Shown one piece after another: positions 1 through 64,000 of a stretch of DNA of 64,000 nucleotides; position 1 is the first letter of the stretch; each line of letters opens with the position of its first letter. The DNA is from Natronomonas aquatica (lineage in GTDB: Archaea > Halobacteriota > Halobacteria > Halobacteriales > Haloarculaceae). The DNA is taken from positions 723 through 64,722 of the forward strand of contig NZ_JAHLKM010000014.1 of NCBI RefSeq assembly GCF_024449025.1. The letters are read 5' to 3'. Position numbers and translations under genes: made by a program. The notes under the pieces were generated by a model. The model searched no databases. It saw nothing but the letters and a program-made list of their open reading frames with translations, and had not been told where the DNA came from.

Positions 1-766
1 GGCCTTTGGATCCCACAGCGTTCACGAGCGTCTCCGGGTCGGCGGTCGCGAGTTCGCCGGCGGTGTCGATGCCACGCTCTCGCAGCTTGCCGGCGGTGAC
101 TGGTCCGATACCGTGAACCGATTCGATGTCAAGCGGGGCGAAAAACTCTTCGACGTCTCCAGGACGGACAACGACGAGGCCGTCGGGTTTCTCGTGATCG
201 GAGGCGACCTTGGCGGCGCTTTTGGTTGGAGCGACGCCGATGCTGACAGGGATCCCAACAGTGGTTTTGATCTCGGTTTTGAGCCTCCGTGCGAAGGCGT
301 CGACGTCTGCCCAGGTGGTCGCGTCGGTGACGTCGAGATAGGCTTCGTCGATACTGACGGGTTCGAGCGGGTTGGCATATTCCTCGAGGAGGGCGTGGAC
401 GTCGCCGCCAACTGCCTGGTAGTGATCCATCTCGACAGGGAGATAGTACCCGGTGTCAGCCGGATCGGGAGCCGCTGGATCGTCGGCGTCGGCATCAACG
501 CGTCGTGGGAGCCGTTCGAGCGCATCGCTGATCGCCATGGCGGATTCGACGCCGTACTCGCGGGCCTCGTAACTGGCTGTCGCGACGGCACCGTGCGGAT
601 CGGCTTGCTCATACCCCATGCCGATGACGACCGGTTCGTCGGCGAGGTGGGGTCGGCGAAGCCGCTCACAGGCAGCATAGAAACAATCGCAGTCAACGTG
701 CAGGATGATCGACGGATCGGTCTCAGAGGGAGCAAAATCCGTGACTGTCGCTGCACCCTCCCGCAT
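1..766 (-). CDS. dinB: DNA polymerase IV (Y family), 3' end beyond the window
   Basis: Translesion DNA polymerase that copies damaged templates. Read from the ATG at 766, the protein has the Y-family palm motif HVDCDCFYAACE near residue 22, the second catalytic motif VSIDEAYLDV, and the helix-hairpin-helix VHGIGPVTAGKL near the cut end. The palm and the start of the thumb are therefore present, while the little-finger domain lies outside the window. No stop codon occurs before base 1, so the gene is partial because of the window edge and not broken. It is divergent from the regulator at 851. A TATA-like stretch (ttataaaaa, about 787-795) lies between them and could serve either gene. The family assignment is secure. 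Confidence 0.93.
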   Translation of the reverse strand, partial: MREGAATVTDFAPSETDPSIILHVDCDCFYAACERLRRPHLADEPVVIGMGYEQADPHGAVATASYEAREYGVESAMAISDALERLPRRVDADADDPAAPDPADTGYYLPVEMDHYQAVGGDVHALLEEYANPLEPVSIDEAYLDVTDATTWADVDAFARRLKTEIKTTVGIPVSIGVAPTKSAAKVASDHEKPDGLVVVRPGDVEEFFAPLDIESVHGIGPVTAGKLRERGIDTAGELATADPETLVNAVGSKG

Positions 767-850
767 GGTTAGTGGTAGGCTTCCTGGTTATAAAAAGGCG
801 GTTCCGAAGAAGGCCTATCAGTTATTCACCTGCCGGACGAAGAGTTCTGC

Positions 851-1495
851 ATGGCAACCGTTATGGAATTCACGAGTCCGACAGCGGAGTTCCCGTTGGG
901 CAGTATTTTCGAAAACCTACCGGGCGTAACCGTGGAGTTAGAGCGATTGATTCCCCACGAAACGCATATCATCCCGTACTTTTGGGTGCGGGGCGCGGAA
1001 ACCGAAGCGATCGAAGCCGAGTTCGAACCACACGCTGGCACATCGAACATCCGAGTGGTCGATAGTTTCGAAGACGAGTACCTCATGCGCGTCGAGTGGG
1101 ACCAGGCGTACGTTGGTATTCTCGTCGCTCTCGCCAAGGCTAATGTGGCTGTCCTCTCCGGAATCGGGACGAAAGACGAGTGGCGATTCGAGGTGCGCGG
1201 CGAAAGTCAGGAAGCGATCGCGGAGTTTCGAGAGTACTGTCAGGACCAGGAGATCCCGATAACGATCACTGCTGTTCACGCGATGCTCCCGATCCATGGG
1301 GAAAGCTACGAACTAACCGAGACCCAGCGCGAGGCGCTGTTGTTGGCTTACGAACGCGGTTACTTCGACTCCCCCCGCGAAGCGTCGCTTAAAGAAATCG
1401 CAGAGGAGCTCGGTATCACCCAACAATCGCTGTCCTCTCGACTCCGACGCGGCCATCGACGTCTCATCAGCGCGACACTGATCAGCTCCTCGTGA
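851..1495 (+). CDS. Bat-type helix-turn-helix transcriptional regulator
   Basis: A 214-residue protein of the haloarchaeal bacterio-opsin-activator (Bat) type. Residues 1-150 form an uncharacterised sensor-like region. Residues about 153-206 form the C-terminal HTH_10 domain, with the typical pattern LTETQREALLLAYERGYF, then a helix-turn-helix (LKEIAEELGITQQSLSSRLRRG). It is expected to be a soluble DNA-binding protein. No N-terminal PAS or GAF domain is recognisable, so it is one of the short members of this family. An alternative start at 863 (MEFTSP) is possible. Its regulated genes are unknown. The neighbouring small gene and KaiC remnant start after a separate TATA-like box (gattttataaa, near 1510-1520). 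Confidence 0.85.
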   Translation: MATVMEFTSPTAEFPLGSIFENLPGVTVELERLIPHETHIIPYFWVRGAETEAIEAEFEPHAGTSNIRVVDSFEDEYLMRVEWDQAYVGILVALAKANVAVLSGIGTKDEWRFEVRGESQEAIAEFREYCQDQEIPITITAVHAMLPIHGESYELTETQREALLLAYERGYFDSPREASLKEIAEELGITQQSLSSRLRRGHRRLISATLISSS

Positions 1496-1574
1496 TTACC
1501 TCTCCGAACAGATTTTATAAACCCTCTGTATAATCAGTACCCTTCCTCATCCGGTTCAAGCCCGTATACGATAT

Positions 1575-1646
1575 ATGGACACAAAGATAGCTGAAGTTGC
1601 CGACGGAGCGGTCGAGTATACATGCAGAGACGAGGCGGAACGATGA
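1575..1646 (+). CDS. possible 23-residue leader ORF
   Basis: An ATG at 1575 opens a 23-codon frame (begins MDTKIAEVADG) whose TGA overlaps the ATG of the next gene as ATGA (1643-1646). The overlap suggests translational coupling. The sequence resembles nothing certain and is too short to judge by composition. It could instead be 5' leader, or a remnant of a longer gene. Confidence 0.25.
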   Translation: MDTKIAEVADGAVEYTCRDEAER

Positions 1647-1828
1647 CTTCGAAAAAGCCGTCAATCACGTCGAAAGCGGCGTTGAGCGCCGAACTACAGG
1701 CACTCCTTGTCAGGGCCTACGATAATGGAATCGACGTGAGAGGCGGATTCGAGTGTCGAAATGGAGCTGAGTATCCCGATTGGGACGTGGTCGTCACGGA
1801 GATCACAAAGAACGAACGGGCAGACTGA
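1643..1828 (+). CDS. small haloarchaeal protein of unknown function
   Basis: A 61-residue soluble protein starting MTSKKPSITSK and containing ALLVRAYDNGIDVRGGFECRNGAEYPDW... in its middle. It looks like a family of small haloarchaeal proteins often seen beside KaiC/RAD55-like or regulatory genes, but I cannot assign a function. I chose the ATG at 1643 over 1622 because it overlaps the stop of the short ORF upstream and follows a purine-rich GGCGGAA stretch. The KaiC-like fragment starts 4 nt downstream, so the two were probably one transcription unit before the latter was broken. Confidence 0.55.
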   Translation: MTSKKPSITSKAALSAELQALLVRAYDNGIDVRGGFECRNGAEYPDWDVVVTEITKNERAD

Positions 1829-1832
1829 CCGT

Positions 1833-2051
1833 ATGGCCTTCACTGGTCAAGCGATCCCGCAGCTCTCGACCGGGATAGAAGGGCTCTATGAACTCTTGCA
1901 AGGTGGGCTGGTCAAAGGGCGAATGTGTCTCGTTTCTGGTGAACCCGGGACTGAAAAGACAACGCTTGGGGTGCACTTTCTGGAAGAGGGTCTCTCCGAC
2001 GATCAAGCGAACGCTCGGCGACGCCCCGCGTCCGCGAACCTGGTACGGTGA
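1833..2051 (+). pseudogene. truncated RAD55/KaiC-like ATPase
   Basis: Only the first 72 codons remain of a gene that is usually over 200 codons. The start PQLSTGIEGL...GG and the P-loop region SGEPGTEKTTLG (residues 35-46) match haloarchaeal RAD55/KaiC-like ATPases. The Walker A consensus GxxxxGKT has an E where the invariant glycine should be (GTEKTT). After LEEGLSDDQ (about residue 58) the similarity stops and a meaningless R/A-rich tail runs to the stop. An orphan IS200/IS605-type end lies about 90 nt downstream, so a transposon insertion and later deletion probably destroyed the gene. It is almost certainly non-functional as an ATPase. Confidence 0.7.
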
Positions 2052-2371
2052 ATTTCGTGGACTTGTTCCGATATGTTCGGTTCACCACTGCCCTTCCATC
2101 CGAACAGGATCGCTCGTGTGACCGACCGACGACTTGGACAAGTGAAATCTTTGATTTCGGTACGACCCCGAGGCACTCAGCCTGTTCCGCCTGTAGATCC
2201 GGAATCCGAACTCATTAATATACTGTACCAGTCGACTGTGGAAAGAGCAAAAATAACCTACTCGATTCAGCTTCGGACGTTGATTTGAGCAACTCGGGAA
2301 ACGGTTTTACTGGATGTTGTTAATGTCTCCCTCGTACCCGTGGTTCCGTCTCTACCGTTGAGTCTGAGTAG
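2052..2371. other. 320-nt gene-free stretch between KaiC remnant and regulator
   Basis: No credible gene is seen on either strand. It holds the orphan transposon end at 2142-2196 and A+T-rich sequence after it. It also contains the shared 3' side of the KaiC remnant and the convergent regulator gene. Confidence 0.6.
2142..2196. repeat. orphan IS200/IS605-type left end
   Basis: A small hairpin (GAAATC-TTT-GATTTC, 2144-2158) is followed by gtacgaccccgaggcactc and then agcctgttccgcctgtag. The same order is found at the tnpB-upstream end of the complete element (11581-11623, ccccgaggcactcggcctgctcagcctgtag). The hairpin with gtacgaccccgaggc also matches 9639-9671 at its other end. No transposase gene is attached, so this is a solo end or the remnant of a deleted copy. 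Confidence 0.65.
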
Positions 2372-2869
2372 TCACACGAAGTCGCCCTGTTCAACGACGG
2401 TTCGGAACAGCAACCCGAGTGCGAGGTGCTGTCTGGCTGCTGCCGCAACGTTTGAACGCGCTTTATCCGAGTCATCGAACCTATACTCTATTGTTTTGAC
2501 GAGTTCGCGCCGCTTGAGCAGGTCATCCTCACAAAGAGCCACCAGTCGTGGGTAGACCGTGCCGGGACTGAGAGTTATATCCAAATCTTCAGCAAGGGTG
2601 TCTAACAACTGCTTGCCGTTAGGATCCCTGTTTTGTAGTACGATCAACGAGACGAGCACCTCTTCGAGCGAAGAAAGGACTTGTGCTCTCTCGTAGGAGA
2701 ACTGTTCTGAGCCGAATAGCGAGGCTTCGACCTCTGTGGTGATGTCCGAAACAGTCTCTCCGGGCTCGTCGGATCGAGGTGTTTTCTCCAACTTTTCGAG
2801 GAGGGTGGCGGCGGATATTGAATCCTCGTCTTGGCCGATCCTAATCTCAGAGGGAGCTGTTTCCTTCAT
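2372..2869 (-). CDS. PadR-like winged-helix transcriptional regulator
   Basis: Predicted soluble DNA-binding protein of 165 residues. The C-terminal two thirds resemble PadR-like winged helices: SLEEVLVSLIVLQNRDPNGKQ, then a recognition region TLSPGTVYPRLVALCEDDLL and a wing ending in YRFDD. An acidic N-terminal region of about 70 residues precedes it. I start at the ATG at 2869 (MKETAPSEIRIG), because the longer frame to 3109 runs through the transposon end and lacks protein-like composition. The IS1341-type element lies immediately upstream and may have displaced its promoter. The target is unknown. Confidence 0.7.
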   Translation of the reverse strand: MKETAPSEIRIGQDEDSISAATLLEKLEKTPRSDEPGETVSDITTEVEASLFGSEQFSYERAQVLSSLEEVLVSLIVLQNRDPNGKQLLDTLAEDLDITLSPGTVYPRLVALCEDDLLKRRELVKTIEYRFDDSDKARSNVAAAARQHLALGLLFRTVVEQGDFV

Positions 2870-2991
2870 ATTCAGAACCTCATGATAACACAAAGGCCGG
2901 CCAGTCTGATATGGGCTGGCCTTGGCTAACAAGGGATAACTCAGCTTTACACGTTGAAGTGGGTACGTTCTGTCACCAGCGGGTGTTTGAT

Positions 2992-3180
2992 TGACATCCT
3001 CACCCGCGTGAACGCGGGTGAATCCCACGGTACCGCACCGCTGGATTGGGATATTAGGGTTTGCAGTCCACCACCTCTGTCCGAGGTTGGAATCCTCGGG
3101 AGAGGTCATGAAGGTAGACTCCTGGCTGTGCCAACCAGCCGGTACTCCTATCCTCGTCCAAATTGGACGCAGACTCGGAG
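2992..3180 (-). ncRNA. putative omega RNA (reRNA) of the TnpB element
   Basis: In this superfamily the guide RNA spans the 3' part of tnpB and the right end, with the guide taken from flanking DNA. The right-end hairpin at 3001-3020 lies 34 nt past the tnpB stop, in the expected place. If the end is correct, the guide would be read from the minus strand just below 2992. This is inferred from position and hairpin only, and the 5' limit is a guess. Confidence 0.35.
3001..3020. repeat. right-end subterminal hairpin
   Basis: Perfect 8-bp stem CACCCGCG/CGCGGGTG with a TGAA loop. It lies about 9 nt inside the predicted right end of the TnpB element. Confidence 0.8.
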
Positions 3181-4370
3181 TTACTTTTGTCGTTGACGTC
3201 GAGACGGATGTTCTCCGCCCCGTTCACGTCTGCGTTGAACGCCGCATCACACGTCTCGCAGACGTACAGGCCACGCTCGACGCGCTGGCTGTCGTCTTCT
3301 CTCCCGCACACGCAACACGTCTTGCTCGTGTCACGCTCCGACACTTCTACGACCTCGATGCCCTCGACCTTCGCCTTGTATTCGAGGATCGACGTGAAGC
3401 GGTCGAACGCCCACCCGTGCAAGTCAAGGTTGCCGTGCCGACCCCAATTCTTCGAGTCGCCGTCTTCGTCCTCGCGGACGCCTTCCAAGTCTCCGATATT
3501 GATTCGCCCAACACCCTTCTCGACGCACTGTTCAACGATGTGTCTCGCTACCGAGTGCAAGAAGTGGGTGCGGCGCTCCGACCACTTCGCGTGCAACCGA
3601 GTGGCTCGTTCACTACTCGAGTCGTCGCATTTAGCGATCTCTTTCGGGAAGTAGTAGCCATCCTGCTTGAGGCGGTTGCCGGGGTACAGGTCGGCTTCCT
3701 CGGTGCTGTACGCGACAGCGGCGAAGTTGCAGATACCGAGATCAATCCCCGCTGTCTCGTTGCCGGGTGCGTCGGGAGTTTCGATTTCGTCTTTGCAGAC
3801 GAGGTGCAGTTCCCATCGTCCCTTCGCCTTGTCGTAGACGGCGCGAACTTGTTGCAGGTTCTCAACTGTGACACCGGGACGAGTTTGGTACTCGACGAGG
3901 ATGTACTCCCAGGCTTTGGGGTGTTCCTTGTGGTTCGCGCCTTTCGAGAGCCGGACGCGATTATTCTCCCTGTCGTGTTTAATGCCGTTCTGCTTCCACG
4001 TTACTGTTGAACGAGGGTGTTCTTCGTGGACGCGGCGACCCTGTTGGTCGTAGTAGTTTTTTTTGCGGTAGCCGGGCGGATTGTCTCTGTCATCATCACT
4101 GGAGTACCACGAGTTGAAGGCTTCAGCGAGTTCCTCAAGAACGCGCTGACTGGACTGACTGTGCAGTCCCTTGTACGTGTTGTGAGCCTTCAACTCGTCT
4201 TTGAGGTCTCGGTGGTCAGGAATCTCGCCCGTATTCTCCCACACTTCGCGGGAGTGGTAATTAGCGACGTTCCAGAGTTTGCTGGCTGCCCACCCGTGCC
4301 GGTCAAGCGATTCCGCTACCTGACTGTGGTTGCGGATTTTCGCTTGATGGGTGCGGTGGACTTCCAACAT
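3054..4370 (-). CDS. tnpB: TnpB RNA-guided nuclease (IS1341 type)
   Basis: A 438-residue TnpB with an apparently complete nuclease. From the ATG at 4370 (MLEVHRTHQAK), the RuvC residues are D210 (AGIDLGICNF), E296 (NIGDLEGV) and D381 (NADVNGAENI). The zinc finger is CCVCG (352-356) and CETC (371-374). TnpB proteins are RNA-guided DNA nucleases that help their element persist. They do not catalyse transposition. The frame opens 21 nt further upstream (MIIQAFR), but related proteins begin at MLEVHRTH. No frameshift or missing catalytic residue is seen, so it may be active. It is only distantly related to the TnpB at 9604. Confidence 0.92.
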   Translation of the reverse strand: MLEVHRTHQAKIRNHSQVAESLDRHGWAASKLWNVANYHSREVWENTGEIPDHRDLKDELKAHNTYKGLHSQSSQRVLEELAEAFNSWYSSDDDRDNPPGYRKKNYYDQQGRRVHEEHPRSTVTWKQNGIKHDRENNRVRLSKGANHKEHPKAWEYILVEYQTRPGVTVENLQQVRAVYDKAKGRWELHLVCKDEIETPDAPGNETAGIDLGICNFAAVAYSTEEADLYPGNRLKQDGYYFPKEIAKCDDSSSERATRLHAKWSERRTHFLHSVARHIVEQCVEKGVGRINIGDLEGVREDEDGDSKNWGRHGNLDLHGWAFDRFTSILEYKAKVEGIEVVEVSERDTSKTCCVCGREDDSQRVERGLYVCETCDAAFNADVNGAENIRLDVNDKSNSESASNLDEDRSTGWLAQPGVYLHDLSRGFQPRTEVVDCKP

Positions 4371-4487
4371 TCTGAACGCCTGTATAATCACTTATAGCTG
4401 TTTCTATTGTAAAGGTTCGGATTGAGAACGGTGGAATATCCAGACCTGTCGAAGCAGGGGAATGGATCACTGAGTGACGGCGCGTAT

Positions 4488-4507
4488 CCACGGCCTGAAG
4501 GCCGTGG
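4488..4507. repeat. left-end subterminal hairpin
   Basis: Perfect 8-bp stem CCACGGCC/GGCCGTGG with a TGAA loop, about 20 nt inside the tnpB-upstream end. The adjoining gcctgttcagcct is shared with the ends near 11616 and 2190. Confidence 0.8.
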
Positions 4508-4583
4508 TATTGCGCCTGTTCAGCCTATAATACGCTTCCTCGGTTCGAATAGACGCTGAGGAATTTTCCCTATCGGTTGGTTC

Positions 4584-5120
4584 TTATTCAGACGCCATTT
4601 TTTCCGCAAACGTCTCCCGTATCTTCTCGACTTTCGGCTGGGCGTGCATCGAACAGTAGGCGTCTTGGGGGTTCTTTTCGAAGTAGTTCTGGTGGTACTC
4701 CTCGGCCTCGTAGAACGTCTCGAGCGGTTCGAGTTCGGTGACGACGTCGTCGTCGTACTCCTCGTCGAGGGCCTCGATGTAGGCTCGGGCCTGCCGGCGC
4801 TGGTCGTCGTCGTGATACAGCACGATCGAACGGTACTGCGAGCCGACGTCCGGTCCCTGTCGGTTCAGTTGCGTCGGATCGTGGATGGTAAAGAAAGCCT
4901 CGAGTAGGTCCCCGTACTCGACGACGTCGGGATCGTAGGCCACCCGGACGACCTCGGCGTGACCCGTCTCGCCGGAACAGACCGCCTCGTAGGTCGGGTC
5001 CTCCACGTGCCCGCCCGCATAGCCGGACGTGACCGACTCGACCCCCTCGAGTTCCTCGAGTGCCGCCTCGATACACCAGAAACAGCCGCCGCCGAACGTC
5101 GCCGTCTTGGTCGCTGTCAT
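4584..5120 (-). CDS. msrA: peptide methionine-S-sulfoxide reductase
   Basis: Repairs oxidised methionine (S-sulfoxide) in proteins. The 178-residue protein starts MTATKTATFGGGCFWCIEAA and has the catalytic Cys in the GCFWC motif at residues 12-16, followed by the family blocks SGYAGGH, YEAVCSGETGHAEVV, and FFTIHDPTQLNRQGPDVGSQYRS. The length is normal for MsrA. I start at 5120 because the frame upstream to 5204 has no MsrA similarity. It is divergent from the HiPIP gene at 5271. An oxidative-stress role next to a high-potential electron carrier is plausible but not proven. Confidence 0.96.
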   Translation of the reverse strand: MTATKTATFGGGCFWCIEAALEELEGVESVTSGYAGGHVEDPTYEAVCSGETGHAEVVRVAYDPDVVEYGDLLEAFFTIHDPTQLNRQGPDVGSQYRSIVLYHDDDQRRQARAYIEALDEEYDDDVVTELEPLETFYEAEEYHQNYFEKNPQDAYCSMHAQPKVEKIRETFAEKMASE

Positions 5121-5270
5121 CACCGACCGTTCGGGCCACAGCCGTATTAACCCGACGCGTATCGAGGGATTCCCGTCGAGACGCCTCGTATTCGGCCCCG
5201 CCACCCCCGAGACGGTTCAAGCATTATACAGCAAACATTACATCAGTGTGGACAGAAGGTGAAGACACAT

Positions 5271-5807
5271 ATGTCGGACGGAGACAGATCGGCGGGCGAT
5301 CCGGAGAGCCCGGACGGCGGAGAGACACCGAAACGGCGGCGGTTCCTGCAGCTGGCGAGCACCGCGTCGATCGGGGCGCTGGTTGGCTGTTTACAGTCCG
5401 GCGGGGGACAGAGCGAGGCGGCAGCCGAAACCGGCCGCCCGGACGACTGGTGTGTCGAGGAAAACGACGTCGAAGTTCCGGACTCGCTCAAAACCGCGAC
5501 GAGTGTCGACGGGGTAGAGCGGGATCCGAACGATATCAACACGCGCCAGGAAGCGGGATATCAGTGTTACCCACAGGGATACGCACTCTGTGCGAACTGT
5601 ACGTACTTCATCCCGGGGAAACCGGCCGAGACCGGGATGGGAGACGGAGCGTGTGCGATCGTCGAAGGGATCGTTCGTTCGCGGGACTACTGTGCGCTGT
5701 ACGAGCCGAACGAGGATCTCGAAGAGTTCCCGAGTACCGACACGGCCCAGCAGGACGAGCAGGGGAGACGATCGAACGGACGCGAGAAGGCACCGGACGT
5801 GAACTAG
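5271..5807 (+). CDS. high-potential iron-sulfur protein (HiPIP), Tat-exported
   Basis: A 178-residue exported electron carrier. The N-terminus carries a Tat-type motif RRRFLQLA (residues 22-29), a hydrophobic stretch and a lipobox LVGC ending at C40, so it is likely a lipid-anchored protein outside the membrane. The HiPIP cluster cysteines are C107, C110, C128 and C141 (ALCANCTYF, GACAIVEG, RDYCALY), matching the family spacing. The glycine- and charge-rich regions on both sides are linkers. An ATG at 5259 is also in frame, but MSDGDRS at 5271 is the more natural start. HiPIPs usually pass electrons between the cytochrome system and terminal oxidases, and the partner here is unknown. Confidence 0.88.
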   Translation: MSDGDRSAGDPESPDGGETPKRRRFLQLASTASIGALVGCLQSGGGQSEAAAETGRPDDWCVEENDVEVPDSLKTATSVDGVERDPNDINTRQEAGYQCYPQGYALCANCTYFIPGKPAETGMGDGACAIVEGIVRSRDYCALYEPNEDLEEFPSTDTAQQDEQGRRSNGREKAPDVN

Positions 5808-5900
5808 CTGCGGAACCCGACCGATCGCCCCTCTGTGTTCGGTATCGGCCCGGACGAGAACCGGGGATAGCTCCTTGTGTCGCGGATCGAACGTTCGGAC

Positions 5901-6329
5901 ATGTACGAGCGTATCCTGCTGCCGACGGACGGAAGCGAGGGCACCGACCGCGCCGTCGAGCAAGCGATCGGGCTGGCCGCCGAGACGGGAGCCGAACTCC
6001 ACGCCCTCTTTGTCGTCGAGGACGCCCCCTACGCCCCCGAAATGACCGACGAGCGCGTCAGCGCCCAGCTCCGGGAGATCGGCGAGAACGCGATCGCATC
6101 GATCCGCGATCGCGCCGACGCCGCCGACGTGACGGTCCGGGCGGCTATCGAGGACGGGATCCCCAACCGGGAGATCCTGAAGTACGCGGACGGGGCGGAC
6201 GTCGATCTCGTCGTCATGGGGACCCACAGCCGGAGCGGGCTCGACAAGTACCTGCTCGGCAGCGTAACCGAACGGGTCGTCCGCACCGCCGACGTACCGG
6301 TGTTGACGGTCCGGGTTGACGGCGACTGA
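5901..6329 (+). CDS. universal stress protein, UspA family
   Basis: A single UspA domain of 142 residues. It begins MYERILLPTDGSEGTDRA, and the ATP-binding loop is VVMGTHSRSGLDKYLLGSVTERVVR near residues 100-125, with the G-2x-G-9x-G-S/T pattern preserved in spirit. The C-terminus VPVLTVRV is typical. It is probably a cytoplasmic nucleotide-binding stress protein. I start at 5901 and not 5877 because MYERILLPTD is the family N-terminus. The next gene is convergent, 9 nt away. Confidence 0.92.
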   Translation: MYERILLPTDGSEGTDRAVEQAIGLAAETGAELHALFVVEDAPYAPEMTDERVSAQLREIGENAIASIRDRADAADVTVRAAIEDGIPNREILKYADGADVDLVVMGTHSRSGLDKYLLGSVTERVVRTADVPVLTVRVDGD

Positions 6330-6338
6330 GCGGCGGCG

Positions 6339-6584
6339 TCACCGGTAGCCGAACGTCCGGAGCGCGCCGAGGCCGGCGGCGAGCGCCAGCGCCGCCGCAA
6401 CCGCGCTCGCCAGGAGATACATGGGAGATCCAGCCAGCCCGTAGGTGGCGGCCAGCACCGAGCCGATACCCGAGACCGCGGTCAGCCAGACGAGGCTGAG
6501 GCCGACGAGCGCCCGCCGGATCCGGATGATCCCGGCAGGTGGAGACTCCTCGGACGGATCGGACGCGACCGGGCCGTCGTTCAT
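6339..6584 (-). CDS. small two-helix membrane protein
   Basis: An 81-residue protein of unknown function. After an acidic, Pro/Ser-rich N-terminus it has two hydrophobic helices (about residues 25-47, ALVGLSLVWLTAVSG..., and 52-75, MYLLASAVAAALALAAGLG), then a short basic end. The ATG at 6584 (MNDGPVASD) was chosen because the upstream frame overlaps the promoter region of the divergent gene at 6665. No family was recognised. Confidence 0.6.
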   Translation of the reverse strand: MNDGPVASDPSEESPPAGIIRIRRALVGLSLVWLTAVSGIGSVLAATYGLAGSPMYLLASAVAAALALAAGLGALRTFGYR

Positions 6585-6664
6585 GTCGGAGGGTAGCGCG
6601 CCGGTCGGATAAGCCCTCACCCGCGGCGGTAGCTTATTGTCGGCTGGCGCACCCATCGACAGGT

Positions 6665-7309
6665 ATGCCCGAGCTTTCGATCTCCAAGGCCCAGAAGGCG
6701 GAACTGGAAGCGATACGCGAGGAACTGGAGGCCGCCTACGTCGGCGAGTACGGTACCCTCAGAACAGAGGACGCGATCCAGTATCTGCTGGATACCTACA
6801 CCCCGCCGGCTGAAGACGACGGCGATCGCTCGGCGGCCGACATCGAGGGACTCACGGCGATCAACGGCGTCGGCGAGGCGACCGCGAAGTCGCTCGCTAT
6901 CGCCGGGTTCCGGTCCGTCGGGGACGTCGCGGCGGCGGATCCCGAGGCGCTCACCGAGATCAAGGGGATCGGCGACGAGCAGGCGGTCGACATCGTGGTG
7001 GCGGCGACCGAGGCCGGCGAGGCTGGCGAAGCCGGGACAGGCAAAGCGGAGAGGAGAGAGCCCGACTCCGAGGGGACGGATGATACAGAGTTGTCGGACG
7101 ACCCGGAGGAACCGGACAACCCGGACGACCGAGAGGAATCACCCGAAGACACGCTCCAGCAGGCGATGAGCCTGCTCGATGCCCACGACGGGCGGTGGCG
7201 CGAATCGGACGGCGAGGAGCCCTACGAGGTCGATCTCCCGGACGGGGCCACGGAAGCCGTCCGGACGAAAGACGACATCAGACGCCTCCTGTTCAAACAC
7301 TGGAAGTAG
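6665..7309 (+). CDS. helix-hairpin-helix domain protein
   Basis: A 214-residue acidic protein. An N-terminal region of about 45 residues (MPELSISKAQKAELEAIREE) is predicted helical. Residues about 60-115 form tandem helix-hairpin-helix units: IEGLTAINGVGEATAKSLAIAGF and LTEIKGIGDEQAVDIV. These bind DNA non-specifically or act in protein assembly. A long Glu/Asp/Ser-rich linker follows, then a conserved C-terminal block ending VRTKDDIRRLLFKHWK. The family is common in haloarchaea, but I know of no specific role. Possible functions include DNA repair or binding. Confidence 0.75.
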   Translation: MPELSISKAQKAELEAIREELEAAYVGEYGTLRTEDAIQYLLDTYTPPAEDDGDRSAADIEGLTAINGVGEATAKSLAIAGFRSVGDVAAADPEALTEIKGIGDEQAVDIVVAATEAGEAGEAGTGKAERREPDSEGTDDTELSDDPEEPDNPDDREESPEDTLQQAMSLLDAHDGRWRESDGEEPYEVDLPDGATEAVRTKDDIRRLLFKHWK

Positions 7310-7332
7310 CGCCGGAGCGCCGGATGGGGCGA

Positions 7333-8487
7333 TCAGCCGAGACGGGACGGCTCGAGGTCGGCGTCGCGTCGCTCCCGGAGGATGTTCATCGCGGTAACGA
7401 GATCCGAACGGGTGACGAGCCCGACGAGCGAGTCGGTCCCGTCGGTGACCAAAACCCGACCGATGTCCTCGTGGGCGAGCCGTTGCATCGCTTCCATCGC
7501 CTCCGTTCCGACGCCGACAGTACGGAGGTCGGTACTCATCACGTCCGCGACGGTCGTCGAGGGGCGGTTCTCGGGGGCGACGTTCCGGATGTCATCGAGC
7601 GTGACGACGCCGACCGGACGGCCGCCGTCGACGACCGGATACCCCGTGTGGCGCTCGGAGAACATCCGTTCGAGGACGGTATCCAGCGTCGTCTCCGGCG
7701 ACAGCGTCCGGACGTCGGCGGCCGGCGTCATCACGTCCCCGACGACGACGCCCTCGAAGGCCGCCTGCAGCATCGTCTGTCGGCCCTCGGCGGTCGCGGC
7801 CATGTAGACGAAGAAGGCGACGGCGATCAGAAACGGATTGAACACGAAGAGACCGAACAGCCCAAAGAGGATCGCGAAGGACTTGCCGACGCGAACCGAC
7901 AGCCGCGTCGCCTCGGCGTGGGTGCGCGTGCGGCCCAAAAGCGCCCGGAGCACGCGGCCGCCGTCGAGCGGGAACGCCGGAAGCATGTTGAACCCGGCGA
8001 GAACGAGGTTCAGGGCGGCGAGATAGCCGACGACGAACCGGACCGGATCGGCCGAAAGAGCCACGAAAGCGAGAAGAAAGACGATCCCGAGGGCGACGCT
8101 GACGACCGGCCCGCCGATCGCGATCCAGAACTCGTGGTGCCAGCGGTTCGGTTGCTCTTTTGGCCTGGCGATGCCACCGAGCAGCCACAGCGTGATCGAT
8201 TCGATCCCGTAGCCGTAGCGTCGGGCGACGGCCGCGTGGCCGAGTTCGTGTAACAGGACACAGCCGAACAGCCCGACGGCCGAGGCGGCGCCGATCAGCC
8301 ACGGGATCGACCCGGCCGTCAGCGCCCCGACGTCGAGGCCCGCACCGAGCCCGCTGTTGAGCGCCGCGGCGGCCTCGCCCATCCCGCTGCCGATGAGATA
8401 GACCAACACGGGGAGGATCAAAAGCAACGTCACGTCGATTCTGATCGGGATCCCGGCGACGGAGCCGACGCGGTACGCCTTGAACAT
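7333..8487 (-). CDS. site-2 protease family (M50) metalloprotease with CBS domains
   Basis: An integral membrane zinc protease of 384 residues. The zinc motif HELGH is at 80-84 and the third ligand block NMLPAFPLDGG at 167-177, both in predicted membrane segments. Two CBS domains occupy roughly residues 250-365 (VMTPAADVRTL, HTGYPVVDGG, VMSTDLRTV, GRVLVTDG) and probably bind an adenine nucleotide to regulate activity. This layout matches the archaeal/bacterial S2P subfamily with C-terminal CBS pairs. Such proteases cleave membrane-bound regulators, and the substrate is unknown. Catalytic residues are intact. The gene is convergent with the HhH gene and divergent from the dehydrogenase at 8661. 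Confidence 0.93.
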   Translation of the reverse strand: MFKAYRVGSVAGIPIRIDVTLLLILPVLVYLIGSGMGEAAAALNSGLGAGLDVGALTAGSIPWLIGAASAVGLFGCVLLHELGHAAVARRYGYGIESITLWLLGGIARPKEQPNRWHHEFWIAIGGPVVSVALGIVFLLAFVALSADPVRFVVGYLAALNLVLAGFNMLPAFPLDGGRVLRALLGRTRTHAEATRLSVRVGKSFAILFGLFGLFVFNPFLIAVAFFVYMAATAEGRQTMLQAAFEGVVVGDVMTPAADVRTLSPETTLDTVLERMFSERHTGYPVVDGGRPVGVVTLDDIRNVAPENRPSTTVADVMSTDLRTVGVGTEAMEAMQRLAHEDIGRVLVTDGTDSLVGLVTRSDLVTAMNILRERRDADLEPSRLG

Positions 8488-8660
8488 GTGGGAGGGATCG
8501 ATCAGGACGGCAAAGAAGGTTACCCGACGCCGACGTTCCGCGGGGACGTCCCGGGACCACCGTGTCTCGGGCCGGGACGGGCTGGGACGGGCCGGAGACG
8601 GAGGGCCCGAGCCGGTCGGAACCGCACGTTTCTTACCCGACTGCCGCGTTTCCTCCGCTA

Positions 8661-9419
8661 ATGGACGAGACCGTACTGCTCACCGGGGCCAAAGGGTCCG
8701 TCGGGACGGCCATCCGCGAGGGACTGGTCGACGAGTACGACTGGCGGTACCTGTTTCACAACCCGCCGCCGTTCGAGCCGGAACACCCCTCGCTGGTCGG
8801 CGACGTCACCGACGAGGAACTCGTCGCCGAGGCCTGCGAGGGCGTCGGTACGGTCGTCCACCTGGCTGGCGATCCCCGCCGGGACGCTCCCTGGGAGTCG
8901 GTACTGGACAACAACATCCACGGGACGAAGATACTCTACGAGGCCGCCGTCGAGGCCGGCGTCGAGAAGTTCGTCTTCGCGTCCTCGAACCACGCCGTCG
9001 GCCACTTCGAGACCGACCGGAAACCCGACCTCTATCGGGCAGACGACGACTTCCGGCTGGACGGCACCGAACTCCCCCGCCCCGGCAACCACTACGGGAT
9101 CTCGAAGGCGACCGGCGAGGTCATCGGCCGGTACTACCACGACGAGTACGGCATCGACGTCTGTAACATCCGGATCGGCAACCTCACCCGTGGTCACCCG
9201 CCGATCGACTACGAGCGCGGTCAGGCGATGTGGCTCTCGTATCGTGATTGTGCCCGGATCCACGCGTGTGCGCTCGAGGCCGACTACGACTACGAGATCG
9301 TCTACGGCATCTCCGACAACGACCGGAAGTTCTACTCCTTGGAGCGCGCCAAGGAGGTGCTGGGCTACGAGCCACAGGACAACTCCGCCGAGTGGGACGG
9401 CGACGAGAGGATCGACTAG
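8661..9419 (+). CDS. azf: NAD-dependent glucose-6-phosphate dehydrogenase (Azf type)
   Basis: A 252-residue extended short-chain dehydrogenase. The Rossmann glycine motif TGAKGSVG is at residues 8-15, and the catalytic YxxxK is Y145-K149 (HYGISKATGE). The blocks FASSNHAVGH, CNIRIGNLTRG and YGISDNDRKFY match the haloarchaeal NAD-dependent glucose-6-phosphate dehydrogenase (Azf), which opens the oxidative pentose phosphate route in this group. Relatives with other sugar substrates (uronate dehydrogenases) exist, so the exact substrate is inferred from family. The IS200/IS605 element follows about 170 nt downstream. Confidence 0.82.
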   Translation: MDETVLLTGAKGSVGTAIREGLVDEYDWRYLFHNPPPFEPEHPSLVGDVTDEELVAEACEGVGTVVHLAGDPRRDAPWESVLDNNIHGTKILYEAAVEAGVEKFVFASSNHAVGHFETDRKPDLYRADDDFRLDGTELPRPGNHYGISKATGEVIGRYYHDEYGIDVCNIRIGNLTRGHPPIDYERGQAMWLSYRDCARIHACALEADYDYEIVYGISDNDRKFYSLERAKEVLGYEPQDNSAEWDGDERID

Positions 9420-9603
9420 GAGTTCTCGGGCCCCGGAGGGAAACCGATAGCTTCCCCCAACACCGCACGTCTCCCGGAGCAAAGAGGTTACCGACGGTGT
9501 CACCCCGTAGATTTCGAGAGTTATAATATCTGCAGTTCCTTTAGTATAGCCGCCGTTCGGTGGCAACGATTTCGCGAGAACGCGACGGTGAACCGCCTCG
9601 GGG

Positions 9604-10956
9604 TCAAGTGGTTCGAGACGCAGAGCGTCTCGTCATCACGGAAATCAAAGATTTCCGTACGACCCCGAGGCTTCCCGTGGAATAGTCGGACACTCCCACC
9701 CGACCATCGGCCTGATAGCCTTGGGCAGTCGGGTGGGTCACGGTCGGGGCGTCCACGGCCCCCGATGCCTGCCGTCGCACCTTCCGAACAACGGAAAGGC
9801 TGTTGAGAGCAGGCACATTCCAATTGAGTTTCTTCATGCCTTTCACGGCGATATTGACGCTTGCACCTCGGTCGCTGTGGTCTTGATGGGAACACGACCG
9901 GCATTTGAACCGCTTTTTGTTGCGGTTCGCCCGTTCCGTATGCCCGCAGATTGGACACCGCTGGCTCGTGTATTCGGGGTTAATCCACGCAGTCGGGATG
10001 CCCTCGAACGACGCCTTGTACGAAGTATAGAACTGGAGGGCGCGGAACGGGAGGTGGTGCAAACGTCGGTTCATCCGCGTACCGTAGTCGATACTATCGC
10101 GCATCTCTTTGAGGTCTTCAAAGACGATGCACGGCTTCTCGAACTGCTGGCTCCACTCCACGATGTGACGGCTCACCTTGTGGAGTCTGTCGCGGACGAA
10201 CTGTTCCTCACGCCCTTCCAGCGTGTCGTGGATACTGTTTTTCCCCGCGTTCTGCACGCGCTTCCGCATCGTGAAGTAGCGGTGGCGCTCGAACTTGATT
10301 TCGGGGAAGTCGATGACCAACGTATCTTCGACACCATCCGTTGAGAGTGCGGTCAACGCCACGTTATCCTCGTTCACGTCCACACCGACAATCGTCCGCG
10401 AGTCCTGCTTGTCTCGAACGGTCTGCTCGGTGTTGGTGACGTTGACGTGCAACTCGGCGTTGTCGTTGTGGAACAGGGCTTCTGCCGTCCCAATCTTCCA
10501 CTCGTTACTTTCGAGTGCGGTCTTGAGAATACCGAGATGAGCGTCACTCCCTTCGAGGACGCCCTTGACGTGTTTGTACGGCTTCGCGCTGATACGGAAC
10601 GCCACGTCGCCGTCGTCGGTGAACGACAGATTGTACCCTTCCTCGTAGTTCGCTCGGAGCGGGTACGACCCGTCCTTAGTGTGACTCGGCTGGCCGAAAT
10701 CGTTATATTCGTAGTAGTTCTCCATCGCACCGAGTGCCTTCGCAACGACGCGCTGAGTCGTGTTCTTCACGAGGTCGGAGTCGTCGGCCACACGGTCGGG
10801 AATGGCGTCCCAGTCCACGCCTTCTTTCGCGAGGCGGATGGATTCGTTGTACGCCTGTCGAGACTCAAGCGTAGCGTCGTACAGCAGACCCCCGTTGTCA
10901 CTCTGGATGTTGAGTTGGAAGTCTAGAGTTTTGATGAGGGCCTGCGCGTTGGTCAT
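9604..10956 (-). CDS. tnpB: TnpB RNA-guided nuclease (IS605 type)
   Basis: A 450-residue TnpB-like protein (OrfB). RuvC catalytic residues are D193 (GVDVNEDN), E280 (IVFEDLKEMRD) and D362 (SDRGASVNIAV). The zinc finger is CPIC (334-337) and CRSC (352-355). The last 60 residues run through the right-end hairpins, so the guide RNA probably overlaps the coding end. The start overlaps the stop of the DUF2080-like ORF by 2 nt, so the two are probably translated together. Its N-terminal domain is unlike that of the TnpB at 3054, so they belong to different branches. Confidence 0.9.
   Translation of the reverse strand: MTNAQALIKTLDFQLNIQSDNGGLLYDATLESRQAYNESIRLAKEGVDWDAIPDRVADDSDLVKNTTQRVVAKALGAMENYYEYNDFGQPSHTKDGSYPLRANYEEGYNLSFTDDGDVAFRISAKPYKHVKGVLEGSDAHLGILKTALESNEWKIGTAEALFHNDNAELHVNVTNTEQTVRDKQDSRTIVGVDVNEDNVALTALSTDGVEDTLVIDFPEIKFERHRYFTMRKRVQNAGKNSIHDTLEGREEQFVRDRLHKVSRHIVEWSQQFEKPCIVFEDLKEMRDSIDYGTRMNRRLHHLPFRALQFYTSYKASFEGIPTAWINPEYTSQRCPICGHTERANRNKKRFKCRSCSHQDHSDRGASVNIAVKGMKKLNWNVPALNSLSVVRKVRRQASGAVDAPTVTHPTAQGYQADGRVGVSDYSTGSLGVVRKSLISVMTRRSASRTT
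9614..9658. repeat. two right-end hairpins inside tnpB 3' end
   Basis: Two perfect stems in tandem: CGAGACGC/GCGTCTCG (9614-9632) and ACGGAAATC/GATTTCCGT (9638-9658). They overlap the last codons of tnpB and are the likely core of the right end and its guide RNA. Confidence 0.75.
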
Positions 10957-11108
10957 TCTCCGTCTTGTTCGGCGGGTTCTGAGATTCGGACGACTTTCAC
11001 ATCGGCCCCACGCCAGCGTTTAGGAACGGTGACGTGGGCACTATTCCCGAACGCTTTGACCTCGCCATCTAGGACTTCCTCACCGTCAATTTCAAAGCGA
11101 TTCGCCAT
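10953..11108 (-). CDS. DUF2080-family transposase-associated protein
   Basis: A 51-residue ORF (MANRFEIDGEEV..., ending EPAEQDGE) just upstream of tnpB, overlapping its start by 2 nt. The core AFGNSAHVTVPKRWRGADVKVV looks like a small swapped-hairpin or AbrB-like fold. It matches the short transposase-associated proteins (DUF2080) seen in haloarchaeal IS605-family elements. The function is unknown, and a role in regulating tnpB or binding element DNA is a guess. It is also divergent from tnpA, so the 53-nt gap to 11162 must hold both promoters (a tatattttggata stretch lies near 11114). Confidence 0.8.
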   Translation of the reverse strand: MANRFEIDGEEVLDGEVKAFGNSAHVTVPKRWRGADVKVVRISEPAEQDGE

Positions 11109-11161
11109 ACCCGAGTATATATTTTGGATATACTTGATTGTGGCGGTGGTGTATTCCCAAT

Positions 11162-11560
11162 ATGGGCGAGAAGCGGTCGAACCACACGGTGTACAACGTC
11201 AACTACCACCTCGTGTGGTGTCCGAAGTACCGTCACGCGATACTCGAACACATCAAGGAATCGCTGGAAGTGAGTTTCCGCGACGTGTGCAGCGAATACG
11301 GCTACGAGATACTGTCGTTGCATATCTCGCCCGACCACGTACACTTGTTCTTGTCAGCCCATCCGAAGCACGCGCCGAGCGAGATTGTGCGAACGGTCAA
11401 GAGCATCACGGCACGGAAAATGTGGGAACAGCACGAACCGTTCTTGGAGGAGTACCTGTGGGGTGGCGGATTTCGGGAGGAATCGTACTACGCTGGGACG
11501 GCGGGTGATGTTTCGACAGACACGATCGAGCAGTATATCGAGCGAACGGAACACGTTTAG
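11162..11560 (+). CDS. tnpA: IS200-type TnpA transposase (HUH, single tyrosine)
   Basis: The 132-residue Y1 transposase that cuts and joins single-stranded DNA of the element. The HUH motif is H59-V60-H61 (SPDHVHLFL), and the nucleophilic tyrosine is in FREESYYAGTAG (Y109 or Y110). The opening MGEKRSNHTVYNVNYHLVWCPKYRH is typical of the family. I start at 11162 because the frame upstream to 11138 (MWRWCIPN) overlaps the divergent promoter. The length is normal. It could also mobilise the tnpA-less element at 2992 if it recognises that element's ends. Confidence 0.94.
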   Translation: MGEKRSNHTVYNVNYHLVWCPKYRHAILEHIKESLEVSFRDVCSEYGYEILSLHISPDHVHLFLSAHPKHAPSEIVRTVKSITARKMWEQHEPFLEEYLWGGGFREESYYAGTAGDVSTDTIEQYIERTEHV

Positions 11561-11580
11561 CTGGGCTTACGGCCTTCACC

Positions 11581-11599
11581 CTCGGGGTCAAGCCCCGAG
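11581..11599. repeat. left-end hairpin of the IS200/IS605 element
   Basis: CTCGGGG-TCAAG-CCCCGAG stem-loop just after tnpA and about 24 nt inside the element end. The adjoining sequence matches the orphan end at 2160-2196. Confidence 0.75.
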
Positions 11600-11694
11600 G
11601 CACTCGGCCTGCTCAGCCTGTAGAGGAATACCAAACGGACGTTTGACTTTTGCGAACCTGTTTATCTGTTCCGCCGGTAGTTCCGGGCAGCATC

Positions 11695-12744
11695 ATGAAC
11701 CGACGCGAGATCCTCGCCGGTATCGGCCTCGGGTTCGCTCCAGTTCTCGCTGGCTGTGGCGAGGATACGGCCGGTTCGGAGGACCAATCGCCGTCCGACG
11801 GCTCCGATGGCGGTAGCGACGCCGATGACGGGACTGACGGCGGGGGAACGGACGCAGACGACCTCTCTGTCGACGGACGGCTTCACAACGAGACGGACAC
11901 CGCCCACACGTTCGAGTTGGTCGTTCGGGACAGTGACGGCGACGTTCTCACCGAAGGCGAGGAGCGCGTCGAAGCGAGCACCACCGAACGGGTTCCGGCG
12001 GTAGCCCGCCCCGGTGAACCCCGAACCTTCGACGTGGCGGTCGATGGCGTCGAAACCTCCAGAACGCTCGAATTCGACGTCGAACCGACCGCGGGACAGG
12101 TCGATGGCTACGTCGACATACGGTACACCGGCGGGAAGATAGTGATCTTTTTCACGGACCCCGATGGGACCGACGACGGGGCCGCCGACGCGGATCGGGT
12201 AGACACCCCGCCGTACGAGATCCAGAAACCGGACGACGTCGAGGACTGGAACGAGGAGTACCTCGGCGAACACATGCCGACGGAACCCTCGCTCGGCTTC
12301 GAGGTACTGACGAACGCACGCGGAGTGCTCCGAGAGCGGCGGCTAACCCATGACGCCGACGAAGAGTACTGGGTCGGGCTGGCCACTGACGGAACCGCCC
12401 GTGACGAACTGCTCGATCTCGACGCGGTCGAGGCCGGTACGCGCGAGCGGATCGAATCGGTCGATTTCGAGGAACGTCTGTTGGTCGTCGTCGAGACCGG
12501 GTACGGCTCCGGATCGGTTGAGCATCGGTGGGGCCGTATGGAGGATACGGCCGACGGTGTCGATCTCTACGGGTATTACACCGATCCCACCGAGGGGACC
12601 GACGACGTCACGACGTGGCTCTCGCTTCTCGAGATCGAGCGCCCCGACACCGCTGTCGACCGCGCACGTGTGAGTCTCACGGTCGATACGGACCGGCGCG
12701 TCCGTTTCGACTCGACGGAGGGTGTCGTCACGCTCGAAGGGTGA
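11695..12744 (+). CDS. predicted lipoprotein of unknown function
   Basis: A 349-residue exported protein. The N-terminus MNRREILAGIGLGFAPVLAGC gives a short Arg pair, hydrophobic stretch and lipobox LAGC, so it is probably lipid-anchored on the cell surface. A Ser/Gly/Asp-rich linker follows (residues about 25-60), then a first beta-rich block (ETDTAHTFELVVRDSDGDVL...) that resembles haloarchaeal FxLYD/transthyretin-like repeats, and a second block after residue 190. No catalytic motif is seen. I chose the ATG at 11695 because the longer frame starts inside the transposon flank. A weak TATA (tttatctg) lies near 11661. Confidence 0.7.
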   Translation: MNRREILAGIGLGFAPVLAGCGEDTAGSEDQSPSDGSDGGSDADDGTDGGGTDADDLSVDGRLHNETDTAHTFELVVRDSDGDVLTEGEERVEASTTERVPAVARPGEPRTFDVAVDGVETSRTLEFDVEPTAGQVDGYVDIRYTGGKIVIFFTDPDGTDDGAADADRVDTPPYEIQKPDDVEDWNEEYLGEHMPTEPSLGFEVLTNARGVLRERRLTHDADEEYWVGLATDGTARDELLDLDAVEAGTRERIESVDFEERLLVVVETGYGSGSVEHRWGRMEDTADGVDLYGYYTDPTEGTDDVTTWLSLLEIERPDTAVDRARVSLTVDTDRRVRFDSTEGVVTLEG

Positions 12745-12995
12745 CGCCGTCGGGGGCAGGTGGCTCGAACGATCGGCATAACCGGGCGATCTTGGACAGT
12801 GAGAGAAGCCCGTCGTTCGGAGCCCTCCCCGACGACCTCAGGGGACGACTGGAGGCCGATCCCGAGCGACAGCGCCAGTCGGTTCCCCACCGCCGGAAGA
12901 AACACACCGCCTGTCCCGGGTGTACGCTCGAGGTTCACGGCTGTGGACAGCCCTACGCCGTCCCCGAGGAAGCGACAGCGACCCCCACGCGGTGA
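12741..12995 (+). CDS. possible small protein after the lipoprotein gene
   Basis: An 84-codon frame with a GTG start overlapping the TGA of the lipoprotein gene (GTGA). About three quarters of its third codon positions are G or C, as in real genes here. It has an acidic stretch LPDDLRGRLEADPERQ and three cysteines in CPGCTLEVHGCGQ. Against it: no ATG, no recognised family, and Pro/Thr/Arg-rich ends. It may be noncoding. Confidence 0.3.
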   Translation: MTPSGAGGSNDRHNRAILDSERSPSFGALPDDLRGRLEADPERQRQSVPHRRKKHTACPGCTLEVHGCGQPYAVPEEATATPTR

Positions 12996-13008
12996 CGGGC
13001 GGAGCGAG

Positions 13009-15627
13009 TCACTCGAAGACGAGGACGGTCGCGTCGCCGGCCTCTAAGACGACGACCTCCTCGCCGCCCTCGGATCGCTGTTCCGCTTCGAGTTCGAACA
13101 TGTCGGCTTCGACAGTGACGACGTCGCCGTCGATCTCGAACTCGGCGTGGCCGGCGGTGTCGAGTTCGGCCTGTAGTTCGACCGGGTCGGCCGACTCCAG
13201 TCGGTCGACGACCGCGCCGGCCTTCTCGCGGAAGACGGGGCCGAGCTCGCTGTGGTCGATATCGACGCCGACCGGGACCAACTCGACGTTCGGGGTCCCC
13301 TCCTCGATGTAGACCGGTGCGTTGACCGTATCCGCGAGATCGTAGGTATCCAGCGGCACCGCTTCCTCGAGGTAGACCTCGACCCGGTCGAGTTCGGCGT
13401 TGAGCGGTTTCCCCTCGTCGGACTTCCAGCCCCGGACGGTCGCGGCGATATCCGCGATCGTCGCCCCGCGGGCGGCCGCCTCCCCGTCGACCGCCGGCGG
13501 GTCGGGCCAGGACGCGCCGTGGACACTGCCCTCCGTCGGGAGGTGGCTCCAGGCCTCCTCTGTGATGAAGGGGGCGAACGGCGAGAGCATCCGGAGAGAA
13601 GCGCTCAACGCGGTATACAGCGCATTCTCGGCGGCGCGGCGCTCGCCGGGTCGACCCTCGTAGAGCCGACCCTTGATCAACTCGAGGTAGTCGTCGGCCA
13701 GGTCGTGCCAGACGAAGTCCCGGACCGCCCGGAGGGCGCTGTCGAAGCGATACTCGTCCATGTCGTCGGCGACGGATTCGGCGACCCCGGCACACTCCTC
13801 GAGGATCCACGCGTCGACGTCACGGTAGGCCGCGTCGGCGGTCTCGGGGGTCGATCCCTCGAGGTGGCCCGCGGAAAACTTCACGATGTTCCACAGCTTC
13901 GTCTGGAACCGCGAGGCCGAAGTGACCTCCTTCCACTGGAACTGGATGTCGGTACCGGGCTGGCCGCCCAGCGCCATCGCCTGCCGGAAGGCGTCCGCGG
14001 AGTGTTCCTCGACGACCTCCTCGGGCTGGACGAAGTTGCCGCGGGATTTGGACATCTTGTTGCCGTCGTCGCCGAACACCATCCCGTTTATCAGAGCGTC
14101 CTCCCAGGGGATCTCGCCGGTGACCGCGGCGGTCCGGAGGATCGTATAGAAGGCCCACGTCCGGATGATGTCGTGGCCCTGCTCGCGCAGTTGAACCGGC
14201 TCGAAGGCTTCCTCGGGCCAGCCGGCGACGTACAGCGGCGAGATCGACGAATCCATCCAAGTGTCCATCACGTCGGTTTCGCCGGCCCAGTTCTCGCCGC
14301 CGCATTCGGGACAGCTCCCGACCGCCGGATCCTCGGTCGTCGGGTCGACGGGGACCTCCGCACCCGTGGCGGTCTCGACGTGGCCACAGTCGGCACACTC
14401 CCAGGCGGGGATCGGCGTCGCGAAGACGCGCTGGCGGGAGATCACCCAGTCCCACTCCATCCCTTCGGTCCACTCCTCCAGGCGGGTGTACATGTGATCG
14501 GGGAACCACTCGATCTTTTGGGCCGTGTCGAGTATCTCCTCCTGATCGACCTTCACGAACCACTGTTCCTTCGAGAGGATCTCGATCGGCGTGTCACACC
14601 GCCAACAGCAGCCGACCGACTGCTCGGTCGGTTCGGCGTCCTCGAGGTACCCCTGCCTCTCAAGGGCGTCGGCGATCTCGGTTTTGGCCTCCTCGATCGG
14701 GAGGCCCTCGAACTCGCCGGCCAGTTCGTCGAGGTGGCCGTCCTCGGTGACGACCGCCCGGAGTTCGAGGTCGTACTCGGCCCACCAGTCGGCGTCCTGT
14801 TTGTCGCCGAACGTACAGATCATCACCGCCCCAGTCCCGAACTCGCCGTCGACCTCCTCGTCGGCGATGAGTTCGACTTCCTGGCCGAAAAGCGGCACCT
14901 CGAACGTGTCGCCGATACGGTCCTCGTAGCGTTCGTCGTCGGGATCGACGGCCATCGAGACGCAGGCCGGAAGCAACTCCGGGCGGGTCGTCGCGATCTC
15001 GATATCGTCGTTGCCGACGCCCTCGAAGGTGATGTAGTACAGCGTCCCCTCGCGGTCCTCGTTTTCGACCTCGGCGTCGGCGATAGCGGTCTCACAGCGG
15101 GGACACCAGTTGACCGGGTGTTCGTCCTGATAGACGTAGTCCGATTCGGCCATCTCGACGAACGACCGCTGGGTCTCCTCCCAGTAGTCGTCGTTCATCG
15201 TCCGGAACTCGTGGTTCCAGTCCTGAGAGAACCCAAGCGTGAGCATCGTCTCCTTCATCGCGCCGATCTGGGACTCGGTGTGTTCGACACACCACTCGCG
15301 GAACTGCTCTCGGGAGACGTCCGTCCGGTGGATGTCGCGGTTCTCCTCGACTTTCACCTCGGTCGGCAGGCCGTGACAGTCCCATCCCTGCGGGAAGAGG
15401 ACGTCGTCGCCCTTGAGCCGGTGATACCGGGCGGCGTAGTCCATGTAACACCACCCCAGGGCGTTGCCGATATGGAGGTTGCCGGTCGGGTACGGTGGCG
15501 GCGTATCGATGATGTAGTCGGGGCGCTCGGGGTCGTCGTCGTAGCTGTAGACCTCGGAGTCGAGCCACTCCTCGCGCCATCTCTGTTCGGCCTCCTCTGG
15601 GTCGTAGCTGTCTGGAACGTCACTCAT
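13009..15627 (-). CDS. valS: valyl-tRNA synthetase
   Basis: Charges tRNA-Val. The 872-residue class Ia enzyme has the HIGH-type motif NLHIGNALG near residue 49 and the KMSKS motif ([10 protein letters not shown]). Between them lies the CP1 editing domain, with paired CxxC zinc knuckles (NWCPRCETA and [21 protein letters not shown]). The anticodon-binding domain follows, and an acidic C-terminal segment completes it. The length and motif order are those of archaeal ValRS. I start at 15627 ([10 protein letters not shown]), because the frame upstream is short and basic. It is transcribed alone, convergent with the lipoprotein gene. Confidence 0.98.
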
Positions 15628-15838
15628 GGTTTTTCTCGCGTAGACCGGTCGGTAGGGGGCGAACACGTGCGCGCGACGGAGAAGGCGCGCGGTTACAGCC
15701 CGCGTACTACAGACCGGGTCGCGCTCATACCTCTTCGGTCGGTCGTTCCCGATAAAAAGCTTCGCTTACGTCGCAGGGTCAGTGAGTCGTTGGGCGTACC
15801 GAAGACTTACCTGGATTTTGTGTCTATCCGGAGTATCG

Positions 15839-16438
15839 ATGGATCGACGACGATACGTGGCGGCGAGTATGGGGATCGTCGGTGGTACCCTCGCCGGATG
15901 TACAGCACTCGCGGGGGAAACGGAGCTTACCGAACCGACCGAATCCAGGGAGGGCCATTCCGTCCGTTTCGTGTACGAAGAGGAAGACGAAGACGGGGAA
16001 CTCCTCGGAGTCTATTTCGACGGGCGGCCGGACACTCCATGGAAAAGCGTCGACAGGATACCGGACGCGCCGGGGTTTCACCGGCTCCGGATCGGGATCG
16101 AACAGCCGGGCAACGTTACCCTCGATAGCTACCGTTTCCGATTCGAGCCTGCCGGGGACAGGGGTGCCAACATCTATTTGCATCCGCCCGAACTCGGCCA
16201 CGAGGATACGTTCGATACGTACCGCGATAGCGACTGGACGGTAGTCGAGGCTGAATACGACGACGGGACGACTGTCGGGACGGGATTCGAAGTGTTCGTC
16301 TACAGCGATGGGGAAGGCGACAGCGGCTCCACCCCGGTCCTCGCCGCCTACGAACTCATCCTATCGGGGGACGGATACCTCGATGGGAGGTTCGTTGCTC
16401 GGGACCGGACGACGATCGACCTCGGAGATCCGGAGTGA
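15839..16438 (+). CDS. predicted lipoprotein of unknown function
   Basis: A 199-residue exported protein starting MDRRRYVAASMGIVGGTLAGC, i.e. an Arg-rich start, hydrophobic segment and lipobox LAGC at residues 18-21. The rest is beta-rich and acidic, with repeated motifs RFVYEEEDEDGELL and FRFEPAGDRGANIYLHPPELG. No domain was recognised. It is probably a surface-anchored protein. The ATG at 15839 gives the signal sequence. The frame starting at 15782 puts unlikely residues in front of it. The adjacent azlD gene is convergent, 9 nt away. Confidence 0.65.
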   Translation: MDRRRYVAASMGIVGGTLAGCTALAGETELTEPTESREGHSVRFVYEEEDEDGELLGVYFDGRPDTPWKSVDRIPDAPGFHRLRIGIEQPGNVTLDSYRFRFEPAGDRGANIYLHPPELGHEDTFDTYRDSDWTVVEAEYDDGTTVGTGFEVFVYSDGEGDSGSTPVLAAYELILSGDGYLDGRFVARDRTTIDLGDPE

Positions 16439-16447
16439 CCGTTCGGA

Positions 16448-16795
16448 TCAAAACACCGGAACGGAGACGACCACGAAGTAGATGAGAAACCCCGTGACGA
16501 GCGTTCCGATGAGACTCTCCGTCCGCCAGGCGACGATAGCCGCGGCGAGTCCGGCGATGAGAAACGGGTTGAGCGGGGACAGATAGAAGCCGCCGTCCCG
16601 ATAGAAGATCGGCGGCACGGCCAAAGCCGCCAGGACGGCCGGCGGAACGAGGTTCAGGTGCTTTTCGATCCCATCGGGCATCTCGTAGTAGCTGAACAGG
16701 CTGATGAACGATATCCGGAGCGCGTACGTGGCGATGGCGATCGCGACGATGTGTATCCAGAGCCAGACCGCCGGCATGGTTTCGATGGCGTTCAT
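16448..16795 (-). CDS. azlD: branched-chain amino acid transport protein AzlD
   Basis: The small subunit of the AzlCD exporter. It has 115 residues and four predicted membrane helices: AVWLWIHIVAIAIATYAL, NLVPPAVLAALAVPPIF, PFLIAGLAAAIVAW and GTLVTGFLIYFVVVSV. The motif RISFISL after helix 1 and the VPPAVLAAL segment are typical of AzlD. The start overlaps the azlC stop (ATGA, 16792-16795), so the pair is coupled. AzlCD relatives export branched-chain amino acids or analogues, and the substrate is inferred from family. Confidence 0.88.
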   Translation of the reverse strand: MNAIETMPAVWLWIHIVAIAIATYALRISFISLFSYYEMPDGIEKHLNLVPPAVLAALAVPPIFYRDGGFYLSPLNPFLIAGLAAAIVAWRTESLIGTLVTGFLIYFVVVSVPVF

Positions 16796-17493
16796 CGGTT
16801 GAAGAACACCCCCACGACGAGCCCACAACAGACGCCCAAAAGCAGGCCGAGGTTGTAATCGAGCGGGGCCGCCGCGACGGCTACGCCGCCCGCGACGACC
16901 GCGGTCGCCACGCTCGGCCGGTCCTCGAGGACCGGAAACAGCAGGGCGATGAACACAAGCGGGAGGACCAACTCGACGGGGAACACGTCCGGCACCCCGA
17001 CACCCAGCCCCGCCCCGGCGAGAGTTCCGAGGGTCCAGAACACCCAGATGACGATCCCGCCGCCGAAATAATACCAGTGTGAACTGGGACCGTCGCGGCT
17101 GCGGAAGTACGGGATCGAAAGCGCGTAGATGGTATCGACGATGAGAAACGAGTATGCGGCCTTCCGCATGCGGGAGAGCGACTGGAACTTCGGCGCCAGA
17201 TAGGCGCTGTACATCGAAAAACGCACGTTTATCAGGACGGCAGTCAGCACGACGAGGAGCAGGTGGCCGTCGTCCGCCATGAGAAAGATGGCGGCGAGCT
17301 GTGAGGCTCCCGCGTAGGTGATCGCCGACATGATCGTGATTTCGGCGGTGGTAAAGCCGAATTCGACGGCCGTTATACCGACGAGTACGGAGAACGGGGC
17401 GATCCCCGTCGCGACGGGGATCGAGTCCCTGACCCCGGCCAGAAAAGACGAACGGTTCTCATCGTCCGGGAATCCATCGAGTAGCCCTTTCAT
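16792..17493 (-). CDS. azlC: branched-chain amino acid transport permease AzlC
   Basis: The large subunit of the AzlCD exporter, 233 residues. It starts MKGLLDGFPDDENRSSFLAGVRDSIP. The conserved block AGASQLAAIFLMADDG and NVRFSMYSAYLAP is the hallmark of AzlC, followed by further helices (IVIWVFWTLGTLAGAGLG, LPLVFIALLFPVLEDRP, LGLLLGVCCGLVVGVFF). I chose the ATG at 17493 because the upstream frame overlaps the amidotransferase gene. Translationally coupled to azlD downstream. The guaA-like gene lies 11 nt upstream on the same strand, so the three may share a transcript. Confidence 0.9.
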   Translation of the reverse strand: MKGLLDGFPDDENRSSFLAGVRDSIPVATGIAPFSVLVGITAVEFGFTTAEITIMSAITYAGASQLAAIFLMADDGHLLLVVLTAVLINVRFSMYSAYLAPKFQSLSRMRKAAYSFLIVDTIYALSIPYFRSRDGPSSHWYYFGGGIVIWVFWTLGTLAGAGLGVGVPDVFPVELVLPLVFIALLFPVLEDRPSVATAVVAGGVAVAAAPLDYNLGLLLGVCCGLVVGVFFNR

Positions 17494-17504
17494 TCGGACC
17501 CGTC

Positions 17505-18062
17505 TCACCCGCGCCGCTCGCAGATCTCGAGGAAGTTCTCGAAGACCGCCTCCCCCTCCTCGGTGTGGGCGACTTCGGGGTGCCACTGGACGCCGTAGAG
17601 GTCCCGATCGGGGTCGCTCATCGCCTCGATCTCACAGACGTCGCTTTTCCCCGTCCGGGTAAAGCCTTCGGGGAGCGTTTTGACCTCGTCGGCGTGGCTG
17701 GCCCACACCCGCGTCTCGGGGAAAAGCGAGCCGACGAGCGGGTCCGTCTCGTCTTCGATATCGACGGTGACGTCGGCGTAGCCGCCGTAGTCGCCCGAGT
17801 CGACGCGGCCACCCAGTTCGGCGGCGATGAGCTGCATGCCGAGACAGATGCCGAGGACCGGGACGTCGAGATCGAGGTACTCGGGCGCCGAGCCGATCCG
17901 GTCCATGTCGGGGCCGCCAGAGAGGACGATCCCGTCGGCCTCGATCGCCGCCGGCGGCGTTTCGTTGTCGATTATCTCCGTCTCGATGTCGAGATCGCGC
18001 AGCGCGCGCTGTTCGAGATGGGTGAACTGTCCGTGGTTGTCAACCACGACGATCCGGGTCAT
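17505..18062 (-). CDS. guaA: GMP synthase, glutamine amidotransferase subunit
   Basis: Releases ammonia from glutamine for GMP synthesis in archaea, where the ATP-pyrophosphatase subunit is a separate gene (not in this window). The 185-residue class I amidotransferase has the nucleophile C73 in GICLGMQ and the catalytic pair H161 and E163 in WHPEVAHTEEG. It starts MTRIVVVDNHGQFTHLEQR, which fits the archaeal GuaA small subunit. The motif SGGPDMDRIG agrees. An alternative is a CTP-synthase-like or PabA-type amidotransferase, but HGQFTHLE favours GMP synthase. Confidence 0.92.
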   Translation of the reverse strand: MTRIVVVDNHGQFTHLEQRALRDLDIETEIIDNETPPAAIEADGIVLSGGPDMDRIGSAPEYLDLDVPVLGICLGMQLIAAELGGRVDSGDYGGYADVTVDIEDETDPLVGSLFPETRVWASHADEVKTLPEGFTRTGKSDVCEIEAMSDPDRDLYGVQWHPEVAHTEEGEAVFENFLEICERRG

Positions 18063-18128
18063 TATCGGTCTGTACCGGACCGGGGCGTAAAAAGGGTCTG
18101 AAACGGACGGCGGCCGGAAAGCCCTCGG

Positions 18129-18479
18129 TCACAGCCCCTCGATCCGGACGCGGTCGCCGACCGAGACGTCGTCAGCCGCCCCAGCAGGGAGTTCGACGAC
18201 GGTGTCGGCCTCGGCGTGGCCGCGGCCGGTCCACGCCGACAGCCGCTTCGTCGCCCTCACGCGCCCGTCGACGAGCCACAGGGCGTCGATATCGAACGGG
18301 ACGAACACCATATGGAGACGCCGGGTCGAGACCCCTGAAAAGGGAAAAACGAGCGCGTACCCCTCCGGCACCGATCGCCGGAACATCAAGCCCAGCCCCT
18401 GTGAGACGATTCCGTCGGCCACCTCGACGTCCGTCGCCAACACCCGTTCGGCCCCGTCAGTTTCGTGAACGACGCGCAC
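18129..18479 (-). CDS. DUF192 family protein
   Basis: A protein of 116 residues of the DUF192 family. Its core is SQGLGLMFRRSVPEGYALVFPF, then FVPFDIDALWLVDGRVRATKRLSAW and VVELPAGAAD, which is the typical block pattern. The function of this family is unknown. It is usually found as a small beta-barrel-like protein. I chose the GTG at 18479 (MRVVHETDG) because GGAGG lies 6 nt upstream of it. The frame can extend to a GTG at 18566, but those residues (ECVFPVRTHGATFFVRPRRRTT) look non-native. Confidence 0.85.
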   Translation of the reverse strand: MRVVHETDGAERVLATDVEVADGIVSQGLGLMFRRSVPEGYALVFPFSGVSTRRLHMVFVPFDIDALWLVDGRVRATKRLSAWTGRGHAEADTVVELPAGAADDVSVGDRVRIEGL

Positions 18480-18987
18480 GGTCGTCCTCCGGCGCGGCCG
18501 AACAAAAAACGTCGCCCCGTGCGTTCGAACCGGAAACACACACTCCGATAGATCAGACACAGTCACACTGATATATCATTTTAAAGTACAAGACAATAAT
18601 TTTATATTTAGTATCAAAAAGAAATCGAAAGGCGGTCCACATCCGTCGGAGGTTCGACCGAGGCGGTTATCTTATCGGTTGAAATCCTTTTATAATTTAC
18701 AGTATGCTATCTACGCGTTATCGGGTTGGAGAAACCGTCCTCAGTTCACTCGATCCGGTTTCGGTATCGCTGTCTCGTATACAAGTCATTTTTCCTACTT
18801 TTCCTTTTAAATATAACATATTTTATATTTTTTTCGGCCTGTTTCGAAACAGATAGAAGGCGATACGTACAGTAACTGTGCAAATATTGTTACTCCAGCA
18901 CCAATTTAAAACGATAGCCGCAATATATGTGATATCGATGGAGAAAAGAGACAATAGTTCGGTCGATCGTGGAGGTGTACCGACGCG
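18480..18987. other. long A+T-rich spacer upstream of the urease operon
   Basis: Most of this roughly 500-nt stretch, especially 18560-18960, is strongly A+T-rich, unlike the neighbouring genes, and contains no credible gene. It should hold the urease promoter. Candidates are aatttaaaac (near 18904) and atatatgtgatat (near 18925). No repeat or riboswitch-like structure was recognised. Confidence 0.5.
18971..18977 (+). promoter_or_regulatory. ribosome binding site of ureB
   Basis: GGAGGTG lies 10 nt before the ATG of ureB at 18988. It is a strong Shine-Dalgarno match and supports that start. Confidence 0.6.
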
Positions 18988-19404
18988 ATGAGCGACGGCA
19001 TCCACCCAGGAGAGATCGTCCCGGGCGAGGGGACAGTGGCGCTCAACGAAGGCCGCGAAACGGCGGAGGTCACCGTCGGCAACACCGGTGACCGGCCGGT
19101 TCAGGTCGGCTCACACTTCCATTTTTTCGAGGCCAACGCCGCCCTCTCGTTCGATCGTAAGGCGGCCTACGGGAAGCGGCTGAACATCCCGGCGGGGACG
19201 GCAGTCCGGTTCGAACCCGGCGACCGACAGACCGTCGAACTGGTCGATATCGGCGGCAAGCGGGTCGCCCACGGGATGAACGGCATGGTCGACGGGAGCG
19301 TCGACGGCTCCCCCGACGAGGCGCTCGAGCGACTGCGCGCGGCCGGGTTCGCGGATGCCGGCGTCGGCGGTGACGGCGACGGGGCGGCGGGGACCGAGGA
19401 ATGA
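18988..19404 (+). CDS. ureB: urease beta subunit
   Basis: Structural subunit of urease, which hydrolyses urea to ammonia and CO2. The protein has 138 residues. [33 protein letters not shown] and the block [27 protein letters not shown] are those of UreB, and the acidic Gly-rich tail is an addition typical of halophiles. It is the first gene of the operon. Its stop overlaps the ureC start as ATGA, so translation is coupled. Confidence 0.97.
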
Positions 19405-21107
19405 CCCGCGAGATCGACCGCGAGGCCTACACGGAGCTGTACGGCCCCACGGAGGGCGACAAGGTCCGGCTCGGCGACACCGAACTGTTCGCCGAGATCG
19501 AGACGGACTACCGGACCCACGGCGACGAGGCCGTCTTCGGCGGCGGGAAGACCCTGCGGGACGGGCTGGGGATGGCACCCGGCGTCACCCAAACGGAGGG
19601 CGCGCTCGATTGGGTCCTCACCAACGCGACGGTCATCGATCCTGTGTTGGGCATCGTCGCCGGCGACATCGGCATCCGGAACGGCGAAATAACCGGCATC
19701 GGCAAGGCCGGCAACCCGGACACGATGGACGGCGTCGATATGGTCGTGGGCCCGTCGACGGACGTATACCCCGCCGAGGGGAAGATCGCGACCGCCGGCG
19801 GGCTGGACATCCACGTCCACTGGAACTCCGCACAGTTACACGAGCACGCGCTCGCGTCCGGCATCACGACGATGCTGGGCGGCGGCTACGGCGGCGGGGC
19901 GACGACGTGTACGACCGGCCCGGAGAACGTCAAACGCCACCTGCAAGCGGCCGAGGCGTGGCCGGTCAACGTCGGCTTCTACGCGAAGGGCAACGCGTCC
20001 GACCCCGAACCGCTCCGCGAGCAGATCGAAGCGGGCGCCTGCACGCTGAAACTCCATGAGGACTGGGGGTCGATGCCGCGGGCCATCGACACCGCGCTGG
20101 AAGTGGCCGAGGAGGAGGACGTCCAGGTGTGTATGCACACGGACACGCTCAACGAGGCCGGGTTCGTCGAGAACACCTTCGACGCCGTCGATGGTCGGAC
20201 GATGCACCTGTTTCACATCGAGGGCGCGGGCGGCGGCCACGCGCCGGACATCATGGAGATGGTCGGGGAGCCGAACATGCTGCCCTCCTCGACGAACCCG
20301 TCGATGCCCTACACCGACAACACGTTCGACGAGCACCTCGATATGGTGATGGTGTGTCACCACCTCAACCCGGACGTGCCCGAGGACGTCGCTTTCGCCG
20401 AATCCCGGGTTCGGGCGGAGACGATCGCCGCCGAGGATGTCCTCCACGACATGGGGGCCATCTCGATGATGACATCGGATTCCCAGGCGATGGGGCGGAT
20501 GGCCGAAGTCATCAGCCGCACCTGGCAGACCGCCTCGAAGATGAAGTCCCAGCGCGGCCCGCTCCCCGAGGACGAGGGGACCGGCGCGGACAACTTCCGT
20601 ATCAAACGCTACATCGCAAAGTACACCATCAACCCCGCGATCTCGGCGGGGATCGACGGGTACGTCGGGACGCTGGAACCCGGCAAGATAGCGGACGTCT
20701 GCCTGTGGGACCCCGCGTTCTTCGGCATCAAACCCGCGATGACGTTCAAAGGCGGGTTCCCGGTCCACTCGGAGATGGGAGAAGCGAACGGATCGCTGAT
20801 GACCTGCGAACCCATCCGCCAGCGCGAGCGGGCCGGCGCCGTCGGCAAGGCCAAACAGGGCCTTTCGCTTTCGTTCGTCTCGCCGGCGGCGGCGGAACGC
20901 GGCGTCGGGGAGGAATACGGGCTAGAATCGCGGGTCATCCCCGTCGAGGGGACCCGTACCCCCGGCAAGGACGACATGGTGTACAACGAGTACTGTCCGG
21001 ACGACATCGACGTCGACCCCGAGACGTTCGAAGTGACCGTCGACGGCGAACACGTCACCTGCGAACCGTCCACGGAACTGCCGCTCGCACAACGGTACAT
21101 GATATGA
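19401..21107 (+). CDS. ureC: urease alpha subunit (catalytic)
   Basis: The catalytic subunit, 568 residues. Nickel ligands and catalytic residues are all present in the expected order: H138 and H140 (DIHVHW), the carbamylated lysine K217 (LKLHEDW), H246 (CMHTD), H272 ([10 protein letters not shown]), C319-H320 (MVCHH), and D360 (TSDSQAMGR). The numbers agree with the standard urease numbering from K217 on. The start overlaps ureB and the stop overlaps ureA. Unlike most bacteria, ureC lies before ureA here. Catalytic function is highly probable. Confidence 0.99.
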
Positions 21108-21484
21108 AACTGACACCGAAAGAGGAGGAACGGCTCACGGTATTTACCGCCGCGGAGGTCGCACGGCGCCGCAAGGAGCGCGGCGTCCTGCTGAACCATC
21201 CCGAAGCCGTCGCCTACATCAGCGACTGGTGTATCGAACGGGCCCGGGAGGGCCAGTCCGTCGCCGAGATACGGGCGGGGGCTTCACAGCTTTTGGGCCG
21301 CGATGACGTGATGGACGGCGTCCCCGAGATGGTCGAGATGATACAGGTCGAACCGGTCTTCCCCGACGGAACGAAGCTGGTGACGGTCCACGACCCGATC
21401 CGGTCGGACAGCGTCGGCGGCGCCGACGGGGGCGGGAGGGAAAACCGAAACGAAGCCGAAAGCGAGGGAGAGGAAAGCGAATGA
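21104..21484 (+). CDS. ureA: urease gamma subunit
   Basis: The third structural subunit, 126 residues. The core matches Ure[46 protein letters not shown], and [25 protein letters not shown]. The acidic tail after residue 100 (about 25 residues, rich in G, N, E and S) is an extension not present in most bacterial UreA. It overlaps ureC (ATGA) at its start and ureG (ATGA) at its end. Confidence 0.97.
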
Positions 21485-22104
21485 GCCTGACACATCGGGA
21501 CGTGGCGACGGTCGGGATCGGCGGGCCGGTCGGATCCGGGAAGACGACGCTTTTGGCCGAACTCGTCCCGCGTCTCCGGGACGCCGGACTGGACGTCGGC
21601 GTCATCGCCAACGACATCCTCACACAGGAGGACGCAGAGCGCCTGCGCGAGCGGTTCGCCGGCGTCGTCCCGGAGGATCTCGTCGCCGGGGTCGAAACGG
21701 GGGCGTGTCCCCACACCGGCATCCGCGAGGACCCCTCGATGAACCTCCAGCAGATAGACGCCTTCCTCGACGAACATCCCGACCTCGATTTGGTCCTGAT
21801 CGAGAGCGGCGGCGACAACCTCGCGGCGACGTTCAATCCCGAACTGGCCGACTACTCGCTGTACGTCATAAGCGTCGCCGAGGGCGAGGACATCCCGCGC
21901 AAACGCGGCCCGGGCGTCGTCGACTGCGATCTTCTGGTGATCAACAAGACGGACCTCGCGCCGCACGTGGGGGCCGACCTCGACGTGATAGAGCGGGACG
22001 CCGGGGCGGTCCGTGAGGGGCCGTTCGTCTTCACCGACTGCAAGGCTAAAGACGGTATCGAGACGGTGTTGTCACACGTCCGGGAAGGGGTGTTGTTCGC
22101 CTGA
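21481..22104 (+). CDS. ureG: urease accessory GTPase UreG
   Basis: SIMIBI-class GTPase that delivers nickel to urease, 207 residues. The P-loop is [12 protein letters not shown] (residues 14-25), followed by [33 protein letters not shown] (with the conserved Cys-Pro-His nickel-binding site) and [11 protein letters not shown] (guanine specificity). The family features are complete. It starts within the ureA stop and its TGA overlaps the ureD ATG by one base. Confidence 0.98.
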
Positions 22105-23012
22105 TGGCCGCCGACGGCACGGACGCGCCACACCCGTCGTTCGCGGAGTACGCCGCCGAACCGATCCCGCAGGCCGCCGTCGGTGCCCCGGGGAAGGACG
22201 GCGTACTGGATCTGCGGTTCGGACGGACGGACGCCGGGACGGCGCTTGTCCACGATTACACGACGGTGCCGTTCCATGTCTCCGGGACGCTGGATCACGA
22301 TCCGCACCCCGACGGAACGACAGTATTCATCCAGTCCCCGACCGGCGGCGTCGCACAGGGGGACCGCCACGAGGTGAACATCGCGGTCGGAAAGGACGCC
22401 GTCGCCCACGTCTCGACGCAGAGCTCGACGAAAATCCAGTCGATGAACCGCAACTACGCGTCCGCCGAGACGACGCTGTCCGTCGAGCGCGGCGGCCACC
22501 TCGACTACGTGCCTGAGCCGACTATCCTGTACGCGGACGCCCGGTATGCACAGGACCTGACGCTCGAGTTGGAACCGGATTCGACGGCTATCCTCGCGGA
22601 CGTGGTGGTCCCGGGGCGGCTGGCCCGCGGCGAGCGGTTCGCCTTCGAGCGATACCGCTCGCGGGTCCGGGCACGCGGACCGGACGGGCCGCTGTTCGAG
22701 GACACCACCCACCTCGTGCCCGAAGAGCGCGATCCGACGGCTCCGGGCGTTCTCGGAGAATTCACCGTCTACGGGACGGCGTTCGTCGTCGCCCCGGACC
22801 GGGAGACGGCGGGGTTGAGCGACATGCTCCATGCGGCGGTCGCCGACCGCGAGGCGCGGACGGGCGCGACGGCGTTGCCGAACGACGCCGGTGTCGTGGT
22901 ACGGGCACTAGGCGAGCGGGCCGAGACGGTACAAGCCGCGCTACGGACCGCGTGGGATCGCGCACGCCAAGAGTTGCTGGCGGCCGCCGCGCCGTCCGGG
23001 AGGAAGTACTAA
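22104..23012 (+). CDS. ureD: urease accessory protein UreD (UreH)
   Basis: Binds the apo-urease and the UreFG complex during nickel insertion, 302 residues. Blocks typical of UreD/UreH: HDYTTVPFHVSG, IQSPTGGVAQGDRHEVNIAVGKDAVAHVSTQSSTKI, LDYVPEPTILYADARYAQDL and ADVVVPGRLARGERF. The start overlaps the ureG stop by one base (TGATG) and the stop overlaps ureE. It is the accessory protein in its normal place between ureG and ureE for halophilic archaea. Confidence 0.94.
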   Translation: MAADGTDAPHPSFAEYAAEPIPQAAVGAPGKDGVLDLRFGRTDAGTALVHDYTTVPFHVSGTLDHDPHPDGTTVFIQSPTGGVAQGDRHEVNIAVGKDAVAHVSTQSSTKIQSMNRNYASAETTLSVERGGHLDYVPEPTILYADARYAQDLTLELEPDSTAILADVVVPGRLARGERFAFERYRSRVRARGPDGPLFEDTTHLVPEERDPTAPGVLGEFTVYGTAFVVAPDRETAGLSDMLHAAVADREARTGATALPNDAGVVVRALGERAETVQAALRTAWDRARQELLAAAAPSGRKY

Positions 23013-23632
23013 TGTTAGTGGCGAAGACCCGCCTCGGCCGCCGGAGGGATGCCGAAATCGCGGCACTGCTCGCCGAGGCGGACGCACACCGCGTTGTCCT
23101 CTCTGATACGGAGCGTCGGCGCTCACGCGTCCGCACCGAGACGACCGACGGGACCGATATCGGCATCGTCGTCGCCGACGACCTCGGGGACGGCGACGTA
23201 CTCGAAACGGACGGCGGCGACCTCGTCGTGGTCGAACTCGACGCCGTCGACGCCCTGGTCTTGGAGTTCGGCGGAGCCGACGTATCGGCGCTCGAAGGGG
23301 TAGAGCTAGGCCATGCGCTGGGGAACCGCCACTGGGACCTCGCCCTGCGGGACGGCAACGCGCTGTTTCCGGTCCCGGACACCCGCGAACGGATGCTCGA
23401 GGCCATCGCCGATCACCTGCCGGCGGGCGTCGAGACGCGCTTCGAGGCCGTCCCGCCGACGACGTTCGACGACGGCGGCCACGGCGGCCATGGCGATCAC
23501 GACCACGAGCATGACCACGGCTCCGGACATGACCACGACCACGGACACACACACACGGACGAGGGGCACTCCCACAGCCACGGCGACCCACCCGGCGGCG
23601 TCCGGAGCGTAGACGGGGGACACGATGGCTGA
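23012..23632 (+). CDS. ureE: urease accessory protein UreE with His-rich tail
   Basis: Nickel metallochaperone of 206 residues. The N-terminal part (MLVAKTRLGRRRDAE...) is the peptide-binding domain. The metal-binding domain contains GHALGNRHWDL, where the His binds nickel. After residue 150 comes an unusually long His/Asp/Gly tail (for example GHGDHDHEHDHGSGHDHDHG) with more than 15 histidines, a nickel store or sink. The start ATG overlaps the ureD TAA (TAATG). Gene length and order suggest translation coupled with ureF, whose start lies 8 nt before its stop. Confidence 0.94.
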   Translation: MLVAKTRLGRRRDAEIAALLAEADAHRVVLSDTERRRSRVRTETTDGTDIGIVVADDLGDGDVLETDGGDLVVVELDAVDALVLEFGGADVSALEGVELGHALGNRHWDLALRDGNALFPVPDTRERMLEAIADHLPAGVETRFEAVPPTTFDDGGHGGHGDHDHEHDHGSGHDHDHGHTHTDEGHSHSHGDPPGGVRSVDGGHDG

Positions 23633-24335
23633 CGGTAATCCGCCGACGGCCGACGGGGCGACCCTCTCGGCGTTCCGGCTGGCCGACTCGTTCCTGCCGG
23701 TCGGGGCCTATACCGCGTCCTACGCTCTCGAGCAGTTCGTCCAGGACGACCGCGTCACGGACGGGACGGATCTGGAAGCCCTGCTGGAGACGTACCTCCG
23801 GCGGCAGGTCGGATCCGCCGAGCTAGTGGCACTGCGGGCGGCCCACGCGGCGGCGCTGGCCGGGGACTGCGAGACCGTCTGTGCGGCGGACCGACGGCTG
23901 ACCGCGGTGACGCTGGCCGCGGAGTTCCGTGACAGCGCCGAGCGATCCGGCGATCGGCTGTTGTCGCTCCAGCGGACGTTACGCGAGGCGGACCTGTTCG
24001 ATCGCTACGCCGAACGGGTCGATTCCGGCGACGCCCCGGGGAACTATCCGGTGGTGCTCGGCGCCTCGACGGCGCTGGCCGGCATCGACGAACGTGAGGC
24101 CTGTCTGCTGTGCTGTCACAGCTTCGTGACGGGACTGCTCGGCGCGGCCCAGCGGTTGCTGTCGTTGGGCCACACCGAGGCCCAGCGCGTCCTCGATTCG
24201 CTCCAGCCGGTGATAACCGACGTCGTCGACGACAGCGCCGACCGCTCGCTGGAGGAACTGTCGCAGTTCACGCCGCTGGTGGACGTGCTGGCGGCCGACC
24301 ACGAGCGGGCCGACCGACGGCTGTTCGTGAGTTGA
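23625..24335 (+). CDS. ureF: urease accessory protein UreF
   Basis: Bridges UreD and UreG in the nickel insertion complex, 236 residues. Starts MADGNPPTADGATLSAFRLADSFLPVGAYTASYALEQFV, where SFLPVGAYTASYALE is the UreF signature, and later blocks match (ALRAAHAAALAGDCETVCAADRRL, YPVVLGASTALAGI). It is mostly alpha-helical. This is the last gene of the seven-gene operon. No nickel transporter follows it. Confidence 0.93.
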   Translation: MADGNPPTADGATLSAFRLADSFLPVGAYTASYALEQFVQDDRVTDGTDLEALLETYLRRQVGSAELVALRAAHAAALAGDCETVCAADRRLTAVTLAAEFRDSAERSGDRLLSLQRTLREADLFDRYAERVDSGDAPGNYPVVLGASTALAGIDEREACLLCCHSFVTGLLGAAQRLLSLGHTEAQRVLDSLQPVITDVVDDSADRSLEELSQFTPLVDVLAADHERADRRLFVS

Positions 24336-24425
24336 GACTGTCGTGCTGGGATCGGATATCGGCGGCACAGAACGGCGCGAAGGCGACTCGATGGCGGCGA
24401 ACCGTGGATCACCCCCCGGGACTGA

Positions 24426-25199
24426 TCAATGCTTGCCGCCGGTTACCTTGAGTTCGGTTCCGTTGACGAATCCGCCTTCCTCGGAGACCAAGAACAGGGC
24501 AGCGTTCGCCTGATCGCGAGGCGTCGCGATACGGTCGAGGAGGATCTGATCGCGGATCTCGTCGTCCGTCAGATCGTCCTCCATTACCGGCGCCTCCCCG
24601 GATCCGTCACCCGGTAGCGTCCGTTTCCCCGTTCTGGTCGGCGTGAGCGCGTTGACCCGGACGTCGTACTCCGCAAGCGCCGCGGCGGCGGATCTGGTGA
24701 AGTTGATCACACCGCCCTTCGAAGTTCCGTAGGCGACCGAGTTTGGCTCCGGGTTGTGCCCCGACGTAGAGCACATGTTTATGATCCGGCCAGAATCGGC
24801 GTCCCTCATCGACTTGCCACACTCCCGGGTGCAGAGGAACATTCCGCGCAGATTGACATCCATCGTCTTGTCGTAGATCTCGGTCGACATCTCCAGGAAG
24901 TCACAGACCTCCTTTATCGCCGCGTTGTTCACCAGTATGCTGATAGGGCCGAACGCGTCCTCGGCGCGATCGACCATCGCTCGCACCTGTTCTTCGTCGG
25001 AAACGTCGGTGGTAACCGATATCGCATCGTTTCCCGCCTCCAGTATTTCGTCCCGCGTGGAGTCGGCCCGCTCCTCGTCGATATCCGCGACGACGACGGA
25101 GGCGCCCTCCTCGGCGAACAGCTTTGCGATCGCTTCACCGATGTTTCGTCCCGCTCCAGTAACGACAGCAACATCACCCTGTAATCGGTCATTTCCCAT
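24426..25199 (-). CDS. short-chain dehydrogenase/reductase
   Basis: A 257-residue classical SDR that would oxidise or reduce an alcohol/ketone with NAD(P). Nucleotide motif TGAGRNIGEAIA at residues 14-25, NNAAI near 92 and the active-site YGTSKGG (YxxxK) near 158. The acidic D after beta-2 (VVADIDEERA) suggests NAD(H). The insert TRTGKRTLPGDGSGEAP after it is a substrate-loop variation. The substrate is unknown. I start at 25199 (MGNDRLQGDVAVV). It follows the MFS and chaperonin genes on the same strand (61 nt after the MFS stop), so the three may form one unit. Confidence 0.88.
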   Translation of the reverse strand: MGNDRLQGDVAVVTGAGRNIGEAIAKLFAEEGASVVVADIDEERADSTRDEILEAGNDAISVTTDVSDEEQVRAMVDRAEDAFGPISILVNNAAIKEVCDFLEMSTEIYDKTMDVNLRGMFLCTRECGKSMRDADSGRIINMCSTSGHNPEPNSVAYGTSKGGVINFTRSAAAALAEYDVRVNALTPTRTGKRTLPGDGSGEAPVMEDDLTDDEIRDQILLDRIATPRDQANAALFLVSEEGGFVNGTELKVTGGKH

Positions 25200-25260
25200 G
25201 ACATTTGACCAGTCTATCTCGCAGAAAATTAATCTTTCTTTTCTTTGTCGCTCATCTTTC

Positions 25261-26565
25261 TTACATCTGCGAACTGGCGGTCGGTCGCTCGTTCGAGGGC
25301 GAGTCCAGCCAATAGACGACGGCACAGCCGATACCGACGACCATGGTCACCAGTCCGGTCCCACCGAGGACGTACTGGAGCGCGAGCGCGATACCGAGGT
25401 CGGGCTCGAGAACGGAGATGCCCAGGCCCAAAACGACCGGAGTGACGCTCGCCCCGACCCGTCCGAGAACCTCACTGATGCTGACGAGCCCCGCCCGCAA
25501 CCGTTTGGATGCAAACCCGGTGACCAGACTCCGGTAGAGTGCCCCACCGGTGCCGACTCCGACTGCGATACAGACGACCCCGAGGCCGGCGACGTATATC
25601 GACGGGCCGACCACGGTCAGGATCAACCCGATCCCCAGTCCCGCGTGTAGCACGATCAGCGGGCCGGTATACCCCCACCGGCCGGTCACCCGACCGGCCT
25701 GTGTCGAGACGATCGAGTAGATGCCGGCCCAAACGGAGATCAAAAGCGCCGTGAGACCGGGGGATCCGTCGAAGATGTTCGCAACGACGAGGGAGATGTA
25801 GGTGAGGAAAGCGAACATCGCGACGGAATAAAACGCCCGGGCGACGAGGATCGCGGCGACCCGACGCCGGAGGGCAGCCTTCAACACCTGTTTCGTGTAG
25901 CGTAGCCGTCCGCCGTCCCCACCCGTCGACGGCTCCCCTCCGTTACCGTCCATCCGAGCGTCGTTCGTGTGCAGATCGGCCGGTTCGTCGAACCACACGT
26001 ACAGGGTGACGGCGACTGGCAAGGCGAGCCCGTACAGCAGAAACGGGAGCTGCCAGGCGACCACGACCAGGCCGCCAGCGAGGATCGGAAACAGCGCGTT
26101 CGAGACGCCCCCCGTCGCGTTCCGGAGCCCCTGTCCGGTCGATTCCCGCTGTCCGCCATAGAGGTCACGAATGGTGGTAATGAGCGTCGGTAGCGTGAAC
26201 GCAAAGCCCGCCCCCTGTATAGTCCGGAGCGCAAGCACGACCCGAAAGTCCGTTGTGAAGGCTAGTGCGCTCCCGCCACCGCCGAACAGCAGTAGCCCGA
26301 CGATCAACACCGGGCGCCGACCGTACCAATCGGCCAGGCTCCCTCCGATCGGGATCAGCACTATCGCCGGGGCAGTAATGGCGGTGACCATGAGACCGAT
26401 AACTGCGGGGGAAACCGCGTACACTGTGGCGAGCGTATCGAGAATCGGCGACACGAGACTCGTCCCGAGAACGATGACCAGCTCCGCCGCGAGCAGGAGT
26501 TGGAAACGCGTTTCGGCGAGGATATCGGCGTCGTTACCGAAGAACAGCCGCGCAACCGTGGACAC
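25261..26565 (-). CDS. MFS transporter, drug/metabolite-permease type
   Basis: A 434-residue membrane protein of the major facilitator superfamily with about 12 helices. The N-terminal signature is GGSLADWYGRRPVLIVGLLLFGG, with the conserved loop 2-3 motif, and FRVVLALRTIQGAGFAFTLP follows in helix 4. A long acidic loop lies between the halves (DLHTNDARMDGNGGEPSTG). The substrate cannot be inferred; transporters of small organic molecules and drugs are both possible. I chose a GTG start at 26565 because the longer frame lies in the chaperonin gene and is basic. The chaperonin stop lies only 7 nt upstream. Confidence 0.85.
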   Translation of the reverse strand: MSTVARLFFGNDADILAETRFQLLLAAELVIVLGTSLVSPILDTLATVYAVSPAVIGLMVTAITAPAIVLIPIGGSLADWYGRRPVLIVGLLLFGGGGSALAFTTDFRVVLALRTIQGAGFAFTLPTLITTIRDLYGGQRESTGQGLRNATGGVSNALFPILAGGLVVVAWQLPFLLYGLALPVAVTLYVWFDEPADLHTNDARMDGNGGEPSTGGDGGRLRYTKQVLKAALRRRVAAILVARAFYSVAMFAFLTYISLVVANIFDGSPGLTALLISVWAGIYSIVSTQAGRVTGRWGYTGPLIVLHAGLGIGLILTVVGPSIYVAGLGVVCIAVGVGTGGALYRSLVTGFASKRLRAGLVSISEVLGRVGASVTPVVLGLGISVLEPDLGIALALQYVLGGTGLVTMVVGIGCAVVYWLDSPSNERPTASSQM

Positions 26566-26572
26566 GATAGCT

Positions 26573-28174
26573 CTAGTCCTGGGTCGCGCTTTCGGGCTGA
26601 ATCGAGTGCTGGGCCGGACCTTCGGGGGAAACCGCATCCGTCGACGGCTCCCCGTCGTCGGTAAGGAGGATACCGTCGATCCGTAACAACAGGATGGCGG
26701 TTTCCGTGGCCAGCCGAATCGACGAAGCCTTGGGCGAAAGCGGTTCAACGCGGCCGTTCGAGTACATATCGACGACGTCGCTGTCGGCGCCGTTGACGCC
26801 GAACCCGGTCATCCCCGCGTCGTGTTTGTTACGCAGTTCGACGACCGTATCGACCGGATCCATCCCCGCGTTCACAGCGAGGGTTTCGGGGATGGATTCC
26901 AGTGCGTCCGCATATGCCTGGACGGCGAGTTGTTTTCGGTCCTCGATGCCGTTTGCCCGCTCCCGCAGCGCCATAGAGGCGTGTAGTTCCGAAGCGCCAC
27001 CACCGGGAACGACCTTCCCGTCTTCGAGGAAACCATCGACGACGTGTAAACACTCCTCAACCGCGGTCTCGTACGTGTCTAGTGCCTGTTCGGTCCCGGC
27101 CTGCAACAGGACGGTTCTGGCCGAGGACCGCTCGTCGTTTTCGACGAAGGCGTACGTCTCGTCCCCGATTCCCCTCTTTCGGATCCGTTCGGCGTGGCCG
27201 AGGTCGGTCCCGGAGACGTCCTGAAGATGCAACACCTCGGTGGCGCCGGTCACTCGAGCCAGCTTCTCCATTACGTCGTTGTCGATCTGGTGGAACACCG
27301 CGATATCTCTTTCCGAGAGGCGCTGTTGGATCTCGTGGTCCGCGTTGTCCCGACTCGCCGAGAAGACGACGTCACAACCGGTGGCGGCCAGCATCCGGAC
27401 GAACTCGTCTTTCTTGTTCGCCTCCCCGTCGGTGAACCCTGTCCCGTTCCGTACGTTCCTCTCGATATCGTGGTTTGACTCGTTCAGCTGCAGCGAATCA
27501 CTCGTCAACAGGACGTTCACGTCGCGCAGCGGAAGCGACACTCGCGTGTGGTTCACCGGTCGGCGTTTTTTGACGCATACTCCGGGGATAGTGACCGAAT
27601 CGGTGACCTGTTTCCGGCTTACAGTGTATATTTCGACGTCGTCGACATCGATTTCTCGATTCCCCAGATCGTCACAGAGTGCATCTAACACGGTGTTGGC
27701 CAGGGAGCTGCTGTCGTCGAAGATAGTCTTCGATTCCAGATGCGTGGCGATCAGTTCCTCGAGGGACTGTCGGTCCCTCGCTCTGTTCGTCGATGCGGCC
27801 GCCATCGAAGCCGTGGCCTCCCGGGCAGCCATATCGTACGCGTCGGCGATGAGCGTCGGGTGGATCCCCTCGTCGACCAGTTCGAGGGCGTTCTCGACCA
27901 GTTCTCCCAGCAAGAGGAGCTCCAGGGTCGTATACACCGAACTGTTGTCCGAGATGTAGCTTCGGATGATATCGTAGGCGGGGTGTTCGATATCCATCTC
28001 GTCCAGTATCGTCTCGCTATCCTTCGAAACGACGGGCGTTCCGGAACTCCTGACGACCATTTTGTACAATCCCTTGGGCCCGAGCGTGGACCCGACAACA
28101 TCGGAGATGGCTTTACAGACCGCGAAGGGAGAGGTCAGATCGGCCCCGTCTACCCTCTCTGGTTTACTTCCCAT
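26573..28174 (-). CDS. divergent group II chaperonin (thermosome) paralogue
   Basis: A 533-residue homologue of thermosome subunits. LGPKGLYKMVV (residues 31-41), VVPGGGASE and AVNAGMDPVDTVVELR are clearly thermosome-like, and the length is near normal. The nucleotide motifs are altered. The loop usually written NDGAT is KDSET (51-55). The catalytic GDGTT loop is SVYTT (79-83), losing the key Asp and both Gly. It probably hydrolyses ATP poorly or not at all, and may act as a regulatory or client-specific partner of an active thermosome elsewhere. The C-terminus lacks the Gly/Met-rich tail. It is divergent from the ABC binding protein at 28465. Confidence 0.88.
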   Translation of the reverse strand: MGSKPERVDGADLTSPFAVCKAISDVVGSTLGPKGLYKMVVRSSGTPVVSKDSETILDEMDIEHPAYDIIRSYISDNSSVYTTLELLLLGELVENALELVDEGIHPTLIADAYDMAAREATASMAAASTNRARDRQSLEELIATHLESKTIFDDSSSLANTVLDALCDDLGNREIDVDDVEIYTVSRKQVTDSVTIPGVCVKKRRPVNHTRVSLPLRDVNVLLTSDSLQLNESNHDIERNVRNGTGFTDGEANKKDEFVRMLAATGCDVVFSASRDNADHEIQQRLSERDIAVFHQIDNDVMEKLARVTGATEVLHLQDVSGTDLGHAERIRKRGIGDETYAFVENDERSSARTVLLQAGTEQALDTYETAVEECLHVVDGFLEDGKVVPGGGASELHASMALRERANGIEDRKQLAVQAYADALESIPETLAVNAGMDPVDTVVELRNKHDAGMTGFGVNGADSDVVDMYSNGRVEPLSPKASSIRLATETAILLLRIDGILLTDDGEPSTDAVSPEGPAQHSIQPESATQD

Positions 28175-28435
28175 AGGCCATTTCTCTATACAAATCCTAA
28201 TGAATGTTTTGATTTAGTGATTGTAAGTCCTGTTATATCCAAATAAAAATTACATATGACCATCCAGTCCACGCAGAACGACTGATCTCCGTTCTGAAGT
28301 CCGGAGCAACCCGTTCACCGAGGGCTAGCCGGGGAGATAGTGATATACAGTATTCAAGAAACAATGTAAAGATCACAAAGGCATTCAGTACAATCCAATA
28401 TACAATAACGAATATCCAGAAATATCACCAGTAGC

Positions 28436-28443
28436 TTTATGAT
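28436..28443 (+). promoter_or_regulatory. TATA box of the binding-protein gene
   Basis: Ttatgata-type box (gctttatgatac) centred about 26 nt before the ATG at 28465. This spacing is typical for a leaderless haloarchaeal transcript. Confidence 0.5.
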
Positions 28444-28464
28444 ACACGATATCACATCATAGGT

Positions 28465-30201
28465 ATGGTCTCAGAAGACCAGCGTGTCGGGCGTAGAGAT
28501 ATCCTAAAAACAACCGGTGGCGTCGTTATCGGAGGCGGGTTAGCCGGATGCTCCGGTAACGGCGGTAACGGTAACGGCGGCAACGGCAACGGCGGCAACG
28601 GTAACGGCGGCAACGGCAACGGCAACGGCGGCGGTGGCGGTGGCGGGAGTTCCCAACCGGACTATGTCAACCGGCCCGAGCTGGGAAGTAGCCAACAGAT
28701 CATCACGGTAACGCTAGACCCCGGCTTTTCCGCCCCGTCTATCGACTCGACCGGTAACGTGTATCAGGCGAGCTACGATTTCCTCGTCGCGGAGTCCCCC
28801 GCCCCGGATCACGAACTCGTCCCGCGGCTGGCGACGGAGTGGGAAGTCATCGACAACCGGACGTTCGAGTTCACGCTCAAGGAAGGAGTCATGTTCCACT
28901 CGGGGAACGAACTCACCGCGGAGGACGTTATCTACTCGTTCGAGCGGGCGTATAACATGGAAGGTCCCGCGTTCTCGACGTTCAGAGGGTTCGTAACCCC
29001 CGAAGGGTTGAGCGCTCCCGACGATTATACCGTCAGGATAGAACTCGAGGAGCCGTGGGTACACTTCCTTGGCGCACTCGCGAACTTTTCGATCGTCGAT
29101 TCACAACTGGTCCAGGAGAACGAACAGGACGGGGACTGGGGTCACGAGTGGATGCAAAGCAACACTGCGGGCTGTGGCCCGTACGTGATGACGGAGTGGG
29201 ACAACAGCGCCCGCGTCCGGTGGGAGCGGTTCGAGGACTACCACGGGGGCTGGGATCACGTCGAGAACCCGATCGAGAACATCCAGGGGCAGAACATCGA
29301 GGAGAACTCGACGATAATCCAGATGTGGGATCAAAACGAGGCCCACTACACCGGACACAACCTGGCTCAGGAAACCTACGACCAACTCGAGCAGCGGGAC
29401 GATACGGTGATCAACGAGATCGACACGATCCAGGTCTGGATCATGACGTTCAACACCACCAAAGCCCCGTACGACGACGTCAACGTCCGGAACGCGATCT
29501 CGGAGGCGGTGGACTACGAGGCCGCACAGGATCTCATAATCCCGGGGTCGAGACCGGGAGCGGGTCCGGTCCCGAGACCGATGGCGGGTCACAACGATGA
29601 TATCGAGCCGGAGGGTGCCGCCGACCCCGAGGCCGCGCAGGATCTGCTCGATCAGGCGGATTACACGCTCGATGAGGTCAACGAAGCGGGGGGAATGCAG
29701 TTCGCGAAGTACCGCGATACCGGACCGGTGGATCGGGTCCCGCTCCTCTGGCAGGAAAACCTCGCACAGATCGACATCGAGTCTTCGATCCGGAACGTGA
29801 CGTTCGGCGAGATCTCCGACTCCACGGCGTCCCCCGAGGACGCGATCTCCGGGTACGGTGCCAACTGGCGGGGCGGCGGCGGCGCGCCGGTGACCGTGGA
29901 TCCCTACACGTACCTGTCGCACCACTCGTCGGTCCTCGGCTCGAATTTCTACACCGTCCACTGGTGGGAAGACGAGGAAGTCGACGAACTGATGGAGGAC
30001 GCACGGGCGTCGGAATCGTTAGAGGAGGCCCGTGAACCCTACAACGAAGCACAGCGGATCATTAATGACGCGAAGCCGCTGATGTGGGTGTCCAATCCGA
30101 GGCACTTCGTGATGATGCGAGAGGAAATAGACGGGTTCAATTACAGAGCGACGACGGGCCAGCGGTGGTATCCCTACGAGTGGTCGTGGAACCCCGAGTG
30201 A
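28465..30201 (+). CDS. ABC transporter substrate-binding protein, peptide/opine/nickel type
   Basis: A 578-residue extracytoplasmic receptor of the SBP_bac_5 family. N-terminus: Tat motif GRRDILKTTGG, hydrophobic stretch and lipobox LAGC at residues 25-28, then a Gly-Asn-rich linker of about 35 residues. Mature-domain blocks include GTVY-like ASYDFLVAESPAPDHELVPRLATEWEV, FELKEGVMFHSGNELTAEDVIYSFER and AISEAVDYEAAQDLI. The family usually imports peptides or small amides. It must work with the DppBCDF genes from 37097 on, although those lie 7 kb away and are separated by hydrolase genes. The substrate could be a hydantoin or ureide, judged from the neighbours. Confidence 0.92.
   Translation: MVSEDQRVGRRDILKTTGGVVIGGGLAGCSGNGGNGNGGNGNGGNGNGGNGNGNGGGGGGGSSQPDYVNRPELGSSQQIITVTLDPGFSAPSIDSTGNVYQASYDFLVAESPAPDHELVPRLATEWEVIDNRTFEFTLKEGVMFHSGNELTAEDVIYSFERAYNMEGPAFSTFRGFVTPEGLSAPDDYTVRIELEEPWVHFLGALANFSIVDSQLVQENEQDGDWGHEWMQSNTAGCGPYVMTEWDNSARVRWERFEDYHGGWDHVENPIENIQGQNIEENSTIIQMWDQNEAHYTGHNLAQETYDQLEQRDDTVINEIDTIQVWIMTFNTTKAPYDDVNVRNAISEAVDYEAAQDLIIPGSRPGAGPVPRPMAGHNDDIEPEGAADPEAAQDLLDQADYTLDEVNEAGGMQFAKYRDTGPVDRVPLLWQENLAQIDIESSIRNVTFGEISDSTASPEDAISGYGANWRGGGGAPVTVDPYTYLSHHSSVLGSNFYTVHWWEDEEVDELMEDARASESLEEAREPYNEAQRIINDAKPLMWVSNPRHFVMMREEIDGFNYRATTGQRWYPYEWSWNPE
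28554..28648 (+). repeat. Gly-Asn codon repeat (lipoprotein linker)
   Basis: Tandem variants of ggcggtaacggtaacggc, about 95 nt, encoding (GGNGN)n after the lipobox cysteine. A very similar, independently arranged tract is found in livK (57102-57209). Both probably vary in length by slippage. Confidence 0.85.
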
Positions 30202-30424
30202 ATCGGCTGGCACACGTCGGTAAGGATCGCTCGCTCCGGCTACGTTCGTAAGCCCGGAGCGGTCTTGTTTTCGGTGCACCAACGAACAGACGTCTTATTT
30301 GATCACCGTTACACGACATCGGTCCCCGATTCGTTAGTCGTAGAATAAAAACGGGGGCCCGGACCTGCAATCGTTATATTAAATATTTAACCCGGATGAG
30401 TTCATATTCGTCCACGTAAGAACC

Positions 30425-30432
30425 TATATAAT
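30425..30432 (+). promoter_or_regulatory. TATA box of the SDR gene
   Basis: Tatataat (cctatataatagc), centred about 26 nt before the ATG at 30454. It gives the SDR gene its own leaderless promoter, independent of the binding-protein gene. Confidence 0.65.
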
Positions 30433-30453
30433 AGCATATTCATACAACATACG

Positions 30454-31197
30454 ATGGTCGAAAAAGACCTGCGAGGGAGACGAGCACTCATTACCGGCGC
30501 GAGTTCGGGAATTGGAAGGAAAACGGCGGAGGAATTCGCTGCCAGGGGAGCGGACGTCGCGGTGGCTTCCCGGCGGGAGGACGTTCTCAAAGAGCTGGCC
30601 GAGACACTCGAAAACGAAGCGGACATCGAGGCATTAGCCGTAGAGATGGACGTGACCGATGAAACCCAAGTCGCTCGCGGGGTATCGAGTATCGTCGATG
30701 CGTTCGGGGGACTCGATATCGTCGTGAACAACGCGGGTATCGGTTGTGGGGGACCGATCACACAGGTTTCGACGGAGGAGTACCGGTCCGTGATGTCGGT
30801 CAACGTCGACGGGATGTTCTTCGTTACACGCGAGACCATGCCACACCTTCTGGATTCCGAAGGAGCCCTGCTCTTCGTCGGCAGCACGTCCGGCCGGTAT
30901 CCCCGGCCCGATTATCCGATATATGCCGCTTCGAAGTGGTGGACCCGAGGGTTCGCGCTCAGTATCGCCGGACAAGCCGGTGAAGACGGCGTGGCGGTGA
31001 CGTTAATAAATCCCGGCACGACTCGCACCGACTTCGGCTCGTCGTTCCGAGCGTCGAACACGGAAAAATACGACGCTGGGGAAGCGCTCGATCCGAAAGA
31101 CGTCGCCGAGACGATCGCTTTCGCCGCGAAACAGGAGGCCCCGACAACGATTTCCGAACTCGCGGTTACGATGCGGGATTCATTATCGAATACGTAA
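30454..31197 (+). CDS. short-chain dehydrogenase/reductase
   Basis: A 247-residue classical SDR. Motifs: ITGASSGIGRKTAEEFAARGADVAVASRRED (nucleotide site; Arg pair after beta-2 suggests NADP), NNAGIG near residue 92, catalytic YAASKWW (YxxxK) near 152 and INPGTTRTDFG. The substrate is unknown, but it lies between the transporter binding protein and the hydantoinase genes, so it may act on the same catabolic route. It is not closely similar to the SDR at 24426. The start is fixed by the TATA box 26 nt upstream. Confidence 0.87.
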   Translation: MVEKDLRGRRALITGASSGIGRKTAEEFAARGADVAVASRREDVLKELAETLENEADIEALAVEMDVTDETQVARGVSSIVDAFGGLDIVVNNAGIGCGGPITQVSTEEYRSVMSVNVDGMFFVTRETMPHLLDSEGALLFVGSTSGRYPRPDYPIYAASKWWTRGFALSIAGQAGEDGVAVTLINPGTTRTDFGSSFRASNTEKYDAGEALDPKDVAETIAFAAKQEAPTTISELAVTMRDSLSNT

Positions 31198-31392
31198 CCC
31201 GGCAACGGAAAGATCGGTATTCGATCGTGTGACGCCCGACTCGGTCGAGCTATCTGGGGAGCCGATCCGCAGGCCTGATTGGCAGCGGGGCACTCAGACA
31301 TGTGAGGTTCCGTCCCCCACATAAAAATCATGTTCGTTCAGTGTACAGAGTATTTTGATCACATATACTCCTTTATTCAGTATCAAAATGGA

Positions 31393-31400
31393 TATATAAT
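31393..31400 (+). promoter_or_regulatory. TATA box of the hyuB gene
   Basis: Tatataat at 31393-31400 lies about 25 nt before the ATG at 31421. This favours that ATG (MADGTSPN) over the in-frame one at 31406, which would be inside the promoter. Confidence 0.6.
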
Positions 31401-31420
31401 AGGAGATGTCAGTACGTAGC

Positions 31421-33235
31421 ATGGCAGATGGGACCAGCCCGAACGTTAGCATCGGGGACGGGGATCTCGAGCCGTTTCAGATGACCGTGTTGTCGAAGAA
31501 GTTCGAAGAAGCGATCACGGTGATGTCACAGTCACTGATGAGTTCGGCCAGATCGGGGGTCATAAACAGCGCTCGGGATTTCACCTCGGCGTTTACACTA
31601 TACGACAGCCGGCAGTTCATGTACGACAAAGGTCTGCCAGTTCACGCGGCAAACGTCCACCTGATTCCGGAATACACGCTGGACAAATTCGACGACATCT
31701 CGGCCGGCGACTGTTTTCTGACGAACTCGACGTATGCCGGGAACACCCACCACGCGGATTACACGCTCCACGTCCCGGTGTTCTACGAGGGTGAGCCGCT
31801 GTTTTGGGTACTCAACCGGGCACACCAGGCAGACGTCGGTGCCCCCCAGCCCACGACGTACGTGGCCGACGCGAAGGACATCTACGAGGAGGGACCCCAC
31901 CTCCCGGCGGTCCGCATTCAGGAGGACTACGAGGACAAAGAGGACCTCATCCGAACGCTGAAGCTTAACATTCGGGCCGGGGACTGGCAGTGGTACGGGG
32001 ACTATCGGGCACAGGTTGCAGCCGTCAGGAAAGGCGAAGAGATGATTCAGGAGATCTGTGCCGAGTACGGGGTCGAGTTAGTGCGACAGTTCACCGAAGA
32101 GTGGATCGACTACGGCGAACGGATGATGGAAGCCGAACTGGAGAAGCTCCCCGAGGCCGAGATACAGCACACGACACGCCACGATCCCGTGCCGTTCAAC
32201 GACGCCGCCCCGGAGGGTATTCCGGTCACGGTCAAAGTGAAGACACATCCGGACGAGGGCCGGATTTCGGTCGATCTGACCGACAACGGCGAGAACATCC
32301 CCGCCGGCTTCAACCTCTCGGAGGCGACCACCATCGCAGGAGTGTACGGCGGGATCTTCTATAATATCGACTCTGACCTACCCCAGAATCACGGCGCGAT
32401 AAAACGTGTCTCGATCGAGATGGACGAGGGAAAGATCGTCGGGGAGCCGGAGCCGCCCGTCGGGACGTCCGTGGCGACGACGAACGTGTGTGATGCCCTG
32501 TTCAACGCGATGCAGGCCGTGTTCGGGGATCTGGGCGAACCGTACGGCGTAAGCGAAGGGACCGGCGGCACTCAGCCCCACTGTTCGGTCGTCTCGGGCA
32601 CCGACTTTCGACGGGACGACGAGTTCTACATCAATCAGCTCATCTTCAACGCCGGCGGGGGGGCTTCCTGTTACGGCCACGACGGGTGGATCACCTACGG
32701 GCAGTCCAACAACAACGGCGTCGTGACGTTAGAGAGCATCGAAAACGCCGAGCAGAACTATCCGATACTCGTACACCAGTACGAACTCGCCACTGACACG
32801 GGCGGGGCCGGTCGGTGGCGCGGGGGACCGGGCGTCAGAATCGAACTGGGTCCCCGCGAAGACGAGATGACGGCGGCGTACTGCAACATGCAGACGGCGT
32901 ATCCTCCCCAAGGGATCGTCGGCGGCGACGACGGGACGACGACCGAGGTACACAAACGAACGCAGGACGGCGAACTCAAGGAACTGCCGGGCATGGGGTA
33001 TCCCGTCTTCGAAGCCGGCGAGACGCTCGTCAGCACGATGTGCGGTGGCGGTGGATACGGGGATCCGACCGAGCGGGATCCGGAGGCGGTGAAACGGGAC
33101 GTCGAGGCGGGACTCGTCTCCCCGAAAGCCGCCAGGGATAGCTATGGCGTCGTCATCGAACCGGCCGAGAGTGGGATCTCTCTCGACGAGGAGAAAACAC
33201 GGACACTGCGGGAAGAACGCACGGAGGAACGATGA
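31421..33235 (+). CDS. hyuB: hydantoinase B/oxoprolinase family subunit
   Basis: A 604-residue HyuB-type subunit. The opening PNVSIGDGDLEPFQMTVLSKKFEEAITVMSQSL and AGDCFLTNSTYAGNTHHADYTLHVPVFYEGEPLFWVLNRAHQADVG are typical, as is the C-terminal MCGGGGYGDPTERDPEAVKRDVEAGLVSPKAA. With HyuA, such proteins make ATP-dependent hydantoin/5-oxoproline hydrolases (N-methylhydantoinase, 5-oxoprolinase) or carboxylases. Which one cannot be told here. The last codon region overlaps the hyuA start by 4 nt (ATGA), so both are co-translated. The ATG at 31406 is an alternative, but its TATA context favours 31421. Confidence 0.93.
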   Translation: MADGTSPNVSIGDGDLEPFQMTVLSKKFEEAITVMSQSLMSSARSGVINSARDFTSAFTLYDSRQFMYDKGLPVHAANVHLIPEYTLDKFDDISAGDCFLTNSTYAGNTHHADYTLHVPVFYEGEPLFWVLNRAHQADVGAPQPTTYVADAKDIYEEGPHLPAVRIQEDYEDKEDLIRTLKLNIRAGDWQWYGDYRAQVAAVRKGEEMIQEICAEYGVELVRQFTEEWIDYGERMMEAELEKLPEAEIQHTTRHDPVPFNDAAPEGIPVTVKVKTHPDEGRISVDLTDNGENIPAGFNLSEATTIAGVYGGIFYNIDSDLPQNHGAIKRVSIEMDEGKIVGEPEPPVGTSVATTNVCDALFNAMQAVFGDLGEPYGVSEGTGGTQPHCSVVSGTDFRRDDEFYINQLIFNAGGGASCYGHDGWITYGQSNNNGVVTLESIENAEQNYPILVHQYELATDTGGAGRWRGGPGVRIELGPREDEMTAAYCNMQTAYPPQGIVGGDDGTTTEVHKRTQDGELKELPGMGYPVFEAGETLVSTMCGGGGYGDPTERDPEAVKRDVEAGLVSPKAARDSYGVVIEPAESGISLDEEKTRTLREERTEER

Positions 33236-35301
33236 GTTATCACCTCAGCATCGACATCGGCGGGACGTTCACGGATCTCTTCCTTCGGGATTCAGAGGGG
33301 GGATCGCTATCGGTGAAAGTCCCGAGCACTCACGGGGATCTGACGGACGGCGTAATAAACGCCCTGGACAAGGCGGCCGATACCGAGGGGATCACTCGTG
33401 GGACGCTCCTGGATCGGACAGGGCAAATCGTCCACGGGACGACTATCGCGACGAACGCTATCCTCGAAGGCGAGACGGCAAAGACAGCCTTGCTCTGTAC
33501 GGACGGCTTCCGTGACACGCTGATGTTCCGTAATGGCGGCCGGGAGAACGCCTTCGAGGTACACGTCGACTACCCGGATCCGTACATCCCGCGATCGCTC
33601 ACCTACGGCGTCGGGGAACGGGTGAACGCCGAGGGCGAGGTCGTCACCCCACTAAACGAGGAAAGCGTGATCGATGCCATCGATCGGGCGGTCGAGCGAG
33701 ACTGTAACGCCGTCGCGGTCTCGCTTCTCTGGGCACACGTGAATCCGGCCCACGAACGGCGTATCGCGTCGCTCATCGACGAACACGCGCCCGGACTGAA
33801 CTACTCGCTCAGCCACCGCGTGAACCCGATCATCCGCGAGTATCGCCGGACGTCGGCGACGGCGATCGATGCGTCGCTCAAGGAGCCGATCGCGAGTTAC
33901 CTGTCCCGGCTCCGCGACCGGCTCGAAGAGAACGGGTACACGAAAGAGCCGCTTCTCATCACCGCAAACGGTGGCGTGATGCAGTTCGACGATGTCGTCG
34001 AGTTACCGATCTGGTCCGTCGACTCCGGACCGACGATGCTTCCGTCGGCGGGACTGCAGACCACACGGCTGGAGTTGGAAACGGAGACGCCGAACGTGAT
34101 CGCCCTCGATATGGGCGGGACGAGCCTCGATATGAGCCTTATCCGGGGGGGTAACGTTTCGCGGACGAGGGACGCCGAGGTGGCCGACAGCATCCTCGGC
34201 ATCGAAAAAGTGGACGTCAGAAGTATCGGATCCGGCGGCGGAAGCATCGCGTGGGTCGACGAGGGGGGACTCCTCCACGTCGGTCCCGAGAGTGCGGGCT
34301 CCTCGCCCGGCCCGGTCTGTTACGGGCAGGGCGGGGAGCGACCGACGATCACCGATGCTGCGCTGGTCTTGGGTTACCTGTCGAAGGACCAACAGCTCGG
34401 CGGCGAGATGTCGATCGACTTCGAGGCGGCCGAAGAGGCGATCGACGAACGGATCGCCGACGAACTCGGCGTATCGACGATAGAGGCCGCCCACACGATC
34501 TACGCCACCGCGAACCAGGACATGGTCACCGGTATGCGGGAGGTCACGATCGAACGGGGGATCGATCCCCGAGAGTACGTCGTCTGTGGTGGCGGCGGCG
34601 CTCTCGGGTTGCACGTCGTTCCCTTGGCTCGCGAACTGGGTGTCGAGGAGATCATACTACCGCGGGAGGCCGGCGTTATCAGCGCGATCGGGGGGTCGTA
34701 CTCCGATATCCGACACGACTTCTCGGCGACCCAGCAGACGAAAAGCGACACGTTCGACCTCGATGCGGTAAACGAGACGCTCGGCTCGTTGACGGACAAA
34801 TCACGCCGGTTCCTCGATAGTGTCGGGGCGGACGAAAGGGACCGTGAACTCACGTACTACACCGAGGCCAGATACACACAGCAAGCCTGGGAGGTAGAGG
34901 TTGCCATCCCCTCACCACCGTTCGATCCGGCCGACGTGGAGAAGCTGGTCGACCGGTTTCACGAGAGCCACGAAGCGACCTACGGATACCGGATGGAGGA
35001 TCAGGATATCAGGTTCATCCACTGGCGGGTCGAGGCGAGCGCCCGAACCGACGACCAGCAGACGGGTGCGCCTGCCAGAGATACGACAGCGCCGGAGAGT
35101 GACGCCCTCCGTGGCCGAAGTCCGGCGTACTTCGGCACCGAACGGATCGACGTTCCGCGTTACCACGGTCCGTCACTCGCCGTCGGTCGTTCGATCGAGG
35201 GAGCGGCCGTCATCGAGGCGAAGAACACGACCATCGTCTTGCCGCAAGACAGCCGTCTCGAGATCACTGACCGTGGGAACTACCGGATCCTGAACCGCTA
35301 G
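33232..35301 (+). CDS. hyuA: hydantoinase A/oxoprolinase family subunit
   Basis: A 689-residue HyuA-type subunit of the ASKHA-ATPase fold. The phosphate-1 motif SIDIGGTFTDLFL (residues 6-18), HGTTIATNAILEGE and the phosphate-2 motif ALDMGGTSLDMSLIRGG are present. The adjoining SVDSGPTMLPSAGL and the CGGGGALGLHVVPLARELGV block are also typical. It drives ring opening by ATP hydrolysis, working with HyuB. It starts inside the hyuB stop (ATGA) and its own stop is 7 nt from the convergent amidohydrolase gene. An N-methylhydantoinase or 5-oxoprolinase role is equally consistent with sequence. Confidence 0.94.
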   Translation: MSYHLSIDIGGTFTDLFLRDSEGGSLSVKVPSTHGDLTDGVINALDKAADTEGITRGTLLDRTGQIVHGTTIATNAILEGETAKTALLCTDGFRDTLMFRNGGRENAFEVHVDYPDPYIPRSLTYGVGERVNAEGEVVTPLNEESVIDAIDRAVERDCNAVAVSLLWAHVNPAHERRIASLIDEHAPGLNYSLSHRVNPIIREYRRTSATAIDASLKEPIASYLSRLRDRLEENGYTKEPLLITANGGVMQFDDVVELPIWSVDSGPTMLPSAGLQTTRLELETETPNVIALDMGGTSLDMSLIRGGNVSRTRDAEVADSILGIEKVDVRSIGSGGGSIAWVDEGGLLHVGPESAGSSPGPVCYGQGGERPTITDAALVLGYLSKDQQLGGEMSIDFEAAEEAIDERIADELGVSTIEAAHTIYATANQDMVTGMREVTIERGIDPREYVVCGGGGALGLHVVPLARELGVEEIILPREAGVISAIGGSYSDIRHDFSATQQTKSDTFDLDAVNETLGSLTDKSRRFLDSVGADERDRELTYYTEARYTQQAWEVEVAIPSPPFDPADVEKLVDRFHESHEATYGYRMEDQDIRFIHWRVEASARTDDQQTGAPARDTTAPESDALRGRSPAYFGTERIDVPRYHGPSLAVGRSIEGAAVIEAKNTTIVLPQDSRLEITDRGNYRILNR

Positions 35302-35308
35302 CTCGTCG

Positions 35309-36727
35309 TTATCCACGAAGGGGCTGTTGGGAGTTCTCCCACTCGGGGAGTTCGCGCTCTATGAACTCACCGTGTCCGGGATCGGCGACGATCTCACCGT
35401 CGTCGGCGACGAGTCGCCCTCGAACGAACGTCTTTTCGACCCAACCGGTCACGTCGGCACCCTCGTAGATCGAAAAGTCGGACACAGCGGCGTTGTCAGC
35501 GGCGGAGATCGTGTGGGTGCGTGAGGGGTCGAAAACGATGATATCCGCGTCCGTACCCGGATCGAGAGAGCCCTTGTTCGACAGCCCGAACGTCCGGGCG
35601 GGGTTCGTCGACATGACGCGGACGAGGTCGGGATAGGAGAACCCGCGTTCGACGACGGCCTCATCGTGAAACACGGGGAGGCTCCTCTGGAGCGAATTGA
35701 CGCCGAAGGTATCACAGTCCCACCAGTTATCGACCTGCTTGCTCTCTTTTTTATACGAACTGTGATCGGTCGAGACGACGCTTAATGCTCCCCCTCGGAG
35801 GTGTTCGAACATGGCCTCGACGTCGTCGGGACTGCGTATCGGAGGAGCCATCAGCGGGAGGTTCCCCAGCGATCCGTAGATGGAGTCGTCATGTACCGTG
35901 TAGTGAGTACAGGTTTCCGCACGTATTTCGCTTCCGTCCTCCTGGTACCGTTCGAGTACGTCGGCCGCCATTCGGCTGGTCGTGTGGACGCCGTAATACT
36001 GAGCGCCCGCCTCTTGAGCCATGCGCGCGATGTCGTCGGCAGCCATCGCCTCCGTGTAGTCGGGTCGGGAATCCGGATAGTCCTCGGGAGCACCCCGGTT
36101 TTCCCTCCGTAGTTTCTCCGTCAGCTGATCACAGACCGACTGATCCTCGGTGTGAAAGACCCCGACCGCGCCGAGTTCGCCGATGCGTCCCAACACCTGA
36201 TCGATAAACCCGTTCGAGAGGCCGATCTCGTAGGCGGTGAACACTTTGAATGACGAGACACCGGTATGTACGGCGTCTTCGATGTGGTCTAGGTTTGATT
36301 GCGTCTCGTTGACGAGTACTGCGTGGACGCCGAAATCGATGACCGCCTCCTCCTCTCCGGCGGTTCGTTGTCGTTCGATCCCGGTGAGTATTGTCGTATC
36401 GGGGTCGTATGGGCTATCCTCGCCTTCCCAACCCTCCCAGGCGAAATTAATGAAGGTCGTGATACCACCGAGTGCGGCGGCTTTGGTGGCTGTTTCGTAC
36501 GAGTCGAGCGCCCGGGTTTCATCGTGTGCGTGAACGTGTGGGTCGACCATACCGGGCATCACGAGTTTGTCGGTCGCATCGATCCGTCTCTCCGTATCGG
36601 GCAACGATCCCTCGTTCCCGATCGATACGATCGTCCCGTCGTCGATCGCGATCGAGGAACGTACCGTTCGGTCAGGATGGACGAGCGTACCGCCGGCGAT
36701 TATCGTATCTACTACGTTCGATGACAC
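35309..36727 (-). CDS. cyclic amidohydrolase (dihydropyrimidinase/hydantoinase/allantoinase type)
   Basis: A 472-residue metal-dependent ring-opening hydrolase. Metal ligands by family: H64 and H66 (DPHVHAHDE), carbamylated lysine K161 (SSFKVFTAYE), H192 (FHTEDQ), the H in YGVHTTSR and D in VVSTDHSSYKKE. The barrel contains the family blocks GGITTFINFAWEGWEG and FGLSNKGSLDPGTDADIIVFDPSRTH. It would open a cyclic amide such as hydantoin, dihydropyrimidine or allantoin to a carbamoyl product, which could pass to the HyuC-like enzyme at 42009. I chose GTG at 36727 (MSSNVVDTIIAGGTL). A TATA-like aatttaagt sits about 28 nt upstream. The ATG at 36775 is the alternative. Confidence 0.88.
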   Translation of the reverse strand: MSSNVVDTIIAGGTLVHPDRTVRSSIAIDDGTIVSIGNEGSLPDTERRIDATDKLVMPGMVDPHVHAHDETRALDSYETATKAAALGGITTFINFAWEGWEGEDSPYDPDTTILTGIERQRTAGEEEAVIDFGVHAVLVNETQSNLDHIEDAVHTGVSSFKVFTAYEIGLSNGFIDQVLGRIGELGAVGVFHTEDQSVCDQLTEKLRRENRGAPEDYPDSRPDYTEAMAADDIARMAQEAGAQYYGVHTTSRMAADVLERYQEDGSEIRAETCTHYTVHDDSIYGSLGNLPLMAPPIRSPDDVEAMFEHLRGGALSVVSTDHSSYKKESKQVDNWWDCDTFGVNSLQRSLPVFHDEAVVERGFSYPDLVRVMSTNPARTFGLSNKGSLDPGTDADIIVFDPSRTHTISAADNAAVSDFSIYEGADVTGWVEKTFVRGRLVADDGEIVADPGHGEFIERELPEWENSQQPLRG

Positions 36728-37096
36728 GGTTGAACCGTCTACATATTTGTACTTAAATTTATTGTAAGTGGTCATATTCCAGAACAAGACCCAAATATAT
36801 CCAAATTATCAATTTCAGAACCGAACCGGAACGGTATACGGATGCGTGTTTCCACGTTTTCACGGAGAAAGCGGACGACAAAACGGGAGAGAGATAGAAC
36901 TGCGACTCGGGACTGATCTACGAACTCCACCGGTCACGGTCCCCGAAGCCAGACCCGACAGAAAAGAGAGGTAATATACCGCGAAGTATCGGTCCGGTAT
37001 TGTGGCATCCGTTCGATTTATATAACAATGTACTCAAACGACTTACTGTACGAATGAGAACGGGTTGCACGTACAAATGGAGGAACGTATTAGATA
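36728..37096. other. A+T-rich divergent promoter region
   Basis: About 370 nt between the divergent amidohydrolase and dppB genes, without a credible gene. Candidate TATA boxes are aaatttaagt (36751-36760, minus) and tttatataac (near 37018, plus). GGAGG (37079-37083) precedes the dppB start by 13 nt. Confidence 0.5.
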
Positions 37097-38110
37097 ATGG
37101 CCTCGTATAAAAAATTCGTACTCTTGCGAATCCCGCAGGTCGTCCTGACACTCGTTGGGTTGAGCATCCTGATTTTCACACTGGTACGTTTCATCCCGTC
37201 GGATCCAGCCCGGACAGCTATCGGCCCGGGGGCGTCGGAGGAGGTGTACCAGGAGTATCGTGAGGAGCTACGGCTGGATGAGCCGCTCCATATGCAGTAT
37301 ATCGGTTTCGTTCAGGACATCTTCAACGGATCACTGGGGGAATCAACGCGAACCGGCAACGATGTCGCCGTCGATATCATAGAGAAACTCCCCGCGACGC
37401 TGGAACTGATCGCGTTGGGCTTTACCGTGGCGGTACTGCTCGGGATCCCGTTCGGGATCGTCGCGGGGTTGAACAAGGATCGGCTCCCGGATCACTTCTC
37501 TCGGTTCGTGGCGCTGTCGGGCATCGCGTTTCCGAGGTTCTGGCTCGCCATCACCTTTCAGGTGGTCTTGGTCTCCTGGCTCGGGTTGTTCCCACTGACG
37601 GGGAGAATCTCGGGTGCTGCTCCCGCACATGTGACCGGGTTTTACACCATCGACAGTTTGATCGCAGGAAACTTTGATAAGTTTACTGACGCGGTCTGGC
37701 ATCTCATCCTCCCTGCGACAGCCCTGGGATTCTCCACGTTCTCGCAGGTGACAAGATTAGTCCGTTCGGAGATGATCGAAATCTCACGGGCAGATTACAT
37801 AATGACCGGGCGATCTCAGGGGATACCCGAATGGATGATCGCGTATAAATACATGTTGAAGAACGCGTTCAGTAGCACGTTGACCGTCCTGGGATTCAGG
37901 ATCGGCGGGATGCTTTCGGGGGCAACGTTCGTCGAGTTGATCTTCAACATCGACGGGATCGGGAGATACACGCTGGCGTCTATCGTCCGTCTCGATTACA
38001 ACGCGATCGTCGGCGTCGTGTTGGTACTGGGAGTTACGTACCTCATTTCGAGCGCTATCGTCGATATGCTGTACGGGTATCTGGACCCGAGGATACGGTT
38101 GGAGGCGTAA
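37097..38110 (+). CDS. dppB: dipeptide-type ABC transporter permease
   Basis: A 337-residue DppB/OppB-family permease. The first helix RIPQVVLTLVGLSILIFTLVRFIPSDPAR and the N-terminal motif GPGASEEVYQEYREELRLDEPLHMQY are diagnostic, and the EAA loop is RSQGIPEWMIAYKYMLKNAF. Six helices are predicted. It pairs with DppC at 38112. The gene set dppBCDF starts here and overlaps closely, so it is one operon. The receptor is most likely the binding protein at 28465. Confidence 0.94.
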   Translation: MASYKKFVLLRIPQVVLTLVGLSILIFTLVRFIPSDPARTAIGPGASEEVYQEYREELRLDEPLHMQYIGFVQDIFNGSLGESTRTGNDVAVDIIEKLPATLELIALGFTVAVLLGIPFGIVAGLNKDRLPDHFSRFVALSGIAFPRFWLAITFQVVLVSWLGLFPLTGRISGAAPAHVTGFYTIDSLIAGNFDKFTDAVWHLILPATALGFSTFSQVTRLVRSEMIEISRADYIMTGRSQGIPEWMIAYKYMLKNAFSSTLTVLGFRIGGMLSGATFVELIFNIDGIGRYTLASIVRLDYNAIVGVVLVLGVTYLISSAIVDMLYGYLDPRIRLEA

Positions 38111-38111
38111 T

Positions 38112-39023
38112 ATGTCCGGGATACTGAACTCAGAAATGTCAAGCGAACGAGAAGAACAGATAGACAATCTCAAACGGCTTTGGTCGAGGTTCACGGCAAA
38201 CACGCTAACCGTGGTCGGGACGCTCATCGTGGTGTCCGTGATTTTCGCCGCGATATTCGCGCCATACATAGCCCCGTATCCACAGCACGCCGAGGGGGGA
38301 GTAGGCTCGGTCGACAACGATAACCGGCTCGCCGAACCCAGCACGGAGCACCTCATGGGGACCGACGATAGCGGACGGGACATCTTCTCGAGAGTCCTCT
38401 ACGGCGCACGAATCTCGTTGCAGATGATGACCATCGCGCTCACACTCTCTATTTCGGTAGGCGGGACACTGGGACTGGTAGCCGGAATGAAGGGTGGGAT
38501 CACGAAGGTTATCATAATGAGGACGGCGGACACCTTCATGTCGATCCCGGCGCTGGTGCTGGCGATGGTGGTCGCGGGGTTACTCGAGCCGAACCTGTAC
38601 ATATCGATGGTTGCGGTCTCCGTGTATTGGTGGACGCTGTACTGTCGACTGGTGCAAGGGGAGGTGAACTCGATCAAAGAGGAGGAGTTCGTAGAGGCCG
38701 ATCGCGCGCTGGGGTCACCCTGGTACAATACGGCAGTCAAAGAGATTCTCCCAAACATCATCACGCCGGTACTCGTCAAGGCCACCATCGATGCAGGGTT
38801 CATTATTCTGCTGGCAGCCGGTCTGGGCTTTCTCGGTCTGGGAACCCAACCCCCGACGCCGGATTGGGGCGTGATGGTTGCCCAGGGTAGAGACTTCGTA
38901 CTCACGTCGTGGTGGGTCTCGACGCTCCCCGGCCTCGCGATCGCATACACGGTGTACGGGTTCAATCTGTTGGGTGACGGATTGCGTGACGTGTTCGACG
39001 TGGAGGTAGATGTAAATGAGTAA
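38112..39023 (+). CDS. dppC: dipeptide-type ABC transporter permease
   Basis: A 303-residue DppC/OppC-family permease. It has an N-terminal helix (LTVVGTLIVVSVIFAAIFAPYIAPY), a linker with TEHLMGTDDSGRDIFSRVLYGARIS (family signature) and the EAA loop DRALGSPWYNTAVKEILPNI. The C-terminal GLGFLGLGTQPPTPDWGVMVAQGR is also typical. It begins 1 nt after dppB stops and its end overlaps dppD by 8 nt. Confidence 0.94.
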   Translation: MSGILNSEMSSEREEQIDNLKRLWSRFTANTLTVVGTLIVVSVIFAAIFAPYIAPYPQHAEGGVGSVDNDNRLAEPSTEHLMGTDDSGRDIFSRVLYGARISLQMMTIALTLSISVGGTLGLVAGMKGGITKVIIMRTADTFMSIPALVLAMVVAGLLEPNLYISMVAVSVYWWTLYCRLVQGEVNSIKEEEFVEADRALGSPWYNTAVKEILPNIITPVLVKATIDAGFIILLAAGLGFLGLGTQPPTPDWGVMVAQGRDFVLTSWWVSTLPGLAIAYTVYGFNLLGDGLRDVFDVEVDVNE

Positions 39024-40104
39024 TCCAATCCTCGAGATCAACGACCTGAAAGCAAGCTTCAAGACGTACGAGGGGACCGCTAACGTACTCGATGGTATCG
39101 ATCTGACCATTCATGAAGGGGAGGCGATGGCACTGGTCGGAGAGACCGGCTGTGGAAAGAGTCTGACAACCGAGCTCATCTTGGATCTGGTTCCGGCCGC
39201 TCGAACGAGCGGCGAAATGAAATTCAAAGACGAGGTCGTGTATTCTCCAAGCGTCGACGAGCGGAGCACGCTCCGGGGAGAAAACATAAGCATAATTATG
39301 CAAGATCCGATGAGTTCCCTGAATCCCGTCTTCACGATAGGGGAGCAGATGACCGATATACTCCTGTTCGGAGGGGGTGAGAAGAGCCCCATCGATTATC
39401 TAAAGCACAAGCTCACGAGGAACGGTGCGGAACGGAAGAAGGCGAGGGAACGTGCAAGAGAAGTACTGAACGAAGTCCAGATTTCATCGCCTGAACGTGT
39501 CCTATCGAGCTATCCGAGCGAACTCTCCGGCGGTATGAGACAGCGAATCCTGATCGGGATGGCGTTGCTCGCCGATCCCGATCTTCTCATCGCCGACGAA
39601 CCGGGAACGGCACTCGACGTGACGACTGAAAAGAAGATACTGGAGATACTGAAAGATATCGTCGATAACCGGGACACTAGCGTGATATACATCACACACG
39701 ACCTGGGTGTGGCACACGAAGTGAGCGACAGGGTGACCGTGATGTACGCCGGCCAGGTCGTAGAACGATCCCCGACCGACGTGATATTCGATACTCCCAT
39801 GCATCCGTACACGAGGACACTTCTGGAGAGCGTTCCGTCGCTCTCGACGGGAATCGGGGAAGGGTCGGAGGGATCTATACCGAGTTATGTCGACGTCGAG
39901 GCGGAGTGCAGATTCGCGGATCGGTGTGAGTTTTCGGAAGCGGCATGCAGGGGAGTCCATCCGGGCGAGCGGACCCTCGATCAGGGTCAATCCGTCGCAT
40001 GCCATCTATACAAACAGGACACAGGCGGCCGTTCGGCCGACGATACCGACGAGCCGTACATCGGTCCACCACCCTGGAGAACGGAACAGAAACGAGCGGA
40101 TTAA
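39016..40104 (+). CDS. dppD: dipeptide-type ABC transporter ATPase
   Basis: A 362-residue ATP-binding subunit. Walker A GETGCGKSLT (residues 42-51), Q-loop IMQDPMSSLNPV, signature LSGGMRQRILIGMAL, Walker B LLIADEPGTALD and the switch His in TSVIYITHDLG. The C-terminal oligopeptide-ABC domain has four cysteines (CRFADRCEFSEAACRG...SVACHL), as in DppD-type ATPases. The start overlaps dppC and the next ATPase starts 19 nt after its stop. Confidence 0.95.
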   Translation: MSNPILEINDLKASFKTYEGTANVLDGIDLTIHEGEAMALVGETGCGKSLTTELILDLVPAARTSGEMKFKDEVVYSPSVDERSTLRGENISIIMQDPMSSLNPVFTIGEQMTDILLFGGGEKSPIDYLKHKLTRNGAERKKARERAREVLNEVQISSPERVLSSYPSELSGGMRQRILIGMALLADPDLLIADEPGTALDVTTEKKILEILKDIVDNRDTSVIYITHDLGVAHEVSDRVTVMYAGQVVERSPTDVIFDTPMHPYTRTLLESVPSLSTGIGEGSEGSIPSYVDVEAECRFADRCEFSEAACRGVHPGERTLDQGQSVACHLYKQDTGGRSADDTDEPYIGPPPWRTEQKRAD

Positions 40105-40123
40105 ACGCACAAGGAACACAAAA

Positions 40124-41197
40124 ATGGTTAACGAGATCACTCACGCGGACGTAGCACACGAGAAACACCCGTCTGGCGACCCGCACGAATATCTGCTGCG
40201 GAAGGATCCTCTAGTGCGGGTCAGACACCTGAAAAAGCACTATAGTGCAGGTGGTATATTCGACAAGAAGAAAATAAAAGCGGTGGACGGGATAAGCTTC
40301 GCCATCCCGGAGGGAAGTACCTTCGGGCTCGTCGGGGAATCGGGGTGCGGGAAGTCAACGACCGGCAAGTGCCTCTCCCGAATAGAAGAACCAACCAGTG
40401 GTGAGATCAGGATCGACGGGACCGACGTCCTGGATCTACCCGCAGACGAACTCCGGAAGTTCCGGCAGAAGGTACAGATAGTGTATCAGGATCCGGGATC
40501 GAGTCTCAATCCCCGCAAAAAGATCAGAAAGATAATCGCGAAGCCGCTGAATATTCACTCGATCGGGACAAAAAAAGAGAGGACCGAGCGGGTCGATACC
40601 CTTCTGGAGGCGGTCGGGCTACCGCTGGAATACAAATACAAGTACCCGAACGAACTGTCGGGAGGGCAGAAACAGCGGGTCAGTATCGCACGGGCGCTGT
40701 CCGTCGATCCCGAACTGATCATTCTGGACGAACCGACCAGTGCGCTAGACGCCAGCGTTCAGGCGAGAGTCCTGACACTACTGAAAGATCTACAGGAAGA
40801 GGAGAACATCACGTACTTCCACATCACACATAACCTCTCGGTCATAAAGGACGTTGCCGATTGGATCGGGATCATGTATCTGGGTAAACTGGTCGAAGTC
40901 GGCGATGTCGACGCGATTTTCTCCGATCCCCAGCACCCATATACCCGCGCGTTACTCTCCTCGATACCTATAATAAAGAGCGAGGACGACGACCTCAAAC
41001 CGGATCGGATCGATCTCGAAGGCGAGATACCGGATCCCGAAAACGTACCGTCCGGGTGTGCCTTCCGAACGCGGTGTCCAAAGGCGTTCGATGAGTGCAG
41101 CAGAACGGATCCGGAGTTCTACGAGATTGAGGAGGGCCACTACTCTCGGTGTTTGCTTAACGAGGAGTATTCCTTCAGAAACGATTTCGGGGACTGA
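40124..41197 (+). CDS. dppF: dipeptide-type ABC transporter ATPase
   Basis: A 357-residue second ATP-binding subunit. Walker A GESGCGKSTTG, Q-loop VYQDPGSSLNPRK, signature LSGGQKQRVSIARAL, Walker B LIILDEPTSALDASVQ, and ITHNLSVIKDVAD after it. The C-terminal block CAFRTRCPKAFDECSRTDPEFYE again has paired cysteines. I chose the ATG at 40124 (MVNEITHADVAHEKHPS). The long upstream frame lies over dppD. It is the last gene of the dppBCDF operon. Confidence 0.94.
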   Translation: MVNEITHADVAHEKHPSGDPHEYLLRKDPLVRVRHLKKHYSAGGIFDKKKIKAVDGISFAIPEGSTFGLVGESGCGKSTTGKCLSRIEEPTSGEIRIDGTDVLDLPADELRKFRQKVQIVYQDPGSSLNPRKKIRKIIAKPLNIHSIGTKKERTERVDTLLEAVGLPLEYKYKYPNELSGGQKQRVSIARALSVDPELIILDEPTSALDASVQARVLTLLKDLQEEENITYFHITHNLSVIKDVADWIGIMYLGKLVEVGDVDAIFSDPQHPYTRALLSSIPIIKSEDDDLKPDRIDLEGEIPDPENVPSGCAFRTRCPKAFDECSRTDPEFYEIEEGHYSRCLLNEEYSFRNDFGD

Positions 41198-41398
41198 CAC
41201 GCCTGTAGTCGGAAGTCCATCCGGGAAGTACTGCGGTCGGATCGTCTCAAAAGCGGGATCCACGTTACAGTGGTCGTTTTGATCGCTCTCTGCACCCGTC
41301 GCCGCGGCGAACGTTTCGATGAATCTCGGAGAGCATCGGGCCGCAATATTAGGATGTATCCTGCCTTCGTAGCACGAAAAACGGCCTGAGTACCCGTT
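41198..41398. other. short spacer after dppF
   Basis: About 200 nt between dppF and the convergent small membrane protein gene. No credible gene is seen. Confidence 0.4.
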
Positions 41399-41548
41399 CT
41401 ATTCGTCAGTAACAGTACGCACCAGCTTGCGGAACGTCCCGCTGTAGGTTCCGATACCGACGCCTACAACCAAAGCGAGGAGACTCGAAAGGACGGTCAG
41501 CGTGAGGTTTGAATGTTCTGTGCCTGTATGCAGCAGTACTTCGAACAT
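41399..41548 (-). CDS. small single-helix membrane protein
   Basis: A 49-residue ORF, MFEVLLHTGTEHSNLTLTV then a hydrophobic helix (residues about 18-38, VLSSLLALVVGVGIGTYSG) and a basic end FRKLVRTVTDE. Such small proteins are common in haloarchaea, with the same HTG...GIG pattern. A TATA box (atttatatac) is centred about 26 nt before the ATG, which strongly supports a real leaderless gene. The function is unknown. Confidence 0.65.
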   Translation of the reverse strand: MFEVLLHTGTEHSNLTLTVLSSLLALVVGVGIGTYSGTFRKLVRTVTDE

Positions 41549-41569
41549 ATCCAGCAAAAGCGTTCGAAA

Positions 41570-41579
41570 GTATATAAAT
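41570..41579 (-). promoter_or_regulatory. TATA box of the small membrane protein gene
   Basis: Read on the minus strand, atttatatac lies at -27 relative to the ATG at 41548, the standard distance for a leaderless haloarchaeal transcript. Confidence 0.65.
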
Positions 41580-41686
41580 GTATTTCTAAATGGATTATAA
41601 CAGCATATGTGGCAGCCGATCGGGATTCAAACCTCGGAAGCGGCAACCGTTGGTATCGTCCGATCAGCCGCGCCAGCAGATTTAAT

Positions 41687-41708
41687 CAAACAGTGTTACC
41701 ACTGTTTG
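41687..41708. repeat. perfect inverted repeat (hairpin)
   Basis: CAAACAGTG-TTAC-CACTGTTTG, a 9-bp perfect stem with a 4-nt loop in an A+T-rich spacer, followed on the plus strand by tgtattttccc. It could be a terminator, a regulator site or a cruciform. It is not near a start codon. Confidence 0.5.
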
Positions 41709-42008
41709 TGTATTTTCCCACTCGATAATAGCACAACGACGCACTATGTCGCAAGAATTGCATATATAATCTTAAATACGTATTGTAAGTACATGTATCA
41801 TCATTTATTCTGATCTGATAGTCGATTCTTAAATAAAATCGTACCGCTCGATAAAACAGCGCTCGCAGACGTGTCGATTACGATGGTATAGCGAACCGCC
41901 CCCGCCGTGGCGACATCGGACCGGAGACGGCCAGTCAACCCGGACAGCCTCGACTCCCGGAGCCGTTCGATGCGAGAGACGTCGGGAGAGCAACTCGGAG
42001 GACGTCCG

Positions 42009-43247
42009 TCACCGATCGGCAGTCGCGAGGCTCACCGCGGCGTTCGTCAGCGTGTTCGCGGCCGCATAGCAGTCGTCCCAGCTCGTGAACTCCGATTCGT
42101 TGTGGCTTTTGCCGCCTTCCGAAACCGCAAACACCATCGACGTGTCCATCTCTTTCGCCACGTGGACGGCGTCGTGGCCCGCGCCGCTGACCATCTCCAT
42201 GCTGTCGTAGCCGAGGCTGTCGGCCGCGTCCCGGACGGCGTCGATACACTGTTCGGAAAACTGGACCGGGTCCGTCCGGTGGCGGTCGGTGTACTCCCAC
42301 TCGATCCCTTCCCGCGTTGCCGCCCGCTCGGCCTCCGCGAGGACGCGTTCGCGGGCTTCGTCGATGACCGCGGTCTCGGGGTCGCGCAGATCCCAGGTGA
42401 ACGAGACCGTCTCGGGGATAATGTTGATCGAGTTGGGCCCGGCGTCGATGTGGCCGGTCGTCCCGACGGTGCGCTCGCCGAGCGCGTCCGGGAGCCGGCG
42501 GATCTGGGTGATGACGTCCGCCGCGGCGACCAGCGCGTCCCGGCGGTGGTGCATCGGCGTCGGGCCGGAGTGATCGGCCTCCCCGCGGAACGTGATCTCG
42601 CCCCACGTGAAGCCGACGACGCCGGTCACGACGCCGACGTCCTTGCCGTTCTCCTCGAGGTACGGCCCCTGCTCGATGTGGAGTTCGAGGCCGGCTTCGT
42701 ACTCTCTCTGTGGCTCCGCCGGCGTGTCGCCCTTGTAGCCGATCCGTTCGAGTTCGTCCTCGAAGACGTTCCCGTCCGCGTCGGTCCTGGCGTACTCCTC
42801 GGCGAGTTCGTGTTCGCCCGCCCACACCCCGGAACCCTGCATCGCGGGCTGGAATCGCGATCCCTCCTCGTTGGTCCAGTTGACGATCTCGATTGGGTGT
42901 TTCGTCTCGATGTCCGCCTCGTTCAGCGTCCGAACGAGCTCGAGAGCCGCGACCGTCCCGAGCTGTCCGTCGTAGATGCCCCCGTAGGGCTGTGAATCGA
43001 GGTGTGAACCCACGAGGACGGTCCCCGCGTCCGGATCGGTCCCCTCGCGGTATCCGAACATGTTGCCGAACTCGTCGATCGTGATACCGAGTCCCTCGGC
43101 CTCCATCTGTTCGGCGAACCAATCGCGTATCTCCCTGTCCGCATCCGAGAGCGTCAGGCGGTGAAGGCCGCCGTCTTCGGTCGCACCGATCTGTGCCTGA
43201 TACCGCATCGTCTCCACGAACCGATCCCGGTCCAGTTCGACGTTCAT
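42009..43247 (-). CDS. Zn-dependent M20 amidohydrolase, HyuC/allantoate amidohydrolase type
   Basis: A 412-residue enzyme of the M20 family that removes a carbamoyl or ureido group. Signatures: VLVGSHLDSQPYGGIYDGQLG (metal H and D), EIVNWTNEEGSRFQPAMQGSGVW (metal and base E), and GLELHIEQGPYLEENG, plus TWGEITFRGEADHSGPTPMHHRRDAL and GAGHDAVHVAKE. The pattern fits N-carbamoyl-L-amino acid hydrolases and allantoate amidohydrolases, which cannot be told apart from this sequence. It could act after the amidohydrolase at 35309. Starts MNVELDRDRFVETMRYQAQIG. Confidence 0.92.
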   Translation of the reverse strand: MNVELDRDRFVETMRYQAQIGATEDGGLHRLTLSDADREIRDWFAEQMEAEGLGITIDEFGNMFGYREGTDPDAGTVLVGSHLDSQPYGGIYDGQLGTVAALELVRTLNEADIETKHPIEIVNWTNEEGSRFQPAMQGSGVWAGEHELAEEYARTDADGNVFEDELERIGYKGDTPAEPQREYEAGLELHIEQGPYLEENGKDVGVVTGVVGFTWGEITFRGEADHSGPTPMHHRRDALVAAADVITQIRRLPDALGERTVGTTGHIDAGPNSINIIPETVSFTWDLRDPETAVIDEARERVLAEAERAATREGIEWEYTDRHRTDPVQFSEQCIDAVRDAADSLGYDSMEMVSGAGHDAVHVAKEMDTSMVFAVSEGGKSHNESEFTSWDDCYAAANTLTNAAVSLATADR

Positions 43248-43890
43248 ACCGGCGGTTCAGACCGAGAGCTAATAAACAACGGCCCCGCCGTGGAGCGACA
43301 GACCCCAAAGGCCGGGCTCGGTGTGGACTGCCGTCCGGGCCGAAAGGAAGGTGGGTTGGTCCCGCCTGAGACAGTTATGTCAATTTTGTATATAGTACAT
43401 ATAAACGATATATTTACACAGCAGGCGCGAACGCCGATACAGATCGCGGTATCGCCTCCCGGGGGACGACTCCGTCCGAACGTCCGACCGCCAAAGGCCC
43501 GTTCACAGAGCGTAGACAGGCGTTTCGACGGGAAAGCGAGACGAACCGCACGACCGTCGGGACCGCCGCCGAAGATGGACCGGCCGACAACGATGGCGAC
43601 GCTCGAAATCCCGGTTCCACGGCGTTCGACTGGCTCAGACGATCAGATCGGATCGAACAAAAACGTACGACGGCGACGGATCGTCGTGCCTCCGAACAAC
43701 CGCCGCGTGTCGGGCCCGATATCCCGATAATCCGTCGGGAACGATTTATTGCTCTTTTATGCTCGTACTTATTTATTTCTATAATAATACCATTCACGGT
43801 AAATCCTTTTTATCTGATATTTGTCGGGTCGGGGTGACCGACCGGGGCGACAGCCGACAGGATGAGGGGCCCCGAACACCAACGTCGGGC
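43248..43890. other. 643-nt stretch without a clear gene
   Basis: The first part (to 43760) has mixed composition, and one plus-strand frame (from about 43370) stays open to 43840 through residues such as AFDWLRRSDRIE, but it has no ATG or GTG. It may be a decayed gene or only G+C-rich spacer. The part 43740-43820 is A+T-rich and probably the promoter region of the gene at 43891. Confidence 0.4.
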
Positions 43891-44415
43891 ATGGAGAAGA
43901 CGCCACGTGGAACGTCGGTCGGCGTCGAGGACCCCTACGCCGTCGTCGAGCGGTGCGATCACCTCACCGACGACGGTCGGTGCCGGTATGCGGCCGAACA
44001 CGGATCCCACGACCCCGAGTTCGCCCGGGAACGCCGCGAGGACGGGCTCCGGTGTCCGGCGGCCGATCCCGAAGGCGAGTGGACGTGGGCCGACTGTCCG
44101 CACTTCCGCGATCGGGGACACTCGCGGGAGTGCCGCCGGTGTGGGCTCGAGGAGCGACGGCTCGCGACCGAGGAGACGCGCCCGCTGTTAGAGGAACACC
44201 ACCTCGAGTACGCCGACGACGGCCGGAAGGAACTGTCCCACGAGATCACGGTCTCGCTTTGTCGGTGGTGTCACGCGAAGGTACACGACTCGTGGGCCCG
44301 GATCGACGACGACGCCTCGCCGGACCCGGAGGCGATCGCGACCGCGGAGGGGCGGCGATCGAAGGAGCGGGCCGAGTTCGGGTTCGAGTCGGCAAAGGAG
44401 CGGTACGAAGAGTGA
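43891..44415 (+). CDS. HNH-like Cys/His-rich protein
   Basis: A 174-residue protein common in haloarchaea. The C-terminal part resembles an HNH/His-Me-finger site: LLEEHHLEYADDG, KELSHEITVSLCRWCHAKVHDS, with Cys pairs CRRCG and CRWC that could bind zinc. The N-terminal part has further Cys/His (CDHLTDDGRCRY..., CPAADP..DCPHFRDRGH). HNH proteins cleave or nick DNA, but activity cannot be shown here. A role in repair or defence is only a guess. I start at 43891 (MEKTPRG) because the frame upstream runs through A+T-rich spacer. Confidence 0.7.
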   Translation: MEKTPRGTSVGVEDPYAVVERCDHLTDDGRCRYAAEHGSHDPEFARERREDGLRCPAADPEGEWTWADCPHFRDRGHSRECRRCGLEERRLATEETRPLLEEHHLEYADDGRKELSHEITVSLCRWCHAKVHDSWARIDDDASPDPEAIATAEGRRSKERAEFGFESAKERYEE

Positions 44416-44479
44416 CGTTTGGATAATTATATCTATATAGACCGACGTATCCAACCCAAACAAGGATATATCCAAACGT
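44415..44479. repeat. inverted repeat between genes
   Basis: Perfect 11-bp arms ACGTTTGGATA (44415-44425) and TATCCAAACGT (44469-44479) enclose an A+T-rich loop of 43 nt that contains atatctatatag. It overlaps the 3' end of the HNH-like gene and precedes the small gene at 44551, so it could be a terminator, an operator, or both. Confidence 0.6.
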
Positions 44480-44550
44480 TTGATTCCATAATTGACCAAA
44501 TAGAACACAGATTCGAAAGAGTATTTACGCACGCGATCCTACAGTTACGT

Positions 44551-44718
44551 ATGGGCGACGATCCTCGCGGCGGGACGTGGGACGGATCGGAACGGGTCCA
44601 GGGGGCCTACGATTACTGTGACGGGGAGTCGGCGTTCATCATCGCCGACGTGACGACCGACGACGCCTGGGTCGCGATCGAACGCGACGCGGCGGCGTCG
44701 GTCGAGACCCACCGGTAG
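44551..44718 (+). CDS. small conserved haloarchaeal protein
   Basis: A 55-residue acidic protein (MGDDPRGGTWDGSERVQGAYDYC...). The C-terminal part FIIADVTTDDAWVAIERDAA looks structured. A TATA-like box (tatttacg, near 44522) is about 26 nt upstream, which supports the ATG at 44551 as a leaderless start. It is convergent with the DUF151 gene and the stops are adjacent. Function unknown. Confidence 0.65.
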   Translation: MGDDPRGGTWDGSERVQGAYDYCDGESAFIIADVTTDDAWVAIERDAAASVETHR

Positions 44719-45186
44719 CTACCGGAGTTCGAAGGCGTCGGGTGACCGCCCGGCCATCTCGAGGACGGCATCTTCGAGGAGGATGGGGCACTCGACCCGG
44801 AGGGCGATCGCGATCGCGTCGCTCGGACGGGCGTCGAACGTTATCTTCGAGCGCTCCCCGGCGACGTACTGTTCGGCGTCGATCTTCGCCAGGAAGGTGT
44901 TATTCGCGAGCCCGTCGATCCGGACTCGATCGACCGCGCCGCCGAACTCGGTGAGCATCTCGACGAGGAGATCGTGGGTGAGCGGGCGCTCGAAGGGTTC
45001 GCCCTCCATGGCGTGAGAGATCGATTTCGCCTGATCGGCGCTGATGAAGATCGGTACGGCCCGGTCGTCGGCGCGCAAAACGACGACCGGAGTCCCGTCG
45101 GTAGGCGTCCCCTCGTCGGGTGTTCCCTCGATGCGTTCCTCCTCGACGCTGATCCCGAGGCCGTGGACGGTCGCCTCGTGTGGCAT
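44719..45186 (-). CDS. bifunctional nuclease family (DUF151) protein
   Basis: A 155-residue protein with the DUF151 fold. Blocks: VVVLRADDRAVPIFISADQAKSISHAMEGEPFERPLTHDLLVEMLTEFG, RVRIDGLANNTFLAKI, and FDARPSDAIAIALRVECPILLEDAVLE. Related proteins were named bifunctional nucleases with DNase/RNase activity, though this is unproven in archaea. The start MPHEATVHGLGISVE is standard for haloarchaeal members. Divergent from the gene at 45246. Confidence 0.88.
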   Translation of the reverse strand: MPHEATVHGLGISVEEERIEGTPDEGTPTDGTPVVVLRADDRAVPIFISADQAKSISHAMEGEPFERPLTHDLLVEMLTEFGGAVDRVRIDGLANNTFLAKIDAEQYVAGERSKITFDARPSDAIAIALRVECPILLEDAVLEMAGRSPDAFELR

Positions 45187-45245
45187 CGATCGTAGAACGG
45201 CCGAGCAGAACCAAAGCTTTTCGCCTCGACGGTTCTGGAGTCGGT

Positions 45246-45530
45246 ATGGACGAGGGATACGTGGTCGCCGCGAAACCCTCCGCGCGCCGGGTCAGCCGGG
45301 CGGTCGGCGCGTGGATCGTCGCCGAAGGGCGACACCGCACCTTCGAGTCGAAAGCGCTGGCCCGCGAGTGGGCCCGGAGCGCGAGCCCACAGGGGTACAC
45401 CCTGTGGGTCCAGGACGCCCACCCGGAGGACGAGAGCCCCGCCGATGGATACCTGCTGGCCCGCTCGAGCCGGATACGGGGCAACGAAACGGAGCTCCCG
45501 GGCGAGCAGGTCGGCGTCTTCGACGTCTGA
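45246..45530 (+). CDS. conserved haloarchaeal protein of unknown function
   Basis: A 94-residue soluble protein. Residues 20-50 contain GAWIVAEGRHRTFESKALAREWARSAS, after which comes YTLWVQDAHPEDESPADGYLLARS. I know of no function; small alpha/beta proteins like it are found across haloarchaea. I chose the ATG at 45246 because the frame up to 45180 overlaps the promoter of the divergent DUF151 gene. Confidence 0.65.
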   Translation: MDEGYVVAAKPSARRVSRAVGAWIVAEGRHRTFESKALAREWARSASPQGYTLWVQDAHPEDESPADGYLLARSSRIRGNETELPGEQVGVFDV

Positions 45531-45652
45531 CTCACGGTGTTAGAGACTGCTTGATGTTGTGAACCGCACACATAACGACGAACTCACGGAATTTACCCGA
45601 GAGAGTTTGCTACGGGGCTCACGCTTTTTTACACCGGGTCTAAATGGTATAT

Positions 45653-46360
45653 ATGACCGAGCGACTCCTGGTTTCGTTCGCACTTCCGGATCCAGAAACG
45701 ATCTCGCCGGTTCTCGTCGAGAAGCTGGCATCGCTGGATATCGTACTGCTCGGCCACTACGAAGTTCCCGAGCAGACGCCGGCTTCGACGGCCCGCGAGC
45801 AGTTCGAAGCGGAAGCGACAGAACAACTCGAGACACTCCGGCAGCCGTTCGTCGATGCCGGAGCGTCGGTTCAGACCCGATTGGTGTTCGGCAAGGACCG
45901 AGCCGGAACCATCGATCGAGTAATGAGAGAACAGGACTGTACCGCGGAGTTGACTCCGGCCCCGACCGAGCGCATCGACCGGATTCTGGTCCCGCTTCCG
46001 GACATCGCGGAGTTCGATCGGCTCCCCCGATTCGTCGATGTCCTCTGTGAAGATGCAGCGAGCGGGATTACGCTATTTCACGTCGTCGAGGGCGGCGAAG
46101 ACCACGAACGGGGTCGGACGATCCTCGAGAAAACGCGCGAGGGGATCGTCTCCTCGGGATTTGATTCCGAACGGATCGAGACGCGTTTGAGCGATGGCGG
46201 CAGCCACGACGACGAGATTCTCCGGGCCGCCTCCGATTACGATGCGGTGGTGATGTACGAGGCGGAGTCCCGTCTCGCCGACCGGATCTTCGGAACGCTC
46301 CCGGACCGTATCCGCGCCGAGACCGGCGACCCAGTCATCGTCGTCCGGCGGGACTACTAG
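45653..46360 (+). CDS. UspA-like universal stress protein
   Basis: A 235-residue protein with two alpha/beta half-units. The first starts MTERLLVSFALPDPETISPVLVEKLASLDIVLLGHYEV. The second contains RIDRILVPLPDIAEFDRLPRF and ends GDPVIVVRRDY. The ATP-loop glycines are not obvious, so it may be a non-binding member. A TATA-like ttttttaca (45625-45633) about 25 nt before 45653 supports this ATG; the one at 45644 is less likely. It is convergent with the permease at 46383 and may be linked to amino-acid transport regulation, as is common in haloarchaea. Confidence 0.8.
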   Translation: MTERLLVSFALPDPETISPVLVEKLASLDIVLLGHYEVPEQTPASTAREQFEAEATEQLETLRQPFVDAGASVQTRLVFGKDRAGTIDRVMREQDCTAELTPAPTERIDRILVPLPDIAEFDRLPRFVDVLCEDAASGITLFHVVEGGEDHERGRTILEKTREGIVSSGFDSERIETRLSDGGSHDDEILRAASDYDAVVMYEAESRLADRIFGTLPDRIRAETGDPVIVVRRDY

Positions 46361-46382
46361 AGGCGCGATCGACGCCACCCTC

Positions 46383-47762
46383 TCAGTCGGTCTCTGTCGG
46401 TGGCGCGTCCTCGGCGCGTTCGTCGCCCCGGGAACGGATCGTCCCGATCGCGCCGGTCCTGTCGGTTCTGGGGCGCCCATAGAGCAGGTAGATCGCCGCG
46501 CTGCCCGTGATGATCCCGACGGCGCCGACCATCGGAACTGTCCCCATCTGTGTGAGCAATCCGACGCCGGCGAGGAAGCCGAAGATCTGAACGTACGGGT
46601 AGCCCGGGGCCACGAACTCCGGATCGTAGGAGGAGTCCCCCGCCTCGCGGAAGGCGATCAACGCGAGGTTGATGATCGAAAAAACGAGTATCTGGAACGC
46701 GCTGGCGAGCTTTGCCAGCTCGATCACGGGGACGAACACGATCAACCCGAGTAGAACGACGCCGGTGAGCAGGATCGAGTTCCGGGGCGTCGTGAAGCGA
46801 TCGTCGATCCGCCCGAGCACCGGCGGGAGGAGATCGTCACGACTCATCGCGAGCGGGAACCGTGACGAGGACATCACGCCGGCGTTACCCATGCTGGTGA
46901 GCGCGACGATCGCGAGTATCGAAACGATAGCGACGCCGAAACCGCCGAACAGCGCTTCGGCCCCGTCGGCCATCGGCGTGAGTGATGCGGTGCCCTCCGG
47001 GCCGCCGTGGGTGAGCGTTTCGGGATCGCTCAGTCCGATGACGGCACCCACGACGGCGATATAGATGACGGCCATGACCACGAGCGAACCGATCATCGCA
47101 CGCGGGAGGTTCCGGCCGGGGTTTTTTACTTCCTCGGCGATGCTTGCGATCTTTGTAACGCCCGCGTACGAAACGAACACGAACGCGGCCGCGGTGACGA
47201 TATCGATCTCTTCGCCGGTGAAAAACGGTGTGAACTGTCCGGTCTCGATCGTACGGGTGGCATCGAGCGTGTAGGCGAAGAGTCCGACCAGTACGATCGA
47301 AACGATGACTGCCTGTATCTGACCGCTGAGCTTCGTCCCCGAAACGTTCAACCCGACGACCAACGTCCCGAGCCCGAGCGCGACGAACGTGATCGTCCCC
47401 TGTGAGATCGGGATCAAAAGCAACAGGTACGCCCCGAGGCCGACGAGCGCGAAGGAACTCTTAAATGTGAGCGAAAACCAGGCGCCGATTCCGGCGATCG
47501 TCCCGAAGAGCGGTCCCAGCGCTCGATCTATATAGAGGTACGTACCGCCGGATTCGGGCATCGCCGTCGCCATCTCCGCCTTCGAGAGCGCCGCGGGCAA
47601 GACGACGATCGCGGCCAAAAGATAAGCGAGAATCACTGTCAGCCCCGCCTTTTTGTACCCAAGCGCCGGTAGAACGAAAATCCCGCTTCCGATCATCGCG
47701 CCCATACTTATCATCATCACCGGGTAGAGCCCGAGACTCCGATCGAGGTCCTGTCCGACCAT
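46383..47762 (-). CDS. APC-family amino acid permease
   Basis: A 459-residue secondary transporter with about 12 membrane helices. The first helix contains the APC signature MGAMIGSGIFVLPALGYKKAG, and AMPESGGTYLYIDRALGPLFGTIAGIGAW follows. The middle holds FVSYAGVTKIASIAEEVKNPGRNLPRAM. It imports an unidentified amino acid. I start at 47762 (MVGQDLDRSLGLYPV) because the upstream 20 codons are unlikely. It is preceded on the same strand by the AsnC-RCK_C regulator (211 nt upstream), which probably controls it. Confidence 0.92.
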   Translation of the reverse strand: MVGQDLDRSLGLYPVMMISMGAMIGSGIFVLPALGYKKAGLTVILAYLLAAIVVLPAALSKAEMATAMPESGGTYLYIDRALGPLFGTIAGIGAWFSLTFKSSFALVGLGAYLLLLIPISQGTITFVALGLGTLVVGLNVSGTKLSGQIQAVIVSIVLVGLFAYTLDATRTIETGQFTPFFTGEEIDIVTAAAFVFVSYAGVTKIASIAEEVKNPGRNLPRAMIGSLVVMAVIYIAVVGAVIGLSDPETLTHGGPEGTASLTPMADGAEALFGGFGVAIVSILAIVALTSMGNAGVMSSSRFPLAMSRDDLLPPVLGRIDDRFTTPRNSILLTGVVLLGLIVFVPVIELAKLASAFQILVFSIINLALIAFREAGDSSYDPEFVAPGYPYVQIFGFLAGVGLLTQMGTVPMVGAVGIITGSAAIYLLYGRPRTDRTGAIGTIRSRGDERAEDAPPTETD

Positions 47763-47973
47763 CACCGGTATATAGTACATGTATAATGAATAAATTTCGC
47801 AATCAGTAATTTGGGGTGGCAAAAAATAAGCATTCAGAATATCACTCCGTTTCTCCCGGGCGTACGCGTCGATTCGGTTCGCCCGCTCTCAGTCCAGCGG
47901 ACCGACGATCGGTTCGTCCCTGCTCGATATCCGCCCCCGCCGCGGCCGCAGGTTCGCACTCATCACGGGTGGA

Positions 47974-48723
47974 TTACTGCTCTCGGCCGATAAAGGCCTC
48001 TATGACATCGCTCCGCGACGAATCGCGGGGGAGAAGCGTCACCACGTCTTCGCCCTCGATTGTCGTTTCCTCGTCGGGCTGGATTATCCCGCCATCCCGC
48101 TCTATCGAGACGACGACCGACGTTTCGGGAAGCAGTCCGTCGCGTCTGGCGTCCGGAACCGAGTAGCCGACGATCGGTGCGTTTTCGGCGACTCCGACCT
48201 CGATCACTTCGGCTCCGTCGGCGAGCGTGACGACATCCGTCGCCCCCGAGGCTCGTTCGGACCCGTCCGGTCCGAAAGGGGCGTAGGGGCTCCGGATCTC
48301 GGTCTGGAGAAGTTCCTCGTCCTCGATCCGGATGTCCAGTTCGGATAGCGACCGAGCGATCGACCGCAGATCCTCCGTATCCTCGCCGACGGCGACGACG
48401 TGGAGATCCCGCCGTCCGGCCATCAGGATCCGGACGTTTATGACTCCGGGGATCGACCGTGCCGCGAGCGCGAGTCGCTCCCGATCCGCTGCTGGAACCG
48501 TACACATATACAGCGAGGTCAACCGTCCGTCCGCCCGCTCGAAGTCGATCGTCGCGGCGTATCCCTGGATGACGCCTTCCTCCTCGAGCCGATCGATCCG
48601 GTTTCGAACCGTCCCGGCCGAGACGTTCAGGTCATCGGCGATCATCGGCGCCGAGGTGTTCCGGGCGTCGTCCATCAGTGCATGGATGATCCGCCTATCG
48701 ATCTCGTCGAGACGATGGGCCAT
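47974..48723 (-). CDS. Lrp/AsnC family regulator with TrkA-C (RCK_C) domain
   Basis: A 249-residue regulator made of three parts. Residues 1-55: helix-turn-helix, LDEIDRRIIHALMDDARNTSAPMIADDLNVSAGTVRNRIDRLEEEGVI. Residues 60-135: AsnC effector/oligomer domain (YMCTVPAADRERL...GVINVRILMAGRRDLHVVAVGED). Residues about 165-245: RCK_C domain (VVTLADGAEVIEVGVAENAPIVGYSVPDAR...GEDVVTLLPRD), which in ion transport proteins binds a ligand. The fusion is found in several haloarchaea. It likely senses an amino acid or related ligand and controls the permease gene downstream. Starts at MAHRLDEID. Confidence 0.88.
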   Translation of the reverse strand: MAHRLDEIDRRIIHALMDDARNTSAPMIADDLNVSAGTVRNRIDRLEEEGVIQGYAATIDFERADGRLTSLYMCTVPAADRERLALAARSIPGVINVRILMAGRRDLHVVAVGEDTEDLRSIARSLSELDIRIEDEELLQTEIRSPYAPFGPDGSERASGATDVVTLADGAEVIEVGVAENAPIVGYSVPDARRDGLLPETSVVVSIERDGGIIQPDEETTIEGEDVVTLLPRDSSRSDVIEAFIGREQ

Positions 48724-48786
48724 GCCGTCTCTCCGGTCACGCGCGTCTTATCAGTTTGGCGTCGAACGCCGACGAGGGAGAACCGG

Positions 48787-50976
48787 TTAGAAGTAATCGA
48801 CCATCTCGGGCAACTCGAGTTTCATGCCCTTCCGCTCGCGGATCTCCTCTATGATCTCCGGCTGGAGGTTGTCGGCCATCACGCGGAAGCCGGCGTTTTC
48901 GGTGTTCCACGACGCCCGTCCCTCCGTGGCCGAGCGGATGTCCGAGGAGAAGCCGATCATCTCGTCGACGGGTGCGATCCCCTCGACGACCATCAGATCG
49001 CCCTCCTGGTACATGTCGTCGACGCGGCCACGGCGACCCTGGATCTCGCCGGAAGCGGCGCCCATGTGCTCGTTGGGAACGTCGATCCGGACCTCCTGGA
49101 TCGGCTCGAGCAGCTTGATCTCGGCGTCCATCAGCGCGTTGTGGACCGCCCGACGGACCGCCGGGATGACCTGTGCCGGCCCGCGGTGGATCGCGTCCTC
49201 GTGTAGCCGGGCGTCGTGCAGCCGGACCAAGGCGCCCTCGACGGGTTCGGCCGCGAGGGGTCCGTCCTCGAGGGCTTCCTCGAGGCCCTCGATGACGAGC
49301 TCCATCGTCTCGTTGAGGTGCTGAATCCCCTTCGTGTCGTCGATGAGGATGTTGGTCCGGTGGATGTGCTCGACGTTCTGGGCGGTGTCTTTGTCCATGC
49401 CGGCCTCCTGTAGCGCCTCGCGGCGCTCGAGTTCGGGCATGTCCATCGAAGCATCGCCGAGTTTGATCGATTCGACGACGTCGTCTCCGAGCGGTTCGAC
49501 GGTGATGTAGAACCGGTTGTGGTTGTTCGGGGACCGACCTTCGACCTCCCGGGACCCGCTCTGGGGTGCCTCCCGGTAGACGACGATCGGTTCGCCGGTG
49601 TTGACCGGGATCCCCTGGTTGCGCTCGATGCGCTGGGTGATGACCTCGAGGTGGAGCTCGCCCTGTCCGGAGATGAGGTGTTCGCCGGTGTCCTCGTTGA
49701 TCTCGATTTGGATCGTCGGATCCTCCTTTGCCACCTGTTGAAGCGTCTCGATGAGCTTCGGCAGATCGTCCATGCTCTTTGCCTCGACGCTTTTCGTGAT
49801 GACCGGCTCGGAGATGTGTTCGATGGACTCGAAGGGCGTCATCTCGACGGACGAGACCGTCGAGCCGGCGATGGCGTCCCGGAGGCCGGTGACGGCGGCG
49901 ATGTTGCCCGCGGGGACGTGATCGACCTCCTCGCGCTCGCCGCCCATGTAGATACCGACGCTCTGGACGCGGTTCTTGCCGGCGGTCCCGGAGACGTACA
50001 GCTCCTGGCCCTTCTCGATAGTACCCGAGAAGACCCGTCCGGCCGCGATTTCGCCGGCGTGGGGATCGACGCCGATATCCGTAACCATGAGGACGAGTTC
50101 GCCGTCCTCGTCGACCATCCGCATGGTCCCCGCCAGATCCGAGTCGGCGTCGCCGCGCCAGATCCGGGGGATCCGGTGGGGCTGGGCGTCGATCGGGTTC
50201 GGGAAGTGCTCACAGACCATATCGAGGACGACGTCCGAAAGCGGCGTCCGCTCGTGGAGTTCCTGCCGCTTGTCGGCCCGCTCTAGGTCGATGATGTCGC
50301 CGAAGTCCATACCGGTCCGCTGCATCGACGGCATCGAGACGCCCCATTTGTACAGCGCGGAACCGAAGCCGACGGTGCCCTCCTCGACGGAGACCGTCCA
50401 GTCCTCGTCGATGTCGTCCATCTCCTCGGTCATCCCGCGGATGAGCTCGTTGACGTCGCCGATGACACCCATCAGCCGCTCTTGCATCTCCTGGGGGCCC
50501 TCCTGCAGTTCGGAGATGAGACGGTCGACCTTGTTGATGAAAAGCGCCGGCTTGACGCCCTCGCGGAGCGCCTGCCGGAGAACGGTCTCGGTCTGGGGCA
50601 TCGCGCCCTCGACGGCGTCGACGACCACCAACGCGCCGTCGACGGCACGCATCGCCCGCGTCACGTCGCCGCCGAAGTCGACGTGGCCGGGCGTGTCGAT
50701 GAGATTGATGAGGTGGTTCCGGTCCTCGTACTCGTGGGTCATCGACACGTTGGCCGCGTCGATGGTGATCCCGCGTTCCTGTTCGTCCTCCTCGGTGTCC
50801 ATCGCGAGCTGTTGTCCGGCGCTCTCCTCGGCGATCATGCCGGCCCCGGCCAGCAGGTTGTCCGTCAGTGTCGTCTTTCCGTGATCGACGTGTGCGGCGA
50901 TGGCGATGTTCCGGATGTTCTCCGGAGCGTCCATCAGCCGTTCACACTCCTGTACGATCTTCTTGCGTCGGCCCAT
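48787..50976 (-). CDS. fusA: translation elongation factor 2
   Basis: The ribosome translocase (aEF-2), 729 residues. The GTPase motifs are [27 protein letters not shown] and NKVDRL. The diphthamide site is the His in [14 protein letters not shown], so it can be ADP-ribosylated by diphtheria toxin-type enzymes. Further domains follow in the usual order ([17 protein letters not shown] for domain III-IV), and the C-terminus is [13 protein letters not shown] start at 50976 ([15 protein letters not shown]). Usually this gene is near rpsG and rpsL; here it is 7.6 kb from them. Confidence 0.98.
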
Positions 50977-51154
50977 TATACTGCCTAATTTCGACAGCAG
51001 CGTGAAAAGGGTAGTGTTTCGCCCCGATCCGCGGTTTCGCCGAACGTACATAACGTTATATATCCGGCAGACACGCATACTCTACACATGCTCCGAGCGA
51101 CCCGACACAGCGCGGAACCGATCCCGAACACGGCCGATCACAGCGGTGTCTCCC

Positions 51155-52471
51155 ATGCTTGAGCCGGCGGACGCGGACGCGTTACGACAGATAAACGACG
51201 TGTCGGTCGATCAGTACCCCGAATTCGCGCCGATCGAGGTCGACTACGACCACCCGGAGATCGAGGACCTCCCCCAAGCGACCGAAGAGACCCTGGCGGA
51301 GAACATCGACCTCGGGGGTCTCGATCCCGGCGCGGAGATCGGGATCACGGCCGGCAGCCGGGGCGTACAGGACATGCCGACGATGCTCGCGGCGATCGTC
51401 GAGTACCTCGACGACCGCGGGTTCGAGCCGTTCGTCTTCCCGGCGATGGGGAGCCACGGCGGCGCGACCGCCGAGGGCCAACGCGAGATGCTGGAATCGC
51501 TCGACGTCACGCCGGAATCGATGGGCTGTGAGGTCCGGTCGTCGATGGCGGTCGAGCCGGTCGGCACGACGACCGACGGCCGAACGGTGTACGTCTCGAC
51601 CGACGCGCTCGCGGCCGACGCCGTCATCCTCGCCAACCGGATCAAACCACACACCGACTTCAACGGGGAGATCGAGAGCGGGCTCTGTAAGATCGCCGTC
51701 GTGGGGCTCGGCAAACAGCGGGGCGCCGAGACCATGCACAAATCCGCACTGGACAGAAGCTACGAGGAGGCGATCCTCGAGCGGGCCGACATCATCTTCG
51801 AGAACGCCCCCGTGATCGGCGGCGTGGGCATGATCGAGAACGCACACGATCACGCCGCACACGTCGAGGCGGTCCCCGTCGATCGGATCTTCGAGCGCGA
51901 GCCCGAACTACAGGAGCGCGCAAAGCAGTACCTCCCGATGTTGCCGGCCGAGGACCTCGACGTGTTGATCATCGACGAGATCGGAAAGAACATCAGCGGA
52001 ACCGGGATGGACACGAACGTCGTCGGCCGGTTCCGAATGTTCGGCGAGGAGGAACCCGACACGCCGTCCTACGATCGGATCTACGTGCGCTCGATCACCG
52101 ACGCCTCGCACGGAAACGGGGTCGGTATGGGGATTGCGGACATGGTTAGCCAGGCGGTGATCGACGAACTCGAGTTGACTGATATGTACATCAACGCGCT
52201 GACCGGCGGGGAGCCCGCACGGGCCGACATCCCGCTTATCGCGCCCTCCGACGAACTCGCCCTCCAGCTCGTGGTCGCCGCGACGGGCGTCCGGGATCCA
52301 GGCGATCTCCGGGTCGCCCGCATCGAGAACACGATGGAGGTCGACCGGGCCCTCGTCTCGGAGCCGGTCGCCGACGAACTACGTGACGCCCCGTCGGTTT
52401 CGGTCGGCGAACTCCGATCCCTCGAGTTCGAGGGGGAGACGCTTTCCCCGCTCGGGCTCGGGGCGGAGTGA
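51155..52471 (+). CDS. LarA-like nickel-dependent racemase family protein
   Basis: A 438-residue protein of the LarA/DUF2088 family, related to the nickel-pincer lactate racemase and epimerases. Candidates for the cofactor-binding residues are H166 (IKPHTDF), K179 (GLCKIAV) and H195 (ETMHK), with K-H spacing of 16 as in LarA. The N-terminal GITAGSRGVQDMPTMLAAIVEYL and FPAMGSHGGATAEGQREML are family-like. The substrate is a 2-hydroxy acid by family, unproven. A TATA box (gttatatatc, near 51055) lies about 97 nt before the ATG. It is convergent with livF; a role linked to the liv system is only suggested by location. No larB, larC or larE genes are in this window. Confidence 0.82.
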   Translation: MLEPADADALRQINDVSVDQYPEFAPIEVDYDHPEIEDLPQATEETLAENIDLGGLDPGAEIGITAGSRGVQDMPTMLAAIVEYLDDRGFEPFVFPAMGSHGGATAEGQREMLESLDVTPESMGCEVRSSMAVEPVGTTTDGRTVYVSTDALAADAVILANRIKPHTDFNGEIESGLCKIAVVGLGKQRGAETMHKSALDRSYEEAILERADIIFENAPVIGGVGMIENAHDHAAHVEAVPVDRIFEREPELQERAKQYLPMLPAEDLDVLIIDEIGKNISGTGMDTNVVGRFRMFGEEEPDTPSYDRIYVRSITDASHGNGVGMGIADMVSQAVIDELELTDMYINALTGGEPARADIPLIAPSDELALQLVVAATGVRDPGDLRVARIENTMEVDRALVSEPVADELRDAPSVSVGELRSLEFEGETLSPLGLGAE

Positions 52472-52487
52472 GTCCGCCGGCCGCCGA

Positions 52488-53249
52488 TCAGGTCGCGCCG
52501 AGATACAGTTTCGCGACTTCCTCGTTATCGAGGAGTTCTTCGCCGGTTCCTTCGAATCGGTCTTGACCCTGATCGAGCACGTATCCGCGATCGGAGCGTT
52601 GGAGCGCCTTCGTGGCGTTCTGCTCGACCATCAGTACGGCGGTCTCCCGATCGCGGACCTTCTCGATGTTGTCGAAGGCGGTATCGACCAGCTCGGGCGC
52701 GAGACCCGCGCTGGGTTCGTCGATCAACAGAAGCTCCGGATCGAGCATCAGCGCCCGACCCATCGCGAGCATCTGCCGTTGGCCGCCGCTGAGCGTCGCG
52801 GCCTTCGAGCCGTCGCTTCGGCCCAGCGCCGGGAAGATATCGTATATCTCCTCGATCCGTTCGTTGATGCCGCTGTCCCGGATGAATCCGCCCATCTCGA
52901 GGTTTTCCCGGACGGTCATCGTCCCGAAGATGTTCTGCCGCTGGGGGACCCAGCTGATCCCCTCCCGGACGATGTCCTCGGGCTCCTCGCCGGCGAGGTC
53001 GTTGCCGTTGAAGAGGATGTTCCCGCTCCAGGGTTTGACGAACCCGAAGATGGACTTGATCACGGTCGATTTGCCGGCCCCGTTGGGCCCGATGAGCGTC
53101 ACGATCTCGTTGCGGTGGACTTCCGCGCTGAAATCGTCGACGACCTGGACGTCGCCGTAGCCTGTCGTGAGGTTTGACACCTCGAGGACGGGCGGTTCGC
53201 CGCTGACTTCGGCTTCAGCTTCGGTTTCAGCGCCGGCGTTGGCGGACAT
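52488..53249 (-). CDS. livF: branched-chain amino acid ABC transporter ATPase LivF
   Basis: A 253-residue ATPase. Walker A GPNGAGKSTVIK, Q-loop WVPQRQNIFGTMTVRENLEMG, signature LSGGQRQMLAMGRAL and Walker B LLLIDEPSAGLAPEL fit LivF. It has no transmembrane domain and works with LivG, LivH and LivM. The start overlaps the livG stop by 1 nt. It is the last gene of livKHMGF. Confidence 0.95.
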   Translation of the reverse strand: MSANAGAETEAEAEVSGEPPVLEVSNLTTGYGDVQVVDDFSAEVHRNEIVTLIGPNGAGKSTVIKSIFGFVKPWSGNILFNGNDLAGEEPEDIVREGISWVPQRQNIFGTMTVRENLEMGGFIRDSGINERIEEIYDIFPALGRSDGSKAATLSGGQRQMLAMGRALMLDPELLLIDEPSAGLAPELVDTAFDNIEKVRDRETAVLMVEQNATKALQRSDRGYVLDQGQDRFEGTGEELLDNEEVAKLYLGAT

Positions 53250-54058
53250 TACGAGCCACCCCCGAGGTACGCCTCGAGAACACGCTCGTCGTTCTGGATG
53301 GTCGACGGCGGTCCGGCGGCGAGATCGGTCCCTTCGTTCATCACGACGATCCGATCACACAGATCCATCACGAGGCCCATGTCGTGTTCGACTATCATGA
53401 ACGTGACGTCCTCCTCCCGATTGAGTGCCTCGATCCGTTCGACGATGTCGTTTTCGAGCGTGGGGTTGACCCCCGCCATGGGCTCGTCAAGCAACATCAC
53501 GTCCGGCTCGAGCATCAGCATTCGCGCCATCTCGAGGAGCTTTCGCTGGCCCCCCGAGAGGTTTCCGGAGAACTCGTCGCGGAGGTGATCGAGCTGGAAC
53601 AGCTCCAACAGCTCGTCCGCCCGCTCGGCGATCGCGTCGTTTTCCCGATCGATCGTGCCGCGATCGAAGACCGCACGGAACATCGACTCGCCGGTCTGGT
53701 TTTTCGGTGTCAACATCATGTTCTCCATGACCGTCATCTCCGTCAGATCGCGGGTGATCTGGAACGTCCGAACCAGTCCCTTGTGTGCGATCTCGTTCGG
53801 CGGCAGTCCGGTGATGTCCTCGTCGTTGAAGCGGACTGTGCCCGAATCGGGCTGGTAGAACCCGCTTATCACGTTGAACATCGTCGATTTGCCGGCCCCG
53901 TTCGGTCCGATGAGACCGGTGATGGACCCGTCTTCGATCTCGAACGAACAGTTGTCGACGGCCAGTAGCTCGCCGAAGGTTTTCGTGACCTCCTCGACGG
54001 CGAGTATCGGCTCGGTCACTCCCTCGGAGGCCTCCGACTCGGTCTGCTCAGTCTGCAT
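53249..54058 (-). CDS. livG: branched-chain amino acid ABC transporter ATPase LivG
   Basis: A 269-residue ATPase. Walker A GPNGAGKSTMFNVISG, signature LSGGQRKLLEMARML, Walker B VMLLDEPMAGVNPTLEND and switch VEHDMGLVMDLCDRI are as in LivG. The N-terminal 13 residues (MQTEQTESEASEG) are an acidic halophilic extension. It overlaps the livM stop by 11 nt and the livF start by 1 nt. Confidence 0.95.
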   Translation of the reverse strand: MQTEQTESEASEGVTEPILAVEEVTKTFGELLAVDNCSFEIEDGSITGLIGPNGAGKSTMFNVISGFYQPDSGTVRFNDEDITGLPPNEIAHKGLVRTFQITRDLTEMTVMENMMLTPKNQTGESMFRAVFDRGTIDRENDAIAERADELLELFQLDHLRDEFSGNLSGGQRKLLEMARMLMLEPDVMLLDEPMAGVNPTLENDIVERIEALNREEDVTFMIVEHDMGLVMDLCDRIVVMNEGTDLAAGPPSTIQNDERVLEAYLGGGS

Positions 54059-55043
54059 CGGCCGACCCTCCTGAGTCTCCTCCGCCTTCGAAGAGCGACC
54101 TCCGCTCGCCGAGTACGCCCTCGGGTCGATACTGCATCAGCCCGACCAGCAAGAGTCCGACGAGCGCGAACCGCATCGCGTCGAGTTGGGTCGAACTGAC
54201 CAAAGCGAGGTCGGCCTTCAGGAGGTTCGTCCCCTCGAGGAACAGCATCAATATCCCAGCGCCGAGGATCGCCCCCTTGTTGTTCCCCGATCCGCCGAGG
54301 AGGAGCGCGATCCACACGTAGAAGGTGATGAGCGGCCAGAAGAAGTCGGGGTTGATGTACCCGATGTAGTGGGCCTGGATGCTTCCGGCGGCGCCCATGA
54401 TCATACAGCCGAAGACGAACGAGCGCATCTTGTACCCGTAGACGTACTTCCCGGCCGCCAGCGCGACGTCCTCGTCCTCGCGGATGCTCTTTAACACCCG
54501 GCCGAACGGGGAGTTGTTGAGCCGTTCTAACACCACATAGAAGATCACGAGCAGGAGCACCAGCATGATTATCCACATCCAATTGAAGTTCACGCCCGGC
54601 AGCGCCGACTCCCAGAGATCCCTGTAGGGGGCCTCTACCCGGAGGCCGCGCGGACCGCCGGCGTACCACTCCTCGTTGAGGTACACGAGTCGGATGATCT
54701 CCTGGAACCCGATCGTGGCGATGGCCAGATAGTCCTCGCGCAACCGGAGCACCGGGATCGCGATCAGGAACGCGACGAACCCGGCCGCGAGCATCCCGCC
54801 GACCAAACCGACCGGGAAGGGGAACCCGAACCCGCCGAAGTACGAACTCGACGGGGGGATGGTCAGGGTCGCGCTCGTGTATCCGCCGACGGCGACGAAC
54901 CCGATCACACCGATGTTGAACAGTCCGGTCTGGCCCCACTGGATATTCAACCCGAGCGCCATCAGGCCGTAGATGCCGACCCAGATCAGGACGGTCAACA
55001 GATAGCCCTCGACGTTCGCGATCTGTAGCGGCGCTCCGATCAC
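54048..55043 (-). CDS. livM: branched-chain amino acid ABC transporter permease LivM
   Basis: A 331-residue permease with 8-10 predicted helices. Family blocks: GIYGLMALGLNIQWGQTGLFNIGVIGFVAVGGYTSA, LREDYLAIATIGFQEIIRLVY and the EAA-like SIREDEDVALAAGKYVYGYKMRSFVFG. The acidic C-terminus (GGGDSGGSADAD) is a halophilic extension. It starts 37 nt after livH and overlaps livG by 11 nt. Confidence 0.94.
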   Translation of the reverse strand: MIGAPLQIANVEGYLLTVLIWVGIYGLMALGLNIQWGQTGLFNIGVIGFVAVGGYTSATLTIPPSSSYFGGFGFPFPVGLVGGMLAAGFVAFLIAIPVLRLREDYLAIATIGFQEIIRLVYLNEEWYAGGPRGLRVEAPYRDLWESALPGVNFNWMWIIMLVLLLVIFYVVLERLNNSPFGRVLKSIREDEDVALAAGKYVYGYKMRSFVFGCMIMGAAGSIQAHYIGYINPDFFWPLITFYVWIALLLGGSGNNKGAILGAGILMLFLEGTNLLKADLALVSSTQLDAMRFALVGLLLVGLMQYRPEGVLGERRSLFEGGGDSGGSADAD

Positions 55044-55080
55044 GGGCGATCACCCCGGGGACGGAGACGAACTCGGCACG

Positions 55081-55959
55081 TCATTCTACTGCACCGCCGA
55101 AGATACCCTGTGGTTTGATCAACAGTATTCCGATCATGATTACGAACGTCGTAGCGAACTTGTATCCGGCGTCCAGGCCGGGGATATACGGCGTGGCCTC
55201 GTAGGCGATCCCGATGATGAGCCCACCGACCATCGCGCCGTAGGGGCTGCCGATCCCGCCGAGGATCACGGCCGCGAAGATCGCCAGAAGGATCATGAAC
55301 CCGCGGTACGGCGCGAGACTCGAGTTCATCCCGAGCAAGATTCCCGCCGCGGCGGCGAGGGCGGCCCCGATTATCCACGTCCACATGAGCGTCCGCTCGG
55401 CGTAGATGCCGGAGGCGCGCGCCAGCCGACGGTTGTCGGACATCGCGCGCATGGACTTTCCGAGCCGCGTCCGGGACAAAAGCAGGTGGACGGCGAACAT
55501 CAGGGTGAACGCGACGACGACGAGCGTGATCTGCTGGCCCGTCATCTCGACGCCGGGCAGGATCTCCTGGGCCCGCTGCCAGTCGCCGGCGTAGTTCCGG
55601 GTCTGTGTCCCCCAGAAGAACTTGATGAGGTTTCTGACGAACAGCGCGACCCCGATCGAGGCGATCAAAAGCGGGACCGGCCCCGCATCGCGGAGCGGCT
55701 TGAACGCGAGTCGATCGATGACCAACGAGAGGGCCACGAGCGACACGACCCCGACCGCGAACGCGACGGCCATGTGCATCCCCAACTGAACGTTGATGTA
55801 AAACGCCATGTAGCCGCCGAACATCATGTAATCGCCGTGTGCGAAGTTGGGGAAGTCGGCGATGCTGTATATCAACGACAGTCCGACCCCGGCGAGCGCG
55901 ACCACGCTCCCGAAGATGAGGCCGAACACCAACACCTCGATGATAGTAGTCAGGACCAT
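55081..55959 (-). CDS. livH: branched-chain amino acid ABC transporter permease LivH
   Basis: A 292-residue permease. It begins MVLTTIIEVLVFGLIFGSVVALAGVGLSLIYSIADFPNFAHGDYMMFGGYMAF, a typical LivH start, and ends with PGLDAGYKFATTFVIMIGILLIKPQGIFGGAVE. The block SRTRLGKSMRAMSDNRRLARASGI is the EAA-like loop that contacts the ATPase. Four to five helices lie on each side of it. The start is 6 nt from the livK stop. Confidence 0.94.
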   Translation of the reverse strand: MVLTTIIEVLVFGLIFGSVVALAGVGLSLIYSIADFPNFAHGDYMMFGGYMAFYINVQLGMHMAVAFAVGVVSLVALSLVIDRLAFKPLRDAGPVPLLIASIGVALFVRNLIKFFWGTQTRNYAGDWQRAQEILPGVEMTGQQITLVVVAFTLMFAVHLLLSRTRLGKSMRAMSDNRRLARASGIYAERTLMWTWIIGAALAAAAGILLGMNSSLAPYRGFMILLAIFAAVILGGIGSPYGAMVGGLIIGIAYEATPYIPGLDAGYKFATTFVIMIGILLIKPQGIFGGAVE

Positions 55960-55965
55960 CGGCGT

Positions 55966-57291
55966 TTAGTCGAGTTGGATCGTATTGACCGATTCGGGTT
56001 CGGTGCCCTGCACCTCGATCTCGCTGAAGCTCAGCCCCTTGGCCTCGCCGTTCTCTGTCAGGTCGCAGTTGTGGCTCGCGCCGATGTACCGTATCTCCTC
56101 GTCGTTCCGGAGCGCTTCGAGCCCGTCACCGACGGTCTGGACGTCCATCCCATCGGGGTTGGCGATATTCCGGAGGTTGTCCCGGATCGCCTGGCCGCTG
56201 GCCTCGCCCGCCCGCTCGGCGGCGAGGGTGATCATGTTGATCGCGTCGTAGGTGTTCGGCGGGAAGATCAGTTCACCGGGGTCGCCGGTGTCCGTGTCCT
56301 CCATGAGACCGCGGAAGTAGCTGTTGGCCTCGTTGTCGGGAAGCCGGGGATTCGACGCGAAGATGCCGTCGGCGATCTCCTCGCCGATCCCCTCTAAGAA
56401 CTCGCTGCCGATGAGCCCGCTGTGGACCATCCACTGCCCGCCGAGGTCTTGTTCGAACCACTGGCGGAAGATGTTGGTCGCCTCGTCCTGGTAACACCCG
56501 TTGAGCACGACGTCGGGCCCCTCGCCGAAAAGCGAGTCCAGCTCCGAACGGTAGGAGGTCTGGCCGATGTTCGCCCGCTCGCGTGCGATCATCTCGCCGC
56601 CGAGTTCCTCGAAGGCCTCCTGGAAAGAATCCGCCAGCCCGATCCCGAAGTCGTTGTTCACCACGATCGAGGAGGCTGTCTCCATACCACGGCCCTCGTA
56701 GGCGATCTGCGCCAGCGCCGCGCCGACGAACGCGTCCGAGGGACGGGTTCGGAAGACCCAGTCCGTCTGATCGAGCTCGGTGAACTCCGGCGAACTGCCG
56801 CCGGGCATGTACGTGACTTCGCTTTCGGCCGCGATCGGCGCGATACTCATCCCGACACCGCTGGAGAGCGGCCCGACCATGGCCGGAACGCCCGATCCCT
56901 CTATGAGGCGGTTCGCCGCCCGGACGCCCGCGTCCGGGACGCTCTCGGAGTCCTCGTGTTGGACTTCGACATCGCCGCCGAGGAGGCCGCCGGCGTCGTT
57001 GATCTCCTGGATCGCGACGTCCGCGGCGTCACGGCACGGCGGACCGAGCTCGGAGATCGTCCCCGAGACCGGCATGATGACGCCGAGCGTGGTCGTTCCG
57101 CCACCGCCGCCGCCGTTGCCGTTGCCGTTGCCGCCGCCGTTACCGCCGCCGTTGCCGCCGCCGTTACCGCCCCCATTACCGCCGTTGCCGTTGCCGCCGT
57201 TGCCATTACCTGAACAACCGGCTAACCCGGTTATTCCGACAGTACTTATTCCGCCGACCGTCTTTATTGTATCTCTGCGAGATAGTCTCAT
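55966..57291 (-). CDS. livK: branched-chain amino acid ABC binding protein LivK
   Basis: A 441-residue extracytoplasmic receptor. It begins MRLSRRDTIKTVGGISTVG (Tat motif SRRDTIK), with the lipobox LAGC, then a Gly-Asn linker of about 40 residues. The mature part is a periplasmic-binding-protein type 1 (Leu/Ile/Val) domain: TTLGVIMPVSGTISELGPPCRDAADVAIQEINDAGGLLGGDVEV, PAMVGPLSSGVGMSIAPIAAESEV and so on. The ligand could be branched-chain amino acids or another amide or short-chain compound. It is the first gene of the operon livKHMGF. Confidence 0.93.
   Translation of the reverse strand: MRLSRRDTIKTVGGISTVGITGLAGCSGNGNGGNGNGGNGGGNGGGNGGGNGGGNGNGNGGGGGGTTTLGVIMPVSGTISELGPPCRDAADVAIQEINDAGGLLGGDVEVQHEDSESVPDAGVRAANRLIEGSGVPAMVGPLSSGVGMSIAPIAAESEVTYMPGGSSPEFTELDQTDWVFRTRPSDAFVGAALAQIAYEGRGMETASSIVVNNDFGIGLADSFQEAFEELGGEMIARERANIGQTSYRSELDSLFGEGPDVVLNGCYQDEATNIFRQWFEQDLGGQWMVHSGLIGSEFLEGIGEEIADGIFASNPRLPDNEANSYFRGLMEDTDTGDPGELIFPPNTYDAINMITLAAERAGEASGQAIRDNLRNIANPDGMDVQTVGDGLEALRNDEEIRYIGASHNCDLTENGEAKGLSFSEIEVQGTEPESVNTIQLD
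57102..57209. repeat. Gly-Asn codon repeat in livK
   Basis: Tandem variants of gccgttgccgccgccgttacc encode the GGGNGGGNG linker of LivK. It resembles the linker of the binding protein at 28554-28648, on the opposite strand. Confidence 0.8.
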
Positions 57292-57459
57292 ACGTGATCC
57301 ACTCGAACAAATATAGTAGGAGAACTTAATTCTTTATACACGTCTGTTGTCATAAGTGGAGAGCAGTCACCGGAATCGTCCGGCAAAGCCGGGGCTCCCC
57401 AGTTGGCCTTCGCGGATCGCGGGTACCGGACAGAGGGGCGGCCGAAACCTTACAACGCC

Positions 57460-57687
57460 TCAGGGCGTTCTGAGCGCTTCCCGGAGCGTGTGGCCGAGAA
57501 AGCCGACGAACGGCGGGACGAACACCGAAGCGTGGATCGCCGGCCCGTACGAGGCGCCCGCGGGCTTGCCGAGGAGAAACAGCGCGTACAGCAACAGCAT
57601 GATCACGATCCAGACGGCCGTGATCGCGAGGAACGGAACCGTCTCACGAACCGCTGTGCCGACCGTCGAGGACACGCCCCGGGACAT
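57460..57687 (-). CDS. small two-helix membrane protein
   Basis: A 75-residue protein (MSRGVSSTVGTAVRETVPFL...). Hydrophobic helices are at about residues 17-40 (VPFLAITAVWIVIMLLLYALFLLG) and 50-68 (AIHASVFVPPFVGFLGHTL), so it is a small membrane protein. No family is recognised. Codon bias and hydrophobic profile favour a real gene. It is divergent from the gene at 57782 and shares its promoter region. Confidence 0.55.
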   Translation of the reverse strand: MSRGVSSTVGTAVRETVPFLAITAVWIVIMLLLYALFLLGKPAGASYGPAIHASVFVPPFVGFLGHTLREALRTP

Positions 57688-57781
57688 ACACCGGATGTCA
57701 CGCCGGGCCTACAAAAGAATACTGACCCGACCGCCTCGGGGCGTAACAGTCAAACCGTCCGATCACGTGATATACAGTACC

Positions 57782-58534
57782 ATGGACGTACGTGTGACGG
57801 GACGTGGGCCCTCGGAGCCGTTTCTCGGCGCCCGCGATCTGTTTGCCACCGAGTACGACCTCGATCTCCCGGTCGTCGTGAAGATCCGCGAGAACCCCGA
57901 CGAGCGGACGATGGCGGGCCACTACGACGACCGCCACGAACTGATCGTCTCGCGCCGGGCCGCCACCTCGGCGATGGCGCGGGAACTCGCCCTCCACGAG
58001 TTCGCCCACATGGCGCGCTACGAGGAGGCCCATCCGTCACACCGGCAATCGACCGAGGAGGCGCTCTTTCTCGCCCTCGCCGGCCGCAGCGTCGAGCGCC
58101 GGAAGCTCTCACACTGCTATCAGATCGCCAACCACATGAAGGACATCTACGCCGACGATATCACGCTCGATATCGGCCCCACGGAAAAGCTCGTCGCCTT
58201 CATGGAGTCGTCGCTCGCCCGGGCGCTCGCGGACTCGCCGCCGTCGGCCCCCGGCGGGTGGCAGCGGCGGACCGACGCCGCCGACCCCGAGATCACGGCG
58301 GTCAACGCCGCCTTCGCGCTCGCGCTTCTGGAACGGCACGGCGCGATCGAGGACGGCCACCGGCTCTACGATCTCGCGGCCGCCGCCGCGGCCGACGCGC
58401 CCGACGTCTCGCTGTCCCGGTTCAAACAGCATTTCCGGTCTTTGGGGGCCGATCCCGACGAGTCCGAGTACCGGAAGGCGCTCGTCGACGTGACACGGGA
58501 GTACGCGGTCGGACGCGAGCGTGCGGCCGACTGA
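57782..58534 (+). CDS. DUF5781 metallopeptidase-like protein
   Basis: A 250-residue protein of the haloarchaeal DUF5781 family. A zincin-type motif HEFAH sits near residue 79 (ALHEFAHMARYEEAHPSH), with a possible third ligand beyond it, so it may be a metallopeptidase. The rest is helical, ending in RFKQHFRSLGADPDESEYRKALVDVTREYA. Starts MDVRVTGRGPSEPF. Just upstream, ATCACGTGAT (57762-57771) is a 10-bp palindrome that may be regulatory. In other haloarchaea this gene is near the ribosomal genes, as here. Confidence 0.82.
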   Translation: MDVRVTGRGPSEPFLGARDLFATEYDLDLPVVVKIRENPDERTMAGHYDDRHELIVSRRAATSAMARELALHEFAHMARYEEAHPSHRQSTEEALFLALAGRSVERRKLSHCYQIANHMKDIYADDITLDIGPTEKLVAFMESSLARALADSPPSAPGGWQRRTDAADPEITAVNAAFALALLERHGAIEDGHRLYDLAAAAAADAPDVSLSRFKQHFRSLGADPDESEYRKALVDVTREYAVGRERAAD

Positions 58535-58604
58535 CTGGGCGGGAGAGCGATCGGAAAACCCAAAACGAACCGCGAGAAGCCGCGAGACAACGGACGGCGA
58601 ACGG

Positions 58605-59216
58605 TCAGCGGGCCGCCGCGGCGACGCGTTCCTGCTCTTCCTTCTGGTTTATCGGGTAGGCATTGAGATCGTAGTTCGCCGCGCCGGCGAGCTGGTTCGC
58701 CAGCGCCTCCTCGGCCGGCGTCGTGCTCTTGAACGAGGCGTTCATCGTCCCCTGAGCGATGAACTTCAGCGCCTGGTCGACCCGCCGCTGGGGGCCGACG
58801 TCGACGGCCTTCGGGACCGAGATCCCGCCGTACTTCAGCCGGACGGTCTCCTCGCGGGGTCCGGCGTTCTCGACGGCCGTCACGAGGACCTGCACGGGGT
58901 TCTCCTCGGTCCGGTCCTCGACGATCTCAAAGGCTTCCCGGACGATCCGGGTGGCCTGCTGTTTCTTGCCGGTGTTCTCCTCGGTCTGCATCAGACGGTT
59001 GATTAGCCGCTCGACGATCGAAATCTCGGATTTCTTGAACTGCTTCTCCGAGTGTCGGCCCATCGTGTGTGCGATCGGCGTCACCGTGATGTAACGGCGC
59101 GTCGAGGGATCCGAATACTCGATGCCGTCGATCTCGTACTCGCCGAAGAGTTTCGCCGAGACGCGCTCGTCGTCGGTCGAGGCCGGGGCTTCCGGTTCTG
59201 GAGCTTCCGAGCTCAT
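58605..59216 (-). CDS. rpsG: ribosomal protein S7
   Basis: Small-subunit protein uS7, 203 residues. Family blocks: FGEYEIDGIEYSDPSTRRYITVTPIAHTMGRHSEK, RLINRLMQTEENTGKKQQATRIVREAFEIVEDRTEENPVQVLVTAVENAGPREE and GPQRRVDQALKFIAQGTMNASFKST. The acidic N-terminal extension (MSSEAPEPEAPASTDDE) is typical of halophiles. It starts 2 nt after the S12 stop, so S12 and S7 are co-translated. Confidence 0.98.
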   Translation of the reverse strand: MSSEAPEPEAPASTDDERVSAKLFGEYEIDGIEYSDPSTRRYITVTPIAHTMGRHSEKQFKKSEISIVERLINRLMQTEENTGKKQQATRIVREAFEIVEDRTEENPVQVLVTAVENAGPREETVRLKYGGISVPKAVDVGPQRRVDQALKFIAQGTMNASFKSTTPAEEALANQLAGAANYDLNAYPINQKEEQERVAAAAR

Positions 59217-59218
59217 CG

Positions 59219-59647
59219 TTATCGCACCGGTTTCTCCGCGTTCCCGCGGACGAGTTCGATCATCGAGACACCGTTCACCTTCTCGACTTTGTAGTTGACA
59301 CCCGAGAGATCGCCCATCGCACGGCCCTTCGCGCCACCGATGCCGGCGATCGTGACCTCGTCGTGCTCGTCGATAAAGGAGATCGCGCCGTCGCCGGGGC
59401 AGAAGGCGGTGACCTGCTTGCCGTTCTTGATGAGCTGTACCCGGACGCACTTCCGGATAGCCGAGTTCGGTTGCTTCGCTTCGATACCGACCTTCTCGAG
59501 GACGATGCCCCGACCCTGCGGGGCTCCCTCGAGGGGGTCGGACTTCTTGCCGAGTCCGCGGGCACGGCGCGCGTAATCGGAGTCGGACCACCGGTGTTTC
59601 TGGCGGTCCTTCTTGATTTTCCGCGCGGCGTATTTGCCGTTCGCCAT
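59219..59647 (-). CDS. rpsL: ribosomal protein S12
   Basis: Small-subunit decoding-site protein uS12, 142 residues. Blocks: [71 protein letters not shown] and [33 protein letters not shown]. The Lys-Gln-Pro-Asn-Ser-Ala motif in the accuracy loop is intact. It is followed by S7 after 2 nt. Confidence 0.98.
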
Positions 59648-59798
59648 AGTACATGTCTTTTCCCTACGGAGCTACTTAAGCGTCCCTTTTCGAGGACGCA
59701 GAGCCGTCGATCCCCGCAGGCTCCGTCGGAAAGCCCCTCGAAAGCGAGCGTAGCGATCGGGAACCGACGCCGAAACGCTTTCTCCGGGAGTACCGGTT

Positions 59799-60221
59799 TC
59801 AAACCTGTTCGGTCTCCCACCCCTCCTCCGGGATGACCGCATCCGCGTCGATCTCGATCATGTAGTCGTCGTCGACGAGATCCTCCACTTCGACGAGCGT
59901 ACTGGCCGGGAGGTGTTCCCGGAGGAAGAACTCGTTTCGGACGTCGTGGACCGTTTCGAGCGTTTCCTCGTCCATCTGCGGGCGGCTGATGAACACCCGA
60001 ACGCGCACGACGTCTTCCATGCCGCCGCCGTATTCGGATAGTAGTCCCTCGATGTATTCCAGCGTACTGCGGGTTTGAGCTTCGATCGTCTCCCCCTCGG
60101 CGACGATCCCCGAGAGGAACACCCGTTTCGCTCCCGGCAGTTGAACGGCGACGCCTTCGGCGTACGCTACCTCGTGTTCGGCCCAGTCCCCGGTTTCGGG
60201 GTTAATAATCTCTTTTCGCAT
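59799..60221 (-). CDS. RidA family (YjgF/YER057c) protein
   Basis: A 140-residue enamine/imine deaminase family protein. Blocks: VAVQLPGAKRVFLSGIVAEGETIEAQTRSTLEYIEGLLSEYGGGMEDVVRVRVFIS and LREHLPASTLVEVEDLVDDDYMIEIDADAVI. The Arg of RVRVFI and the acidic C-terminus are family-like. It would detoxify reactive imines from amino-acid metabolism. It is in the transcription/translation block between nusA and rpsL, where it is not usually seen. Length is normal. Confidence 0.88.
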   Translation of the reverse strand: MRKEIINPETGDWAEHEVAYAEGVAVQLPGAKRVFLSGIVAEGETIEAQTRSTLEYIEGLLSEYGGGMEDVVRVRVFISRPQMDEETLETVHDVRNEFFLREHLPASTLVEVEDLVDDDYMIEIDADAVIPEEGWETEQV

Positions 60222-60325
60222 CCGGATCGATCGGAGTGCGTTTGGAAGCCGCTTAAAGCTTCGGCCGTAGATACACGGCCGGTTCGGGCTCTCTCGGGGT
60301 CCGGATCGGTCGGTACGTCCTCCCT

Positions 60326-60751
60326 CTATGCGAGTTCGATGTCGTCGATATCGAAGTGCCGCGCCGCGAGCCGACGCGCCAGATCTATCCGTCGGCCGTC
60401 CTTGCCGATCGCGACGCCGTGGTCCTCGCGGTCGACCTCGGCGTAGGCGACCGTCGTGTCGTTTTCGCTCACGGTGACGTTGTAGACGGCCGCCGGCGCC
60501 AGCGCGTTCGCGACGAAATCTTCCGGCGTGTCGGCGTCCTCGACGACGACCACGTCGCGGCCGAGTTTCGATTCGACCGACCGGACGTGCTCGCCGCCGG
60601 GGCCGATCGCCTGCCCCATCGTCCCGACCGGAACGACGAAGGCGGCCCGGTCGTACTCGTCGTCGAGCACACAGTCGACGGCCGGGACGTCCGTCTCCTC
60701 GTCGAACAGCGCGATGTACCGTCTGGCCTCGTCCGAAAGGGTAAGTGTCAT
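60326..60751 (-). CDS. nusA: NusA-family KH-domain transcription factor
   Basis: Archaeal NusA, 141 residues, two KH domains and no S1 domain, as is typical in archaea. Blocks: YIALFDEETDVPAVDCVLDDEYDRAAFVVPVGTMGQAIGPGGEHVRSVESKLGRDVVVVEDAD, then VYNVTVSENDTTVAYAEVDREDHGVAIGKDGRRIDLARRLAARHFDIDDI. GPGGEHV and GKDGRRI are the KH loops. It lies just after rpoA2 (9 nt downstream), the usual place in haloarchaea. Confidence 0.96.
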   Translation of the reverse strand: MTLTLSDEARRYIALFDEETDVPAVDCVLDDEYDRAAFVVPVGTMGQAIGPGGEHVRSVESKLGRDVVVVEDADTPEDFVANALAPAAVYNVTVSENDTTVAYAEVDREDHGVAIGKDGRRIDLARRLAARHFDIDDIELA

Positions 60752-60760
60752 ACGCGGGGC

Positions 60761-62578
60761 TCAGTCGTCCGCGCTGGAGCTATCGGATCGGGTGGCGCCC
60801 ATCCGCAGGTCGACGTCGCCGGTCCCCAGCCGGATCGGCTTGCCGACGATGACGTTCTCCGTGACGCCGTCCAGATCGTCGACCTCGCCGTGGATCGCGG
60901 CATCCAGCAGGTGGTTTACGGTCACCTCGAAGGCCGCGCGTGCCAAAACCGAGTCCTTGTTACCGGAGATGCCGTGGCGGCCGATCGACTCGATCTCGCC
61001 GTTGTTGGTCATGATGTCTGACACGAGCATCAGATGCCGGATGTTCACGTCGTCGAGTCCCTGCTCTTCGAGCGTGTTCATCGTCTCCTCTATTATTTGC
61101 TCGCGAGCCGCCTCGATCCCGAGGCAGTTGTTGATCTCGTGGATGTTGTTACAGGTCGTCCGGGAGGCGTCGACGCCCTCGATGTCAAGCACCTTCTTGA
61201 GGTTCGACCCCTCGGTGTAGAGGATGAACTCCTCGTCGCCGTTCTCCATTTCTTCCTTCCGGATGACGACCCGGCTGATCTCCTCGATCCCCTTGAAGAC
61301 GATCTCCCGCAGCTCCTCGACGAGCTGCAGCAACTGCCGGTAGGAGGGCTCTTCGGGACCGAACTGGACCAGCGTCGGCGAGGGCCGGTCCGTCTCGACG
61401 CCGAGCTCGGACTCGATCGTGCCGGCGATCCGGCCGGCGATGTCCTCGACGCTGTCGAACGTCGGCCACCGCTCTCTGAGCGTCTCCTCGTTGAGGTCGA
61501 TCTGGACCAGCATGTCGGCGACGTTCGTCGAGACGTCGCCCAACGCGAGGATCTTCGTCGCCTCGATGTTCCAGACGACCTCGTGGGCCTTGTCTCGATC
61601 CGTTGCGTGGACGCCGTCGAGATGCACCGTCATCATCGGCGTGTCCGGGGTCTTTCTGGCGTCGACCAGCTCGATGAGCCGGGGCAGCCCCTGGGTGACG
61701 TCGATCTCGGCGACGCCGGCGTAGTGGAACGTGTTCATCGTGTTGTGCGTCACGACGCCCTCAGCAGTCGTGAACGTCTCGAGTCCTTCGACCGAAAGGT
61801 CGTAGACGTACTCGTGATCGCTCTCGATCGTCTCGATGGATTCGATGCGGTCCCAGACGACGTCGATGTCGATGATGTCTCCCTGAGAGATCCTTGATGT
61901 GACTGTGTGGACGCCACCGTCAGTAGCGACCGTCTGAGAGAGTTCTGTAAGATCTATCGTTGCCTCAGTGTGATCGTACTCACCGAACGTCGGTAGCCGA
62001 TCCTCAACGTCGAGTGAATCTGCATCGACTGGAACGATATCTCCGTCCTTCCGTGTCACGAACGAGTGGGCCTTCGTCGCCCGGATGGAACGTCCGGATT
62101 CCAGTTCGAATCGGAGCAGTTCGTCGGGCGTCTCGTGTCGGCTGATCTCTTCGACCGCTTTCCACTCGACCGTCTCCTCCCGTGAGAGACTCGGGACTTC
62201 CAGTCCGTCCGGCGCGAGAGCGACTTCGTGGTCATCGACCGTTCGTGTCTCGCGGCTCTCCATCAGCGAGTCGACGAGTGGGCCGATCTCTGTTAGGTCC
62301 GTCTCGCCGTTCTGACGGACGATCACGCGCTCGTCGGCGGGAACGCTCATCTGCGTTCCGGGTTCCCCGATGCTCTGTGCCGAGACCGTCCCGACCGGAT
62401 CGAGCGGGTCGATCCGGCTCTCGAGGTACTGCGACTCGACGGCCTTGGTGATGTCCTCGACGTGAGCGTCCGACACGTCGGCCCGCTCGCGGACCGTCTG
62501 ATAGAGGTTTTCCTTCAGCCGACGCGGGAGGTCGGTGTCCTCGACGATGGCCTCGATGTCGTCGGTGACCTCAGTCAT
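60761..62578 (-). CDS. rpoA2: DNA-directed RNA polymerase subunit A'' with intein
   Basis: The C-terminal half of the largest RNA polymerase subunit. The frame is 605 codons, about 200 more than normal. Residues 1-77 (through SIGEPGTQM) and 280-605 (from [12 protein letters not shown]) join to a normal A'' of 403 residues. The segment between them is an in-frame intein (see separate entry). Downstream blocks: [26 protein letters not shown] and [71 protein letters not shown], where the trigger loop and cleft contacts lie. The start overlaps the rpoA1 stop by 8 nt. Protein splicing must remove the intein for a working polymerase. Confidence 0.97.
61742..62347 (-). other. mini-intein in rpoA2 (202 residues)
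   Basis: The protein between M77 and T280 is an intein. It starts with Ser ([10 protein letters not shown]) and ends VVTHN, followed by Thr, with the usual His-Asn end. Residues 75-100 contain [23 protein letters not shown], with the block B TxxH pattern as TKAH, and the end block has [21 protein letters not shown]. At 202 residues it has no room for a LAGLIDADG endonuclease and none is seen, so it is a mini-intein. The insertion follows GEPGTQM, a highly conserved stretch of A''. Confidence 0.93.
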
Positions 62579-64000
62579 CGGATTCCACCTCCAGGCTCCC
62601 CGCCGCCGAGCGCCACGATTCGCCGTGTTCCGAGAGGTTCGTCTCCGGCTCCTCGATCCCGAGGAACTGCTGTTTTTGCTCTTCAGAGTCGAACTCCTCG
62701 TCGACGATGCGGTCCGTGATCGACTCGATGTCGATGTCGAACTCCTCGGAGGAGGAGACCCGGACCGGCGAGGTGCCGTCCTCGCCGAACTCGAACTGCA
62801 CGACCGTATCGGAGGTGTCGCGGACGGTGCCGTCGTACTGGGCTTCCAGTTCCGAGAGGGCGTTGATCAGCCGCCGCTGGAGGTAGCCGGACTTGGAGGT
62901 CCGGACCGCCGTATCGACCAGCCCCTCGCGGCCGCCCATCGCGTGGAAGAAGAACTCCTTGGGCGTCAGGCCGTTCCGGTAGGAGTTCTCGACGAAGCCG
63001 TGGGCGTCCGCCGACAGGTCGTTCGGCTTGAAGTGACTCAGCGTCCGATCCTCGTAGCCGCGGTTGATCCGCTCGCCACGGACTGCCTGCTGGCCGACAC
63101 AGCCGGCCATCTGGGTGAGGTTGAGCATCGACCCACGCGCCCCGGACTGGGCCATCACGACGGCGGGGTTGTCGCCGGTGAAGTGGTCGTCGGCGATGTC
63201 GCCCGCCGAGTCCCGGGCCTTCCCGAGCGTCTGCATGATCTTCATCTCCAGGGTCTCGTCGACGGTCCGGCCGGGCAGCGACTCGAGTTCGTCCCGCCGG
63301 TAGGTGTCGATGAGCTTCTGGACGCGGTCGTAAGCGCCGTCGATCGCGTCGGCGATCTGCTCTTCGGCCTCCCGCTCGATCGACTCGTCGTCGATCCCGA
63401 TCGAGAAGCCGAAGTGCATGATCGACCGCATCGCGAGCGTCGCGACCTCGTTGACGAACACGCGGGCGCGGGTGTTGCCGTAGACCTTACAGATCGTATC
63501 GACGACCTCGCCGCCGAAGGCGCCGACGGCGTCCTCGTCGATCGTCCCGGAGACGAGCTGGCCGTCCTCGATTTTGACCTCGTCGCCGGCGGAGGAGCTG
63601 AAGTTCAGATTGAGCCCCTCGGGCAAAAGCTCCGAGAAGATCGACCGCCCGGTCCAGTATTCGAGGCCGTCGGCGTCGGTTCCGTCCGGCGCCGGCAGTT
63701 CGTCGATGTTGGTCGCACGGAGCAGATCTAGAGCCTGCGTCTCGTTGAACTGCGGGTTCTCGTGGGTTAGCAGATACAGCCCCGAGATGTGGTCCTGGAT
63801 CGCGCCGATGATGTTCTCGCCGAACCGGGGGCTGAGGATCTGCTCTTGGACGCGCATCAGGACGCGCGCCTCGGCGCGGGCTTCCTCGTTCTGCAGCGCG
63901 TGCATGTTCATCTCGTCGCCGTCGAAGTCGGCGTTATACGGCGGACAGACGACTGTGTTCAGCCGGAAGGTCTTGTACGGCATCACGACGACCTCGTGGG
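62571..64000 (-). CDS. rpoA1: DNA-directed RNA polymerase subunit A', 5' part beyond the window
   Basis: The C-terminal part (475 residues seen) of the N-terminal half of the largest RNA polymerase subunit. The catalytic Mg motif [12 protein letters not shown] is near the start of the visible part. The frame continues upstream ([21 protein letters not shown]) without a start codon in the window. Bridge-helix residues follow in [46 protein letters not shown]. The stop overlaps the rpoA2 start, the usual split of the archaeal subunit. No intein is seen in the part visible. Confidence 0.97.

Follow-up and report, generated by a model that had tools for sequence, protein, structure and literature searches.

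Why does a haloarchaeon carry, beside hydantoinase and transport genes, a chaperonin that lacks its catalytic motif? We addressed this question in Natronomonas aquatica, in a stretch of 64,000 nucleotides (the window) containing such a gene. The original prediction, made from the sequence alone, had proposed that the encoded protein is either a dedicated assembly factor for the large Hyu enzymes or a subunit that modifies a mixed thermosome.

A fourth chaperonin paralogue and its gene neighbourhood

The window chaperonin matched the Pfam family Cpn60_TCP1 (PF00118) with 370 bits, against a cut-off of 34.3, over positions 1-487 of the 490 in the profile, and the motifs GPKG, VVPGGGASE and NAGMDP were all found in it. 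When its AlphaFold model (mean pLDDT 78.6) was searched with Foldseek, the best matches were Mm-cpn and thermosomes, in both closed and open forms, with a TM of about 0.8 across some 500 columns; the model shows the complete three-domain fold of a thermosome. Residues 33-51, a segment that in thermosomes touches the neighbouring subunit, were modelled with low confidence. Thus, the family match, the conserved motifs and the predicted fold all agree with the original assignment to the group II chaperonins.

The N. aquatica genome encodes three canonical thermosome subunits, and the window chaperonin is a fourth paralogue, which matches solved thermosomes by sequence and has up to about 37% identity to the thermosomes of named genomes. 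It shares with the archaeal thermosome (TIGR02339; haloarchaeal CCT1-3) the fold, the domain order, the built-in lid region and the GPKG, VVPGGG and NAGxDP motifs, at 29-37% identity. In contrast to that system, it has lost the GDGTT and D386-equivalent aspartates, lies beside catabolic genes and fails to reach the cut-offs that NCBI itself sets for thermosome subunits: it scored 354.5 bits with TIGR02339 (cut-off 671.1), 348.6 with NF041082 (cut-off 450) and 335.2 with the third thermosome model of the NF041082/3 set (cut-off 400). The gene and its neighbours are arranged as follows.

24426..25199, minus strand: short-chain dehydrogenase, downstream of the MFS gene
25261..26565, minus strand: MFS carrier (Pfam MFS_1), with a probable GTG start 7 bp past the chaperonin stop
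26573..28174, minus strand: diverged group II chaperonin (thermosome paralogue), 533 aa, ORF intact; GDGTT replaced by SVYTT, NDGAT by KDSET and the D386/D398 equivalent by E374
28175..28464, no strand: intergenic region of 290 bp, common to the chaperonin (minus) and the ABC substrate-binding protein (plus)
28465..30201, plus strand: ABC transporter substrate-binding protein, family 5 (dipeptide/nickel type)
30454..31197, plus strand: short-chain dehydrogenase
31406..33235, plus strand: HyuB (hydantoinase B/oxoprolinase); nearest named model caprolactamase beta, below cut-off
33232..35301, plus strand: HyuA (hydantoinase A/oxoprolinase); nearest named model caprolactamase alpha, below cut-off
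35309..36787, minus strand: dihydropyrimidinase/hydantoinase-type amidohydrolase
37097..41197, plus strand: ABC transporter of the dppB-dppC-dppD-dppF type, two permeases and two ATPases
42009..43247, minus strand: M20 hydantoinase/carbamoylase family amidase, above the NCBIfam cut-off

As originally described, the chaperonin gene lies divergently beside transporter and hydantoinase genes, and the 290-bp gap that separates it from the ABC/hyu cluster would hold divergent promoters. A transcript shared with the MFS carrier and a dehydrogenase had also been proposed. Because the MFS start lies 7 bp from the chaperonin stop, these two genes are probably transcribed together; for the dehydrogenase, the observation is that it follows the MFS gene. 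The M20 amidase has 63-74% identity to genes adjoining other accessory chaperonins. Directly preceding the chaperonin-MFS-dehydrogenase unit, positions 19401-24335 carry urease genes, among them ureC and ureF, between which lie putative ureG, ureD and ureE; genes for urea/amide nitrogen catabolism are thus abundant throughout the region.

The codon-position GC of the chaperonin gene (63/41/75) matches that of the adjoining genes, and the acidic residues of its product (D+E, 17.8%) equal those of its neighbours. It also retains 81 of the 132 positions that are invariant in canonical sequences (61%; the average for the hyu clade described below is 55%). These sequence statistics indicate that the gene is neither a chance product nor a frameshifted relic. 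A pseudogene was judged less likely on the coding statistics.

Catalytic residues of the window chaperonin

The original prediction reported that SVYTT (residues 79-83) takes the place of the catalytic GDGTT, and this was borne out: GDG is gone. Its aspartate is present in 84/84 canonical sequences and the exact GDGTT in 82/84; given the invariance of the aspartate, we rejected the idea that the motif was lost by chance. The hydrolysis loop is three residues shorter than the canonical one and aligners place a gap at GDG, but the aspartate is absent under either alignment. At the second motif reported as changed, KDSET (51-55) does replace NDG[VA]T, of which rare canonical variants exist. However, loss of the whole site does not hold, since Asp52, the counterpart of an aspartate found in all 84 canonical sequences, is retained within KDSET. 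Judged by its residues, the NDGAT site is only partly lost.

A further catalytic change had been overlooked. Glu374 (AVEECL) stands at the position equivalent to Mm-cpn D386 and GroEL D398, two numberings that we take to denote the same residue, and this position is Asp in 84/84 canonical sequences. With two catalytic aspartates changed, the predicted impairment of ATP hydrolysis is strongly supported at the sequence level, and from this we infer a loss of ATPase activity. Lys149, Thr82-83, the GPxG loop, GGG and the equatorial core are retained, so nucleotide binding may survive.

In the Thermoplasma acidophilum thermosome, changing the GDGTT aspartate to lysine abolishes hydrolysis in homo-oligomeric alpha, while alpha8beta8 complexes with D93K in beta still assemble and are functional; the inactive beta raises ATPase and folding above the level of alpha16 (PMC5983026). 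Together with the motif pattern, these results suggest that the window chaperonin would behave as a subunit that may bind nucleotide and hardly hydrolyses it.

Accessory chaperonins across haloarchaea

Searches of plasmids for relatives returned many diverged copies annotated as 'TCP-1/cpn60 chaperonin family protein' beside catabolic genes. We therefore considered accessory chaperonins as a class. They were gathered across haloarchaea by protein similarity, not by their neighbours, and genes within 8 kb were scored against a fixed reference set. On the tree, the copies linked to formamidase (fmd) form one clade and those linked to hydantoinase and polyamine-type transport genes (hyu) form another; the sugar-linked copies are of more than one origin.

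A formamidase gene was found near 56 of the 57 members of the fmd clade, within 900 bp in 52 of them, often with an AmiS/UreI-type transporter gene too. In the hyu clade, 21/22 lie near catabolic markers (polyamine-type ABC transporter, hydantoinase and asparaginase genes): a polyamine-type ABC ATPase in 20/22, a polysaccharide-deacetylase-family gene in 16/22, hyuA, hyuB, dihydropyrimidinase or M20 amidase in 14/22, and asparaginase in 9/22. All 11 members of the sugar lineages have sugar-catabolism or transport genes nearby. The reference set came from loci within the fmd, hyu and sugar groups themselves, which biases the precise percentages in their favour; the informative contrast is with the canonical thermosome loci, where 0/81 had any amide-catabolism or sugar marker within 8 kb. 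For amide markers, the accessory and canonical loci differed with a Fisher p of about 1e-35, a descriptive value because the sequences are not independent. Conversely, 26 of the 31 genomes with FmdA also carry a formamidase-linked chaperonin. Linkage to catabolic clusters, which had been inferred from location at one locus, is thus supported for the accessory haloarchaeal chaperonins as a class, hydantoinase/dihydropyrimidinase-type genes included.

Individual loci illustrate these arrangements. More than 50 loci in addition to L098, L103 and L108, from many haloarchaeal genera, have an fmd-clade chaperonin adjoining formamidase, mostly a few hundred bases away. Two accessory lineages occur as a convergent pair within one sugar-acid cluster at L109 (7911-9602 and 9690-11258) and at L111 (7962-9542 and 9539-11221), which suggests hetero-oligomeric accessory rings. 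Tandem diverged thermosome genes, one with NNGAT/GDGTK, lie in a catabolic region of a Haladaptatus QDMS2 plasmid (L118, 6056-7783 and 7917-9500). On a Natrinema caseinilyticum plasmid (L115, 7911-9497), an acyl-CoA/AMP-ligase cluster contains a very long-branch chaperonin with the motifs RDCFR and DDGVV and Ala at the D398 position. At L110, L116 and L117 the chaperonin gene is flanked by polyamine-type ABC transporter genes, so that a transporter, not an enzyme, could be the client.

Catalytic erosion recurs among these accessory chaperonins. K or Q occupies the D398-equivalent position in all 22 hyu-clade sequences, and the aspartate is lost in 23/57 of the fmd clade and 5/11 of the sugar lineages; the tree has 12 changes at this position, none of them among the 84 canonical sequences. 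Repeated loss of this kind would be predicted for accessory subunits that can do without ATP hydrolysis of their own. The GDGTT aspartate, in contrast, is kept in every fmd, hyu and sugar-lineage sequence and lost solely in the window chaperonin. The formamidase-linked chaperonins, often encoded on megaplasmids (for example N. pharaonis PL131 WP_011324481.1 and H. marismortui WP_011222547.1), resemble it as extra diverged thermosome paralogues by amide-catabolism genes, but differ in keeping this aspartate (57/57), in adjoining formamidase and in forming their own clade. The hydantoinase/polyamine-ABC-linked chaperonins (for example Halobellus limi WP_160113980.1) share with it hyuA/hyuB, dihydropyrimidinase and M20 amidase neighbours and a lost D398-equivalent, but they too keep the GDGTT aspartate and form a separate, well-supported clade.

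We found no account of a cluster-linked chaperonin class in the literature searched, which was open access only and gives weak evidence of absence; chaperonins go unmentioned in the H. lacusprofundi acetamidase paper. The class therefore appears undescribed in that literature.

On the enzyme side, a conserved neighbourhood was looked for and none was found: no chaperonin lies near 31 dihydropyrimidinase loci and the two closest hyuAB loci of the same family. This result counts against a client specific to this cluster: in general, its enzymes can do without a dedicated chaperonin. One more dihydropyrimidinase locus in the genus (G134, L191) stands outside the 31, having been fetched via its hyu-clade chaperonin, 6.5 kb away. 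With these chaperonin-free loci and no orthologue of the window chaperonin found, the proposed dedicated Hyu assembly factor is unsupported. The formamidase linkage is far tighter than that to Hyu and is a better place to test the idea of a dedicated client. No fmdA lies within 8 kb of the window chaperonin, and the N. aquatica genome gave no FmdA match at E<=1e-90.

The search for orthologues covered GTDB contigs, 146 genomes of the family, 392 of the class, plasmids, phages and viral contigs, and returned none; in the class-wide part, three candidates per genome were scored, so an orthologue outside the family may have been missed. The best matches in all collections had about 36-40% identity, and those inspected had canonical motifs. 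In the best tree, the window chaperonin sits on a very long branch, among the longest, outside the hyu and fmd clades. Approximately unbiased (AU) tests did not reject its grouping with the CCT1 type (p = 0.373), the hyu clade (p = 0.248) or the fmd clade (p = 0.086). As these tests do not discriminate, firm placement with any clade was dropped.

Possible roles of the window chaperonin

Our preferred model, which we hold tentatively and at a little less than even confidence, is that the window chaperonin works in mixed rings as an accessory subunit that has itself lost ATPase activity, and favours the products of the catabolic and transport gene cluster beside it. The protein would be co-produced with this cluster and would join rings with the canonical thermosome subunits of the genome. 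These would provide the ATP hydrolysis, the accessory subunit having none of its own. Its presence would alter which new proteins are captured, in favour of its own cluster's products; candidate clients are the hydantoinase-family enzymes, the MFS carrier or ABC components. The model draws on the three canonical partners, the thermosome fold and the change of both aspartates while the pocket and core are kept; on the 7-bp spacing to the MFS gene, the divergent hyu/ABC cluster and the class-wide catabolic neighbourhoods; and on the T. acidophilum precedent of alpha8beta8 with an inactive beta (PMC5983026). The structure was modelled as a single chain, and mixing in rings is proposed purely by analogy; on that footing, we favour modification of a mixed thermosome over the other role originally suggested.

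Other explanations deserve weight. Chaperonin-like proteins of the BBS group (MKKS/BBS6, BBS10, BBS12) aid assembly of one specific complex. Like the window chaperonin, they are diverged group II paralogues, and two of them, MKKS and BBS12, are without the GDGT hydrolysis motif; MKKS reportedly occurs as a free monomer (PMC2846930). They are eukaryotic and of independent origin, whereas the window chaperonin is archaeal and cluster-linked, so the likeness is in mechanism only. The window chaperonin could similarly be a self-standing, ATP-independent holdase or scaffold, monomeric or homo-oligomeric, that holds subunits of the cluster enzymes without a folding cycle. Loss of both catalytic aspartates fits this, as does the low-confidence segment 33-51 in the subunit-contact region, although the same would be expected of any subunit of a ring when modelled in isolation. 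We consider a holdase unlikely: the nucleotide pocket is largely kept (GPxG, T82-T83, K149, D52, GGG), and a pure holdase would not need it.

To a similar degree we doubt that the gene is a duplicate that is diverging or decaying, has hardly any function today, if any at all, and has been kept by chance on a variable genome segment. The failure to find an orthologue, with 0 matches among the 19 other genomes of the genus searched, and the unique loss of the GDGTT aspartate would fit such decay, and relaxed constraint also fits the very long branch. Yet the ORF runs unbroken for 533 codons, a larger share of canonical invariants is kept than the hyu clade keeps on average, codon-position GC and acidity are those of neighbouring coding genes, the next gene is tightly spaced and the fold is confident. 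Less probable still is that the window chaperonin represents no independent lineage and is a divergent member of the hyu/polyamine-ABC clade, inherited with its cluster, in which an extra aspartate was lost. The neighbours are alike (hydantoinase, dihydropyrimidinase, M20 amidase, ABC transporter) and a tree with it inside the clade is not rejected, but the best tree places it outside, groupings with CCT1 and the fmd clade are not rejected either, and two sites set it apart: its E374 contrasts with K or Q in the clade, and its SVYTT with a motif whose DG the clade retains.

More broadly, haloarchaea might repeatedly convert duplicated thermosome subunits into pathway-dedicated chaperonins inside catabolic clusters, with their catalytic aspartates eroding in parallel; the window chaperonin would be the extreme case, acting via mixed rings or as a scaffold. 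We regard this generalisation as possible, with somewhat more reserve than the mixed-ring model for the single protein. Chlamydial GroEL3 and other extra GroELs are likewise duplicated, diverged chaperonins beside a canonical one, and the window chaperonin gave a weak match to a GroEL3 model; those proteins, however, are group I and bacterial.

Chaperonins are seen as general folding machines, and CCT/TRiC is the textbook case of paralogous subunits specialised for clients. If true, our proposal would mean that prokaryotes too have extra subunits, tied one by one to metabolic clusters. Client specialisation and the loss of ATPase from a subunit would then be directly testable in genetically tractable haloarchaea, and these proteins would show, as independent natural replicates, the same kind of loss of catalytic residues that the human BBS chaperonin-like proteins have undergone. 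Across haloarchaea, related spare subunits lie beside nutrient-breakdown genes, as if single pathways had gained their own folding helper.
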